Position numbers and translations under genes: made by a program
Assembly: GCA_015143295.1 (NCBI GenBank)
Contig: CM026554.1
Coordinates: forward strand, 30,951,531-31,015,530
Reading direction: 5' to 3'
DNA: 64,000 bases
Source of the DNA: Tetracentron sinense
Taxonomy: Eukaryota; Streptophyta; Magnoliopsida; Trochodendrales; Trochodendraceae
Shown: in pieces, positions 1 through 64,000 of the stretch
How positions within the stretch are numbered: position 1 is the first letter of the stretch
Layout: each line of letters opens with the position of its first letter
Notes under the pieces: model-generated
Told to the model about the DNA's origin: nothing
What the model saw: the letters and a program-made list of their open reading frames with translations, nothing else
The model's database searches: none

Positions 1-91
1 CATAAATTTTGGCTTTGTCAGGTGGTTTAGGTAACGAGAAAGTGGAACTCGTTAGAATCATAGCGAATCTTACAATTCCAAATACAATTAT

Positions 92-2184
92 TGTCGCTCC
101 CCAAAAACCCACCTTGGTCAAATGGGACTTTGGGCATGTGACACTACTTGTACATCATTGACGTAATAATATACAAGGCATGAATAGATTGAGAATCTAA
201 AAAAATTTCTTTAATAACATCAATAATAAGATTCTCCATTATGAAATAAACTATCAAACATAATTTGACCAAGTTAACATAATTCGGATCAAACATCAAG
301 ATCCCTGTAATAAATCCCAACCTAAGCAACATCGATAAAACATCATTACAACCCTTTAATTAAACGAAGTCTAGTAATATGGAAAATGATCTAAATCTCT
401 AACTCCCTCCTCAAGGAGGTCACCTTCTTCTTCTTAATATTCATTTTCAACCCAAGGTTCGTCAGCACCCTCCGAATCTAAACCTGTCGACATCAAAAGT
501 TCAATTGAGAAAAAAAAATGCTTAGTGGATATAAAGTCTATCTGATAACATAATGTCACATGTACATAATCAGTATCATCATTCATAGTATATTTACATA
601 TTCAGAGTGTGAAAATCATATGAGCATACCATATCATCACCTTGACTCGTGTATTTATGTGACTCATGGACTTATACATGTGAGAAGCATGTTCATGATA
701 AGATGCATGTTCATGATAAATGGCTTATTCGACAACGCATTATAAGATGCACATCTCAGGTGAATTGCATGGTTCGACAACGCATGATAAGATGCACATT
801 CTGGATAAATTGCATAGGTAGACAACGCATGATAAGATATGTATCCATGATAAGTTTAATATTCAACAACGCATGATAAAATGCAGGTTCATGATAAATG
901 CATGTTCTTGTGAGACACGTGTACTTGTGAAACTTACACTTACCATGCATGTGAATTTGTGCTTAAGTGTCGTGATTAATATTCATTTAGGTTATCCCTT
1001 ATATTATGATCTCCCACTAAAAAACTCTACCAAGGCGTCCAACACTACGATGGTTATAGAATTCCGGGTTAGATAGGTCTTCCTCTAAGTCTTAGTCTAT
1101 CCGAATTTCAATCACCATACAAGGTTACATAACTTATAGTTTATCTTACAAATCAATATGCTTTCTCATACATTCATAAATTCCATAACAAGTTCCTAAC
1201 ATTGATTGTCCCTATCCATCCTCATCATACCCATCCGCCTCACAATCATGCACAAAATGTCCTTCCTCCAACATACAAAGTCATTCCTCATTCACATTCA
1301 TGATCAAAACCCTACAAATCCACCCAAATACATCCACATAGTTTCCCATCCTCAATTTCATACATTACTAGGATTAAACATCAAATATCAATACCATAAT
1401 ATCCATATCATATTTATCAAAACACATAAGTGCATAAAACCCCCCATTTCATGCTCAATAATTAACAATCCATGCATAATAATATAAATCACCTAATAAT
1501 CCTTGTTTAAACATGCAAAAATCATAATAGAATTAGGTTAGACAATATATTGGCCTTTTGGAATCGTTTCCATATGATCCAACACTTGAGAAATTGCTTT
1601 TAGGGCGATCTCCAAGCTTTTCCTCCCTCTCTAAATTAATCTCTCTTGGAAACCTTAGGTTTTCTCCCATTTTCTCCCAAATTAGGTTTATAACATTTAA
1701 TAAACCCTAAACTCACTAAATAGGGGTCTATTTATAGTGTTAGGGGTTTAAAATCCTAAAATCCTGCAACTTAGGGCATTCTCGAAATAAAATGCGCGAC
1801 ACTGTTCGAATGGCCTAAGGATCGTTCAAACGGTTTTGCATTTGGGACTTACTGTTTTTTGTTTCTCCGTTCAAACAGACTAATAATCATTAGAATAGTA
1901 TGTAAATCGTTCGAACGAACTAGGTTCTTTTGGACAGTTTTGGATTCGGGAATGACAGTTCAATTGCTTTTACTGACACCGTTCAAACGGTCTAGGGATC
2001 ATTCGAACGATTCCCCCTATTTTCCTCATTTTTTGCATATTTTTATTCTTTCTCCATTTGTTTAGTCGTTTATACTTTTAAACACTCCAAAAACATTAAT
2101 TAACATTAAACACACAACACATATTTAATTTGATAATTTTATCCTTGCTAATCACATAAATGGGATGAAAGTCGGGTCTCTACA
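92..2184 (-). mobile_element. Gypsy-like solo LTR (LTR1, copy A)
   Basis: A 2093-bp solo LTR on the minus strand. On that strand it begins TGTAGAGACCCG and ends GGGGAGCGACA, like Ty3/gypsy LTRs of the Tekay/Del type. It is flanked by the 5-bp target repeat ATTAT / GTTAT. The second tandem copy of the same exon (4977-5035) shows the uninterrupted site, which confirms both ends. It holds a loose tandem array around 'acaacgcatgataagat' at 700-890 and a phased palindrome cluster at 1805-2007. No internal coding part remains. It is a fossil older than the segmental duplication. Confidence 0.85.
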
Positions 2185-2824
2185 GTTATTTTGGGGAACC
2201 ATGATTCTTGGACAACTCAACCCCAGCCCTACCCTTACCCTTAAGAGTAGGGCCCTAACCCTACCCTCAAGGGCCAGGGCCAAGCAGTGCCGAAAGAAAG
2301 AGTGAGAATTTTTTTGTCATCTGAGATGACGAGATTTTTTTCTACACTGACTACCAACCTAACATGGAATTGGATACCCTTCTCCTTTATCCGGGCTTGG
2401 GATCGACATTTGAACAAAAAGAAAAATGACATAGTTTAAAAAAACTCCTTGTCAGTGACAGTCAAACATAATATAATAAAACAAAGTAAAGGAAAAGAAA
2501 AAAATAGTAATAAAACTATATAGAACAGAGCTTAAAATATGTTTAATTACCTATATCCTTCATTAATATATCTAATTTTGACACGTTTATTAACTCTAAC
2601 TTACTTTGAATTAACATTATGTGTCTGGTATAGCTGGTACGAATGTCATTTGATTCAATTATATTTTTTGAAGCTCTTCCTTTTGTCACTCCCTCACTTG
2701 TATTTTCATTTATTCCAATTGGTGAAAATTTTCAAGCTCTTCAACAAACTTTTGTTTTGGTTTTGTTAGGTGATTTAGGTAACGAGAATGTGGAACTTGT
2801 TAGAATCATTGTGAATCTTACAAT

Positions 2825-4976
2825 TGAAAGTATGCCTCTTTTTAATTTTAGAAAAACAATTCTTGGGAGGCATACATCGAATCCCAGATCTGACAGAGAT
2901 TCTAATTGATTTTATTCAATGAAGGTTAGAATAACAATCACCTTTACAACTTTGAAATTGTTAAGTCAAATCCACATAAGAATAGTACTCGCAAAACTTC
3001 ACAAGTGTCAAGTCTCCTATCGATTCACACGAACCTTCTTTTTCCTTTAAAGCTTTCTCTAATGGAAGCTAATGGCCCTTCCAAATTCCAGCTCTAGGAT
3101 CTTGAAATAAAGATTCAATCTTTATTGATCAAGAACCTTTCTTGATTAACAAGATCCTTAATATTCTTTTTCTATTTCCAAACTAGAAAAACAAGAGAAG
3201 AAAGGGGAGGGGAGGTGTGACTGTACACCTTCGGAGAAGAGAGAGAGGGGCGTAAGATTGAGGGAGGAGAAGATTTCCAAAAATCTGGAAATTAATTATA
3301 CGCCCAACACCTTGGACGTCTACCCCTTATATAGAGATCCTTCTTGGATCTCATCCTTATCCTAATCCAATTAGGATTCCCTCAATTGTTTCTTTTATTG
3401 ATTTCTCCTTAATTAATTAGGAGAAACTAACTTTATCCATTAGTAACCAACTAATCATATCCTTATCCTAATCCAATTAGGATTCATTGATTAGCAAGAA
3501 ACTAATAGAAACTTTGTCCAATAAGGAATCTTTAATTAGTAACTAACTCTAAGTAACTAACCTTATCCAATAAGGATATTAGTTATTAGAAACTAATTAA
3601 ATAATAACATTTATTATTTCCTCCTTGGAGTGGGCTTCTCACCCTAGGTGGGCCCCACTCCACATGCCCAAAGGGTTTCCAAAACCCTCTTGGTCACTTG
3701 AATTATTCTTTTATAATAATTCCCAATGAGTCCTACCCATTTGGTTTTTCACATCTAATGTGATTCCACCTTTTAGAGCTTCACTATACCATATAGTGAT
3801 TACTTAGAGAAATTAATTAATTTAATTATAAATTAAATTAAATACTTTAAGAAAGTCCTTGTGTGTGAGATCTAAAGGGATCTCCTATTTCCGGTTGTGG
3901 GACCAAGTACTCAACCTTTTGGTTAAAGCATTGTTACTAGAAAATACCTTTCCTACACTCCATTAGAACTATAGAATTTTATCTATATCTCTGGACTTCC
4001 ACTAATCACAATTAATGTCAATTAACACAATGTGATTAACCTCTAGAAATTAAAGAATTGCTTGTAAGTACCATCTCACAATATATTTACAAATAAATCC
4101 TTCCACATTCTGATATCACTTGTAAGCTTCCGGGATTGGAACAATTCCACTGTCTAGTCTCTAGCTTATGAATAGAACCATTTCTCATGATTACTTTTTC
4201 ATTGAACTGAACCTCCAAAACACTTTTGAAGAAACATTAGAAAAGAACTGACATATATATATATATACTTTTCCATATTGAAAATATCAACTTCGATAAA
4301 GACCATTTTACCGAAAAACATCAGTACTGGATTTAACAGTTCAGTTCAACAAGTATCACCTTGATATCATTATCTCCAATTAAGGAGTTGTGGATTCCTT
4401 ATTGAGTGTTTACACACTTCTCCAAACATTGTGTACATAACCCAACGTATCCGGAGTTAGACCTGTATATTGGACATTGCCGATTGACACATCAAAGCCA
4501 TATAGACAGATGTCTGAGAAGATGTTAACCTCTCAGGTCTAAGGAGAATTTGTCAAATTGATAAACCTAATACAATCTGACAGTGTATTCCATAGGGTAT
4601 CCACTAGTGACCCCGTTCAGTATTATGTACTTGCTACATATACTCACATGTTAGTCAAGAGTCACCACTCTCTGTGAATGAGATTCATCATACTATCTCA
4701 TAAAACTACACATGTGCAAGCCATGATGAAGTACGGCGCCCAACCAATACTCTAGAGGCTTCGAACAATATTAGGTTTACAAGGAACCGAAAAATCATAT
4801 CTCTTCGCAACTTTTGCATGATTTTCCTACAATGTTACCTATGGAACTTTATGTCTTCATCATATGAGACAATAATTAATATAAATACCCTTTATAGTTG
4901 GTTGTGTGAATATGATGCTTGTCTAATCAACATAGAAAAATCTGTTATTGGCTTTCGAGGGCATATATGTCCAACA
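2825..4976 (-). mobile_element. Copia-like solo LTR (copy A)
   Basis: A 2152-bp solo LTR on the minus strand. On that strand it starts TGTTGGACATATATGCCC and its far end reads GGCATACTTTCA. A perfect 5-bp target repeat ACAAT flanks it (2820-2824 and 4977-4981), and removing it rejoins the metallophosphoesterase exon. A related LTR in the opposite orientation lies at 45255-51725. The start motif and length suggest Ty1/Copia. No coding domain remains, so the class is inferred from the ends. Confidence 0.78.
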
Positions 4977-5040
4977 ACAATTCCAAAAGCAGTTATTTTT
5001 GGGAACCATGATTAATCCCGGACAACTCAACCAATTCCCC

Positions 5041-6560
5041 CAAAGTAAGCTCAACTGTAATATGTTGTCAATGCTTCAACTTTCCTCTAATTTTGATAGT
5101 TTTGATGCCTCGAGCAAGATATACAGATTTGCACACAATATGCTAAAGCACTCTCTTTTATGGAGTGTTTCTTTACTTCTTGGACTCTATAAGTCTAAGT
5201 AATAGTCTTATCATAAATGTCTGCAATATTTTTATAGATATTTTCGTGAAATTTAGAGAATAAAAGAATTTTATGTCATTCATGCTAAATTTTGTTACTA
5301 TTGTAAGATAGAGGATCAGAGGACTGGTAAGCACTTATAACTATCATCTATCGGTTTTTGTGATCCGCACTTGTCTTAGAAAATTCTGCTATTCTTCACA
5401 TTTCATATGCTCGAAAGGGAAGCATTCTTCAAAGAATCTATCCCTCATCAGGCCTTTACTGGCCAACTTGAGACGTGGTCTACAAGGCTTCTGGGAATTA
5501 ACCAATGAATGTTATTAGTATTCTCCAAAGCTAAGGGTACCTCCATCCTACTGCCATGGCATTCCTATCCTGATAGGATGGATGTGACATTAGATTGTGG
5601 AGGCCTATTTATGTCATATACGTTGTATTCTTATTATGCCTTCCTTTTGTTTTTTTGTTGAATTGTTATTATGTCGTTACATAATGCTTGTATACACAAA
5701 TATTTGTTTGTTGCATCTTGTTTGGTTAATTGCATGTGCTTAAACCATTTGGTTTGTATGGAGTTTGGGGGAAATAACCAATAATCCTTTTAATAATTAC
5801 CAGTCTTGGCGAGGAACATGTCGGTTATAAGCGTTCAGACTTTCCTATGCTAAAGGTGAGTGTTGGTGGTGGTGCTTTTGTTTGCAATATTGGTAGAGTG
5901 TATAAAAACAAATTTTCTCAGAATTAGAAGATATTATGCATCTCTTACAAAGCAAGCCAACATAAACTTCTCAAGAGATGTAATTAAAAAAATGAATATA
6001 TAAGAAGTTATAATTGGAAAAATGAATATATAAATGTAATTGGAATAATGAAAAACAAGAAAATGAGACTAAATGTTCACCCTTTCCTATTTCATGGCTT
6101 TTTCACAATATATGAAAATCCCTGTGTTAACCCCACATGATATGAATTTGTCTCATTTAAGCCATGTTGTAATTACATTGCTTTTATTGTCTAGTTAATG
6201 ACCTCATCATATTAGAATTAGCACTACTATAGCTCAACCTTGTCCCAACGAAGATTCTTTTCAAATTTATGTTCATAGTTTCGATACTTTGTCATCTTTG
6301 TGGGATTCTTACATCATTCGATGCACATATGCTAACTAAACTGCTTGCTTTGCCCTTATGAGATTATCAAACCTTGATACTATTTTATTGTAGCTGATAT
6401 TGCAACTTCTCCACTTGAAAAATCCTTTTAGTTATGGAGTCTATGACATGGAATGAAGTACAAATGATATCAATGAAATTGATTTGGGAACACCGGAGTT
6501 TCATTCCATTATATTAATTTTGCACACAATGGGGAATTTTTTTTTATAAAAAATATCTTC
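5041..6560. other. Intron-like remains of the pseudogene, copy A
   Basis: Apart from the short exon at 5808-5893, this holds AT-rich sequence consistent with decayed introns. It has a counterpart in copy B (24856-26380). I see no other coding segment or transposon end in it. Confidence 0.5.
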
Positions 6561-7254
6561 ATTTTTGTACAGGTCTAAGATCTAATATGAATGACATATG
6601 TGGAAGAGATTGGATGTTTTGAGGCAGCGACCATGGTGATCTGGGTAATGTCTTTGTCATGCAATTCATGTTCCTCTATTATGTTGGATTTGTAGATACT
6701 CTAATGTTCTGAACAAATCTAATGTTATAAATTTAGCAAAATTCATATCTGACGAGACAAGCTGATTCACTATCCCTGTGGTCGTGTCAGGCCATGTGCA
6801 TAAAGAACTAACATATAGGAATAACTTTAGGAAGATTATTGTGGTTGCGGATGACAATGCTATATACTTGAATGGAGTTGTTGTTCAAATTGTGAAAAAA
6901 ATGACCGGGGAACAAGGAAACCATAAGGAACTCGTAACAAAAGTTTTATGAAAGATGAAACCTCTCTTTGTACACCTGAGATCAAAGGCACACGAGTCTT
7001 TATTGTTGTGGAGATTTTGGAGAAAGATTAAAGAAAATAGCAGAGACTTGGGTTTCAGATCCAACAAAGTCATCCGCTTTGTCAACTACACTGTTGTCAT
7101 GTTTCAAAGAACTCATTAATGTACACCACATGTTTTTGAGCTAGTTTTAAAATCTCCCTTTCAATTTTATGATTTTAAACCTAATTCTTTGGCTATTTTC
7201 TAGTTCTGAAATTGATAGTAGGTGAAAAATTCCGATGAACCCTAAAAATAATAT

Positions 7255-9928
7255 TTTTAGGTTGAGAACTCACCAACCCAAGGGGGTGGCTAGGTCTTCT
7301 TAAAAGCCTATCTACCCTATTTAAATTTTAGCAATCATATTATTAATTAAGGGTGGATAACAATTAAGTGTAGAATAAATAAAGACAATCAAACCACAAC
7401 ACAATGGATTTTTAGGTGGAAACCCTTCAACGAAAAACCAAGGGACCTAGTCCGGCAAAAGTTAACACTAAGACAGAGTAAAAGAAACTTACAAGACTTA
7501 AACCATACTCAACCGGACTTGACACAACGATCCTCAGTACTCAGTCTATAGAGACCCAAAACTAGATTGTCTTTAAACTTGTGAACAATAAATGAAATCT
7601 GGAAATTTTGCTCAATTAAATTCAATTTATGTCTCAATATTTTTATGTAATGTCATTTGATGATTAGCTATGGTTAAATTTACATTAGGGTGTTTGCTTA
7701 AATGTTAAAAGTGAGAAAAAAGACCAAAGTGTGGAAAATCAAAGCACACCAGTCGACCACCCTTCATTCCGGTCGACCGCTCACGTGCGGATTTGCCCAG
7801 AAATCCCTAAATTGATTAGGATTTTGTACTTGAAAATTTTATAAAGGACTCTAAAATCTATATAAGGACCTTAACTTGTGGGTTTTAGGGTTACAAACAT
7901 CCTAAGAGTTTTAGAAATCCCAGAGAGAGTTTTGCAAATGCTTTTGGAATGATTTTCATCTCAAGGAGAAAGAGAAGCTTAGAGATCATCTCTAAGGTCA
8001 TTCCAAAGTGATGCGATCATAGAGAAGCAATCAAGGAAGATACTATACATTGTTCTAGCTAATGATTGTTATAAGATAAGTACTTTCAAGACCTGGATAT
8101 GTTTTTATATGTTACTATAGTTTGAATGGACATGTTAAAATATGGATTACATGATTTAAAGAAGGTTTGATGTTAAGATTTGGAAATGAATGGATGATGA
8201 TATACCATACATTATTCTAACCTAATAATATGTACGATATGATGATTAAGATCTGGAAAGTTATGCTTATATGTTTTTATGCCATGATGATTATGATGAG
8301 GTTAGGGTTTGCATGATTTCAAGAGGAATTGTATTAATGATTTTGATTGGGTTAAGAGATATTCGAACCAATATGTTATTGATATTATGATAATGATTTG
8401 AGGATTTTAATGACGTTTTAGGCATAATGATTTTGATTGGGTTAAGAGATATGGGAACCAATATGTTATTGATATTATGATAATGATTTGAGAATTTTAA
8501 TGATGTTTTAGGCATGATATTATGATTTTTTTTTCTAGAAATATCATGCACATGTGATTGAACTTGATGATTTTAGGGTGTTGCACATGAATGGAATTAT
8601 AAGAAAGGGATTTAGTTGGATGATGATTAAACCTGAAAAATTCTATGATGTTAATTGTGATTCTATTCGATGTACATAAGCTATTCTTGGATGAACTTCC
8701 ATGCAAATTATGCCTAATTATGCATGTCTATCGATTGATTGACATTCGGGTAGGTAAATACTTAGAGGATGACCTCAAGCCCTAAATTTTCTATCCTTAG
8801 TTATATGGGTGGCTTTGGTGTGAATTAAGGTTTTGATGTTGGAATCTAAAGGATAACCTAGATGAATTTTGATCATGACACTCAAGCATATGTTGCACCG
8901 TATGATAGGAATTTTAAGTATATGTCTCACAAGAACAAGCACTTGCATGTCATTGGGGATCTATCATGTTACATGCATTATGGGGAACATCTTACATGCC
9001 ATTGGAAACTATCATGTTACATGCATTAGTACACATGTTTATAGGAGCTTTCATGATCATGCACAAGTCTTTCATGTCTACACAAGTCACTAGTCTTACA
9101 TGTCATGAATAGGTGCTTCTATGTTCACATGTTCCACATATGAATTGTAAGATATGTTTATTTATGATAAAGCATGACCGTGATTACATGTTATGATATT
9201 ATTAGCTAGACTTTGTATGCACTAAGCTTTCGCTTGCTCAACTGTACTTTTTATGTCGATAATTTCAGGAGGGTTTGAAATTTGTGCTCCTAAACCTTGG
9301 GAAGAGGAGGAGTATCAAGACAAACAAGAAGGTGATCATGTTGAAGAAGAAATGGATATGGATAGATGGCCCTATTAATGATTTTTTGTTAGTTTGTTTT
9401 ACTTTTCAATTTAAGAGAGATGTAATAAGACAAATTCTAAGCTGATGTTGCTTAGGTTTTATTTTGAATTGAGATCATATGGGTGATCGGATTATATTCT
9501 ATTAGTTGGTCGACAGCTTAAATACTTCTATTAATTATCTATGAGAGAAATTTTGAGACTCTCACTTTAGCATGCTTTTATGTTGATTACATGCATATAG
9601 ATATGTATTGTCACAGGTCCAAGGTCTCATTGACCAACAAGGGATTTTGGGCGTGACACAGTCCTCCACACCTCAATAAGCCACCACGAACTCGCAAATC
9701 CTGTGATAAACCACAACAGCCTATTCTTCTCTTGTGTCTCCAAATAACCACGATCCTACTTGAATCGATCTCCTTCGCAAAGGCTTCGGATTACTCCGAC
9801 CAAGTTGTTCTTGAAAGAACTGGTTGATGGTTGTTAATTCAAACAAACCCTAATTGAATCCCAACAGTGAGAATAAACAAGCAAGTAATAAAGAATCAAT
9901 GACTTGCAATCTCTAGGGTGGAAGAGGA
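7255..9928 (-). mobile_element. Copia-like LTR relic interrupted by LTR2 (copy A)
   Basis: Sequence on both sides of LTR2 (about 7255-7546 and 9659-9928) appears to be one older LTR-like unit. In copy B the same unit continues past the end of the duplication to about 30331, where the minus-strand sequence begins TGTTGGATTATACAG, a Copia-like LTR start. Copy A is cut off at the duplication border. The left end and a target duplication could not be fixed. A fossil with no coding domain seen. Confidence 0.38.
7547..9658 (+). mobile_element. Gypsy-like solo LTR (LTR2, copy A)
   Basis: A 2112-bp solo LTR. It starts TATAGAGACCC, a decayed form of the TGTAGAGACCC start of LTR1, and ends TTTTGGGCGTGACA. 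A perfect target repeat CAGTC flanks it at 7542-7546 and 9659-9663. A TATA-like ctatataagg lies near 7858. Two GTCGAC palindromes sit 20 bp apart at 7752 and 7772. Same broad family as LTR1 but in the opposite orientation, with different palindrome cores. Confidence 0.85.
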
Positions 9929-10089
9929 ACATTACTTTTTATGGATATTTACACAAATTTTCAAAGATTCATTTCTTGAATTAGTGGTAGAATAATTACT
10001 CATATTCTCAATTTTAAACCAAATTGCCCCTCAATTGTTATTCTATCGATATTTCTATTTTCAGCCTTCTACAGCTTGGTGATAATTTG

Positions 10090-10380
10090 GGCCTCGGATT
10101 CTCTCTGTCAAATGCCAGAAAAGTGGTTTCAGGCTACCACAATATGTGCAACATGTGACGGAGAAGTCATTTCATTGGCCCCTATGATTTTGACTTCTCC
10201 ACACATTATGTGACATGTGGTGATAAAACAGTGAAAAAAAGGGGGAGAGATATCAAGTGGGGAGAAGTCAAAATCATGAGAGAAAATAGAATGACTTCTC
10301 CCCTTTTTATGTCACATGTCGCATAATGTGTGGTAGCCTGAAACCACTTTTCTGGCATCTGCCAGAGAGAATCCAAGGCC
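10090..10380. mobile_element. Mutator-type MITE with 9-bp TSD
   Basis: A 291-bp foldback element. The left arm begins GGCCTCGGATTCTCTC and the right arm, reverse-complemented, begins GGCCTTGGATTCTCTC. The arms pair over roughly 110 bp each. It is flanked by a perfect 9-bp direct repeat GATAATTTG (10081-10089 and 10381-10389). Long inverted repeats with a 9-bp duplication are the Mutator/MULE signature. No coding capacity. It lies just outside duplication copy A and is absent after copy B. Confidence 0.93.
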
Positions 10381-10514
10381 GATAATTTGACTATTGCCAC
10401 CTATATTTTCATAATAGTTGTAAATTTGAATTAGAAATACACAATCTTAGTTCTCATTGATCATCAATATAAATCCTCTTAGGGTTTTAAATTTTGGACT
10501 TTTCAACTCTCACA

Positions 10515-10669
10515 CCCTAACCCAATGTGTGGTTGCCGAGAAAATAAGTGAAAAGAAAAGAAAATTGGACAAAACCCAACTAAGAATTGTATTAGAAATC
10601 CCAAATTTTCTTATTCTTTTTCTCTCTATGTTTTCACCTATGTTCTCGGCAACCAAACATACCCTAAGA
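10515..10669. mobile_element. Small hAT-like foldback element
   Basis: About 155 bp with inverted ends built on GTGGTTGCCGAGAA at 10528 and its complement TTCTCGGCAACC at 10643. The outer flanks both carry ACCCTAA (10514-10520 and 10661-10667), a possible 7-8 bp target repeat. The family is inferred from the GGTTGCCGAGAA ends. Confidence 0.55.
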
Positions 10670-12353
10670 ACCTATGAGAAATCTGTTACTATTTTGAGAA
10701 TGTTAAGTGGGAATTCTCCAATTTCTCATATAATTCTTCTCTATTCAATTCAACTTGCATTGGGGAGGAGTTTCTCTAATGATATATTATTGGATAAACC
10801 ATCATCCCACTCCTAGTGGTCTAGGGTTCATCCATCCAACCTTGATTTAATTTTTTTTTTTACTAACCTTAGATTAGTTAAGTTTAATCACAATAAAAAA
10901 AGAAGACAAAAGGAACAGGTGGCCATCTGTAGTAGGGCACATAGGATGCGAAAAGAATCACGACTCTGTAATTTAATAGTAAAGTTTGTTGGAAAATGGA
11001 AAATTTGTTCCATAAAAAAGTTTGTTGAAAAATGTCAAAATAAAGACTCCATCAACCAGAATGCATGCGCAAAAAAAAAAATCACGGCCCTATAATTTAG
11101 TTGCAAAGTTTGTTGGAAATGCCAAAATAAAGGCTCCATCAACCCAAGATTTATGTATTCTATTTAAAGTACTAGTTAGTTTGAGGGCAAGGAAATTACA
11201 CTGAATTTCTTAGGGATCATTTGGTTGGAAGGATTGGTTGAGTAAGAAATCTAATAAAAATAAATTGAACCTACTATTAAAATTGAAATTTCTTTTCTTT
11301 TTTAGAACAACAAATTAATATTAACCATTGACTAGGGCAGTCAACTGGTTATCTTCATTGGCTAAATTGGTTGAGGAAGGAATATAATGAAAAAAAATAA
11401 TTATCTAACAACTGAAAATAGGTTTTTTAGAACAACGATATTATTATCAATTATTTCCATTAGATATTTTAATATTGTTACAAATTTAGTTTTTATTTTT
11501 ACATTTTTGTATGTTGGAATTGAGTTATACCAAAACGAACCCTAAGTTTATATCCTTACGGTATGTAAAAATGCTTGAAAGAGAATTTGAACCCTTTAAT
11601 TTCTTAAACCAGAAATATGCAATAAGTGTTTGTGATGTATAGCTTCTTTTGATTTATATCCTTACGGTATTAATGAAGTTGGTTGAGTCGGAATCCATTT
11701 TAAAAGTTATTATCTTGAGTTCATATTTGTGGAAGAAATGTGTAAGTATTAGTTGAAGTTGTTTTAATGGTGGAAGAATTTTAAAAAAAAAATTTGTTTC
11801 CTGAACTGGATCTACTGCTATGTGGTATACTTGGTATCAGAGCAACTCACTCTCTATTTGTTTCTGTTTAAGTGAAGCAACCTTTCCTATATGATCTCTC
11901 TAGAGCCTGCTTCAAGGCCCTTTGTCAGCAATCAACAAAGATTGATGATGATAATGGTGTGCATGTCACCATGATGAGATGGTGTTCATAATTTAGTATA
12001 ATGGTAGGGGTCTATCAGCAAAGATCGGTGATCAACACGACTTGCTTTCGAGGCCTCTTTAAGCCCAATTATGTCATATTCAAAGAAAAATTCTCTCTCT
12101 GGGTGTGTGTTTGTATTTCTGATGGATGGAAATTTGCAAAATTCTTTTGTATCCTGGCAAGGTCACCTAGTTCTGTGTTTTCTTTTAGAGAAAATGTGGG
12201 CAGTTTCATTGAGATAAAAGAGATTTTCTTGTTATAGATGTTTATTTTATTTAAATTAGCACATCTCATTGTTTTATCCAGAATTTGCTGTTTCTTGAGA
12301 AGAAGCCGAGGTGGGTTGCCTCTTCCCAAAACATGCACTTTGAGTGAGCTGAA
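10670..12353. other. No gene seen; imperfect tandem repeats
   Basis: A ~115-bp imperfect tandem pair occurs at about 10965 and 11082 (shared 'aagtttgttgga' blocks). The string tttatatccttacggtat occurs at about 11547 and again at about 11655. At 11832-11843 tggtatcagagc matches the tRNA-Met primer binding site used by many plant LTR elements, but no convincing LTR pair is visible beside it. At 11360-11400 there is a ~40-bp stretch that recurs at 13873-13914. The part from 12000 on may be the 5' flank of the PIG-P-like gene. Confidence 0.4.
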
Positions 12354-13360
12354 ATGTTGAAAGAGGAAACCATGACAGACTTTTCTGCTCTCAACAGTCC
12401 AAAAAGAATCCTGAGTTTAACGAAGGAGAGGGCAACTGTTTCCTTTCCAGATTCAGATGACAAGGTTTCCGGATTCGCCATTTCTGAGGAACATGGGCCA
12501 AAGCCTTCAGAAGTGTATGGCTTTGTAGGGTCCATTTCAACTGTTGTAACCACAGGTCCACCTTACCCTTCCTCAAGCTTTCTAATTCTTGTCCATACTT
12601 GGTTGAATCATATATACTTCAATTTGGTTCCAGTGGGTACGGTGTCTCATTGTGAAATTTTCGGGTTTTCCTGAAATGAGAACAAAAGATGTTATTTTTG
12701 TAGTTCGATACTTCAAGTACGTACAATAGTTGCTTGTTTCAGACCAATAATTAATCCTTGAGTTTATATGTGCTATTTCTTTGTAGGGCTATATGCATGC
12801 CATGTTTCTCTTCATAGTTCATAAGATGTTAGGCTAGAATAACATAGATGGAAATGTTTCTAGCAAAAATTTCAGCTGTTTGGAAGTGTTTCAGATAAGT
12901 ATTTATGCTGACATTCATTGCTTGTTATTCGTTACCTAGACACTTCTACTTTTTGGCTTTTACTATGCTAACCATAGTGACAAAGTCGGGGTTCGGGAAT
13001 AATTTGGCACGGGTCAAGTTCAGAAAATTTTGGAAAAATCTGAGAAATATTCGAGAAAAAAATAATTATTATAATAAAAATATCCAACAATTTGATTAGA
13101 TAATATGCAAAACAAGCATTTTACTTTATCGAACTAAACAAATTATTGCAAAATTTGCGAATTAAACGAGAATAATTCGCAAAATCCGACAGTAATTCGG
13201 CAATCCTAAAATTCGTGAATAATACAGAGATTAATTTGGCATACCTAAAATTCTCAAGTAATTCACGAATTTTTCAAAAATTCGGAGAACTTTGTTACTA
13301 TGATGCCAACACATTGGGGTCACTAGGGAACTTCCCAAGGTGATATAAATTTCTAGCCAT
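12354..13360 (+). pseudogene. PIG-P-like gene remnant
   Basis: The first open part (12354 to about 12555) reads SPKRILSLTKERATVSF, then EHGPKPSEVYGFVGSIS and TVVTT. This matches the conserved N-terminal cytosolic part of plant PIG-P, a subunit of the GPI-N-acetylglucosaminyltransferase that starts GPI-anchor synthesis in the ER membrane. PIG-P should continue into two membrane segments and be about 150-180 aa long. Here the frame stops after 106 codons without a clear first membrane helix. A second piece at about 12925-12972 (YSLPRHFYFLAFTM) resembles the segment after the first helix and is cut by a hAT MITE. I could not follow the C-terminal part beyond 13310. Family assignment of the first part is fairly firm, of the second part weak. 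It could be a decayed duplicate. Confidence 0.58.
12973..13302. mobile_element. hAT-type MITE in the PIG-P remnant
   Basis: A 330-bp element with ends CATAGTGACAAAGT and ACTTTGTTACTATG, flanked by an 8-bp repeat ATGCTAAC / ATGCCAAC (12965-12972 and 13303-13310). The 8-bp duplication and CANNGT-type ends indicate hAT. The interior is AT-rich with repeated 'attcgc/aattcg' motifs. It lies within the second PIG-P-like exon piece. Confidence 0.8.
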
Positions 13361-13580
13361 GTTATGTACAACGATGGTGAGGTCATCAAAATAAGTTATC
13401 CCTCATTAGTGAAAAACAATACCGTTCTTTAAACTTAAATGGCATGTACTGACAATTAAAAGGAGAGAGGTATTGTACTATTGTGTGAATACCACTTGGA
13501 AGTTGTGTAGTCAAAAGCATCTAAACGACGCCTAGGCAACAAGAGGTTCCCTAGGCGATGCCTACGTGACCAAAACTTAT

Positions 13581-13776
13581 TATTGTGAACCCTAGGGTTC
13601 ACCCACCTATTTTTGGTTTTTTTTTATAAATATTAATTCTATTTTTAAAATTAAAAAACTGTTTTTAATATTAAAAAAACTTTAAAAACAGTTTTTTAAT
13701 TATAAAAATAGTGTTAATATTTTTTAAAAAAAACCAAAAATAGGTGGGTGAACCCTAGGGGTGGGTGAACATTACC
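13581..13776. mobile_element. AT-rich foldback MITE
   Basis: About 195 bp that is almost entirely one inverted repeat. The left arm has ccctagggttcacccacc then tatttttgg, and the right arm ends with ccaaaaata, ggtgggtgaaccctaggg. The arms pair over about 70 bp around an AT-rich core. The outer ends and target duplication are unclear, and the superfamily is undecided. Confidence 0.72.
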
Positions 13777-13812
13777 CACGGTTAAGGGGTGTCAAAGGAG
13801 ACATATGGCGAC

Positions 13813-13860
13813 CTCTAGGGGTGATAACCGGATTTGCCAAATCCGGTTATCACCGTAGAG
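13813..13860. repeat. Near-perfect short palindrome upstream of CDC20
   Basis: A perfect 16-bp stem (13820-13835 with 13839-13854) around a 3-nt loop, 'gcc', extended by ctcta/tagag outside. It would form a very stable hairpin or cruciform about 520 bp upstream of the CDC20 start codon. It may be a tiny transposon remnant or a protein-binding site. Confidence 0.8.
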
Positions 13861-13904
13861 GATTTGACTCCGTGGCTAAATAGGTTGAGGAAGGAATATA
13901 ATGA

Positions 13905-14376
13905 AAAAAAAATAACCGTTACGCGCCAACTAAAGGGCGGTTCCGCGCCAGGGCGATTCGTGCCAAGTAAAACTGCCGTGTTTTAAAATTTAAAACGGTC
14001 CTATGGCTTGCGAAAAAGGAAACAAGAGATGGAAATATCTGAAAATAGTGCCGTTAATCGGTTTTTTTGAACTGATAAACGTCACTATCTTCAGTTCAAA
14101 ATCTCTGCTACTTGGAATCAAAAATAGAAAGTGAATAGAATTTCAGGGGTTAATATTCACATAAACCTAAGTCTCATTTACTTTCTCTCATAATTCTCTC
14201 TCTCTCTCTCCCAAACATTGCTCTCATTCCTCGCTCAAAGATCACGAACAACATTCATAATCGCTCTCTTAATTTTTTTGGTTTCTCCTTGATTCTCTCA
14301 TCTGTTTCTCTGTTTTGCAGGGTTCTTTTGCTTTCGTTTCTTAATTTTTGTCTATATTTTTTTCGATTCTAACATC
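13905..14376 (+). promoter_or_regulatory. CDC20 promoter and 5' UTR region
   Basis: Three AACGG cores, the centre of the mitosis-specific activator (MSA) element bound by Myb3R factors, occur at 13913-13922 (taaccgttac, reverse strand TAACGGTTA), 13994-13998 (forward) and 14051-14055 (reverse). GC-rich blocks at 13921-13965 (gcgccaac, ccgcgccagg) loosely resemble E2F sites. A pyrimidine run (tctctctctctctccc, about 14195-14212) is typical near plant transcription starts. No clear TATA box. The MSA call is a motif match plus knowledge that plant mitotic genes use it; activity is inferred. Confidence 0.55.
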
Positions 14377-17259
14377 ATGGATGCAGGATTCTCTAGCAGA
14401 TTGTCTCGATTACGTCTCCAAGAACAGATCCATCAGAAGAGAAATTCGCGTGAAAATGTATGTGGATCATCGATTTCTATAATAGCAATTCGTTTTACTG
14501 TGATTGGTTTGAATTTCTGTTTTAGGGTTTTTTTTTTTCTCATTGGTTCTGGTAATTTCCTGAATTCTGGGTTTTTTTCCTGTAATCAATGCTTTTGTGG
14601 GCATTTTATATTGGGTTCTAGCTGTTTATATCTCGATTCACTAGAAAATATGTATGAATCATTGAAATTCTCTGGTTCCCTTTTTCTTTTATTGTGATTC
14701 GAATAAAACTCCTAATTTGAATAAATCTGTAAATTAGGTCTTAGATTTTATATTTTTCCTCCTTTGGAAATTTTCCTAAGAAAATGTTTGAATCATCTTC
14801 TCCTTGGCAGCTGGACAGATTCATCCCGAACCGTGCTGCAATGGATTTTGATTATGCTCATTACATGCTTATGGGAGGGAAGGTAGGAAAGGATGATTCA
14901 GAAACAAGCTCTCCGGCCAAAGAGGCTTACAGGAAGCAACTAGCTGAAATTTTCAACATGAACAGAGGCCGAATCCTTGCTTTTAAGAACAAGCCATCTA
15001 CCCCAGCTGAGGGGATTTTCGAAGAACCCTCATCTGTCCGTCGAGTGAAACCCTCCAAGCCTCAAAGATACATTCCCCAAGTGAGTTTTCTTCCTCTTCT
15101 TCAATCTCTTAGCATTGGTGTCTTTTGAGTGATCACTGTTTTGATGGGTTAAATTATATTCGACAATTACAGACTTCAGAGAAGACACTAGATGCCCCCG
15201 GCCTTCTTGATGATTACTACGCGAATCTGCTGGATTGGGGTAAAACCAATGTTCTGGCGATTGCCCTCGAAAGTTCGGTATATTTGTATGATGCTTCTGA
15301 TGGGTCTACTTCAGAACTTGGGAACTTTTATGATGAGGATGGTCCTGTTACAAGTGTCAGTTGGGCTCCTGATGGACAACACATTGCTGTTGGGTTGCAC
15401 AATTCTGATGTGCAGCTATGGGACACTTTAGCTAATAAACATGTCAGTGATTTCTCCTAAATTTTAATATTGCTTGGGTTTATTTCTATACTTTGTGGTG
15501 ATGATTTTGTTTACTTTGATGGATTTTGCAGGTAAGAACTCTGCAAGGCGGGCACCATTCTAGAGTGGGGGCGCTTGATTGGAATAATCACATCCTGACA
15601 AGTGGGGGAAATGATGGTCTTATAATCAACAATGATGTGAGAATAAGGTCCCACATTGTCAAAACCTACAGAGGACACCACGGAGAGGTCTGCGGGCTAA
15701 AGTGGTCGGCCTCGGGTCAGCAACTAGCAAGCGGAGGAAACGACAATCTCCTCTTCATATGGGACAAGTCAATGGCATCTTTGAATTCTCCAACACAATG
15801 GCTTCACAGACTGGAAGATCACACCGCTGCTGTGAAAGCTCTTGCATGGTGTCCTTACCAGAGTAATTTGCTTGCCTCTGGCGGGGGCTTAAGTGATCAG
15901 TGCATAAAGTTCTGGAATACCCACACTGGTGCGTGCTTGAACTCGGTGAATACGGGCTCACAGGTCTGTTCTTTGCTATGGAACAATAACGAGCGGGAGC
16001 TGCTGAGCTCTCATGGGTTCACGGATAACCAACTCACTGTGTGGAAATACCCTTCCATGGTTAAGATTGCCGAGCTCTTTGGTCATACTTCAAGAGTTCT
16101 GTTCATGGCCAAGGTAATTCTCTTTTCTTTTTTTCTTTGCAAGAGTTAAAGTTATCAGCCAACAAATTTTTCAGAGCTGAAATGGAGATGTGCTTCCAAA
16201 GTGGCAAGCAAAAAAGATCTCAGGGGATGTTTCACATATTGGTCAATTATTACTGGTCCTTTGCAGTTGTGCATCTGAAAATTGAGCAATGAGCAAAGGA
16301 AGAGAGTACTAAGAAACAGTAGAATGATATTCACTAGGAGCTCCACTTCTTCTGCATCAGACAGACCTGGAGCTTGAGTAGTAGGGATTTTGCTAGCCCC
16401 AGTCACAAATTTTCCAAAGACGCAACTGGGGCGCTACAAATGGCCGACACTCTCTGACTTTTACTTTTACAACTGTTAAAATAATGAGACATCTTCACGT
16501 TTTAGGCCCATCTTGCGTCTATGGAAAAATTTGGAGTAAATGCGGCTGGGACTAGCACTCCTCGAGTAGTAAAGATGTAGAGTAGAACAATCCATGTCCA
16601 GAAGTGCCTTTATGTCAAATGGAGCCCCAAGGTTTTCAGTGAATACAGTACTGTGGAAACTTTAAGTTGTATTTCCAGCAAAATGATCTCATTTAGTTGT
16701 TTCCGTTTTCTTTGTTGAATCATTTACAAATTTTTTCTTCATCCATTTTAGTTATATAAATACATTTGTAATTGAAAAGAATAGCATTATAGAGTAATCA
16801 ATGTCATATTCATTGCCACTCATCTATCTTAAAAATCTTCATCTCAACTATGCTGAATTTATCAATTCTTATTACCCAACGTTCTGCTCCATAAAGCATG
16901 TTGGTTTGCTTGCTGTTTAATAATTTATTTCTTTTAATTTGATTGGTATACGCCGATTACATAGTACTTCGGAAGCACATCTCCATTTCAGCCAACCAAG
17001 TCCAATTCTATGTGTTACTTCCTCCATTTACTTGTGAAATTGAGATAGATTTATAGACTGGATCTCAATTTTGACTGACTTGTTAATTTCTGTTCTTCTC
17101 TTGATGAATGTTTTCCAGAGCCCAGATGGGTGCACAGTAGCATCTGCTGCAGCGGATGAAACTCTAAAGTTTTGGAATGTTTTCGGGACTCCAGAAGTAG
17201 CTAAGCCTGCACCCAAAACAAATTGGGAGCCATTTGCTAACATTGCCCGCATCAGATGA
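14377..17259 (+). CDS. CDC20: CDC20, activator of the anaphase-promoting complex
   Basis: Five coding exons: 14377-14457, 14811-15080, 15173-15442, 15532-16113 and 17119-17259. All introns are GT-AG and phase 0, giving 447 aa, the usual plant CDC20 length. CDC20 recruits substrates to the anaphase-promoting complex (APC/C) and answers to the spindle checkpoint. Visible parts: a possible D-box RLRL at 11-14; C-box DRFIPNR at 29-35; RILAFKNKP at 81-89, the region that binds Mad2 in the family; [14 protein letters not shown] at the start of the propeller; seven WD40 blades from about 145 to 425 (for example [30 protein letters not shown]); and a C-terminal IR tail (NIARIR) that docks on APC/C. 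The start is the first ATG in frame with the conserved N-terminus. Residues 25-27 are REN where Arabidopsis CDC20 has KEN. No break seen, so it is likely functional. Confidence 0.96.
16176..16992. repeat. Inverted repeat arms in CDC20 intron 4
   Basis: A perfect 22-nt inverted repeat (16176-16197 and 16971-16992) lies about 0.77 kb apart inside the 1005-bp last intron. The flanks also share 'agccaac' in inverted form. This could mark the ends of an inserted element or let the intron fold. No target duplication was recognised. Confidence 0.7.
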
Positions 17260-18068
17260 AGAGTCGTGTTGGAGCGAGTTTGGATTATATTTTCCTCAAA
17301 ATTAGTTTTTTTCTTGAAAATATTTCTGAGGTATGATGAACGTAATCTTATTTTTCCCCGGTGAATTGGAGGTATTTTTTAAAACTTTATCCATTATTCC
17401 CTACTTATTCTCTAAGTCACAAGGTATACTAATTTCTTCTCCAATGTGCTTGTTCTTGCAGATAAACATTTTGCGGGCTTTTCTGTACACAAGGTATTTT
17501 ATCTTTTCTCATTTGAGTTCAGCAAAACAAGTTTTACTAATTTCTTCTCCAGCGTACTTGTTTTTGCAGGTAAACACAGTAAGAGTTTGTGGGCTTTTCT
17601 GTACATAATTTGTTACATCTTTCCTCGTTTGAGGTCAGCAAAAGAAGAAAACTTTGGTGTTTGCAAGCTCGGTGCATTTCTTAGGAATTGTTTACACCAT
17701 GAAACTGATTTCAGAACTGGTTGCAAGCAAAAGGAAGCATAAAGATTGCTGCAGTACATTTATCCAGGAGCTGAATTTTGATGGTCTTTCGCTTATTGAA
17801 TCCATTGTACATAATTTTGATTTTTTGTTGGTTGATGTTTCCCCTGCTTGGGGTTTACCAAGTTAATAAAAATTCCCGGTCTCGGTTTGTTCTTTTCTGG
17901 TTGGTTTTATATCATAGTTAATTTTTTACTGTTCATTTCTCAGCCTCATGATGGTAAAAGTATGCTTTCAAATTACCTGGAATGGTTCCTATAGGTAAGT
18001 GGTGCATTTTTTCCATACCAGGAGCTCCCCTACCTTTTTATGATGTTTGCTGTGCACATCTTCCTGTA
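17260..18068 (+). other. CDC20 3' flank with an imperfect tandem repeat
   Basis: Contains the likely 3' UTR. Two related ~108-bp units begin with actaatttcttctcc at 17428 and 17536; each then has 'cttgcag' or 'ttgcagg' and 'gggcttttctgtaca'. A possible polyadenylation signal, aataaa, lies near 17866. The repeated 'ttgcag' strings look like acceptor sites, but I see no coding exon. Confidence 0.4.
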
Positions 18069-18222
18069 GGGGAATGCTACTGTAGTGGAATGATAGGTGG
18101 ACGACTCTTGCGAGTGGACTCACCCCTTGTATGAAAAAAGGGCCATAAGTTGTCTTTCACATGCTGCTTTTTTTATCCATACAAGGGGTTACTACGCTCA
18201 TCGAGAGTCCACCTAGCGTTCC
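18069..18222. mobile_element. Foldback MITE downstream of CDC20
   Basis: Inverted arms 18095-18140 and 18165-18214 share aggtggac, accccttgtatg and a T-rich centre. Outer parts ggaatg and cgttcc extend the pairing. About 120-150 bp in all. Target duplication unclear, superfamily undecided. Confidence 0.65.
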
Positions 18223-19160
18223 CTCTTCCTGCGTCGATCAGGAAATGTATTATGGACTTGTGCATTTGTTCAACTGTGCCCGTCTTGAACTTTTGAGACC
18301 TAACAGACTTCCTGCACCTAAATTTTGGAAAAGTGCTCAAAATGTTATTGCTCACACTCCAACGAGAGGAAGTAACCTTACAATTATCACTCGCTGATTA
18401 GATGTTTTAGGACTGACAGTGAGTTTTAGCCATATTCACCACTTCATTTTAACAATGTAGTTTCCATATAATTCACTGACTTGACCATTGATCCATTATA
18501 CAATCCAAAGGAGGAAAAACATGCATGGATAGGATACCCAAAAATCAGATGACTCATTTTATATCTACTCTGTTTATCCTTGCACCTTTCAGAGCCCATG
18601 ATTAGACCATAAGGAGGCAATCTCCACATCTGACTTTCATAGGAAAAAAAACAGGAACAGTAGAAATTCAGAAAAGTGAAAATATCAAATCCTGACTCCA
18701 TGGCTAGGATAAAACAATGGGGCGAGGTCATCCTAGTAAACATGCATCAATCTAGACCATTCAGTTGATGGCCCACCTCTTGCAGACCAACCCTATGACC
18801 TTAAAGTTCTGGTCTAGCTATATGTAAAACACACTAAACTAAATATAATTTAAGGATAATGATCTCATACAAGTTCACATCATACAACTGCAGCTAGAAA
18901 GGCTTACCACCACCAAAAGAGCCCCAGGGCAATGAGTTACAAAGGTAGTAAGGTTAATCCAAATCCCAACTTCAATGTCGGAATCCAATAAAAAAGATTC
19001 TCACCAGTATGAAGTTCGAAATTTGAAGCTCTGGGCCGTATAAAATACTAGTGATCAGAAACTATAATTAAATTACAGAAGATAATACACAAATTCTGTC
19101 TACTCTCAGATATTTTATACAATATAAAACACTAGAAACTTGAAGAATCAATCAACAGTA
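18223..19160. other. Intergenic stretch, nothing recognised
   Basis: AT-rich DNA with several short open frames on both strands that do not resemble known proteins. No inverted ends, long repeats or RNA gene seen. Confidence 0.4.
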
Positions 19161-19163
19161 CAC

Positions 19164-19286
19164 CACTACCGCTTGATCCAATGGTAGGGTGTGGCCTCTC
19201 TTATGAGAGAGGTCGTGGGATCTAATCCCAACAATCCCCATTACTAACCACTAACTTATGATTACTACTAACAGTAAAAAAAAAAA
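19164..19286 (+). mobile_element. tRNA-derived SINE relic
   Basis: A tRNA-like head has an A-box-like gatccaatggta at about 19174 and a B-box-like gtcgtgggatctaatccc at about 19211, and the element ends in an A-rich tail (aaaaaaaaaaag at about 19275). This is the layout of plant tRNA-derived SINEs, about 120 bp. A target duplication is unclear. It does not fold as a whole tRNA. Confidence 0.55.
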
Positions 19287-19292
19287 GACAGT

Positions 19293-19646
19293 CACTACAA
19301 GAAATTTACCGACCAGTGACGGAATATTTCTGTCTAATGCTCAATTTTCCATCGCTATTATTATTAGAGACGGAAATTCGTCCGTTGTTAATCCGTTACT
19401 AATGTGACCGCGGCTAAAGGTTATTAGAGACGGATTTTAGGGCGCGACACTAATTGATAATCCGCCTTTTTGGGTCCGTTTGTTTGGTTTCGAGAGCACT
19501 TCAATTCATTTATTGGGGTTTAACGTTTTAGGGTTTTGAGATTAATTGAGTTTAGTTTTGTTGATCTGTTGTTTTGGATTTATTTAGGGGTTTGGGGATT
19601 AATTGAGCTTATTTTTGGGGGTTTTAACATAAATTTTAGGGGTTGT
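19293..19646 (+). mobile_element. One end of a CACTA transposon
   Basis: It begins CACTACAAGAAA, the diagnostic end of plant CACTA elements. Subterminal repeats with acgga/tccgt cores follow in both orientations (acggaatatttctgtc, gagacggaaattcgtccg, gagacggattttag) through about 19450. The stretch then runs to the start of duplication copy B. The matching end TTTCTTGTAGTG does not occur downstream in the window, so the element is truncated, or split with its other end elsewhere. Confidence 0.8.
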
Positions 19647-19873
19647 ATTAACATTAAGTGTCTGGTATAGCTTGTAGGAATGTCATTTGGTTCAATTCTA
19701 TTTTTTGAAGCTCTTCCTCTTGTCACTCACTTGTATTTTCAGTTATTCTAACTAGTGAAAATTTTTCAAGCTCCTCAATAAACTTCTATTTTGGCTTTGT
19801 CAGGTGATTTAGGTAACGAGAAAGTGGAACTCGTTAGAATCATAGCGAATCTTACAATTCCAAATACAATTAT

Positions 19874-21981
19874 TGTCGCTCCCCAAAAACCCACCTTAGT
19901 CAAATGAGACTTTGGGCCCGTGACACTGCTTGTACATCCTTGACGTAATAATATACAAGTCATGAATAGATTGAGAATCTAACAAAATTTCTTTAACAAC
20001 AGCAATAATAAGATTCTCCATTATGAAATAAACTATCAAACATAATTTGACCAAGTTAACATAATTCGGATCAACCATCAAGATCACTGTAATAAATCTC
20101 GACCTAAGCAACATCGATAAAACATCAAGTTTCTATTACAACCCTTTAATTAAACGAAGTCTAGTAATATGGAAAATGATCTAAATCTCTAACTCCCTCC
20201 TCAAGGAGGTCACCTTCTTCTCCTTAATATTCCTTTTCAACCCAAGGTTCGCCAGCACCCTCCGAATCTAAACCTGCCGACATCAAAAGTTCAACTGAGA
20301 AAAAAAAATGCTTAGTGGATATAAAGTTTATCTAATAACATAATATCACATGTACATAATCAATATCATCATTCATAGCATATTTACATAATCAGAGTGT
20401 GAAAAGCATATAAGCATACCATATCATCACCTTGACTCGTGTATTTATGTGACTCATGGACTTATACATGTGAGAAGCATGTTCATGATAAGATGCATGT
20501 TCATGTTAAATGGCCTATTCGACAACGCATTATAAGATGCACATCTCAGGTGAATTGCATGGTTTGACAACGCATGATAAGATGCACATTCTGGATAAAT
20601 TGCATAGGTCGACAACGCATGATAAGATGCACATTAATTTTATAGTTCGAAAACGCATGATAAGATATGTATCCATGATAAGTTTAATATTCAACAACGC
20701 ATGATAAAATGCATGTTCATGATAAATGCATGTTCTTGTGAGACACGTGTACTTGTGAAACTTACACTTACCATGCATGTGAATTTTTGCTTAAGTGTCG
20801 TGATTAATATTCATTTAGGTTATCCCTTATATTCCGATCTCCCACCAAAAACCCTACCAAGGCGTCCAATACCACGATGGTTGTAGAATTCTGGGTTAGA
20901 TAGGTCTTCCTCGAAGTCTTGGCCTATCCGAATTTCAATCACCATACAAGATTACATAACTTATAGTTTATCCTACAAATCAATATGCTTTCTCATACAT
21001 TCATAAATTCCATAACAAGTTCCTAACATTGATTGTCCCTATCCATCCTCATCATACCCATCCGCCTCACAATTATGCACAAAATGTTCTTCCTCCAACA
21101 TGCAAAGTCATTCATTCCTCATTCACATTCATGATCAAAACCCTACAAATCCACCCAAATACATCCACATAGTTTCTCATCCTCAATTTCATACATTACT
21201 AGGGTTAAACATCAAATATTAATACCATAATATCCATATCATATTTATCAAAACACATAAGTGCATAAAACCCCCATTTCATGCTCAATAATTAACAATC
21301 CATGCATAATAATATAAATCACCTAATAATCCTTGTTTAAACATGCAAAAATCAAAATAGAATTAGGTTAGACAGTATATCAGCCTTTTGGAATCGCTTC
21401 CATATGATCCAACGCTTGAGAAATTGCTTTTAGGGCGATCTCCAAGCTTTTCCTCCCTCTCTAAGTCAATCTCTCTTGGAAACCTTAGGTTTTCTCCCAT
21501 TTTCTCCCAAATTAGGTTCATAACATTTATTAAACCCTAAACCCACTAAATAGGGGTCTATTTATAGTGTTAGGGGTTTAAAATCCTAAAATCCCGCAAC
21601 TTAGGGCTTTCCCGAAATAAAATGCGCGACACCGATCGAATGGCCTAAGGATCGTTCGAATGGTTTTGCATTTGGGACTTACTGTTTTTTGTTTTTATGT
21701 AAATCATTCGAACGAACTAGGTTCTTTTGGACAGTTTTGGATTCGGGAATGACAGTTCAATTGCTTTACTGACACCGTTCAAACGGTCTAGGGATCATTC
21801 GAACGATTCCCCCTATTTTCCCTTATTTTTTGCATGTTTTTATTCTTTCTCCATTTGTTTAGTCGTTTATACTTTTAAACACTCCAAAAACATTAATTAA
21901 CATTAAACACACAACACATATTTAATTTGATAATTTTACCCTTGCTAATCACATAAATGGGATGAAAGTCGGGTCTTTACA
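19874..21981 (-). mobile_element. Gypsy-like solo LTR (LTR1, copy B)
   Basis: Counterpart of 92-2184, about 2.1 kb, between the same target repeats ATTAT (19869-19873) and GTTAT (21982-21986). It is present because the whole segment was duplicated, not because of a second insertion. Confidence 0.85.
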
Positions 21982-22632
21982 GTTATTTTGGGGAACCATG
22001 ATTTTTGGACAACTCAACCCTAGCCCTACCCTTACCCTTAAGAGTAGGGCACTAACCCTACCCTCAATGGCCAGGGCCAAGCACTGCCGAAAGAAAGAGT
22101 GAGAATTTTTTTGTCATCTGAGATGACGAGATTTTTTTCTACACCGACTGCCAACCTAACATGGAAATGGATACCCTCCTCCTTTATCCGGGCTTGGGAC
22201 CGACATTTCAACAAAAAGAAAAATGACATAGTTTAAAAAAGCTCCTTGTCAGTGACAGTCAAACATAATATAATAAAACAAAGTAAAGGAAAGAAAAAAA
22301 AAAAAAAAAAATAGTAATAAAACTATATAGAACAAAGCTTAAAATATGTTTAATTACCTATATCATTCATTAATATATCTAATTTTGACATGTTTATTAA
22401 CTCTAACTCACTTTGAATTATCATTATGTGTCTGGTATAGCTGGTAGGAATGTCATTGGATTCAATTATATTTTTTGAAGCTCTTCCTTTTGTCACTCCC
22501 TCACTTGTATTTTCATTTATTCTAATTGGTGAAAATTTTCAAGCTCCACAACAAACTTCTATTTTGGTTTTGTTAGGTGATTTAGGTAACCTAGAATGTG
22601 GAACTTGTTAGAATCATTGTGAATCTTACAAT

Positions 22633-24791
22633 TGAAAGTATGCCTCTTTTTAATTTTAGAAAAACAGTTCTTGGGGGGCATACATCGAATCCCAAGATCT
22701 GACTAAGATTCTAATTGATTTTATTCAATGAAGGTTAGAATAACAATCACATTTGCGACTTTGAAATTGTTAAGTCAAATCCACATAAGAATAGTACTCG
22801 CAAAACTTCACAAGTGTCAAGTCTCCTGTCGATTCACACGAACCTTCTTTTTCCTTTAAAGCTTTCTCTAATGGAAGCTAATGGCCCTTCCAAATTTCAG
22901 TTCTAGGATCTTGAAATAAAGATCTAATCTTTATTGATCAAGAACCTTTCTTGATTAACACGATTCTTAATATTCTTCTTCTATTTCCAAACTAGAAAAA
23001 CAAGAGAAGAAATGGGAGGGGAGGTGTGACTGTACACCTTGGGAGAAGAGAGAGAGGGGCGTGAGATTGAGGGAGGAGAAGATTTTTAAAAATCTGGAAA
23101 TTAATTATATGCCCAACACCTTGGATGTCTACCCCTTATATAGAGATCCTTTTTAGATCTTATCCTTATCCTAACCCAATTAGGATTCCCTCAAATGTTT
23201 CCTTTATTGATTTCTCCTTAATTAATTATGATTAATCAAAATAGAAACTAACCTTATCCATTAGTAACCAACTAATCATATCTTTATCTAAATCTAATTA
23301 GGATTCCTTGATTAGCAAGAAACTAATACAAGGAATCTTTAATTAGTAACTAACTCTAACTAACTAACTAACCTCATCCAATAAGGATATTAGTTATTAG
23401 AAATTAATTAAATAATAATATTTATTATTTCCTCCTTGGAGTGGGTGTCCCACCCTAGGTGGGCCCCACTCCACATGCCCAAAGGGTTTCCAAAACCCTC
23501 TTGGTCACTTGAATTATTCTTTTATAATAATTCCCAAGGGGTCTTATCCATTTGGTTTTTTACATCTAATGTGATTCCACCTTTTAGAGCTTCACTATAC
23601 CATATAGTGATTACTTAGAGAAATTAATTAATTTAATTATAAATTAAATTAAATACTTTAAGATAGTCCTTGTGTGTGGGATCTGAATGGATCTCCTATT
23701 TCTGGTTGTAGGACCAAGTACTCAACCTTTTGGTTAAAGCATTGTTACTAGAAAACACATTTCCTACACTCCATTAGAATTATAGAATTTTATCTATATC
23801 TCTGGACTTCCACCAATCACAATTAATGTCCATTAACACAGTGTGATTAACCTCCAGAAATTAAAGAATTGCTTGTAAGTACCATCTCACAATATATTTA
23901 CAAATAAATCCTTCCACATTCCGATATCACTTGTAAGCTTCTGAGATTGGAACAATTCCACTATCTAGTCCCTAGCTTATGAATAGAACCCTTTCTCATA
24001 ATTACTTTTTCATTGAACTCAACCTCCAAAACACTTTTGAAGAAACATTAGAAAAGAACTAACATATATATATTTATATATACTTTTCCATATTGAAAAT
24101 ATCAACTTCGATAAAGACCATTTTACCGAAAAGCACCAGTACTGGATTTAATAGTTCAGTTCAACAAGTATCACCTTGATATCATTATCTCCAATTAAGG
24201 AGTTGTGGATTCCTTATTGAGTGTTTACACACTTCTCCAAACATTGTGTACATAACCCAACGTACCCGGAGTTAGTCCTATGTATTGGACATTGCCGATT
24301 GGCACATCAAAGCCATATAGACAGATGTCTAAGAAGATGTTAACCTCTCAGGTCTAAGGACAATTTGTCAAATTGATAACCCTAACACAATCTGACAGTG
24401 TATCCCATAGGGTATCCACTAGTGACTCAGTTCAGTATTATGTACTTGCTACATATACTCACATGTTAGTCAAGAGTCACCACTCTCTGTGAATGAGATT
24501 CATCACACTATCTCATAGAACTACACATGTGCAAGCCATGATGAAGTACGGCACCCAACCAATACTCTAGAGGCTTCGAATAATATTAGGTTTACAAGGA
24601 ACCGGAAAATCATATCTCCTTGCAACCTTTGCATGATTTTCCTACAATGTTACCTATGGAACTTTATGTCTTCATCATATGAGACAGTAATTAATATAAA
24701 TACCATTTATAGTTGGTTGTGTGAATATGATGTTTGTCTAATCAACATAGAAAAATTTCTTATTGGCTTTCAAGGGCATATATGTCCAATA
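22633..24791 (-). mobile_element. Copia-like solo LTR (copy B)
   Basis: Counterpart of 2825-4976 with ACAAT target repeats at 22628-22632 and 24792-24796. Fossil LTR with no coding part. Confidence 0.77.
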
Positions 24792-27059
24792 ACAATTCCA
24801 AAAGCAGTTATTTTTGGGAACCATGATTAATCCCGGACAACTCAAACAATTCCGCAAAAGTAAGCTCAACTGTAATATGTTGTTAATGCTTCAACTTTCC
24901 TCTAATGTTGATAGTTTTGATGCCTCGAGCAAGATATACAGATTTGCACACAATATGCTTTAGCACTCTCTTTTATGGAGTGTTTCTTTACTTCTTGGAC
25001 TCTATAAGTTTAAGTAATAGTCTTATCATAAATGTCTGCAGTATTTTTGTAGATATTTTCGTGAGATTTAGAGAATAAAAGAATTTTATGTCATTCATGC
25101 TAAATTTTGTTACTATTGTAGGATAGAGGATCAGAGGACTGGCAAGCACTTATAACTATCATCTATCGGTTTGTGTGATCCGCACTTGTCTTAGAAAATT
25201 CTGCTATTCTTCACATTTCATATACTCGAAAGGGAAGCATTCTTCAAAGAATCTATCCCTCATCAGGCCTTTACTGGCCAACCTGAGACGTGGTCTACAA
25301 GGCTTCTGGGAATTAACCAATGAATGTTATTAGTATTCTCCAAAGCTGAGGGTGCCTCCATCCTACTGCCATGGCATTCCTGTCCTGATAAGATGGATGT
25401 GACATTAGATTGTGGAGGCCTATTTATGTCATATACGTTGTATTCCTATTATGCCTTCTTTTTGTTTTTTTTTTTGTTGAATTGTTATTATGTCATTACA
25501 TAATGCCTGTATACACAAATATTTGTTTGTTGCATCTTGTTGGTTAGTAGCATGTGCTTAAACCATTTGGTTTGTATGGAGTTTAGGGGAAATAACCAAT
25601 AATCCTTTTAATGGTTACCAGTCTTAGCGAGGAACATGTCGGTTATAAGCGTTCAGACTTTCCTATGCTAAAGGTGAGTGTTGGTGGTGGTGCTTCTGTC
25701 TGCAATATTGGTAGAGTGTATAAAAACAAATTTTCTCAGAATTAGAAGATATTATGCATCTCTTACAAAGCAAGCCAACATAAACTTCTCAAGAGATGTA
25801 ATTAGAAAAATGAATATATAAGAAGTTGTAATTGGAAAAATGGATATACAAATGTAATTGGAATAATGAAAAACAAGAAAATGAGACTAAATGTTCAACC
25901 TTTCCTATTTCAAGGCTTTTTCACAATATATGAAAATCCCTATGTTAACCCCATATGATATGAATTTTTCTCATTTAAGCCAAGTTGTAATTACATTGCT
26001 TTTATTGTCTAGTTAATGACCTCATCATATTAGAATTAGCACTACTATAGCTCAACCTTGTCCCCACGAAGATTCTTTTCAAATTTATGTTCATAGTTTC
26101 GATACTTTGTCATCTTTTGTGGGATTCTCACATCCTTCGATGCACATCTGCTAACTAAACTGCTTGCTTTGACGATTATCAAACCTTGATACTATTTTAT
26201 TGTAGCTTATATTGCAACTTCTCCACTTGAAACATCCTTTTAGTTATGGAGTCTATGGCATGGAATGAAGTACAAATGTTATCAGTGAAATTGATTTGGG
26301 AAAACCAGAGTTTCATTCGATTATATTAATTTTGCACAAAATGGGCTTTTTTCTTCGTTTTTTTAATATCTTCATTTTTGTACAGGTCTAAGATCTAATA
26401 TGAATGACATATGTGGAAGAGATTGGATGTTTTGAGGCTGCACCCATGGTAATCTGGGTAATGTCTTTGTCATGCAATTCATGTTCCTCTATTATGTTGG
26501 AATTGTAGATACTCTAATGTTCTGAACAAATCTAATGTTATAAATTTAGCAAATGTCATATCCGACGAGACAAGCTGATTCACTATCCCATTGGTTGTGT
26601 CTGGCCACGTACATAAAGAACTGACATATAGGAATAACTTTAGGAAGATTATTGTGGTTGTGGATGACAACACTATATACTTGAATGGAGTTGTTGTTCA
26701 AATTCTGAAAAAAAATGACCAGGGAACAAGGAAACCATAAGGAACTCGTAACAAAAGCTTTATGAAAGATGAAACCTCTCTTTGTACACCTGAGACCAAA
26801 GGCACACGATCTTTATTGTTGTGGAGATTTTGGATGAAAAATTGAAGAAAATAGCAGAGACTTGGGTTTCAGATCCAACAAAGTCATCTGCTTTGTCAAC
26901 TACACTATTGTCATGCTTCAAAGAACTCATTAATGTACACCACATGCTTTTCAACTAGTTTTAAAATCTCCCTTTCAATTTTATGATTTTAAACCTAATT
27001 ATTCGGCTATCTTCTAGTTCTGAAATTGATAGCAGGTGAAAAATTCTGATGAATCCTAA

Positions 27060-30000
27060 AAATAATATTTTTAGGTTCAGAACTCACCAACCCAAGGGGG
27101 TGGCTAGGTCTTTTTAAAAGCCTATCTACCCTATTTAAATTTTAGCAATCATATTATTAAATAAAGGAGGATAACAATTAAGTGTAGAATAAATAAAGAC
27201 AATCAAACCACAACACAATGGATTTTTACGTGGAAACCCTTCCAGGAAAAACCAAGGGACCTAGTCCGGCAAAAGTTAACACTAAGACAGAGTAAAAGAA
27301 ACTTACAAGACTTGAACTATACACAACCGGACTCGACACAACGATCCTCAGAACTTAGTCTATAGAGACCCAAAACTAGATTGTCTTTAAACTTGTGCAC
27401 AATAAATGAAATCTGGAAATTTTGCTCAATTAAATTCAATTTATGTCTAAATATATTTATGTAATGTCATTTGATGATTAGCTATGGTTAAATTTACATT
27501 AGGGTGTTTGCTTAAATGTTAAAAGTGAGAAAAAAGACCAAAGTATGGAAAATCAGAGCACACCGGTCGACCACACCCTTCATTCCGGTCGACCGCTCAC
27601 GTGCGGATTTGCCTAGAAACCCCTAAATTGATTAGGATTTCGTACTTGAAAGTTTTTAATAAAGGACTCTAGAATCTATATAAGGACCTTAATTCGTGGG
27701 TTTTAGGATTACAAACATCTTAAGAGTTCTAGAAATCCCAGAGAGTTTTCCATATGCTTTTGGAAAGATTTTCATCTCAAGGAGAAAGAGAAGCTTGAAG
27801 ATCATCTCTAAGGTCATTCCAAAGCGATTCGATCATAGGGAAGCAATCAAGGAAGATATTATACATTGTTCTAGTTAATAATTGTTATATGATAAGTACT
27901 TTCAAGACCTGGATATGTTTTTATATGTTACTATGGTTTGAATGGGCATGTTAAAGGTATGGATTACATGATTTAAAGAACGTTTGATGTTAAGATTTGG
28001 AAAGGAATGGATGATGATGTACCATACATTGTTCTAACCTAATAATATGTACGATATGATGATTAAGATCTAGAAAGTTATGCTTATATGTTTTTATGTC
28101 ATGATGATTATGATGAGGTTAGGGTTTGTATGATTTCAAGAGGAATTGTATTAATGATTTGATTGGGTTAAGAGATATTCGAACCAATATGTTATTGATA
28201 TTATGATAATGATTTGAGGATTTTAATGACGTTTTAGGCATAATGATTTTGATTGGGTTAAGAGATATGGGAACCGATATGTTATTGATATTATGATAAT
28301 GATTTGAGGATTTTAATGATGTTTTAGGTATGATATTATTATTGTTTTCTAGAAATCTCATACATATGTGATTGAACTTGATGAAATTGATGATTTTAGG
28401 GTGTTGCACATGAATGGAATTATAAAAAAGGGATTTAGTTGGATGATGATTAAACCTGAAAATTCTATGATGTTAATTGTGATTCTATTCGATGTACATA
28501 AGCTATTCTTGGATGAACTTCCATGTAAATTATGTCTAATTATGCATGTATATCGATTGATTGACATTCGGGTAGGTAAATACTTAGATGATGACCTCAA
28601 GCCCTAAATTTTTTATCCTTAGTTATATGGGTGGCTTTGGTGTGAATTAAGGTTTTGATGTTGGAATATAAAGGATAACCTAGATGACTGTTGATCATGA
28701 CACTCAAGCACATGTTGCACCGCATGATAGGTATTTTAAGTATATGTCTCACAAGAACAAGCACTTGCATGTCATTGGGGATCTATCATGTTACATGCAT
28801 TATGAGGAACATCTTACATGCCATTGGAAACTATCATGTTACATGCATTATTACACATGCTTACAGGAGCTTTCATGATCATGCACAAGTCTTTCATGTC
28901 TACATAAGTCACTAGTCTTACATGTCATGAATGGATGCTTCTATGTTCACATGTTCCACACATGAATTGTAAGATATGTTTATTTATAATAAAGCATGAC
29001 CGTGATTACATGTTATGATATTATTAGCTAGACTTTGTATGCACTAAGCGTTCATTTGCTCAACTGTACTTTTTATGTCGATAATTTTATGAGGGTTTGA
29101 AATTTGTGCTCCTGAACCTTGGGAAGAGGAGGAGTATCAAGAAAAACAGGAAGGTGATCATGTTGAAGAAGAAATGGATGTGGATAGATGACCCTATTAA
29201 TGATTTTTTGTTAGTTTGTTTTACTTTTCAATTTAAGAGAGATTTAATAAGACAAATTCTAAGCTGAAGTTGCTTAGGTTTTATTTTGAATTGAGATCAT
29301 ATGGGTGATCAGATTATATTCTATTAGTTGGTCGACAGCTTAAATACTTCTATTGATTATTTATGAGAGAAATTTTGACTCTCACTTTAGCATGCTTTTA
29401 TGTTGATTACATGCATATGGATATGTATTGTCACAGGTCCAAGGTCTCATTGACCAACATGGGATTTTGGGCGTGACACAGTCCTCCACACCTCAATAAG
29501 CCACCACGAACTCGCAAATCCCGTGATAAACCGCAGCAGCCTATTCTTCTCTTGTGTCTCCAAATAACCACGATTATACTCGAATCGATCTCCTTCGCAA
29601 AGGCTTCGGATTACTCCGACCAAGTTGTTCTTGAAAGAACAGGTTGATGGTTGTTAATTCAAACAAACCCTAATTGAATCCCAACAATGAGAATAAACAA
29701 GCAAGTAATAAAGAATCAATGGCTTGCAATCTCTAGGGTGGAAGAGGAGATTGAGTTTGGCAAACCCTAATAATCTCAATAAAGCTCTCTCACATCTCTG
29801 CTAATTCGTTTTGGGGAACAAAACCTATAAATAGAGGCCAAAAATAGAGTTTTAAAGTGTTTAGAACAGTCAAAAATATTATTCATACAATTACTATTCA
29901 CGTTATTTACAATTCTACCACTAAAAATTTGAATAATTCTAGAGAGGTCAATTTTTATCGAATTAAGCTCAAATTTTAATCATATCTACTTTGGGTCATC

Positions 30001-30331
30001 TAGAATCTACTCTAAAATTTTCTTAAATTTTTTATGAGTAAAATTACCAAAACACCCCTATGTTGATAGAAAGCCAGTTTTTCCTATTTTGACTCGAAAT
30101 CTTTAAGGCAGAGCAAGCTACTAACCACTTAATGTAAAGAAACTTTTCTAGATCAATCCACCTAAGTTATAGGTTAGGTATCTACGTCACTTACCATCAT
30201 ACGGAGTGAGACGATGGCACTGATCGAAATGTCTTTAGTTGATCTTGTCTGGTCTTCATTATCACATATCTTAGATTTTTGTAGACAATTACTCAAGACA
30301 CACTATACACACTTTGTTTTGACAACTGTAT
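27060..30331 (-). mobile_element. Copia-like LTR relic hosting LTR2 (copy B)
   Basis: About 27060-27360 and 29479-30331 surround LTR2. The right end reads TGTTGGATTATACAG on the minus strand. The part at about 29925-30060 resembles, in inverted orientation, 54780-54910 (shared ctagaggtcaatt... and accaaaatacc-like blocks), which supports a dispersed repeat family. The left end and target repeat are not fixed. Fossil. Confidence 0.4.
27361..29478 (+). mobile_element. Gypsy-like solo LTR (LTR2, copy B)
   Basis: Counterpart of 7547-9658, flanked by TAGTC (27356-27360) and CAGTC (29479-29483). The two GTCGAC palindromes are at 27566 and 27588, 22 bp apart here against 20 in copy A. Confidence 0.84.
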
Positions 30332-31790
30332 AATCCAACACTAAAATATGGACTTGTAGCAGGAGATCTACAATGCCAAATGTTGACTCATACTGTGACA
30401 ATAGCTATCCGAACAATTATATTCTAAAATGACAAAATTTACCCTAAGACCCTAAATCATATTAAACTCACTTCCCTATCCTCATTCCCATGGAGGAATG
30501 TAAAGAAGGTTAGAGAACTTGCCGAGAGCAGCCTTCTCATAAATTTTCCCAAATACTCAGGGAGACTGGCTTGAGCTCGGCTCATCTACTTGTTATCAAG
30601 ATCGAGCTCAACTCAGTTCTCTGGTCTATCCCTTTCCACACTTAAAATCCTTAAAACCCACTTCATCATCCTTGTCTTGACTAAACAACTTGAAATCCCT
30701 AATACCTTAACAATAATATAATCCCTAAAATTCTCAATCTAATGCTCCAATCAACACTAAATAACCTCGGACCCCGATCCTTTATTTGCCATCATCGGAG
30801 TTACTAGAAGAGGTGGCCGCCATCGGCTGTGAGTTGGCGCTCTCCTCCTTCCTACATCTGGCTTTGCAAGTGAAAAGTCTACCCTGACTACACAGATTTG
30901 ACTACACTACATGAATAAGAATGGGCTAAAATACTCTCTGAAGGAGAAGAATGATTCAATGGTCTCCTCCTTCCTTATGTTTGGCTTTGTAAGTGAAACT
31001 GAAAGAGGGTTTTTCTTTGTGAATGAAAACTGAAAGATGGAAATGGGAGATAGAGGATGGGAATTTACTTTGAACGGGAAGAAATGCTCCTCCTAAGCCG
31101 GGAAGAAGTGTAAGAAGAAAAGGTAGATATTTTAAAAGGAGACGAGAATTACTCTTTTAGGATTTATTTTAATAAAATTATTTATTAAGGGCCCGTTTGG
31201 TTCAGATTATTGTTATCATAAGTGATTATGTTGATAAGCATTCATGTCCATAAGCGCTGATAGCTCTAATTTTATTTGGATGGACACTGTCATAAGCTAT
31301 TATTCTGACCATGTTGCTTGTGATGTTTTTTTAAGCCACTAACCTGAATAGGATCCATCTATCTTTCCGACAAGAAAGACATCATGAAATTAGTAATAAA
31401 ATCTTATTAAATAATGGGGCAAAAGGGAACTTGTACAAATCGGAACTGACTGGGTGGCTGGTAGGTTATGAAAACATTGGATAACTCAGCTTTATGGTTG
31501 AGAGGTCCAAATTCTGAAATAGGGGCTAGCATTCCTCTTGGATCTTGAGTATTTAGAATTTTATCGTCTTTCCTAAAATAATGAAACTTCATTGCTTTAA
31601 AATTTAATAACATTTAAATATCAATAGATCCCATTTGATGAAAACAGAACGAGAACATTGATGAGCATATCTACTAGAGGAATTAATAAAGACAAATTAC
31701 AATGGTGGGTTTTCCCTTCATGCAATTCATACAAAATAATTTCTCGGTCTAATAGCTGAAAATTTTGGCTTAGATCAGGACAATAAGGCC
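30332..31790. other. No gene seen; minor repeats and one MITE-like end
   Basis: 'ctcctccttcc' plus 'tggctttg(c/t)aagtgaaa' occurs twice about 115 bp apart (about 30845 and 30962). On the minus strand atggcggccacc at about 30826 opens a 13-codon frame that I cannot assign. At 31190 gggcccgtttggttcagatt looks like a hAT-type MITE end, and a related end lies near 39272 in the other orientation. No second end was found. Confidence 0.35.
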
Positions 31791-32202
31791 TAGGGGTGTA
31801 TTCGAGCCGAGCTTAGCCTTGCTCGAGTCCGCTTGAAACGTAAAAATCTAGGCTCGAGCTCGGCTTGAATGTACTTCACTTGACTCGAGCTCAGCCGAGG
31901 TCGAATTGATTCAAACTCGAGCCGAGATCGACTTGGATTGAGCTCGGCTTGATTTATTAAAAAATTATTTTTAAATAAAAATACTAATATTTATTTATAT
32001 ATATATATATATAATAATTATATTATTTATATAATCTTGTTTTTAAATTTTTTAATTAACATTCAAGCCGAGCCTCAATCAAGCCGAGCCGAATCAAACA
32101 AGCCTTGGCTCGAGCTTGGCTTGAACACATTTTCAAACTCAAAAAATCAGCTCGGCTTGGCTTGACTGAACTTCGTGCTAGCTCGGTTTGGATACACCCC
32201 TA
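31791..32202. mobile_element. hAT-type MITE with perfect 8-bp TSD
   Basis: A 412-bp element with ends TAGGGGTGTA and TACACCCCTA and perfect 8-bp target repeats ATAAGGCC (31783-31790 and 32203-32210). Arms are rich in repeated GAGCTCGGCTTG-type blocks in both orientations around an AT-rich core with (TA)n. No coding capacity. Confidence 0.9.
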
Positions 32203-32387
32203 ATAAGGCCAAACACTTTGATGGGCTTCTTCTGCCTTCTCAAAAAAGACATTGGAATGTGTTACTATACCAAGAGGTTTGTTTATGATTTCATTGAACA
32301 ACAGGTAGCTATGATCTACCATAGGTATGGTTATGATTTCTCTCACGTTTAACTACGGTTCTCAATAGATCAGATTCAAACTAGATC

Positions 32388-34433
32388 TGTCGCATCCCAA
32401 GGTACCCCCTAGGAGTTAGGATACTTTTGGCTCATGACTTCATTACCAAACCATCCTACAAACATACAAGGCATACTGTAGCAGAAGCAGAACACAAAAC
32501 TTCTTCTATACTTACAGTACTCCAAGTTTATAAACAAAACCAAAGTAAAGAGTGAACATCTTCACTCATCAAAATGTATATGCAAATCTCTCCCTCTCGT
32601 CACTCAATAGTAATCGAGATAGGGTCACCTATCAAGTGTCATTTGCTCCTAAAGACTGCCAAGAGTCTGCTCCTCCTCAACATAAGTCTCCTCAACCTAC
32701 GGTTCTTGAGGGCGACCGCAGATATCGAATGGACCTGCCGAAGTAACAGTTCGTCTGAGCATGGAATACTCAACGTATACAAACCACAAGATAACAATGT
32801 CATAAACATTGATCATAGCATATATAGCATATTTCATCAAAACGCATGCATTAATTTAATCAAAGCGAGGAAACCTTACTTTTGAAACCATCGTGTACAT
32901 ATTTTCCAGAAAACATCTTTACTTCTTTACTTTACTTTATATTACTTTATCATCTTTACTTCTTTACTTTACTTTACAGTATTTATCATCTTTACATTAT
33001 TTTACCATCTTTACATTACGGGTATTTAAAATACCTTAGTCTACCTTCGGAGTCAGACAACCAGTATCTGTAGCCCTTCCTCAAACATAACAAGGTTGGC
33101 CTGTTATCATCCTCCCCGTTGGCTATTACCAAGATGACTAGTACCCATAACCCTTCTTCAAACAAAATCGGGTCGGGCCTACTATCAACCAGTAACGTCA
33201 TTACTTCCTTTACTTTCTTTTAGAGCCAGATGACAAGTACTGTCAACCCTTCTTTGAATATAATCGGGTTGGGCCAACTATCATCTTCTCACCATTAATT
33301 CCATCACCGTCTTTACTCTACATCATTTCTCATTTACCTCTTTTATACCTTACTTCTTCTTTGGATACCCATACTTTAGCAAAATCTCAATCATGCAATA
33401 CATATGTGTCAGTGTAGCAACTGATGGTAACACTTGGATACCTTTAACATATAGCTAATAATTCACATATTTCATTCATAACAATAGCCCATATACACAT
33501 AGGTCACAAACATCCAATTACATCGAAACATATGGTTTTATTCTCGATTTTCCCCAAAACTTATGTCTTTTATCATGTTTTCCACAATTTAGTCATAATC
33601 TATACTTTTCATTCTTTGGTTTAAAGCATAGAAGCATCACAGGTTAATTAGTAGGATTTCTTACTAGTTCACATCACAAAACATAGGTTTTTATCTTGGA
33701 TTTCAATAAAGATTATGGCATTAAAAGCTAGTAGAGTGTATCTACCTTTCAAGGACTTACAGAAAGACTTCAGAAGGCTTCAAAACACTACACTTGTAGA
33801 AGTGAGATCCAAGATTAAATGGTGAAATCCGTGCTTCACCCTTAAATCTTTAACAAAAACTCTTTCCAAAACCCTAACTCTCTTTCTCTTTCTTTTAAAA
33901 ATCTCTCTTGGGGTGTGGTGAACCCTAAACCCAAGAAATTGAGTATTTATAGGCAAGGGGTGGCCCAAAGACCCAAACACCCTTAATGAAATATCTCAAA
34001 ATATCTAAACAGAGCAAAATGCTCATGTTCAATCGACCAGATGTTACACTTGGTCGATCAGACCTCAAGACCCTCTCTGCCAAAAAACCCCATATAAAAA
34101 TCCAGCTCATTCGGTCGACCGAAGGTTGCACTCAGTCGATTGGTAGTGGTTCGATTGACCGGATGAGATGGTCATTCGACCGGATCCCTGTACTTTGGCC
34201 TATTTTGGCCTTTTTCATCATTTTGACACTTAAATGCCTTCCCTTTCTTTCTTAACACATTTAAACATAAAAAAGGGCCTTAGGGCCCTGAACTACATAT
34301 CATAACACATTTAGTGAGTCCAAAACCCTCTCTACCGTTTCATCACATAAAAATTATAAGGCTTTAGGCCTTTACAAGAGTTGTGCCCTGGCACTATTCA
34401 CAGCATAATGAAATGCAGTTTTGGGGTTCTACA
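32388..34433 (-). mobile_element. Gypsy-like solo LTR (LTR3)
   Basis: A 2046-bp solo LTR on the minus strand. It begins TGTAGAACCCC and ends TTGGGATGCGACA on that strand, matching the ends of LTR1. The flanks are AGATC / AGATT, a slightly decayed 5-bp target repeat. Three pairs of TCGAC/TCGAT palindrome-like motifs, each pair 21 bp apart, lie at 34032-34180. Fossil; no internal part. Confidence 0.75.
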
Positions 34434-34722
34434 AGATTTACCTATATTCGAATCCGATTCGATTACAAATCCGATTGATCTGAATCTAATCCGATATCCC
34501 TCGGATTCTAAACTGCCCAATACATGTTCAAATCCGATTATTTTTTTAAGATCCGGATCTGATCCGAACCTGAACCGATTAATGTTAATTTTTAAAAAAA
34601 CTATATTTTAATAATATAAAAATCTAATAAGACCTTATTTAACTCCAATTACTTTTTTTTAAATTAATATTGTATGCATAGAAAATTCTATGTAATATAT
34701 TTGAAATATATATATATATATA

Positions 34723-34955
34723 GGGAGGTGCTACAAGTCACGCAATGCGTGAACTTGTTAACCATCACGCAAGACAAAATCTTAATGGCAATCTTGCAAT
34801 TATAAATAAAGCTGGTGGCAATGCAATAAAACCACTTTTATCAATAATTACTAAACTGTCATTCTCTATTGTAATAATTACACATTTGCCATCTGTGAAC
34901 ACCCCATTTTTACACCCTTGAAAATCCTCCTTGCAAATTTAATATTATTGATTAT

Positions 34956-34987
<32 letters not shown>

Positions 34988-37958
34988 CTTTATTTATTTA
35001 CTTATTTTTATTTATTTACTATTATTTTGGGTGTTATTTTGGTCTCCGAGAGAGAGAGAGAAGAGGAACCCCATGTTCAAACTCCACGTGATCATAACCC
35101 AATTGCAAAACCTGTGATCCAAGTCCTCATGCCAAATCAAAAGGCTGTAGCTAGCCCCAATGGCTAAAGTCCATCATTTAAACAAAATTTTTTTTTAGAG
35201 AAGCCAATGCTTAGACCCAGCCAAGCCTGATCCATTCTTCAGTGTCCAAAGCCCAAGCCCATTTAAAGAACCATTTCCCCAAACCCTTACATATGTTAAA
35301 TACTCGTTGTGAGGAAGCAATCCTCATCTTTCGGTTGATTACGGCAGAGAGAAAAGCCTCTCTCCCTCTCCTGGTTCTCCTCTTCACCTGAGTCATTCTC
35401 TATCTTCATACCCAACGAACACCATCACTGTTAGCAGCAGCCTATCTACCAAGGCTCTGTTAGCCTTATCATCGGCGCCAGCGTCTCCCGGCCAACAGTC
35501 CTCTTCACCATCTCCGGCGATTTCACCTTTCCGGCGAATCAGGTCTGTATCCCTCTTGTTTCGAATTCTAGATCTAGATCTAGATCCGGATCTAGATCTA
35601 GACCTCTGTATTGCATTTTTTTTCTTTTCTTTTTTCTTTTACTCTCGTTTTCTGGTTCGTCTACTCTAGATTTGTTGAGATTTTTCCTCGGGTTTCATCT
35701 CCAGCAGAAATTCCGGCGAGGTTCCATCTCTTCACGTATCCCCATTTCCGGAGTCGATTCTTGTTCCCTTCAGGCGAGTCGTAGACTGGCATCTCTCGGT
35801 GATTCGTCTGCGCCGATCATCACCGATTCTTTTTCAGCCAACCATTTCTCAGATCGTCTTCGCCGATCATCACCGGCGTCTGCAGTTGCTTTTTCCTCGA
35901 TGCTACTTCCCAGCCGTTTCTTACTTCATCATTATTTCGAGGTAAGTGATTCTTATCAATCTTTCTCTATCTCAGTCTTTTTAGTTTTTCTAGATCTGAA
36001 ATTTCTAGATCGATCTAGAAATTCGAATCTAGAATTCCTAGATCCAGGTTTGTGTTATATGAGTCTATTTATGATTTAATTTGTATCTCAGTTATCTTTC
36101 GAATACTTTTTCCGGCGAGTTACAGAATCAATCCACCGGATTCCTTTCTCCCGAATCCTTTTCTTTTTCTTCAGGTAATGCTCTAATTACTCCTCACCAT
36201 TTCTTATCCCTAGATCTAAATTTCTGAATCACTAAATTCATAAATTCAGATCTAGATATCTAGATCTCTGCAATTTATATTTATTCCCTTTTGATTTTCT
36301 TCTGTGCAGTAACAAGGAGGCCGGGATTTTTCATTTTTGCTCCTCTTTTTTTTTCTAAATTCTGTATAATTAAGTGATTTTCCGTTTTATTCTTTTCTCC
36401 ATCCGGATCAGTTGCTATCATCGTCGCCAATTCTCCCATCAATCCTCGCAGGTACGTCTTCTCGCATTTCTATCTTCCGAATTAGTGTTTGATTTTAGGA
36501 GAAGGCTGCTTTTATTTTAGAAGGATTGGTTCTGGAGATCGGATTGCATTTAGTCCTTTTGATCTGGTTTTGTTCAAAATGTGAATTCAGGGATCAATTT
36601 GTTCAAAATCAGAACACCGGCAGCCTCTGTGTACATATTTGGCATAAGAGTGAGGGATCCTATATCGTTTTTTTGTCTTAGATCTTTGCCATATTTGATC
36701 CCAGTGTTCGTTACTGGGTTAAAGCCGGATAACCAATTTCCATGGTTGGTTAACCGGCCTTGATACAGTAGCTTATCACCAGCCCTTTAAGATGATTTTA
36801 ATTAACTTTCCCATTTTTATTTTATTTTATTTTATTTTATTTTTATTTTATTTTATTTTATTTTTTTGTCATGTATGTATAGATTAGGCCCTTTATTCCT
36901 TTTTTATTTTTTTGCCTACATGGGGCATTTAGGCAGTTCTTTAACCCTAAAATAATTGGCCCACCCCGTTAGTTAGTCTTACAAAAAAGAAACAACAAAA
37001 AAAAAAAAAAAACTAAAAAGATTAAAATAAATTAAAGGTACCGGTCTATCTTCCCTTGGGACCTAGAGCAGGGTCCGTATTTAAACCATAGCCTCTTTTG
37101 GTTTAAGGCCGCTCGATCCGCCCTGCTCTTTGCCTTTAAGTTAATTAAATCAGTTAGGCTTTATTCTCCTTTTGCCTACCCTGGGCATTTAGTTTAGTTC
37201 ATGACTAGTTAAAACTTGCCAAAATTAAAAAAAATACAAAAAAATCAAAAAAATGCAAAACAACAAAAACATTAAAAAACCCACAAAATTCAAAAAGGAC
37301 TTACCCTAATAAATGAACGCCCCCTAGAGCTCCCCCACGAGCACCTAGCTACGCGGCCATCTCCCGGAGTGAGATTCATAAATCTCAGTTCCACTTCCCC
37401 TCCCCAACTCAAACACGAGTTGGAAGTGACCACACTCCGAAACGAGTATAAAAACAGTCACGGCCCCCGAACTACTATGAGGGTCTGATTCCGACTAATC
37501 GGATAAGTAGGCAGCCCAAAACCAGGGTTCGACTCCAACCAAAAATAAACTTTTTTTACACCCCATTTTGATTTGTATTCGATTAGCAAAATTAATAATT
37601 ATTTAGGAAATGTTAAGTGATTTTTAAATGTTTGATTTGGACCTAATGAGTAGGTTACCATCATTGGATGGAGGTCCTGGGGTGCCTAACCCCTTCCATA
37701 GGACCTAAAGGGATCTCTTACCTAGACTACTCTGGACCGTAGACCCCCTTATTTGGATTATCTCGGGATCCTACTTCCCCTAAGTAGGTGGCGACTCTTA
37801 AAATAAATTTAGCGTTATTCCACTACTCTCGGACCTTATCTCGACACTTAGAGTTGAGAGGGGAGGAAGGGCGGTAAATTTATGTGCTCACACCATCAAC
37901 AAATAACCTACGTGATGGATAAGAGATTCACGCATTGCGTGATCTCTAGATTTCCCCA
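34723..37958. mobile_element. Foldback MITE interrupted by a 3-kb LTR
   Basis: The left piece (34723-34893) has gtcacgcaatgcgtgaa followed by taaccatcacg. The right piece (37898-37958) carries the inverted match: cgtgatgg, then ttcacgcattgcgtgat. Pieces are separated only by LTR4 and its target repeat. Runs of (AT)n flank both outer ends, so the target site is probably TA-rich. Confidence 0.65.
34894..37892 (+). mobile_element. Long gypsy-like solo LTR (LTR4)
   Basis: A 2999-bp solo LTR. It starts TGTGAACACCCC, ends TTTATGTGCTCACA and has a perfect 5-bp target repeat CCATC (34889-34893 and 37893-37897). Its 3' part has 'taggtggcgactctt', seen also in LTR5 (45443-47299, inverted). I compare it with long-LTR Tat-type gypsy elements; this is inferred. 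Inside are (TTTA)n at 34955-35030, a GATCTA-rich palindromic run at 35565-35605, repeated ccggcga blocks and (TTTTA)n at 36808-36868. The longest open frame in it looks non-coding. Confidence 0.82.
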
Positions 37959-38114
37959 TATATATATATATATATAATAATCCAATCGGATCACCCTATA
38001 TCCATATCCAATCCGATAATAATCGGATTCCACCTTTGCAATCAGTATCTGATCCGATGAATCACTAATAGGAGAAGAATCTTGTTGGATTACTCGGGCC
38101 ATAAGGAGATCCCA

Positions 38115-38608
38115 TGGGTTAGGGTTGTTGATGAGTATTATGGCGGTAGCAAATTCAGTTGTGCCGAAATTCAGCTTCAAAGTGGGTAGATGGTCAAAGA
38201 TTCAGTTTTGGAAAGATTTTTTGTGGGGTTCTGAGAAATTGAAGGATGCCTTTGGCAATATTTATTTTCTTGTCATTGATAGGGACACTTTAGTGGAAGA
38301 TTATGTTGAGTTTCGAAATGAGAGGGTTGTGTGGCATCCGAAGTGGAGACGTGATCTCAATGACAGGGAAATCGGGGAATTGGGGCCTCTTTTGTTATGT
38401 CTTAGGTCTATTCTTATGAGCCCTCAAGGCCGAGATTGTACAATTTTGTCTGGAAGCAGTAATGATCAATTTTCAATCAAATCACTAATACTATCATTTG
38501 AGTCAGCATCTTATGCACCATTTCTTCATAGAATTATATGGAATCCAGGTGTTCTTTCAAATGTATCTTTTTTCTTATGGAATGTATGTTTGAACAAAAT
38601 CAGTTCAA
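38115..38608 (+). mobile_element. LINE fragment (RT C-terminal / zf-RVT region)
   Basis: One open frame carries FSFKVGRWSKIQFWKD, VWHPKWRRDLNDREIGE and IIWNPGVLSNVSFFLWN, the region after the reverse transcriptase in plant L1-type LINEs (RVT zinc-binding domain). It lacks the reverse transcriptase upstream and the cysteine-rich end downstream, so it is truncated at both ends. Related to the LINE at 52377-54378. It abuts the ISY1 fragment directly. Confidence 0.82.
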
Positions 38609-38912
38609 GGGCTTCTCAAATAGCTCTCTAACACCGGGCAATTTCTTGGCAGAGCCAAAATATCGATATCCAGGACCTGTACCACTAGGGTTTGAAACAT
38701 CAACATATTATTAGCAGCATGTTTGGTGTAATTTGGGCCGCCTAGTTCTAGAATTCTACGCTCCCAATGGACTCTCTCTCTCTGATCAATTTGTTGATTA
38801 CGTCGTTGTGATCACGAAACCGATGCTCATCTAAACCCTCAGTATGGATCTCAGCAACTTTCTGACAGATCTCTCGCATTATCTGATGCCGCCATTGCTC
38901 GGCCTCGGAGAG
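38609..38912 (-). pseudogene. Fragment of the splicing factor gene ISY1
   Basis: The minus strand reads EAEQWRHQIMREICQKVAEI, then EGLDEHRFRDHNDVINKLIR, then after a frame shift in a GA run HWERRILELGGPNYTK, and in another frame GTGPGYRYFGSAKKLPG and VRELFEKP. These follow the order of ISY1, a spliceosome protein of the Prp19-associated complex. About 8 codons seem lost after NYTK compared with the family. The N-terminus and the C-terminal half are absent. The fragment ends exactly at the LINE piece. It is a broken copy, so no working gene is implied here. Confidence 0.88.
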
Positions 38913-39002
38913 GATCACAACACTCAAAAGGATATCTTTCTTGAAAACAATGGCTGAAATCACTGCTCTATATGGAAAATAGTTAACGTAACTGGGATAT
39001 CC

Positions 39003-39124
39003 ATTTGCAAACCTAAGGCTAGACCTCATTGGTTCCCCCCCCTCTCTTGAATACACACCACCACAATTGATGAGTATTTAAGAGAGGGCGTGAACCAATG
39101 AGGTCCAACCTTAGGTTTGCATGG
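39003..39124. repeat. Hairpin with ~50-bp arms
   Basis: The left arm 39003-39052 (tgcaaacctaagg, acctcattggttc, tctcttgaatac) pairs with 39073-39124 in inverted order with few mismatches, leaving a ~20-nt loop. It lies just past the ISY1 fragment. It could be a MITE or give a double-stranded RNA if transcribed. Confidence 0.75.
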
Positions 39125-39718
39125 ATTATCAAATTACCGATTATTCTCATGACCGATGACTCCATAACCGGTTATTTAATGACAAACCAAATGCTATTAT
39201 CGTGCTATAATCCCGACATAACTTATTATAGGCCAAATAACCACTTATAATAATCAGAACAAACGAGCCCTAAGTATGCTATTTCTTCGATAAGAGTTTG
39301 TGTTGTTCAGTGGGGCCTCTAGCAGTTATACCAAAGCTGAAGGGTTGGCCGAGAATACACATCAGGATCTTCGGTCTATTGCTGGTCTTCTCAAATTTTC
39401 AATGAAGCTTTCATCTCTTAACAGTTGGAGGGAGTGGGGCTGTTCAGTGTTTAGTTTAAGTTCGAGAAGGGAGGAAGCCATTGAATTATCGAGGAGGGAT
39501 CATTTGATGGACCCCATATCCAAAGTCTTAAAAATCAATCGTTTTTAAGAGGCCATGCCTTTTAGGAGGGATTATTATTTGATCTTTCAGTTCATAGGGA
39601 TGTTGGGAAACATCCCTAATCTTATATGAAGCCAAGTTCCTCATGTTGTTCCGACCTGTGCAAGAAAATTTTAGTGCACCTAATTATGCTGAAAGGATAT
39701 CTTGCATTTAGCCTTAAA
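39125..39718. other. MITE-like end and unassigned sequence
   Basis: About 39190-39272 resembles, reversed, the gggcccgtttggttcagatt end at 31190. 39300-39548 is open for 82 codons but matches nothing I know. No other structure seen. Confidence 0.3.
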
Positions 39719-40764
39719 CATGGTTCAAAATATCAGTATCCGGGGACCTATCGGTAAGTTCAAAACAGGATATATATCAACATATCGAATGGATACGACG
39801 GAAAAAATCAGGATGAGCTAAGAAATGCTTTGATACACAAGAAAAAACTTGGATATCTTGCATAAAACTTCTTTTAATACAAATATAAGTTAAAAATAAA
39901 CTAAATGAATGTCTCTACTATGTTTATAACCATACATATAAGAGTTAAAAATTTTATAAGTTAAAAAAAGCGTGCATATGAAAATACAAACCCTAATCAC
40001 TTAGCTAAGTATAAGAAAAACAATTTAGATATCAAAACGTTAAATTCAATGAGTTAAATAAGAATGTATTGAATAACAACCATAAATTTAAGCTTAATGC
40101 AAGTCTATTTATACTGCTGTTATTGAATTACAACCATAAAATTAAGCTTATTGTAAGTCTTTTTCATGCTATTGTTAATTGACTTTTTGATCCTGTATAT
40201 AAAAATATTCTTTAAGACTAAAATACGACATTTTTTTGCCTAACTTTTGAGTTTTGGTAATATTTGATATAATAGAATTTATGAAATTTTAATATTTGAG
40301 AAATACCTTATCATTTGAAAGTTGAAATTTTAACCCAATCTCTAAAAATGTACTAAAAAAATTATATTGTTTTTGAACTGAAAATTTGACTTTTTATTAA
40401 ATTCAGGATTTTGGATCAAAGATAATATATATTGAAATCAAATATGGGGATAATCTTATTTACATATTAATATCTTAAGTAAAAGAAAGTAAAATTAATT
40501 TAAAATCATTTATTTAAATAATATTTTATATAAATAAATTGTGCATATCGGATCTATATTGCAAATCCTAATATAAATGAAATGAGAGAAAAAATTAATT
40601 GAAAATTTCTTCATATCAGGTCTATACTGAGCCTGAGCCCGTATTGGCCTGATACGCTTGATATAGAGGAGTTTTGTTTTTCAACGCACCATTGTATCGG
40701 GTAGCTCTATACAGGATACATATCGGCCTATATCGGTCGATGTGTATCAAAATTTTAAACCATG
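39719..40764. mobile_element. hAT-type non-autonomous element, 1046 bp
   Basis: Ends CATGGTTCAAAATATC and the inverted TTTTAAACCATG. Flanking 8 bp are GCCTTAAA and GCCTTGCA (6 of 8 alike). Subterminal parts have repeated tatcgg / ccgata motifs. AT-rich interior with no coding capacity. Confidence 0.65.
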
Positions 40765-41995
40765 GCCTTGCATGAAAAAAGTTGTTGAATGGACATGAAA
40801 GAAAGACCCTTCTCCTTGCCAACAATCGCCATAGAATGGAAAAAAGACCCTATACATTTAGTCGTCTACCAAAAAAAGACCCTTCTCCTTGCCAACAATC
40901 ACAATAGATGAAAAAAGTTGGCAGGAACAAAGCTAGGGGTCTAACCCCAGCATTCATTCTCTTCCCGGATAGTTTTGTTACCCTCCTTTTGCCCATACAG
41001 AAGCTTGTTGATTTGATACAATCGAATACCTGATTCTCATCTGTTATAGGCTGCTTCTCCACTTTTCCTTAGGTAGAATTCGGCTAATCCAAAATTAAAC
41101 CACCCAATCCTCTTCAATTTGTATGCATTTTGTAAAAGGGCGAGGCACTGTTTGTTTTCATAGAGACGGTGAAATAGAAGCCCAGACATAAATACAGAAA
41201 GATACAGAAGGCTGGCATGGAACATCCTCCAGGCACTTTTTGTTGTGCGATCTCGGTAAAATGACAAAGCTGCAGCACTAATGGTAAGGGTGAGGAGAAT
41301 TGATTCGAGAAAAAAACCATCCGGAAGTGACTCCCCTGCAGAAGTTCCAGTAAAAAAAAAGGTAAGAAAGGAGCAAAAGTTCCATCACAATTACCAAGCT
41401 CACTTAAAACAGGAACCACGTACTAATTGCCCTACCGGAATGAAATCAGCAAAGCCCTGGACTCGCACTTGGTGATATAATTCACTCAACAACGAGAAAA
41501 CCTCTCATAGGAAAGATAATGCAAACAGAAATCTCACCTACCTTAGCTCAGGGAGAGAGCCCTTCTCCTGTCCCTAAAAAAAACTAGCTCAGGGATGTTA
41601 TATGTAAATGTAGGCGAGAAAAGATTAAAATCGATATACTTCAGATAAAAGACAAAAATAAACCAGCATGTGCATATATAGAGATGAATGAATAAGGACA
41701 AGAGGGAAACTAGGAAGACTGCCTTTGGTATGGCACCCTGTAAGGACTGAGACCCAAAACCCCATGAGATTTCCACTTTGCAGATGCATTGTCTCGGCCA
41801 AAAAATCTGTTCTATTGACGGATCCTAATCGTCCAATCTATCCCATTCTTTTTTATTGGCCAAAAAGGAAAGAAAATACAGTGAATGGTGAAAGTTCAAA
41901 GACTGGCTGGTCATATATCATCTATGAGGTCAGCGTAAAATTTCCTTGGTATGACCATAAAATTGGTTTTTTTTTTTTTTTTTAACCTAAAAGAC
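40765..41995. other. No gene identified; local repeat
   Basis: aaagacccttctccttgcca plus acaatc occurs twice at about 40804 and 40876. Short open frames on both strands match nothing I know. A splice acceptor-like ccttacag on the minus strand at about 41740 could belong to the unrecognised gene at 42000-43374. Confidence 0.3.
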
Positions 41996-41999
41996 TTAC

Positions 42000-43374
42000 T
42001 TGGCAAGACCATGGGAATGATGGGTCCAACACTCCAGGCATGAGTGTCATCAGTTTCGAACATCAAAAGGGATCGTCTCTTCCAGTCTTCCAATCCTGAC
42101 AAGTACTCATCCTGCATCAGTGTTTTAGAAGACGTGAGACTGACACCCTAAAGTGAGGCCTTAGGCAAACGCCTCAGCTCAATCTTGAGGCTTAAATCTC
42201 TTGGACCTCAAGCCTCAAAGTGAGAGCCCCACTTTTATGTCTGAAGCGTGCGCCTCATTCATTATTAGGGTTCTAGCCACATAATTAAGAATTAATTTAT
42301 ATAAAAATTAAAAAAAAACTTTTTCAGTTTCTTCTGGTAGCTAACTTTTTGAAACTTTGGAATCTAGAACCCACCTCATGAGTTGATGACTGAACATGAT
42401 CTGTATTTCAGTATGTATATATATGAAAAATCAAATCTACAAAGTAGCATCATCTGTATTGCAATATGCATATGAACCCACCGCATGCTTGCCACTTAAT
42501 TGTTTTTCCCTATATGATGGTTGAATCCCATTTATGTAGAATTTTGTGTCTTTCATTTTTTTTTTCAATTACAATTTGCAATTCTCTCATTTCTAATCAA
42601 ATTCTTATTTAAAAAATAAGGAAGTCTCAAGCCTTATGCCTCATGCATCTGAAGGTTCTAATGCCTCATGCATCTGAAGGTTCTAACGCCTCGCCTCATG
42701 CCTTTTAAAACAATATACATAATTCTGCTAATCAACGAGAGATACACAAATATGGATCCATGGATTTCAATGCATTGCTTGCCGTATTTCTTTTTTCTTT
42801 TGGCTATTGCTACTGCTAGTAGACTCATAGCACCCAAAAGAAAATATGAAAAAAAGTAAATTGCATGTGACATTTCCCATGACCAACTGAAAAGAAAGAG
42901 AAAGCAATAGAGACAAAAAATAGTTCACAAAGATTGAATTAAACTTGAGTTTCTAGCATATATGCTAGAACACCCAAAAAAGGATTAAATCTGACAACTA
43001 AATGAATGTGGAACATTGGTAGGAAAGCGCATTGAAGCTGAATGAAACAAAGTTCAATCAAATAATATAGAACCATAGACACTTTGGAAAATTTTCAAAA
43101 TCAAATGGGCCATGAGAAAAGCTCAATCAAGTAATCCAATTGTCGCAGCTCAGTCATGATACTATTCAACTTTAAGGGTAACTTGGTATTCTCTGAACCT
43201 GAAGAAACTTGACAGATAGTCAAAAGAAAAAGTAAGGAAAAAGAAATCAAGTGCCTGAAAGAGCAAAACATAATCCTAAAAAGAAACCCTCAATGACATA
43301 CTTGATCGAGTCTCATGCGAACTTGAATCAGGGACCTCACTGATTCCAACGAGATTCAAAAACTTTGATAAGGT
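42000..43374 (-). other. Exon-like stretches of an unrecognised gene
   Basis: Minus-strand stretches with good splice signals. 42111-42000 follows gatgcag, reads DEYLSGLEDWKRRSLLMFET then DDTHAWSVGPIIP, and ends before GTAAGT. 43374-43302 follows ttacag, reads TLSKFLNLVGISEVPDSS and ends before GTATGT. 43198-43101 follows tcttcag, continues that frame without a stop (ENTKLPLKLNSIMTELRQL) and ends in TGA. The second and third join cleanly. The first lies downstream in another frame, so it may be a separate gene or wrongly joined. I recognise no family. Could be chance. Confidence 0.27.
42116..42713. mobile_element. hAT-like element with decayed ends
   Basis: The left end has cagtgttttagaagac and the right end reads gccttttaaaacaata, an imperfect inverted match. 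Inside, 'gcctca' and 'aagcct' blocks recur near both ends, and ctcatgcatctgaaggttct is repeated about 20 bp apart at 42640-42685. No convincing target repeat. Its left end touches the exon-like stretch at 42111. Confidence 0.45.
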
Positions 43375-43678
43375 CTGTAAGCAATATAATGACCGCTGAT
43401 ATGTCCATGTTATATGGGGTTCAGCAAGAAGTTACTCCAACATCCTAGGAGATGGCAAAATCAACAACTTTGATGATTCCATAGTAATAGACCACCATCA
43501 CTAGTACTGTTAGAGGTCACCAAGTCGGAGTTTAAGAACTAATCAAAATTTAGAAAAGTCAAGAAAAATATTGGGAACATAAAATAAAATTAGATTATTA
43601 ATTATGAAAAATTATAAACAAATATATTTCCTTTTTTATTGGTAGAACAACAATATCTCATCTCTTAGATATTTACAC

Positions 43679-44140
43679 CATGGTTCAAAAACCCAAAAAT
43701 TCGACTCGACTCAAAAGTTAGTCGGGTCAAGTAACTCAGAAAACTCGAAAAAAACTTAACCCGATCTAGCTCGGAATATATATGTAATAACTTGAAAAAC
43801 CTGAATTAAAAGAACTCAAAATATGTTGGTTTTACGGCCTCAAAACCAAAAACTAGGTTTAACAGAACCCATAGTAGGTTGTCTTTGAAGACCCCCAAAA
43901 TTACGATGCAAAAATAGTGCAACTCTCAGGTTTAGGTTTAAAAAAATTATAAAAATACCCTTATGTGACTCGACCCAATCTGGCGAATCGAAAAACTCGG
44001 CTCGACTCGACTCGACTGAATCATCCAAGCAATCGCAAATAGTATGTCCATCGAGTTTTGAGGCGACTCGACTCAAAATTCAGCCGAATCAAGTAACTCG
44101 GCTGAGTTTCTCAGGTGACTCGCTGAGTTTTCAAACTATG
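43679..44140. mobile_element. hAT-type MITE with perfect 8-bp TSD
   Basis: A 462-bp element with ends CATGGTTCAAAAAC and GTTTTCAAACTATG and perfect 8-bp repeats ATTTACAC (43671-43678 and 44141-44148). Subterminal regions are dense in CGACTCGA-type repeats in both orientations. No coding capacity. Confidence 0.9.
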
Positions 44141-44148
44141 ATTTACAC

Positions 44149-45254
44149 ATCTTTTTCAAAAAGTTGTGGGTGTTTGAGTTCTAATTCGCAACATTCCCTT
44201 TTCAGCAAGTCATGAATAAATAGATGATTAAGTACTCGATGAAAAAGTTGCGGATAATTTTGAGAAAAAAAAAGGAATTTTGTTAGTATGGTCATGAGAG
44301 GCTCAGTAATGTACATTTCCTTTTTCTCTCTTCACTCCCCTCCTTCCTACTGGTACACTTAAGAGGGAATAATTTCCCTATAAACAAGAAATAGACAAAG
44401 TGGTCTAGATGGAAAAATTTTGGAACTCATGTAAGTTAAGCTCGTGATTCAAAGAAAATTGGCCCAGACATGCAACTTTTTCATTTATTTTTCATCAACT
44501 AGAAAGCAATGGCCGTCAATTTAGAAGAAACACCCTATAGCTAATAGGCCAAATCAATGAATTATGCAACTAGCGAGTATTGTACTTTATAAGAGTGATT
44601 ATGTGCTTCTGCATGCATTATCTAAATTTATATAAGATCGAGAAGAAGGATGGAACCTGAAGAAAAAAATGAACAAAAGAAATGTTTTATATTAGACACA
44701 ATAACTCACAGTCATAGGCTAAGAACCCCAATAGGTCAGATACGGGCAGTTCCTCAAAGCCACCAAGGCGGTTCTCTGACCAGAAGCATCAGCAAGGGAG
44801 AACATCCTAACCTGAATGTGCAACAAATGGTAGAATATGAAATTAAATCAAGCCACATACAATAAGTTGAAGACTTCATAAATCAACATTTTTGCCCATC
44901 TGGAATCCATCCAGACTCAGTAGTGATGCAAAAATGACTAACATATATAACAGTCCCACCAACCACACAGGAGATCTCCAGTGCAGATAATCAACCTGAT
45001 CACACAACCCTAACCATCCACTTAATGGACTTCTTTCTGTACCTTTCATAAAGAATAAGATATCCGGTGTTTAAAATCATGCCATCAGGTCATATTTGTC
45101 CATGGATAGTTATGATCCCATGAATGGTGAATCCTTATTGTATGCAAGTATATAGTGCAAATTGGTTTAAGGCAAAGGCCAACGTCCGAATTTCCTAGCA
45201 ATGGCCAATGGGTATTACTTACATTGGTGATTGACTTTGAATGCAAGTGGGAGA
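44149..45254. other. No gene identified
   Basis: AT-rich DNA with short open frames. On the minus strand 44822-44744 after cattcag reads RMFSLADASGQRTALVALRN and could be an exon, but I cannot assign it. No transposon ends recognised. Confidence 0.3.
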
Positions 45255-45442
45255 TTGGTAGACATGTATGCCCACAAAAGCCATTATGGACTTGTATTTA
45301 TCTTTTTACTTCAATAAATATATTTGTTTCACACATTGTCTACGATATTATAAGTATCTCATAAGATGAGATTACTTTGTCCCTTAGTTAACACTGTAGG
45401 AAAACCATCCAATTAGTTGAGAACCAAATGCTAAGGAGATAT

Positions 45443-47299
45443 TGTGAGCGTGGAAAATTTTTAAAGGAACACTATTCCTCCCCCTCGTGGTGTATAATTG
45501 TTGGGGACGGGCCCGAGAGCAGAGGAAAGACGCCTTAAAGATTTTCACTCACCAATGGCTTTTGCATTAAATGAAAAAGTCGCCACCTATTTTGATTTTT
45601 GAGGGAAATAGAACCCGGGTTGATGTGGATAAGGGCCTACGGTCCAATGGTGAGATTCTAGGTAAAAGATTCGCTTAAGTCCCGAGGAAATGGTTAGGCA
45701 CCCCAAGACCCCCATCTTAAGATGGTTACATACTCTTCGAGTCTTTGCCAAACAAGCTATTTGCCAAGTGATTCGCCTAAGTATTTTGAAAATGCTAATA
45801 AAGAAGGGGTGATAGAGGTCAAATGAACCCTTGATCAGGTTTCCTAATTATCTGGCTTGGCGAAATCAGACCAATAGTAGTTCGGGAGGGAGGTGATCGT
45901 GCATATTTTATATTCAATTCGGAGTTTTGGTAGTTAAGCGCTCATACCGGAGCGGGGATAGATTAAGCGCTCATTTTGGATCATAGGTAGTTTTAGCTCA
46001 TTTCGGAGCATAGGTCACGCATCTTACGGCTTTGATTGCTTCTTTTGAACATTTTTACATTTTTTAGATGTTTTTGGAATTTTGATTTTATAATGTTTTA
46101 GATTTTGATTTTTTTAAACTGTTTTTGGTCTTTTAGGAAGATATCAAGGGCTTATTTAGAAGCCCAGGGAGTTAATGAAGACTAACTAGGGTCAAAACTA
46201 ACCTAGATGGTGAAAAATAGCTGAAAACAGACAAGTTATGCTCAAACCGTTCGAACAGTTATGGGACCATTTGAGCGGTCTGGGCTACTAGCCTCTAAAT
46301 CTGATCCTTATTTCTCAAACGTTCGAACGGTATGGGAATCGTTTGAACAGTTGAGTTTCTGGACAGATCCCAGGATCTGTTTTAAGCCTATCTTTCGCTG
46401 ATTTTAACCATCCTAAAAGGAAGGATTACAAGGGAGTGGAGCTCTAGATCTGATCTAGAACTCCTTACAAAGGGGATTTAAATGGATTTTGAATCGAAAA
46501 ATTGAAATGGAGATGGGTTGAGAAGTCTTACCCAATCCAAAGTCGCAAGAAGAATGGTTCTCGGCTTGATCGGGCCTCCTTTGCTCCTTCAAAGCTTGAA
46601 TCTGAAATTTGAGAGCTCCTTGAGGATCTTCAAATTTTGGAAATGTGGGATTCTTCTTATTTGGTTCTTCAAGCTCCAAGCACAAAGAAGAGTGAACTGG
46701 ATAAGAAGTGATGAAGATTTGGGGTTGTTTGAGGATGAGAGGAGATTAGAGTTTTTTGGATGGAGGTTAGGTTTGATGAAGGAGGCTAAGGATTAGGGTT
46801 TTCTATTAGAGAGAATTCTCTGGAACTCTAGGGTTTTGGGGCTAGAAGATGTGTCTTAAGGATTCTAAAAGATTAGGGTTTAAAGGAGAAAACTATGGGG
46901 GTATTTATAGGTTTTTCCAAGGGTAGGGATAAGTTGGGAATAATCCTAAAAGGCTAGGGGTGAGGTCATCACGAAATAGGGTGGATTGGATGACCTAATT
47001 AGGGTTCTAACTGATTTTTAAAAACTATGTGCACAAGAACCATTCGAACAGTCTGTGTTGAAATAGACTGGAAACGACCTAACAAACCGTCATGACCGTT
47101 TGAAACAGCTACTGGTCTGAGATTGGGATCAAACAAAAATGGCCAAGAATGGGTTTTGAGGTGGTTTTTGGGCTGGGCTTTGTGCTTTGGCTTGATTTTG
47201 AACGTCTTGGACCTCTGAGGAGGAGTTTTCATGCCTTGATTGACCTTCAAAGCTCTAGAGAAATTGGGTAAAAGAGGGGTCCAAAATGAGGTGCCCACA
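45443..47299 (-). mobile_element. Gypsy-like solo LTR (LTR5)
   Basis: An 1857-bp solo LTR on the minus strand. On that strand it starts TGTGGGCACCTC and ends TTTCCACGCTCACA, matching LTR4 (34894-37892), and shares 'ataggtggcgact'. A perfect 5-bp target repeat GATAT flanks it (45438-45442 and 47300-47304). TTCGAA-like palindromes occur 20 bp apart at 46250/46270 and 46322/46342. Fossil, no internal part. Confidence 0.85.
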
Positions 47300-48403
47300 G
47301 ATATGATTTTATGGTATCTTGTAGACCTACAGTTGTTCTAAGTCACATGGATACATCTGGACATTGTATCCCTCTCTGACTTACACATGGTTAGTTCCAT
47401 AAGATGGTGTGATGAATCTAAATCACAAAGAGAATGGTCTCTTGACTAGCATGTGTGTATGAGTAACATGTATTTGTATTGAACTGGATCGACTAGTCGA
47501 TACCCTAGAAATATACTGTCTAGTTGTATCAGGGTGATCCATTTGAGAGATTATCCATAAAAGAGGTCGACATCTTCTCAATTATTTGTATATGTAACTT
47601 CGAAGTAGCCAATCGTCAATGTCTAATAGCGGACTAAATACAGGCTCGATGAGTTATGTACGCAATACTTAGTGTATTAACATTCAACAAAGATTCCACC
47701 ACTCCGCAATGGAGTATGATATTGAGTTGATACTTGTCAGGCTGGACTCAGAAATCCAACTGGTGCTTATCAATAAAATGGTTTTATCGAAATGATTATT
47801 TTCTAAATATATAAAAATCATAATTTTTCTTCTTCTAATTAATTTCAAATTGTTTTTGAAAGTTCAGTTTAATGAAAAGTATCAAGTGATTGAATTCTTA
47901 ATATATTTCCAATAAAAAATGAATTCCCAAAATAAGCTAGGGACTTGACAGTATAAGATATTGTCCAATAAGCTTCTACGCAATATTGGTTGGTGGATGA
48001 ACCAAGGTTCTAAATGTCGATATCGCTCGACATGTCGGAGCCGCGGAAAAAAGATATATCGGAAGATATATTGTTTATCGGTGATTTTTAGAAAAATGAG
48101 AAAAAGATGGAATTTTGCAATGAAACTTCAGGAAATATTAAAATAGATGTTAATACACCTTTTAGAATAAAAACATTTTAAAAAATAATAATATACATAA
48201 GAGATACAATGAGAAGAGAGTAAAGATATGCGCTAACGAGTGACGATAATATATGATTGATTGATGTTTCATTAATTTCTCAATCAATCATAAATTAATA
48301 ATTTATACGATTCAGAATAATACAAACATACATTAAATTGAGTGTATAATAAATCAATATTAATTTTTGTCATATAATATAATTTCTTATAATGCACAAT
48401 ATT

Positions 48404-48408
48404 TTTAG

Positions 48409-48441
<33 letters not shown>
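48404..48441. repeat. (AT)n microsatellite
   Basis: An uninterrupted AT dinucleotide run inside the 1.9-kb hAT-type element. Similar shorter runs lie at 31994-32013 and 37962-37977. Confidence 0.9.
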
Positions 48442-48445
<4 letters not shown>

Positions 48446-48599
48446 AATTATGTACTAAAAATAGTATGTTAACTTATAAATTTATAAATTAACACTTTAA
48501 CTTATAGATTTTTGTACTAAAAATAGTATGTTAATTTATAAATTATAGCTATGTGATTACTGATTAATCAAAGTGGTAGTATATTTTGTTTATTTTTTA

Positions 48600-49140
48600 A
48601 AAGCCTTTATGGGTATAATCTTATTACCTATAAATAATTTTGAAGTTATAAAATATTAATAAGAAATTAATAATTTTTTAATATTACTAAAAAGCCATTA
48701 TGGGCATAATCTTATTACCTATAAATAATTTTGAATTTATAAAATATTATTAAGAATTATTAATTTTTTAATATTACTAAAAAGCCCTTGTAGGCATAAT
48801 CTTATTACCTATAAATAATTTTGAATTTATAAAATATTATTAAGAAATTATTAATTTTTTAATATTACTAAAAAGCCCTTATGGACATAATCTTATTACC
48901 TATAAATAATTTTGAATTTATAAAATATTATTAAGAAATTATTAATTTTTTAATATTACTAAAAAGTGCTTATGGGTATAATCTTATTACCTATAAATAA
49001 TTTTTAATGTATAAAATATTATAAATAATTTTTTTTAATATTATTAAAAAGCCCTTATGGCATAATCTTATTCTCTATAAATAATTTTTAATTTATAAAA
49101 TATTATTAAGAAATTATTTATTTTTTAATATTACTAAAAA
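48600..49140. repeat. Six-unit ~91-bp tandem array
   Basis: Units begin with aagcc(c/t)tt at 48601, 48692, 48782, 48873, 48964 and 49049. Each has taatcttattacctataaat and then taatattactaa. Spacing is 90-91 bp except the last (85). It lies within the hAT-type element. Confidence 0.93.
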
Positions 49141-49189
49141 TAATCAAAAGAGAATATTAGTAACAAGGAGTAAAGTTAGCATTATCCTT

Positions 49190-49380
49190 ACAACACTTAA
49201 AGGTTTTAACAGAGAGTGAAGTTAGAAATACCTTGACCTTGTTAAGTTTAAAACAGAGGGATGTTAGCATAACCCTTATAAGGGTTCTTTAGGTTTAAAA
49301 CAGAGTGATGTTAGCAACCCTTATAAGGTTCTTGAAGTTAAAACAGAGGGATGTTAGCATAACCCTTATAAGGGTTTTTA
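49190..49380. repeat. Short tandem array with internal palindrome
   Basis: About four units of 45-60 bp, each with aaaacagag(g/t)gatgttagc followed by the palindrome aacccttataagggtt. Units begin near 49205, 49251, 49297 and 49341. The first is the most diverged. It precedes an exon-like block. Confidence 0.85.
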
Positions 49381-49399
49381 AGTCTTCGTATTCTTGAGA

Positions 49400-49561
49400 A
49401 GAAGAACAGAACCCAAGCAAAAAAAAATCCAACGTGCAGAGCTCGAAAAAGGGAAGAGGGGAGAGGGATAAGCTCGACTTTGGCATCTGGGGATCTAGGG
49501 CTTTTGCAATCAGCGAAGGCAGCAGCTCAGTCCTCACGGCAATGGCGATGAAGCTTCACAG
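49400..49561 (+). other. Exon-like block captured in the hAT element
   Basis: A GC-richer purine block leads to atggcgatgaagcttcacag, immediately followed by a strong donor, GTATGT (49562). That is the look of a first exon: 5' UTR, ATG at 49542, seven codons (MAMKLHR if the last is completed downstream). A T-rich stretch follows as in an intron, then the subterminal repeats. I cannot name the source gene. It may be a captured host exon; coding is unproven. Confidence 0.4.
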
Positions 49562-50175
49562 GTATGTACCCTCTTTGGTTCTTCCTTTCTTCCTTCTTCT
49601 TTCTTCTCTCTCACGTCTCAACCATTTTTCCTTTTTTTTCTTCTTCTAAATCAAGATCTGAGGACTGATTTCAGTCCATGAGTTTTTATTTTTTGGATGG
49701 CTACTACTGCACCTTTGAAAAATTTGGGTGTCAAGTATTTCGGTCAATATCGGTGAGATATCGACGACATATCGTCGATATCACCGATATTTCAGCGATA
49801 ACTAACGAAATCATGTAAAAAATTCCTTACAACATATAGATATGTCGGCAAGTGCCGATACCGATAAATATCGGCGATATATCGCCGATATTTTCAATAT
49901 TTAAAACCTTGGGAAGAACTGATTTGTTTGTAAATGTTTGTAATTACTAATTAGAGTTATTAACATGTAATTCTCCTTTTATGGAGGTTTAATTACAATG
50001 CTTTAATAGACATTATTACCAATAGTGGAAGTCCAAGGGTTTAGAGGAAATTCTAAATATCTAATGGAATCATTTATGGAAAGTGTTTCCTTGTTCTAGT
50101 GCAATACTAAAATATAAAGCATCGGGTCACACAACCGGAAATAGAAAATCCCTTTCAAATCCTACACACTAGAAT

Positions 50176-50577
50176 TGATGCAGTACCATCCCCACGGGTC
50201 ACCCCAACACTCAGGGTCCCGATGTGGGTCGGGCCCAATTGAGGGTACTCGGTCCGGGACGTTTGCCTAGGCTATATGTTAAAGGTTTAGATTACGCCCT
50301 TCCCATCAATAGCAACTTTTGGGATCAGTGGTTGGTTGGTCCCTGCATCAGGTGGTATCAAAGCCTAGGTCTCAAGGTCGAGCCTTCTCGAGTGGGAGTG
50401 GATGATGCAGTACCATCTCCACGGGGTCGCTCCAACACTCGGGTCCCAACGTGGATCGGGCCCAACTGAGGGTATTCGGTCCGGGACATTTGCCTGGGTT
50501 ATATGTTAAAGATTTAGATTGCGCCATTCCCATCAGTCACGGCTTTTGGGATCAGTGGCTGCATCTATCCTACATCA
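50176..50577 (+). mobile_element. TRIM element (miniature LTR retrotransposon)
   Basis: A 402-bp unit of two 175-bp terminal repeats (50176-50350 and 50403-50577), each starting TGATGCAGTACCATC and ending CATCA, around a 52-bp interior. The interior starts with ggtggtatcaaagcc, a near match to the tRNA-Met primer binding site. The flanking 5 bp are AGAAT / GGAAT. The repeats differ at roughly one site in seven by eye, so it is old. Non-coding, as TRIMs are. No 5S-like sequence, so it is not the Cassandra type. Confidence 0.85.
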
Positions 50578-51243
50578 GGAATCTTCTTAAGGTAATTAAA
50601 TTAATTAGGAATTAAATTAATTGATTGTCTCCATGAAATATGATATTGCTATATAGTATAGCAAAGCTCTCATTCATATATGATATGGAATAATTAAAAG
50701 GATTAGGGAGTACAAGAGTGGGACCCACCAAGGGTAGGACGTCCCACTCTCTCCCTCCCTAGCCTAATCCAATTAAGAATTAGATATATTTGGCTATGGG
50801 TGTATGAAAGTGGGAGAGGGTGGAATGTCCCACTCTCTTCTCATTCTCACTTACTAATTTGGAATTAGTTAAGTTAGAAGAAAGGAATCCTAATCTACTT
50901 TGGAATTAGAAAGGAATCCTAATCTACTTTGGAATTAGAAAGGAATCTTAATCTAATTAGGGATTAGAAAGGAATCATAATCTGATTAAGAATTAGAAAG
51001 TCCTAATATAATTAGGAATTAGATGAAACGTAGGAATTTTTAATTGTGAATTAGAATCCTAATCTAAGAAGAGAAGTCTACTAATAATTTCCAACACCAT
51101 CTAATTAGATTAGAAGGACTTAGATGATAAAAGGGAGACTTCCCTTTAATGGAAGGAACTAACCCAAAACAAAAGAGTGTTGGATGTCCACTATTCTACT
51201 AAGCTAGAGTGGGACGTCCAACCCCTAACCTCTTAGTTTGGAA

Positions 51244-51659
51244 CAATGTTACCTGGTTCGTCAGTTCGAGTTCGGGTTCGCAATTCGCCACTCTAGTGTG
51301 AAACCGGTTCGCTAGGGGTAGGATGAGATAATTCGTTTCTCAGTTCGCTTAGGCTCTTTAGTTTGGTTCACTAGCTTAGTTCGCTTATATAATATTAATA
51401 AATATATATTTTAACCACGTAAATAAATATATTATAAATACTTATATTTAAAAAAAGCATGAAAAAATATGTTTTATGGTCGGTTCGCGAACCCAGAAGC
51501 AAAATTCACCAAACTTAAATAACAAATTCGCTGAACCCAAACAAAAAGTTCACCAAACCTAAGCTATTGGGTTCGGGTACGGAGTTCGCTCATTTCCACA
51601 AACCGAACCGCGAACTGGTTCGCGGTTTGTTCTAGTAGGTAGCGAACTAGGTAACACTG
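51244..51659. mobile_element. hAT-type MITE with perfect 8-bp TSD
   Basis: A 416-bp element with ends CAATGTTACCTGGTTCG and CGAACTAGGTAACACTG and perfect 8-bp repeats GTTTGGAA (51236-51243 and 51660-51667). ggttcgc/gcgaac motifs are dense toward both ends. No coding capacity. Confidence 0.92.
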
Positions 51660-51724
51660 GTTTGGAACGCCCCTCTCACCCATCTCCATACTTGGACGCT
51701 CCCTTCTCTCTCCATAGTGTGGAT

Positions 51725-52376
51725 GTCATGACCCGTGTTTTAATTACAAGAAATATGAGGATTAAATTGTCAAAAAGGACATAGAGAGATTATTTACAAA
51801 GAATGGAGGGTACGATAGACATTTTAAAGATTTAAATGTTAATTGAAAAAGAGATATGGATAATAGGGTTATATCATACCAAGGATGCATGGAAATTATC
51901 TTTTAAAACGAAAGATATTAGTCATTTGGTTGTAAAGGTGATAGAGTCATTTTATACCTAAGTTGCATGGAAATTGCCCAATAAAGCATAAGGTATACTG
52001 ATCAAAAAATAATAAAGCATAGGGTATTTAAGTCTTTTGACTCATTCCTAGAATCTATATAAACCCCCATACCCCACCCTCATTTTCTTTTTCAATTTGG
52101 TTCTTCTAAGTCCAAGAGAGAGAAAGGAAAGGAGAAAGAGAAAAGGGGAGAAGATAAGAAGGAATTGTGAAGAAAATTGGGGAAAAACTCTGCATAGGCA
52201 AGATAATCAATCACTCCGTTTTGATAGTATGTATTTTGATTGAAACTGTTAAATTGTAATTGTTGGTAGGTATTGTAATTGTTACCATGTATTGAAATTG
52301 TTAGTATGTATTGCAAATGTGAGTATATATAGTAATTGTTAGTATGTATTGAAATTGTTCGTATGTCTTATAATAG
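51725..52376 (+). mobile_element. Partial gypsy-like LTR (LTR6)
   Basis: Starts TGTCATGACCCGTG, a common plant gypsy LTR start. A TATA-like ctatataaac lies at 52055, and a GA-rich stretch follows as in an LTR leader. At 52230-52375 there are tandem 'gtatgtattgaaattgtta'-like units. It breaks off at the LINE 3' end (52377). No target repeat available. Fossil. Confidence 0.5.
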
Positions 52377-54378
52377 TTTTTTTTTTTATCGGTAAGCAGG
52401 TGAAAATATATAGAAGAGCAAAAATAGCATACAGAAATACAAAAAGGGTTTACAAGTGAGAAAACCCAAAACAAAAAGGAAATAAACAAAGATAACCACA
52501 ACTAGAATCTCCCACCCAGAGAAAGAGAGAAAGGAATCTGAAGCTAGAGGAAACCCCAACTCCTTAGGCCAATAACTCTCCCACCTCGTCCCCAGTACTT
52601 CGAATGACCAACATTCAAGAATGAGCCAACGGATGCGCGAACAAATAAGAGAGACCGAGAAGGGAGAGTTGTCGAATACTCTTCAATTTCTCTTTTTCCA
52701 GATGCACCACGAGATAGCTACAGGAAGCATTCTCCAAATAGTATTCCGCACATCATCTTCCCACCCCATAAACCAGCAAGATAAGAAGTTAAGAAAACCC
52801 TAAATCTCCAAATAGTATTCCGCACATCATCTTCCCACTTTGAGGAGGACAAAACCCTAAATCTCACTCGCTATTGGACAATGCAAGAGCAGACAATCCA
52901 ATGATTCTTCCGCTTGCAGGCACATATAGCAACAATTTGTCATCCTCCATCTTCTACTTTTCAGATGATCACAGGTTAAAATTTTATTCAACGATGCATT
53001 CCATAAGAAAAAATAAACCTTAGAAGGAATGCCAGGATTCCAAACCAACTTGTCAGGAAAATAACCGAGAGGAATTAACTCTAAAGAATGTAATAGCGAT
53101 CGAACTAAGAATCGCCCATTGTTGCCTCTAGACCAAACTCTCTCATCTCTAACCTGAGGGCACAAGGGAGAAGACTCAAGGAGAACAAGCAACCTGCTTA
53201 ATTCCTGAAACTCCCAATCATTGAGCGTTCGTCTTAATTTTGGGCACCACACCCTCCTCGCAATACCTATCTGAAAATAGCCACCAACTGAAGCTTCCTT
53301 ATCTATGGCTAATCGGAAGAGGCTCCCAAATTCGTCATGTAATTTGCCTGGCCCACACCACACATTTGACCAAAATCTAACCTCAAGGCCACTGCTGACC
53401 TCAAACCTAACATAAGGCAATACCAAACCAGCAGCCGACATAATCCCCTTCCACAACCCCACCCCATGATGACCTGTAACATTCCTAGGAACCCAACATG
53501 AGACTTCACCATGTCTGGCTACAATAACAGCCCTCCAAAGACTCTCCCTCTCCTTACCAAATCTCCAAACCCATTTCCCTAATAACGTCTTGTTAACTTG
53601 AACAAAAGGCATTAGGTTTAAGCCCCCGCCTTTCCTAGACCAACAGATATCATCCCATTTCACCAAGGGTATTTGAATGCACCATCTTTCCCATGCCAGA
53701 GATAATTTCTCAGTAAGCTCTCAAGGTAAGAAGCAATTGACTGAGGGATTATGAAGGCCGACATGAAGTAGATAGGCAAGCTATTGAGGGTACTCTTGAT
53801 GAGAGTAAGTCTCCCACCCTTTGATAGAATAAAGGATTTCCACCCCAATAGTCTGAAAGTAAATCTCTCCAACACCGGGTCCCAAACTGATTTGGATTTA
53901 AAACCGGACCCTAGAGGCATACCTAAGTAAGTAGATGGGACACCCTAGGCAATGTCAAGGACAACTCCGGCCCCCAATATCTCAGATTTAGACAAGTTAA
54001 CTCTCAAACCTGAGACCGCTTCGAAGCATCTAAATAGACATCTAAGGTTGAGCAAATTGTTGCGCAATGTCGCATAAAAGATCAGGGTATCATCCGCAAA
54101 CTGAATGTGCGATATGCGAAGATTATCCCTACCAATAGAGAAGCCTTCAAAGAAAGGACCATCCGCTCTGGATAGTATCCGGCTCAAGGCTTCGGAAACG
54201 ATGATGAGGAGAAACGGGAAAAGGGGATCTCCCTGTCTCAGCTCCCTATAGCATTTCAAAAAGCTCACCAGACTACCACTGAGAAGAATAGAGAATGACA
54301 CAAATGAGATACACTGCTTCATCCAATGACACCACTTGGGGCCGAAGCCCATTCTTTTGTGATTCATCCAATGTGATG
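52377..54378 (-). mobile_element. 5'-truncated L1-type LINE
   Basis: Minus-strand LINE. The poly(A) end is the T run at 52377-52386. Reverse transcriptase pieces: ELRQGDPLFPFLLIIVSEAL and ISHIQFADDTLIFYATL with the catalytic FADD (54367-53945). The next open part (53920-53660) has GGRLTLIKSTLNSLPIYFMS, and the last (53666-52857) has the RVT zinc-binding domain (VWNPGIPSKVYFFLWNASLN, then the Cys/His end CYMCLQAEESLDCLLLHCP). The endonuclease and ORF1 are missing. A stop near 53945 and a frame shift near 53660 separate the three parts, so it is inactive. No target repeat found. Confidence 0.9.
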
Positions 54379-55547
54379 CAATACCGGGTGATTAGATAAG
54401 TTATGTTGCACCTCACTTTAATGTGATCGAAACTTTCAAAATCTTATTATGAGATGTGCTTGTAAATTGTGTGAAACACTTCTCACACTATTGACTAGGT
54501 AATTTTTTGTCGCTTAGGATTTAGGAAATGCATCTTATGCATAACCAGACCAAAAAAAATCAAATTCCTATGGAGTGAGACATAGTTTTTTTAAGAACTG
54601 CTGTTTTTCTAGCAATCTCTCTTACGAATAGAATAATCATTAGTTTCAAGAAAAAAGGCATGCACGAGCAAAGCCTACCTGGTATATATATTGATGAAGC
54701 CTGGAAGCAATAGCCTTGAATAACTCAAGAGATCAAACTCAATTATTAAAATCCCCAATTGTGAATTTCATACAGAGGGTATTTTGGTAAATTTTAGTCA
54801 TCCAAATTTTCTGAAACTTTAAAGGTGGATTCTAGATGACAAAAAGTACCTATGGGGCAAATCTGAACTTAATACGATAAGAATTGACCTCTAGAATAGT
54901 TCAAAGTGACAATGGCAATTCAGTAAATTCTCTGCAACTTTCCAATAATCCAGAAAATTGACACTAGAAAATACCCAATTAAAAATTGCTATTAAGTTAC
55001 CCCAAGTAAAACTCCTCAATCAATTTGATAAAATTCAATAAAGTGAAGTCGATTGAACCCCTAATTATTTTAAGAGAATACTAGAGTCTCAACTTTCCAA
55101 TTTGATCTCTTCAAATTGAACATAACAAACCCTAAGGATGGATTCAATATGTAAGGCAGCAACCTCTATACATGTGCAGAATTCAAATCTGATAGAAACT
55201 ATTAGATATCAACTCACCTATGAATTTCGGTAATGTAGAGAAGAGCTTCTTTGATTAATGTTGAATCAATCACACAACTAGGTATGCAATATCAAAATTC
55301 CACAGTAATAGCAAGAGGAAAGCTTTTTTCAACCAAAAGAATTAAGTCTCATTCTTATTCGGTCCTCAAAAACTGACTACAAAGTGGTATGGCTACCTCT
55401 ATATATAGAGAGTCAAAAGATCTTTTAGAATACTATTCTAACTCAAACTTGGAAACAAAACCATATCAGTAGACTCTAATTCTCTTAACTAATTTAGGGA
55501 ATATTCTATTCCTACAACAAAGAGATCTACCATAATTAAAAGCCTGT
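54379..55547. other. Repeat-derived, no gene seen
   Basis: 54780-54910 matches 29925-30060 in inverted orientation, so it is part of a dispersed LTR-like family. The rest is AT-rich with scattered similarity to LTR leaders (ctctatatatagag at 55395). No ends defined. Confidence 0.35.
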
Positions 55548-55690
55548 TAATTTTTTTTAATCGATAATCAAGAAGATATAATAATCAAAGGAGATGAACA
55601 ACTACAAAGAAAAGAGTTCACAAGAACATAAACTCAGAAAACAGAAGGAGAGAAACAAAAGTATGTGAAGGACCCCCCACTTAGAACATA
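55548..55690 (-). mobile_element. Possible short LINE 3' tail
   Basis: A T run followed by aatcgataatcaag and an A/C-rich stretch with 'caaagaaaagagttcacaag'. This resembles the 3' end of the LINE at 52377-52500 (tatcggtaagcagg, gggtttacaagtgagaaaac). Probably a strongly 5'-truncated copy. Confidence 0.4.
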
Positions 55691-55948
55691 AGCTTCTGAA
55701 GACCCATCTAGAATTTACTATTTATAGTAAAAAAAATTGATTCTTAACTAGACTCTTGACTTAAGCCCAAAGTAAGATGTACAAAATTAAGAGAAAATAA
55801 TGGTCCATGTTGTACGGCCTTAAGCTATTGGGTCCAAGTATTGCCCACAATAGAAAACTTGAAATTTCTTGGGCTTCTTGTTAAGGCGATTCAGCTCCTT
55901 TATCATATATACATCAATACATGAACTAAAGGGGGGGAGTAAACAAAC

Positions 55949-56289
55949 CATTACTACGATCAACCCCATCCCAATGTCGCCCTGGTCTTATACCAAAACG
56001 GTTTGGGGCAGCATCTAATCTTCTTTTTATCCAACTGTGACTAGGAATGTCCTGAGGAATTATAAATCCTGATTCTTTCATCTTCTCCCCATCCCCCAGA
56101 TCTTCCAAAACTGGCTCAGAATGCTTTCGCTGTAAAAAAAAAAAGGACAAAAAATTAAAGTATCATTTAACACCGTCAGTAGTTGTAAAAACTACTAAAG
56201 CATGTGAATTATTTACCTTGACCAAGAGTGCCATAGGATCACCCCATCTCACCCTCTCCTTCAGCATGTTGTCAAGTTCTGGATCATCT
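55949..56289 (-). pseudogene. Two spliced exons of BUD13 (partial gene)
   Basis: BUD13 belongs to the RES complex that helps splicing and retention of unspliced RNA in the nucleus. The minus strand has exon 56289-56217 (DDPELDNMLKERVRWGDPMA then LLVK, ending before GTAAAT). After an 87-bp intron with a good acceptor comes exon 56129-55949 (KMKESGFIIPQDIPSHSWIK, then NRFGIRPGRHWDGVDRSNG, ending before GTTTGT). The two join in phase 0 with no stop. This is the conserved C-terminal region. I could not find the following last exon or upstream exons nearby. The exons look well kept, so this could be part of a live gene with long introns reaching out of view, or a recent gene fragment. Filed as partial. 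Confidence 0.8.
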
Positions 56290-56461
56290 CTGCAAAAAGA
56301 ACGTGCATTTATGAGATCGTTATAATCATAAGAAGGTGAAGCACAAAAAAAGGAAAGAAAAAAAACATTTCATAGCAACATTAGAGAACAATAAAATGAT
56401 TCGCTCTGTAGATGGGACAATCCAGCTTATTAATGTACTGACCATAAGGAAACTCAAAACT

Positions 56462-56733
56462 AGGGGTGTCATTTGTCCATATGTCAGGCTGAAGCCAAAC
56501 CTGATTACATAGTTGGGCGGGCGTGGGCCTATGCTATACTTCTAACTGGGCTGGCCCGGCCTGATAAGGCCTGTTTAGTAAAAGACCCTAAAAATTACAA
56601 TTTTATAGCCTTTGAGATGTTAGTTGGGCCGGCAGCATATTAACTGGGTCAACTCAGGCATGTGCCGGCCCAAACTCGGGTATCAACGTCAACTCGGGCA
56701 TGTGCCGGCCCAAACTCGGCTCGTTGATACCCC
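56462..56733. mobile_element. hAT-like MITE (TAGGGGTGTCA ends)
   Basis: Ends ctaggggtgtcat and tgatacccctac. Interior is rich in gggcc/ggccc. A ~43-bp unit with gcatgtgccggcccaaactc occurs twice in tandem (56658 and 56699). Same end type as 31791-32202. The target repeat is unclear. Confidence 0.6.
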
Positions 56734-57949
56734 TACTGCAAAGTCAAAACCAATGATTTTAAAAATCAAGCATATTACCATATTCACAACAGGGATCCTT
56801 CAAAACCTCATAAATAGCAAACCACTTCACAAGAAAAAAAGATATGAAGAGCGTTTGTCAAAAGGGATGGTATTATTTTGTCTGTGAAGAAGTTTGACAC
56901 CATTATTCTACAAATCATGTCAATTACAGTTGCAAAAAAAAATATGGGTGTACACAAGTACACAACTTTGTATCCTAACAAAAATTTAGTCCAGGTACAA
57001 GCATCTAGAGCTTTTGCTTATTTGTAAATGTCTTAAATAGAAGAAGAGCTTTGTCCTTTCTTCTTCTTCTTCTTCATTCCATCTGCTCTTCTCTCAGACA
57101 TACTTATAGTGCAACATGTATCATATCAACTTGATTTGCTCCAAACTTATGTTAACTATTTACTGTCTTTCTTCTATTCCTGGAATGAAATAATGCTTAT
57201 TCTATTGGAAGTGCAATCCTTTTTCATTTCTGGAGTAAGGAGTTCCACAGCTCTCTTAATCGAAGTAAGTTAAGTTGCATTGTCAACTAATTCACCTCTT
57301 CTTGATTGGTGGTGATATTTGGATATTTTTTTGATTCTTTCATTATTTGGGCTATTAAATTTAGATTCTGTGATTTTTTTTTTTGGTTTCTCTGTGTAAT
57401 TTGTTGGACTATTCCTGGTCCCAGGAGAGATAAGAGCTCATAATCCCCTTACAAAAGGTACACATCCATGAATGCAACCTTCCCAAGAATGTCCTTTTAC
57501 TCCTAGTCAAAATCCCTCTCTCCAAGGGTTTTAAATAAGGGGAGAGAGCTCATCTACTCAATTTGAATCCTAATATGATAAAACCCATTTCAAGTTATAG
57601 CAGAAATAGGAAAGTGCAACCTTCTTAGGAATTGTTTGCAATGTCTAAATTTCAAGTCTACTTGTCTATACGTCTATTATGGGTAGACGTTTTCACGTTT
57701 TAGATCGTTTGGTAGCGTGTCTACTTTTTATAGAAAAAAAAAGACAAAAAGACGCGAAACGTCTAAAATATAAATTTAAGTTTTTGGTGCTTTTTGGGAA
57801 AGAAGAGCGCGTGTTTAGTAATGGTGTTTAGTAAAATAGAAATCTAAATATGATAAAACTGTTTAAAATAGCAATGTTTTGGTTTATTAATATTTGAGAT
57901 TGTTTTTAGTAATGGTGTTTTAGTAAGTGTTTAAAACTTGTAGTAATGG
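56734..57949. other. No gene identified
   Basis: AT-rich DNA with a (TTC)n run near 57058-57078. The part from about 57400 on may already belong to the LTR of the Copia relic. A region rich in 'acgtctaa / ttagacgt'-like blocks at 57640-57780 may be a small foldback element, but ends were not defined. Confidence 0.3.
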
Positions 57950-59970
57950 CATTCCAGTTATTAGTTAGACTTGGGGTTTATTCTTTTCTTATAAATACAC
58001 ACTTTGAGAATTTACAGAATTTTGATGAATGAAAAAAATATAGAGCTTTTGCTTTTTGGGTCTCTTGTGAAGCCATTGTGTAAATTGAGATCAATCCTTG
58101 GTGTGAAGCCAAGTTATCTTCTTCTCTTATCTCCTCCATTGTTATCTTCTGTTTTCTCCTTGAAAACCCTAACCAATCCAAACCGTAGCCACCAACCATT
58201 GCTGCCATAGTTGTCCCCTACCCTTTGGACAGATATGTTAAGTAGGACTTAGTTTTCTTGCCAACAAGAAAACAAGTTGAGGGATGTTCCATCAGTTTAA
58301 ACCCGATAACTGAAATATACAAGACCCAATTTGATTTTTCTCTTTTGAGAGGTACAAGGCACAATCTGTTGCAAAGGAATAAACTCAAACTCATGGAAAT
58401 GATTACTTTAAAACATTGTCGTCAGTGGCTAATTCAATTTAATTATTCTTATTGACAAGTAAACCAAGATGGGATCCCTTCCATCAATTTAATTATTGTT
58501 ATTGACAAGCAAACCAAGATGGGATCCCTTCCAACTAGATATAGAAAAGGCTTTTCTCCATGAATTTGCAAGGAAAAAGTTTACGTGGCTCTTCCTGGGT
58601 TTTCATCTCATGGCGAAAAGGAAATTACATAAAAAAAACAGGGGAAAAAAAACAAAATCAAAAAAAACCTTGACATAATCTAGCAGTTTACAATTTTAGT
58701 ATCAATATTGGATTTCGGGTTGCAAAGATGAAGTTGGCCACTCCTTATTAAACAGGAGAACGAACAAAGGGATGATTGTCTCAATTGTTTATGTCAAAGG
58801 ACAGCTTAATTCGAACAACCATCTCCACAAAGAATTTTGGGCATACATCGATATTTTCTTGGCATATCAGTTGTTAGGGAATGATCTTTTTAAAAGAAAC
58901 TATGCTATTAATCTTTTGAAAGAGTTTCCTGGTGCCAAGTCTATGACCATAATTCGTGTGTTGATCTTTGTCACAGTGTAGTCAAGGCATCGCCTAGGTT
59001 GTTTTGGATCACCACCGCCTAGGTGCCTCACTAGGCGGGCGTTTTTAGATCACCCTTTCATTTCCTCTCAAGTGTAAGCCTTTCTTATAACTTATTTACA
59101 TATAAATATCATTTAAATAAATGGTTCTATTTTCATTTACTTAAGATCAAGGTTATACCCCCTCACCCTTATAGCACCTTAGCGGTTACCTTAGGTCTGA
59201 CTACGTGTGTGTGTGTGTTAGGTGTTACATTACCTCTTACCAAAAAAAAAATATGAGGTTATACGCCCCATTTGAATTGAATAAAAATTATTCTAGGTCC
59301 AAATTCTTGAAAAATAAAAAGTCAACTTTCCAGTTTAAGAACAAAATTGATTTTTTAAGAATTAGGTCAAATTTCGACTTGCAAATGCTAAGGTAATTCT
59401 AAATCTTAAATTTTCATAAATTCCAATATGTCTAAACATTACTAAAACTCAAAAGACTGGTAAGAAAAGTCTCATACTTTAGTCTTCAATTCATCTACGG
59501 AGACAAAATAGTCAACTAACAATTCAGCAGAAAATGACTTACCTTCAAGCTTTACAAAGAATTTCTAAGCATATACTGGGTACCCTACATTATTGTCAAC
59601 CCTAGAATGTTTGAATTGTTGTGTATATATTAATATATATATATATAATTTATTATTTAATTATTTTTATCGGTTGAGCATTGCCTAGCCATGACTAATC
59701 GCCTAAATGCCTTGACTACACTGCTTTGTCAAAATTCTAATGGTTTAGGTACAATACAAGATTAAAGACCTGGTTATACAAGTAGTGATGAAAATTAGAG
59801 ATATTTTAGGCATTTTTAAATTATATTAAAGTTATTTAACATCGACAATTAAACTTAGTTTATTAACTTTTAGGGGAAAAGATTTCCTAGTGATGATTGA
59901 GCTATACGAGACAAGTCAGTTCGATAAGGTGACTAACACCTTTGGTGTTGATTCCTAAGAAGGTAGGCAT
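57950..59970 (+). mobile_element. Broken Ty1/Copia relic
   Basis: 57955-58215 looks like the end of an LTR and its leader (cttataaatac, then gaatgaaaaaaatatag), similar to 63060-63260. 58500-58980 has degraded Copia reverse transcriptase pieces, for example QLDIEKAFLHE and SIVYVKG. The element has many breaks and is split by a hAT element at 58974-59723. Gag, protease and integrase were not seen. Old, clearly dead. Confidence 0.6.
58974..59723. mobile_element. hAT-type element with perfect 8-bp TSD, 750 bp
   Basis: Ends CAGTGTAGTCAAGGCA and TGCCTTGACTACACTG, with perfect 8-bp target repeats CTTTGTCA (58966-58973 and 59724-59731). Subterminal cgcctagg blocks occur in both orientations. No transposase. 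A similar fragment lies near 62265-62320 (tagttgtcaaggcgatag) and at 13525-13565 (cgcctaggcaac). Confidence 0.92.
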
Positions 59971-60080
59971 TTATTAACTTTTAGGGGAAAAGATTTCCTA
60001 GTGATGATTGAGCTATACGAGACAAGTCAGTTCGATAAGGTGACTAACACCTTTGGTGTTGATCCCTAAGAAGGTAGGCG
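59859..60080 (+). repeat. Near-identical 111-bp tandem duplication
   Basis: The unit from tttattaacttttagggg to ctaagaaggtaggc is present at 59859-59969 and 59970-60080 with only one or two differences. This is a recent local duplication compared with the decayed LINE that follows. Confidence 0.95.
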
Positions 60081-60099
60081 TTTAGGACGTGAAGGAATA

Positions 60100-62105
60100 T
60101 CACTCAATCAGTCTTATGAGTAGTGTCTACAAAACCTAGTCCAAAGTCTTAGGTCTCAGTTGAAAGGGGTTATGGGGTCTATTACTTCTGCACAAGGGGC
60201 GTTTTTGGGGGACAAACAAGTTCTTGATGATATCTTAATAGCCATTGAGTGCATTGATGAGCAAATCAGATCAAAGGTACCTAGCATCCTATGTAAAGTC
60301 GATATGAAAAAGGCCTAAGATCGTGTCAATTGGAAGTTCCTAAATTATGTGTTGGGTCGCATGGGCTTTGAAGTTAAACGGAGGAGATGGATGAAAGAAT
60401 GTATCTCAACTGTTTCAATACCTATTCTCCTTAACGGCATCCCAATAGGATACTTTACAAGCTCTAGAGGCCTGAGACAAAGAGATCCTCTATCGCTGTA
60501 ACAATTCATTCCAGTGTCAGAGGCATTAAGTAGGATGTTGTCTAGAGCGGACAAGGTTACATTTCAAGGTTTCACGTTGGTAGGGAGGTTTTGAGGGTAT
60601 TTCATCTTCAGTTCCCCGACGACACCCTAATCTTTTGTGAGGCCTCATGTCGCTAATTGGACTTGAGATGCTTATTTAGGTGTTTTAAAGTTGTTTCTAG
60701 TCTAGAGGTCAACCTGGATTAGAGTGAGATTGTGTCTGTCGGAGAGATGCCGAACTTGGAGGAACTTGCCGCGTGTTGAGGTTGCAAGGTGGAATCCCTT
60801 CCTTTTGTGTACCTAGGAATGCCATTGGGGTCTTAATTCAAGTCCAAGGAGAGGCATGATCCACGGTAATTGAGAGATTTGATCGCAGATTAACCAATGG
60901 AAATCCACATTTCTATCTAAAGGGGAAAAGTGACACTCATCAAAAGCACTCTTAGGAGTCTTCCAACATATTTTATGTCCTCTTTGACTATCCCGTGTTC
61001 AATTGCATCCAAAGTAGAGCGCCTGCAACGTGATTTTATGTGGAATGAGAAATGGATCAAAGGCAACTACAACTTAGTATCGTGGGATCAAGTTTGTCGT
61101 CCAATTATGGATGGTAGTCTAAACTTTAATTCATTGGTCGAGGTCATCAGGGCTAATGGGAATTGAGATTTGGGAAAGAGGGGTAGTCTAGGGCATAAGG
61201 TGATAGAGGTCAAATACAAAACTACTTCTGGTTGGGTTCTGAGGGAGGTTAGTGGCCCAAATGAGGTGGGATTGTGGAAAGGCAATATGGTCGTGTCGAA
61301 TTGTCTGACTCCTTACACTAGGTTCAAGATAGACAATGCGTCTTAAATCAGTTTTTGGAATGACTTGTAGATCAGTTCGACAAGTTTGAAATATGTTTTT
61401 GGGAACATTTTTTCGTTCACAAGTGATACGAGGCCTCCGTAGTTGATTATTAAAAGGTGGGTGAGGGTGGGGTGGTCTAGTGTCCTAGGTTAAGACATAA
61501 TCTAAACGACTAGGAATTGCCCGAATTTTTTAACCTTATGCACCAACACTCTGCATGTCCTTATTGTCCAACGTTCAAGGATAGGAGGATTTGGTCTAGA
61601 GGCAACAATGGTCATTTTTCAGTGAGATCATTACTACAGTCTTTTGGCACCTTTATCTCGTCTCACTTTCCTTACAGGTGTGTGGAATCCAACAATTTAA
61701 TCCAAAGTATCTTTCTTTCTATGAACTGCGACTCTCAATAAGAATTTTACTTACGATCAATTAAAACATAGTGTGGAGGATGGCTAGTAGTTGTTTTTTG
61801 TGCCTTCGCTTGAGGATGACTAATCGTTGTTTTTTGTGTCTCCGCATGGCGGAGTCGGTGGATCATTTGTTACTACACTGTCCTGTTGCATTCAAAATTT
61901 AGGGTCACTTTCTCGTCTGGGAGAGGACTGGATCTTTCCTTCCTCCTTTTAGAACTTTTAATCGTGTTAGAGACTAGCATGTCAGGACAAAGCATTTGGG
62001 CAGTCCTACCAGGGGCCATCACGTGGTCCATTTGGAAGGAAAGAGATAAGAGTCTTCGAAGAAATGCCTTCTCAAGTTCTGTGCATTTGTTGCAGAATTA
62101 GACAT
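60100..62105 (+). mobile_element. Decayed L1-type LINE
   Basis: Reverse transcriptase pieces in order: FLGDKQVLDDILIAIECIDE, LCKVDMKKA, RVNWKFLNYVLGRMGFEVKR, SRGLRQRDPLS, ALSRMLSRAD, then a degraded PDDTLIFC where FADD is expected. Further on are LIKSTLRSLPTYFMSSLTIP (60939) and zinc-binding domain pieces (IWSRGNNGHFSVRSLL at 61590, MAESVDHLLLHCPVAFKI at 61848). Several stops and frame shifts interrupt it. The endonuclease part upstream is missing. Not functional. Confidence 0.87.
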
Positions 62106-64000
62106 TTGACCCTCTAATGTTAATGGTGTATGGCTCGTCATGGCGAGGCAGATGTGGTCAGCTTCTTAAATTTAGAAGCGCTCCTTTATGGTGAAAGAAT
62201 TTTTTAGCAAGGGCTTTACTTAGGGGATGTCCTATTGGTATTTGCACAGATAGTCTTGTTCATAGTTGTCAAGGCGATAGACCCCATGGACGCCTGAGGT
62301 GGTAGCCTAATGAACTTTTTACTGCAGACATCCCCCCAATATGAGATCTATGTATGATGCATTTCCTTGAATAAGGGGACCTGTAATTCATGTAAATTAT
62401 AAAATCTCTATTGTTAAGATACACTTCAATAGAAACATCATTGCAGACAATTCTAAGAACAATAAAAGGGGATTTCAAGTGTTAGAGATTAAAAAACGGA
62501 ATAAAAAAACAAAGTCTACAATGATTATCGAAAGGGGAAGAGAAAGAGATTATGAAGGATAAAGAATAGAAAGAAACAATAGTCTACAGTTACAAGTCGT
62601 AAAACAGCGGCAAGGAAGTCAATGAACCAAGGATCACCGGCGATGTGGTGGGGACTGAGACGGTAGATGGTAAAAACGCAGCTGCAGTGTAGTAGCCTGG
62701 TGGGATGGCGATAACAATGGCATTGTGGAGATAAGTTCTTGAAGCCTTGAAGCTTTGAACAACAGTCGAGAGAAAAACGAAGAGGAGAGGTAATGGGGAC
62801 ATCGGACCGTTAGATTTTGTTTATGATGGAGATCCATCATTGGATCACGACTTGGAGGACGATCAACCGTCGGATTAAGAGATGATGATTGAAGGGCCGA
62901 GATCAGGCCATAGATGGGCATGGGCAGCCATAGCCACCCATTTAGTTATTTAGATGTTTATTTTATCTAGTTTGTTTTTACTTTATTTTGTCTCTTGTAG
63001 TTAGTTTATTATGAGAAAACATAATAAGGGTAGTTTGGTATTTTTCTTTAAAAGTAGGGTTTTATTCTTTTGTTTATAAATACTATCTTTGGAGATTAGA
63101 AATACACAGAATTTTTATGAATGAAATATGAGAACTTTTGGGCTTTTAGAATCTCCTATGATAGATATGGTGTGATGTCATGGTGTGATGTCAATCTTAG
63201 AGTCATTCTAAGGTAATCTTCTCTATCTTTCTTCTCCTCTTTGTTTATCTTTTTATTTTCCTCCCAAAACCCTAGATCCCCACTCCCCTTGACTGTTACA
63301 GCAATTCCCTTGCTACTACAGCATTCCCCAGCCCTAATCCATTGAAGTTGCAGCCCCAGCAGTCCCTACAGCCCCCCATTACAGCCCTACACCCTGTCCC
63401 CTTTGTTGCCCAGATTTTATACAGCCTTTGGTTTGTCCCAGATCATTTCCAGCCAGCCTCCCCAGCTTTATCTCTACTTCCATAAACCTGTCCCAACAAC
63501 TGTCATCTTTCCATTATCTGTCCTAGTCCTCTTCCTATATTATCCAAACCCTAATTCAATTGTAAAACCCTAAAACAGCAAAAGCCCTAAACCCTAACCT
63601 ATATTTTGTGATTTCCTCTATTTATTGTTATTGGTTTGTGATCCTAGACTCATTAATATTAAACCCTAATTACATGCAAGTTACCTTAATAATTGTTGAG
63701 CCTGAGCTTGTTCTTGAAATCTTCGATTGACAATGAAATTCAATTGACTATTGTTTAAATCCCTAAGCTAGTGGAAGTTCCCACTTCTATTACGATCACT
63801 CAATTCATATTTGAATTTTCATTATTGCGAGATTGTGATTTGACCTAGGGTATTACTAATTCCCTTTTGGGCTTTCTTTATTGTAGTTGTGGAATCCTAA
63901 ATAATTTTATGATTTTCCTTATCACCACAATTCAATTTTGATCTCTCAACCATATCATCCTAGGTTTATTGCATTGTCCTGCATCAAAAAGAGAAAGAGA
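62106..64000. mobile_element. Unresolved repeat DNA with a Copia-type LTR-like part
   Basis: 62265-62320 resembles the end of the 58974-59723 hAT family. 62930-63260 has an LTR-like layout: tttataaatac, gaatgaaatatgagaac, then 'cttctcctct', close to 57955-58160. From 63270 a C/A-rich leader-like stretch with repeated 'tacag' and 'cagcc' runs to about 63500. gtgatgtcatggtgt is repeated near 63172. Ends were not fixed and no domain seen. Minus-strand open frames at 62590-62921 are unassigned. Confidence 0.3.

What the first reader, a model, noticed from the sequence alone, without database searches (positions are those of the whole stretch)
1805..2007. Palindromes spaced exactly two DNA turns apart in several solo LTRs
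In LTR1 (copy A), TTCGAA-like hexamers start at 1805/1825, 1870/1890/1910 and 1982/2002: always 20 bp. The same layout recurs elsewhere. LTR5 has 46250/46270 and 46322/46342 (20 bp). LTR2 has GTCGAC at 7752/7772 (20 bp). LTR3 has TCGAC/TCGAT types at 34032/34053, 34114/34135 and 34154/34175 (21 bp). The 14-15 bp between the hexamers vary in sequence, and only the spacing and symmetry are kept. That is expected if a protein dimer pair binds one face of the helix. LTR1-3 and LTR4/5 appear to be different families, so the module may be shared or convergent. I know of no name for it.
Basis: partly seen in the sequence, partly recalled or inferred. Interest (0 to 1): 0.78.

Follow-up and report, generated by a model that had tools for sequence, protein, structure and literature searches.

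The report
Paired palindromes in plant retrotransposon promoters
Remnants of plant jumping genes carry 14-letter mirror-image DNA motifs in pairs about two helix turns apart; this looks like a variant of the palindromic control boxes already described in other plant retrotransposons, with a regular spacing that still needs testing in a whole genome.

Summary
All 19 named positions lie within two letters of TTCGAA or GTCGAC (8 exact). In the window's distinct LTRs, loosely defined TCGA-centred near-palindromes form 7 pairs at 20-21 bp against 0.12 expected; none of 400 shuffles reached 7 at any neighbouring lags. Stricter definitions leave 1-3 pairs. The unit is a 14-bp palindrome: purine/pyrimidine symmetry holds at 105 of 112 positions 1-7 from the centre and is at chance from position 8.

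Corrections: LTR1-3 are one related lineage; LTR1's modules lie in an internal duplication; LTR2 copy B is spaced 22; LTR3 also has a 19; spacers resemble each other within LTR1 and, once shifted, within LTR5. LTR5's modules lie downstream, not upstream, of its clear TATA, and may themselves be related to LTR1's.

The kind is known: palindromic repeated-motif (RM) boxes of Sirevirus LTRs (PMC2829016). The published Vitis RM, CGGTCGACCG, occurs in LTR2 and LTR3. Fixed pairing is the new detail. Best reading: dimer-binding cis-regulatory boxes. A hairpin between the two palindromes fits the sequence about equally well (9.0 versus 9.25 pairs of 14).

The parts
92..2184 (-). LTR1 copy A, complete solo LTR (2093 bp), TSD ATTAT/GTTAT (1 mismatch), TATAAATA at sense position 449
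1801..1834 (-). LTR1A module M3: two palindromes, centres 1808 and 1828 (20 bp), 71-91 bp upstream of TATA
1866..1919 (-). LTR1A module M2: three sites, centres 1873, 1893 (weak, TTAGAA) and 1913, 20 bp steps
1978..2011 (-). LTR1A module M1: most symmetric pair, centres 1985 and 2005 (20 bp)
19874..21981 (-). LTR1 copy B, same insertion inside the duplicated ~10-kb segment; lacks about 34 bp that in copy A carry two of the three M2 sites
7547..9658 (+). LTR2 copy A, solo LTR (2112 bp), exact TSD CAGTC; first bases TA instead of TG
7748..7781 (+). LTR2A pair of GTCGAC palindromes, centres 7755 and 7775 (20 bp), 84-104 bp upstream of TATA; the second contains CGGTCGACCG
27361..29478 (+). LTR2 copy B; same pair, centres 27569 and 27591, 22 bp apart (CA more than in copy A)
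32388..34433 (-). LTR3, solo LTR (2046 bp), TSD AGATC/AGATT (1 mismatch), TATAAATA at sense position 483
34028..34062 (-). LTR3 pair a, centres 34035 and 34056 (21 bp)
34110..34184 (-). LTR3 row of four sites, centres 34117, 34138, 34157, 34178 (21, 19, 21 bp); the first contains CGGTCGACCG
45443..47299 (-). LTR5, solo LTR (1857 bp), exact TSD GATAT, empty site seen in the related copy near 4.8 kb
46246..46279 (-). LTR5 pair a, centres 46253 and 46273 (20 bp), downstream of the TATA at 46903
46318..46351 (-). LTR5 pair b, centres 46325 and 46345 (20 bp)

Best explanation
The pairs are cis-regulatory modules of plant LTR retrotransposons. Each module is one family-specific 14-bp palindrome used twice (or in a short row), centres 20-21 bp apart, multiplied at least in LTR1 by local duplication in the U3 promoter region. 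Each palindrome is most likely the site of a homodimeric host DNA-binding protein; two turns of spacing put two dimers on one face, so they can bind together and raise (or repress) transcription from the nearby TATA box. Shown: the symmetry, its 7-bp half-length, the spacing, the place upstream of TATA in LTR1-3, and that 31 of 38 departures from symmetry are of the transition kind (one third expected for random non-pairs), as if once better palindromes had decayed. Inferred: protein binding, cooperativity, effect on transcription, and decay through cytosine methylation. It works like the palindromic RM boxes of Sirevirus LTRs.
For: Spacing excess against shuffles and its scarcity elsewhere in the window. 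R/Y symmetry 16,16,15,16,16,13,13 of 16 at distances 1-7 (1-3 partly by choice of the sites; 58 of 64 at 4-7) and 9,9,8 of 16 at 8-10; 128 control TCGA sites outside the LTRs give 0.49-0.58 at distances 3-10. Sites 71-268 bp upstream of TATA in LTR1, 84-104 in LTR2, 83-226 in LTR3 (positions). LTR1 and LTR2 are related at 58-61%, yet the related pair is TTYGAA-type in one and GTCGAC-type in the other, both palindromes of the pair changed alike. LTR1-LTR3 U3 alignment 67 against 27.8 +/- 3.6, 0 of 200 shuffles. Published analogue with the identical decamer.
Against: Complementarity between the two palindromes is about as good as within each, so the dimer reading is not singled out. LTR5's modules lie 565-657 nt downstream of its clear TATA; a weaker TATAAAA at 46086 could be its promoter, untested. 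LTR2A's first palindrome is symmetric only in the hexamer. Few independent cases: one lineage (LTR1-3) and LTR5, whose modules may be related to LTR1's. After the A/B duplication LTR1's modules changed at 6 of 91 positions, the rest at 70 of 1965, so the modules are not conserved now. CpG transitions are dense there (4 of 91 against 7 of 1965, Fisher P 0.0009), but per CpG the excess is not significant (4 of 12 against 7 of 37, P 0.43). No binding, expression or small-RNA data; no factor was matched.
Confidence: 0.53

Rival explanations
1. RNA (or single-strand DNA) hairpin: the two palindromes of a pair pair with each other, giving a stem of up to 14 bp and a 6-7 nt loop in the U3 part of the 3' end of the transcript. 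Spacing is kept because the loop is. Such stems feed siRNA production, as proposed for maize Sirevirus palindromes, or serve RNA handling.
For: All 8 modules tested fold with the two palindromes paired in the minimum-energy structure, z -0.28 to -2.82. Cross pairs average 9.0 of 14 against 9.25 within palindromes; with transitions allowed both are 13.1 of 14. LTR3 pair a and LTR2A are better inverted repeats (9, 9) than two palindromes (7, 8). Excess small RNAs at Sirevirus palindromes reported by Bousios et al. 2016 as cited in PMC10760457 and PMC5311732 (passages).
Against: Three of 8 folds have z above -1.8 (-0.28, -0.84, -1.71), and the centroid of LTR1 M1 does not pair the two palindromes. 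LTR1 M1 and LTR3 b are better palindromes (12, 11) than hairpins (10, 8); the other four modules tie. On the + strand the non-Watson-Crick cross pairs are split about evenly between G-T and A-C (2.0 and 2.1 per module), so nothing shows selection for RNA pairing.
Confidence: 0.22
2. Historical accident of duplication: one pair arose once and was copied inside U3 and between related LTRs, so the constant spacing reflects copying and not a constraint.
For: LTR1 U3 positions 178-276 and 290-381 are 66% identical; spacers resemble each other within LTR1; LTR1-3 are related. LTR5's module stretch aligns with LTR1's better than shuffles (43 against 23.5 +/- 3.7, 0 of 200) and in the same order, so it may be the same module by descent or exchange.
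Against: LTR1-3 U3s differ in length (448, 312 and 482 bp before TATA) and need many gaps to align, yet the pair spacing is 20, 20 and 21. The core sequence changed while symmetry stayed. BLASTN sees only short LTR1-LTR5 module pieces at E 0.05-0.14, in the other order than the alignment; shared palindromes alone may drive either match.
Confidence: 0.21
3. Chance plus pattern-seeking by the reader.
For: With the strictest site definition only one pair at 20 bp remains and 10 of 400 shuffles match it at some lag. LTR2A yields no pair with the 14-bp criterion, and LTR3 and LTR5 alone are matched by 2 and 3 of 100 shuffles.
Against: Loose and 14-bp definitions both give an excess over the LTRs together and in LTR1, and symmetry outside the chosen hexamer is 58 of 64 at positions 4-7.
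Confidence: 0.04

Closest known systems
RM boxes (palindromic repeated motifs) of Sirevirus LTRs, Bousios et al. 2010, PMC2829016
   Same: Palindromic motif repeated within one LTR, sequence specific to each element, clustered in the upstream part of the LTR before TATA; 3-14 copies per 3'LTR there, 2-7 per LTR here. The Vitis RM CGGTCGACCG occurs exactly in LTR2A (sense 224) and LTR3 (sense 313).
   Different: Those have a CGG-CCG core (except Tnd-1), a TATA near mid-LTR and LTRs of 0.54-1.68 kb. Here the core is TTCGAA with CCG outside in LTR1 and LTR5, TATA at 0.15-0.24 of the LTR, LTRs of 1.86-2.11 kb. The parts read mention no fixed spacing between boxes.
[quoted passage not shown] 2016 (paper not held; known through passages of PMC5311732 and PMC10760457)
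   Same: Clusters of palindromes in the regulatory part of LTRs, with predicted secondary structure.
   Different: Motif reported as CACCGGACNNNGTCCGGTG; small-RNA hotspot reported there, untested here.

Membership tests
Sirevirus RM boxes | Palindromic motif repeated in the LTR upstream of a TATA box | tested here: met
   LTR1, LTR2, LTR3. For LTR5 not met: modules lie downstream of its TATA at 46903.
Sirevirus RM boxes | CGG-CCG core | tested here: inconclusive
   Met in LTR2A and LTR3 (CGGTCGACCG once each); not met in LTR1 and LTR5 (CCG outside TTCGAA).
Sirevirus RM boxes | At least 8 copies per element (3-14 of them in the 3'LTR) | tested here: inconclusive
   7 in LTR1A, 2 in LTR2A, 6 in LTR3, 4 in LTR5; internal regions are absent, so the total cannot be counted.
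Sirevirus RM boxes | RM cluster forms a CpG island | tested here: inconclusive
   U3 CpG observed/expected 1.24 in LTR1A (rest of LTR 0.55), 0.72 in LTR2A, 0.53 in LTR3, 0.36 in LTR5 before its TATA; window 0.53. No island program was run.
Sirevirus element | TATA box about the middle of the LTR (all but two of the 21 elements of PMC2829016) | tested here: not met
   0.21, 0.15, 0.24, 0.21 of LTR length.
Sirevirus element | C-rich integrase signal about 21 bp from the LTR end (17 of 21 elements) | tested here: not met
   Crude test: no run of four or more C in the last 60 bases of LTR1A, LTR2A, LTR3 or LTR5.
Sirevirus element | PBS junction CA/ATTGG-TATCAGAGC, PPT AGGGGGAG, copia-type pol | not testable with these tools
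   All four are solo LTRs without internal region.

The most novel reading that the evidence does not exclude
A fixed-geometry 'double box' (14-bp palindrome, 6-7 bp gap, same palindrome again) is a general promoter architecture of several plant LTR families outside the Sireviruses; the families swap the palindrome's sequence, in both copies at once, while keeping geometry, as if tracking different members of one host factor family that binds as paired dimers.
Probability: 0.15. Interest if true: 0.62.

Novelty: new variant of a known kind. Interest (0 to 1): 0.35.

Why it matters
RM boxes were described in 2010 without a known binding factor. A precise unit (14-bp palindrome, 20-21 bp step) gives a concrete probe for finding that factor in binding data, and makes it testable whether the boxes act as protein sites or as hairpins that trigger silencing.

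Tried and rejected
IMG/VR scans for pairs of CGTTYRAACG (82 stretches) and of CGGTCGACCG (26 stretches) gave contigs without BLASTN match to the window at E 1e-3; that test covered the 228 loci then held, not the 30 fetched later. Literature strings of the palindromes found 114 papers, 25 listed, none about LTRs by title. Tandem Repeats Finder (score 40 and up) calls no array at the modules, and Rfam finds nothing in the window at gathering scores, so a tandem simple repeat and a described RNA family are set aside. My first reading of the LTR1 A/B changes, that CpG decay is 13 times over-represented in modules, does not stand once counted per CpG. I also first held LTR5's modules to be non-collinear with LTR1's; one search shows a collinear alignment, so the odds of the best explanation and the novel case were lowered by 0.02 and those of the duplication rival raised by 0.03 (chance, recounted with the per-LTR shuffles, by 0.01). 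Recalled candidates (MYB AACNG half-sites, CHR/CPP TTYGAA sites, NAC, LOB) come from no call and none seems to fit both TTCGAA and GTCGAC types.

Full report
What the window is. The window is most likely plant nuclear DNA: a CDC20-type WD40 frame at 15520-16149 (Pfam PF24807, E 2.4e-78), a zf-RVT fragment at 52857-53720 (LINE-type is my reading), and several LTRs. The plant assignment is an inference; no call names the organism. About 10 kb from the left end recurs at 19.8-29.7 kb, 92-97% identical in most of the 20 largest repeat families listed, so LTR1 and LTR2 each exist as copies A and B that are not independent.

The LTRs. Four distinct solo LTRs hold the modules: LTR1A 92-2184 (2093 bp, minus), LTR2A 7547-9658 (2112 bp, plus), LTR3 32388-34433 (2046 bp, minus) and LTR5 45443-47299 (1857 bp, minus). 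TSDs are ATTAT/GTTAT, CAGTC/CAGTC, AGATC/AGATT and GATAT/GATAT. One-mismatch TSDs alone are weak evidence (other candidates were listed); for LTR1-3 they are backed by matching ends (TGTAGA or TATAGA at the start, GACA at the end) and for LTR5 by an empty site: the joined flanks align with a single GATAT in the related sequence near 4.8 kb. LTR1 and LTR2 are 58-61% identical over most of their length. The U3 of LTR3 aligns with that of LTR1 nearly end to end (score 67, null 27.8 +/- 3.6, 0 of 200 shuffles) and more weakly with LTR2 (48, 28.4 +/- 4.2, 0 of 200); by BLASTN LTR3 matches LTR2 over 100 bp from the TATA on (E 1e-4) and LTR1 over 53 bp (E 0.14) only, so its place in the lineage rests on the U3 alignment and the ends. 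LTR5 has different ends. Its promoter region scores above shuffles against LTR1 (45, 25.8 +/- 3.4, 0 of 200), not against LTR2 (153 of 200), and slightly against LTR3 (6 of 200); its module stretch scores 43 against LTR1 (23.5 +/- 3.7, 0 of 200), 34 against LTR3 (1 of 200), and not against LTR2 (71 of 200). I treat it as another family, with the relation of its modules to LTR1's open.

The observation. All 19 positions named were read: 8 exact TTCGAA or GTCGAC, 9 with one other letter, 2 with two. Spacing is 20 in LTR1A, LTR2A and LTR5 and 21 in LTR3, as stated. Shuffling tests are given in the observation check: clear for LTR1 and for the LTRs together, modest for LTR3 and LTR5 alone, absent for LTR2A with the 14-bp criterion.

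The unit. Over 16 palindromes in 8 modules (both palindromes of LTR1A M1 and M3, LTR2A, LTR3 a, b, d, and LTR5 a, b; left out were M2 of LTR1A, LTR3 c and the B copies) purine/pyrimidine symmetry is 16,16,15,16,16,13,13 of 16 at distances 1 to 7 from the centre and 9,9,8 at 8 to 10. Watson-Crick symmetry is 11,16,10,10,11,6,10 and then 3,6,5. At 128 TCGA sites outside the LTRs R/Y symmetry is 0.49-0.58 from distance 3 on. So the motif is 14 bp long, and 31 of its 38 departures keep R/Y symmetry (one third expected of random non-pairs), as if it had decayed by transitions. Whether this is methyl-C deamination is not shown. Since the A/B duplication, LTR1 modules changed at 6 of 91 aligned positions, 4 of them CpG transitions; outside, 70 of 1965 and 7 (Fisher P 0.0009 per position). 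Per CpG it is 4 of 12 against 7 of 37 (P 0.43), so the excess reflects CpG density. LTR2 has 1 of 34 (a CpG transition) against 83 of 2070 with 6. Of 26 core dinucleotides read, B copies included, 18 are CG, 4 CA, 3 TG, 1 AG.

Descent and change. The module is shared by LTR1-3 through descent. LTR2's single pair aligns with LTR1's TATA-proximal pair and with LTR1's distal pair and LTR3's pair d in the multiple alignment; which is right cannot be settled. Either way the related pair is TTYGAA-type in LTR1 and GTCGAC-type in LTR2, with both palindromes changed alike. Within LTR1, U3 positions 178-276 and 290-381 are 66% identical, so its modules multiplied by duplication. Spacers are CTAGGG and CTAAGG in LTR1 (5 of 6 alike), TATGGG and ATGGGA in LTR5 (2 of 6 in register, ATGGG if shifted by one); between LTR1 and LTR5 2-3 of 6.

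Mechanism. In LTR1-3 the sites lie 71-268, 84-104 and 83-226 bp upstream of the TATA box (reckoned), where enhancer boxes of LTRs are expected. In LTR5 they lie 565-657 nt downstream of the TATA at 46903; a second TATAAAA at 46086 might be the promoter, but nothing shows it. The dimer reading and the hairpin reading predict the same spacing. Pairs within palindromes average 9.25 of 14 and between palindromes 9.0; allowing transitions both give 13.1. By module, two favour palindromes (LTR1 M1, LTR3 b), two favour the inverted repeat (LTR3 a, LTR2A) and four tie. All 8 fold with the two palindromes paired in the minimum-energy structure, z from -0.28 to -2.82. I favour protein binding because of the location and the known analogue, at 0.53 against 0.22.

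Known or new. PMC2829016 (seen: sections 9 and 19, parts 2 and 3 of 7 of the text, and passages) describes repeated palindromic motifs, RM boxes, in 13 of 21 Sireviruses, 92% of the LTR copies in the upper half of the LTR and drawn upstream of TATA, and says they are absent from the other Ty1/copia elements compared. The Vitis RM is CGGTCGACCG, found here once in LTR2A and once in LTR3. The LTRs here fail two Sirevirus features that could be tested (TATA at mid-LTR, C-rich end signal, the latter by a crude test), leave copy number, core and CpG island open, and lack the internal parts needed for the rest. So they work like RM boxes, and are not filed as Sireviruses. Fixed pair spacing is not mentioned in the parts read, and the eight answered literature searches (several listed only part of the papers found) showed no paper on it by title or start of abstract; passages of seven papers were read. 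The library lacks most subscription journals and the 2016 Genome Research paper, so absence from print is not claimed.

Noticed in passing
6-9844 and 19788-29664: Segmental duplication of about 10 kb, start-to-start distance 19.8 kb, 92-97% identical in most repeat families listed, on either side of the CDC20-like gene.
   Followed up: partly
1865-1898 (LTR1 copy A); junction near 21695 in copy B: Copy B lacks about 34 bp that in copy A carry two of the three M2 palindromes.
   Followed up: partly
No 20-21 bp pair was found there.
   Followed up: partly
48599-49140: Six copies of a 91-bp tandem repeat at 90%.
   Followed up: no
59859-60084: Two copies of a 111-bp unit, 98% alike, apparently recent.
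   Followed up: no
L001-L082 (IMG/VR loci): Pairs of CGTTYRAACG 18-34 bp apart in viral contigs favour 22 bp (8 of 34 sequence clusters; next is 23 with 4), perhaps phage operators; unrelated to the plant LTRs.
   Followed up: partly
L073 6525-6795: Row of CGTTYRAACG palindromes at exact 29-bp steps in a viral contig.
   Followed up: no
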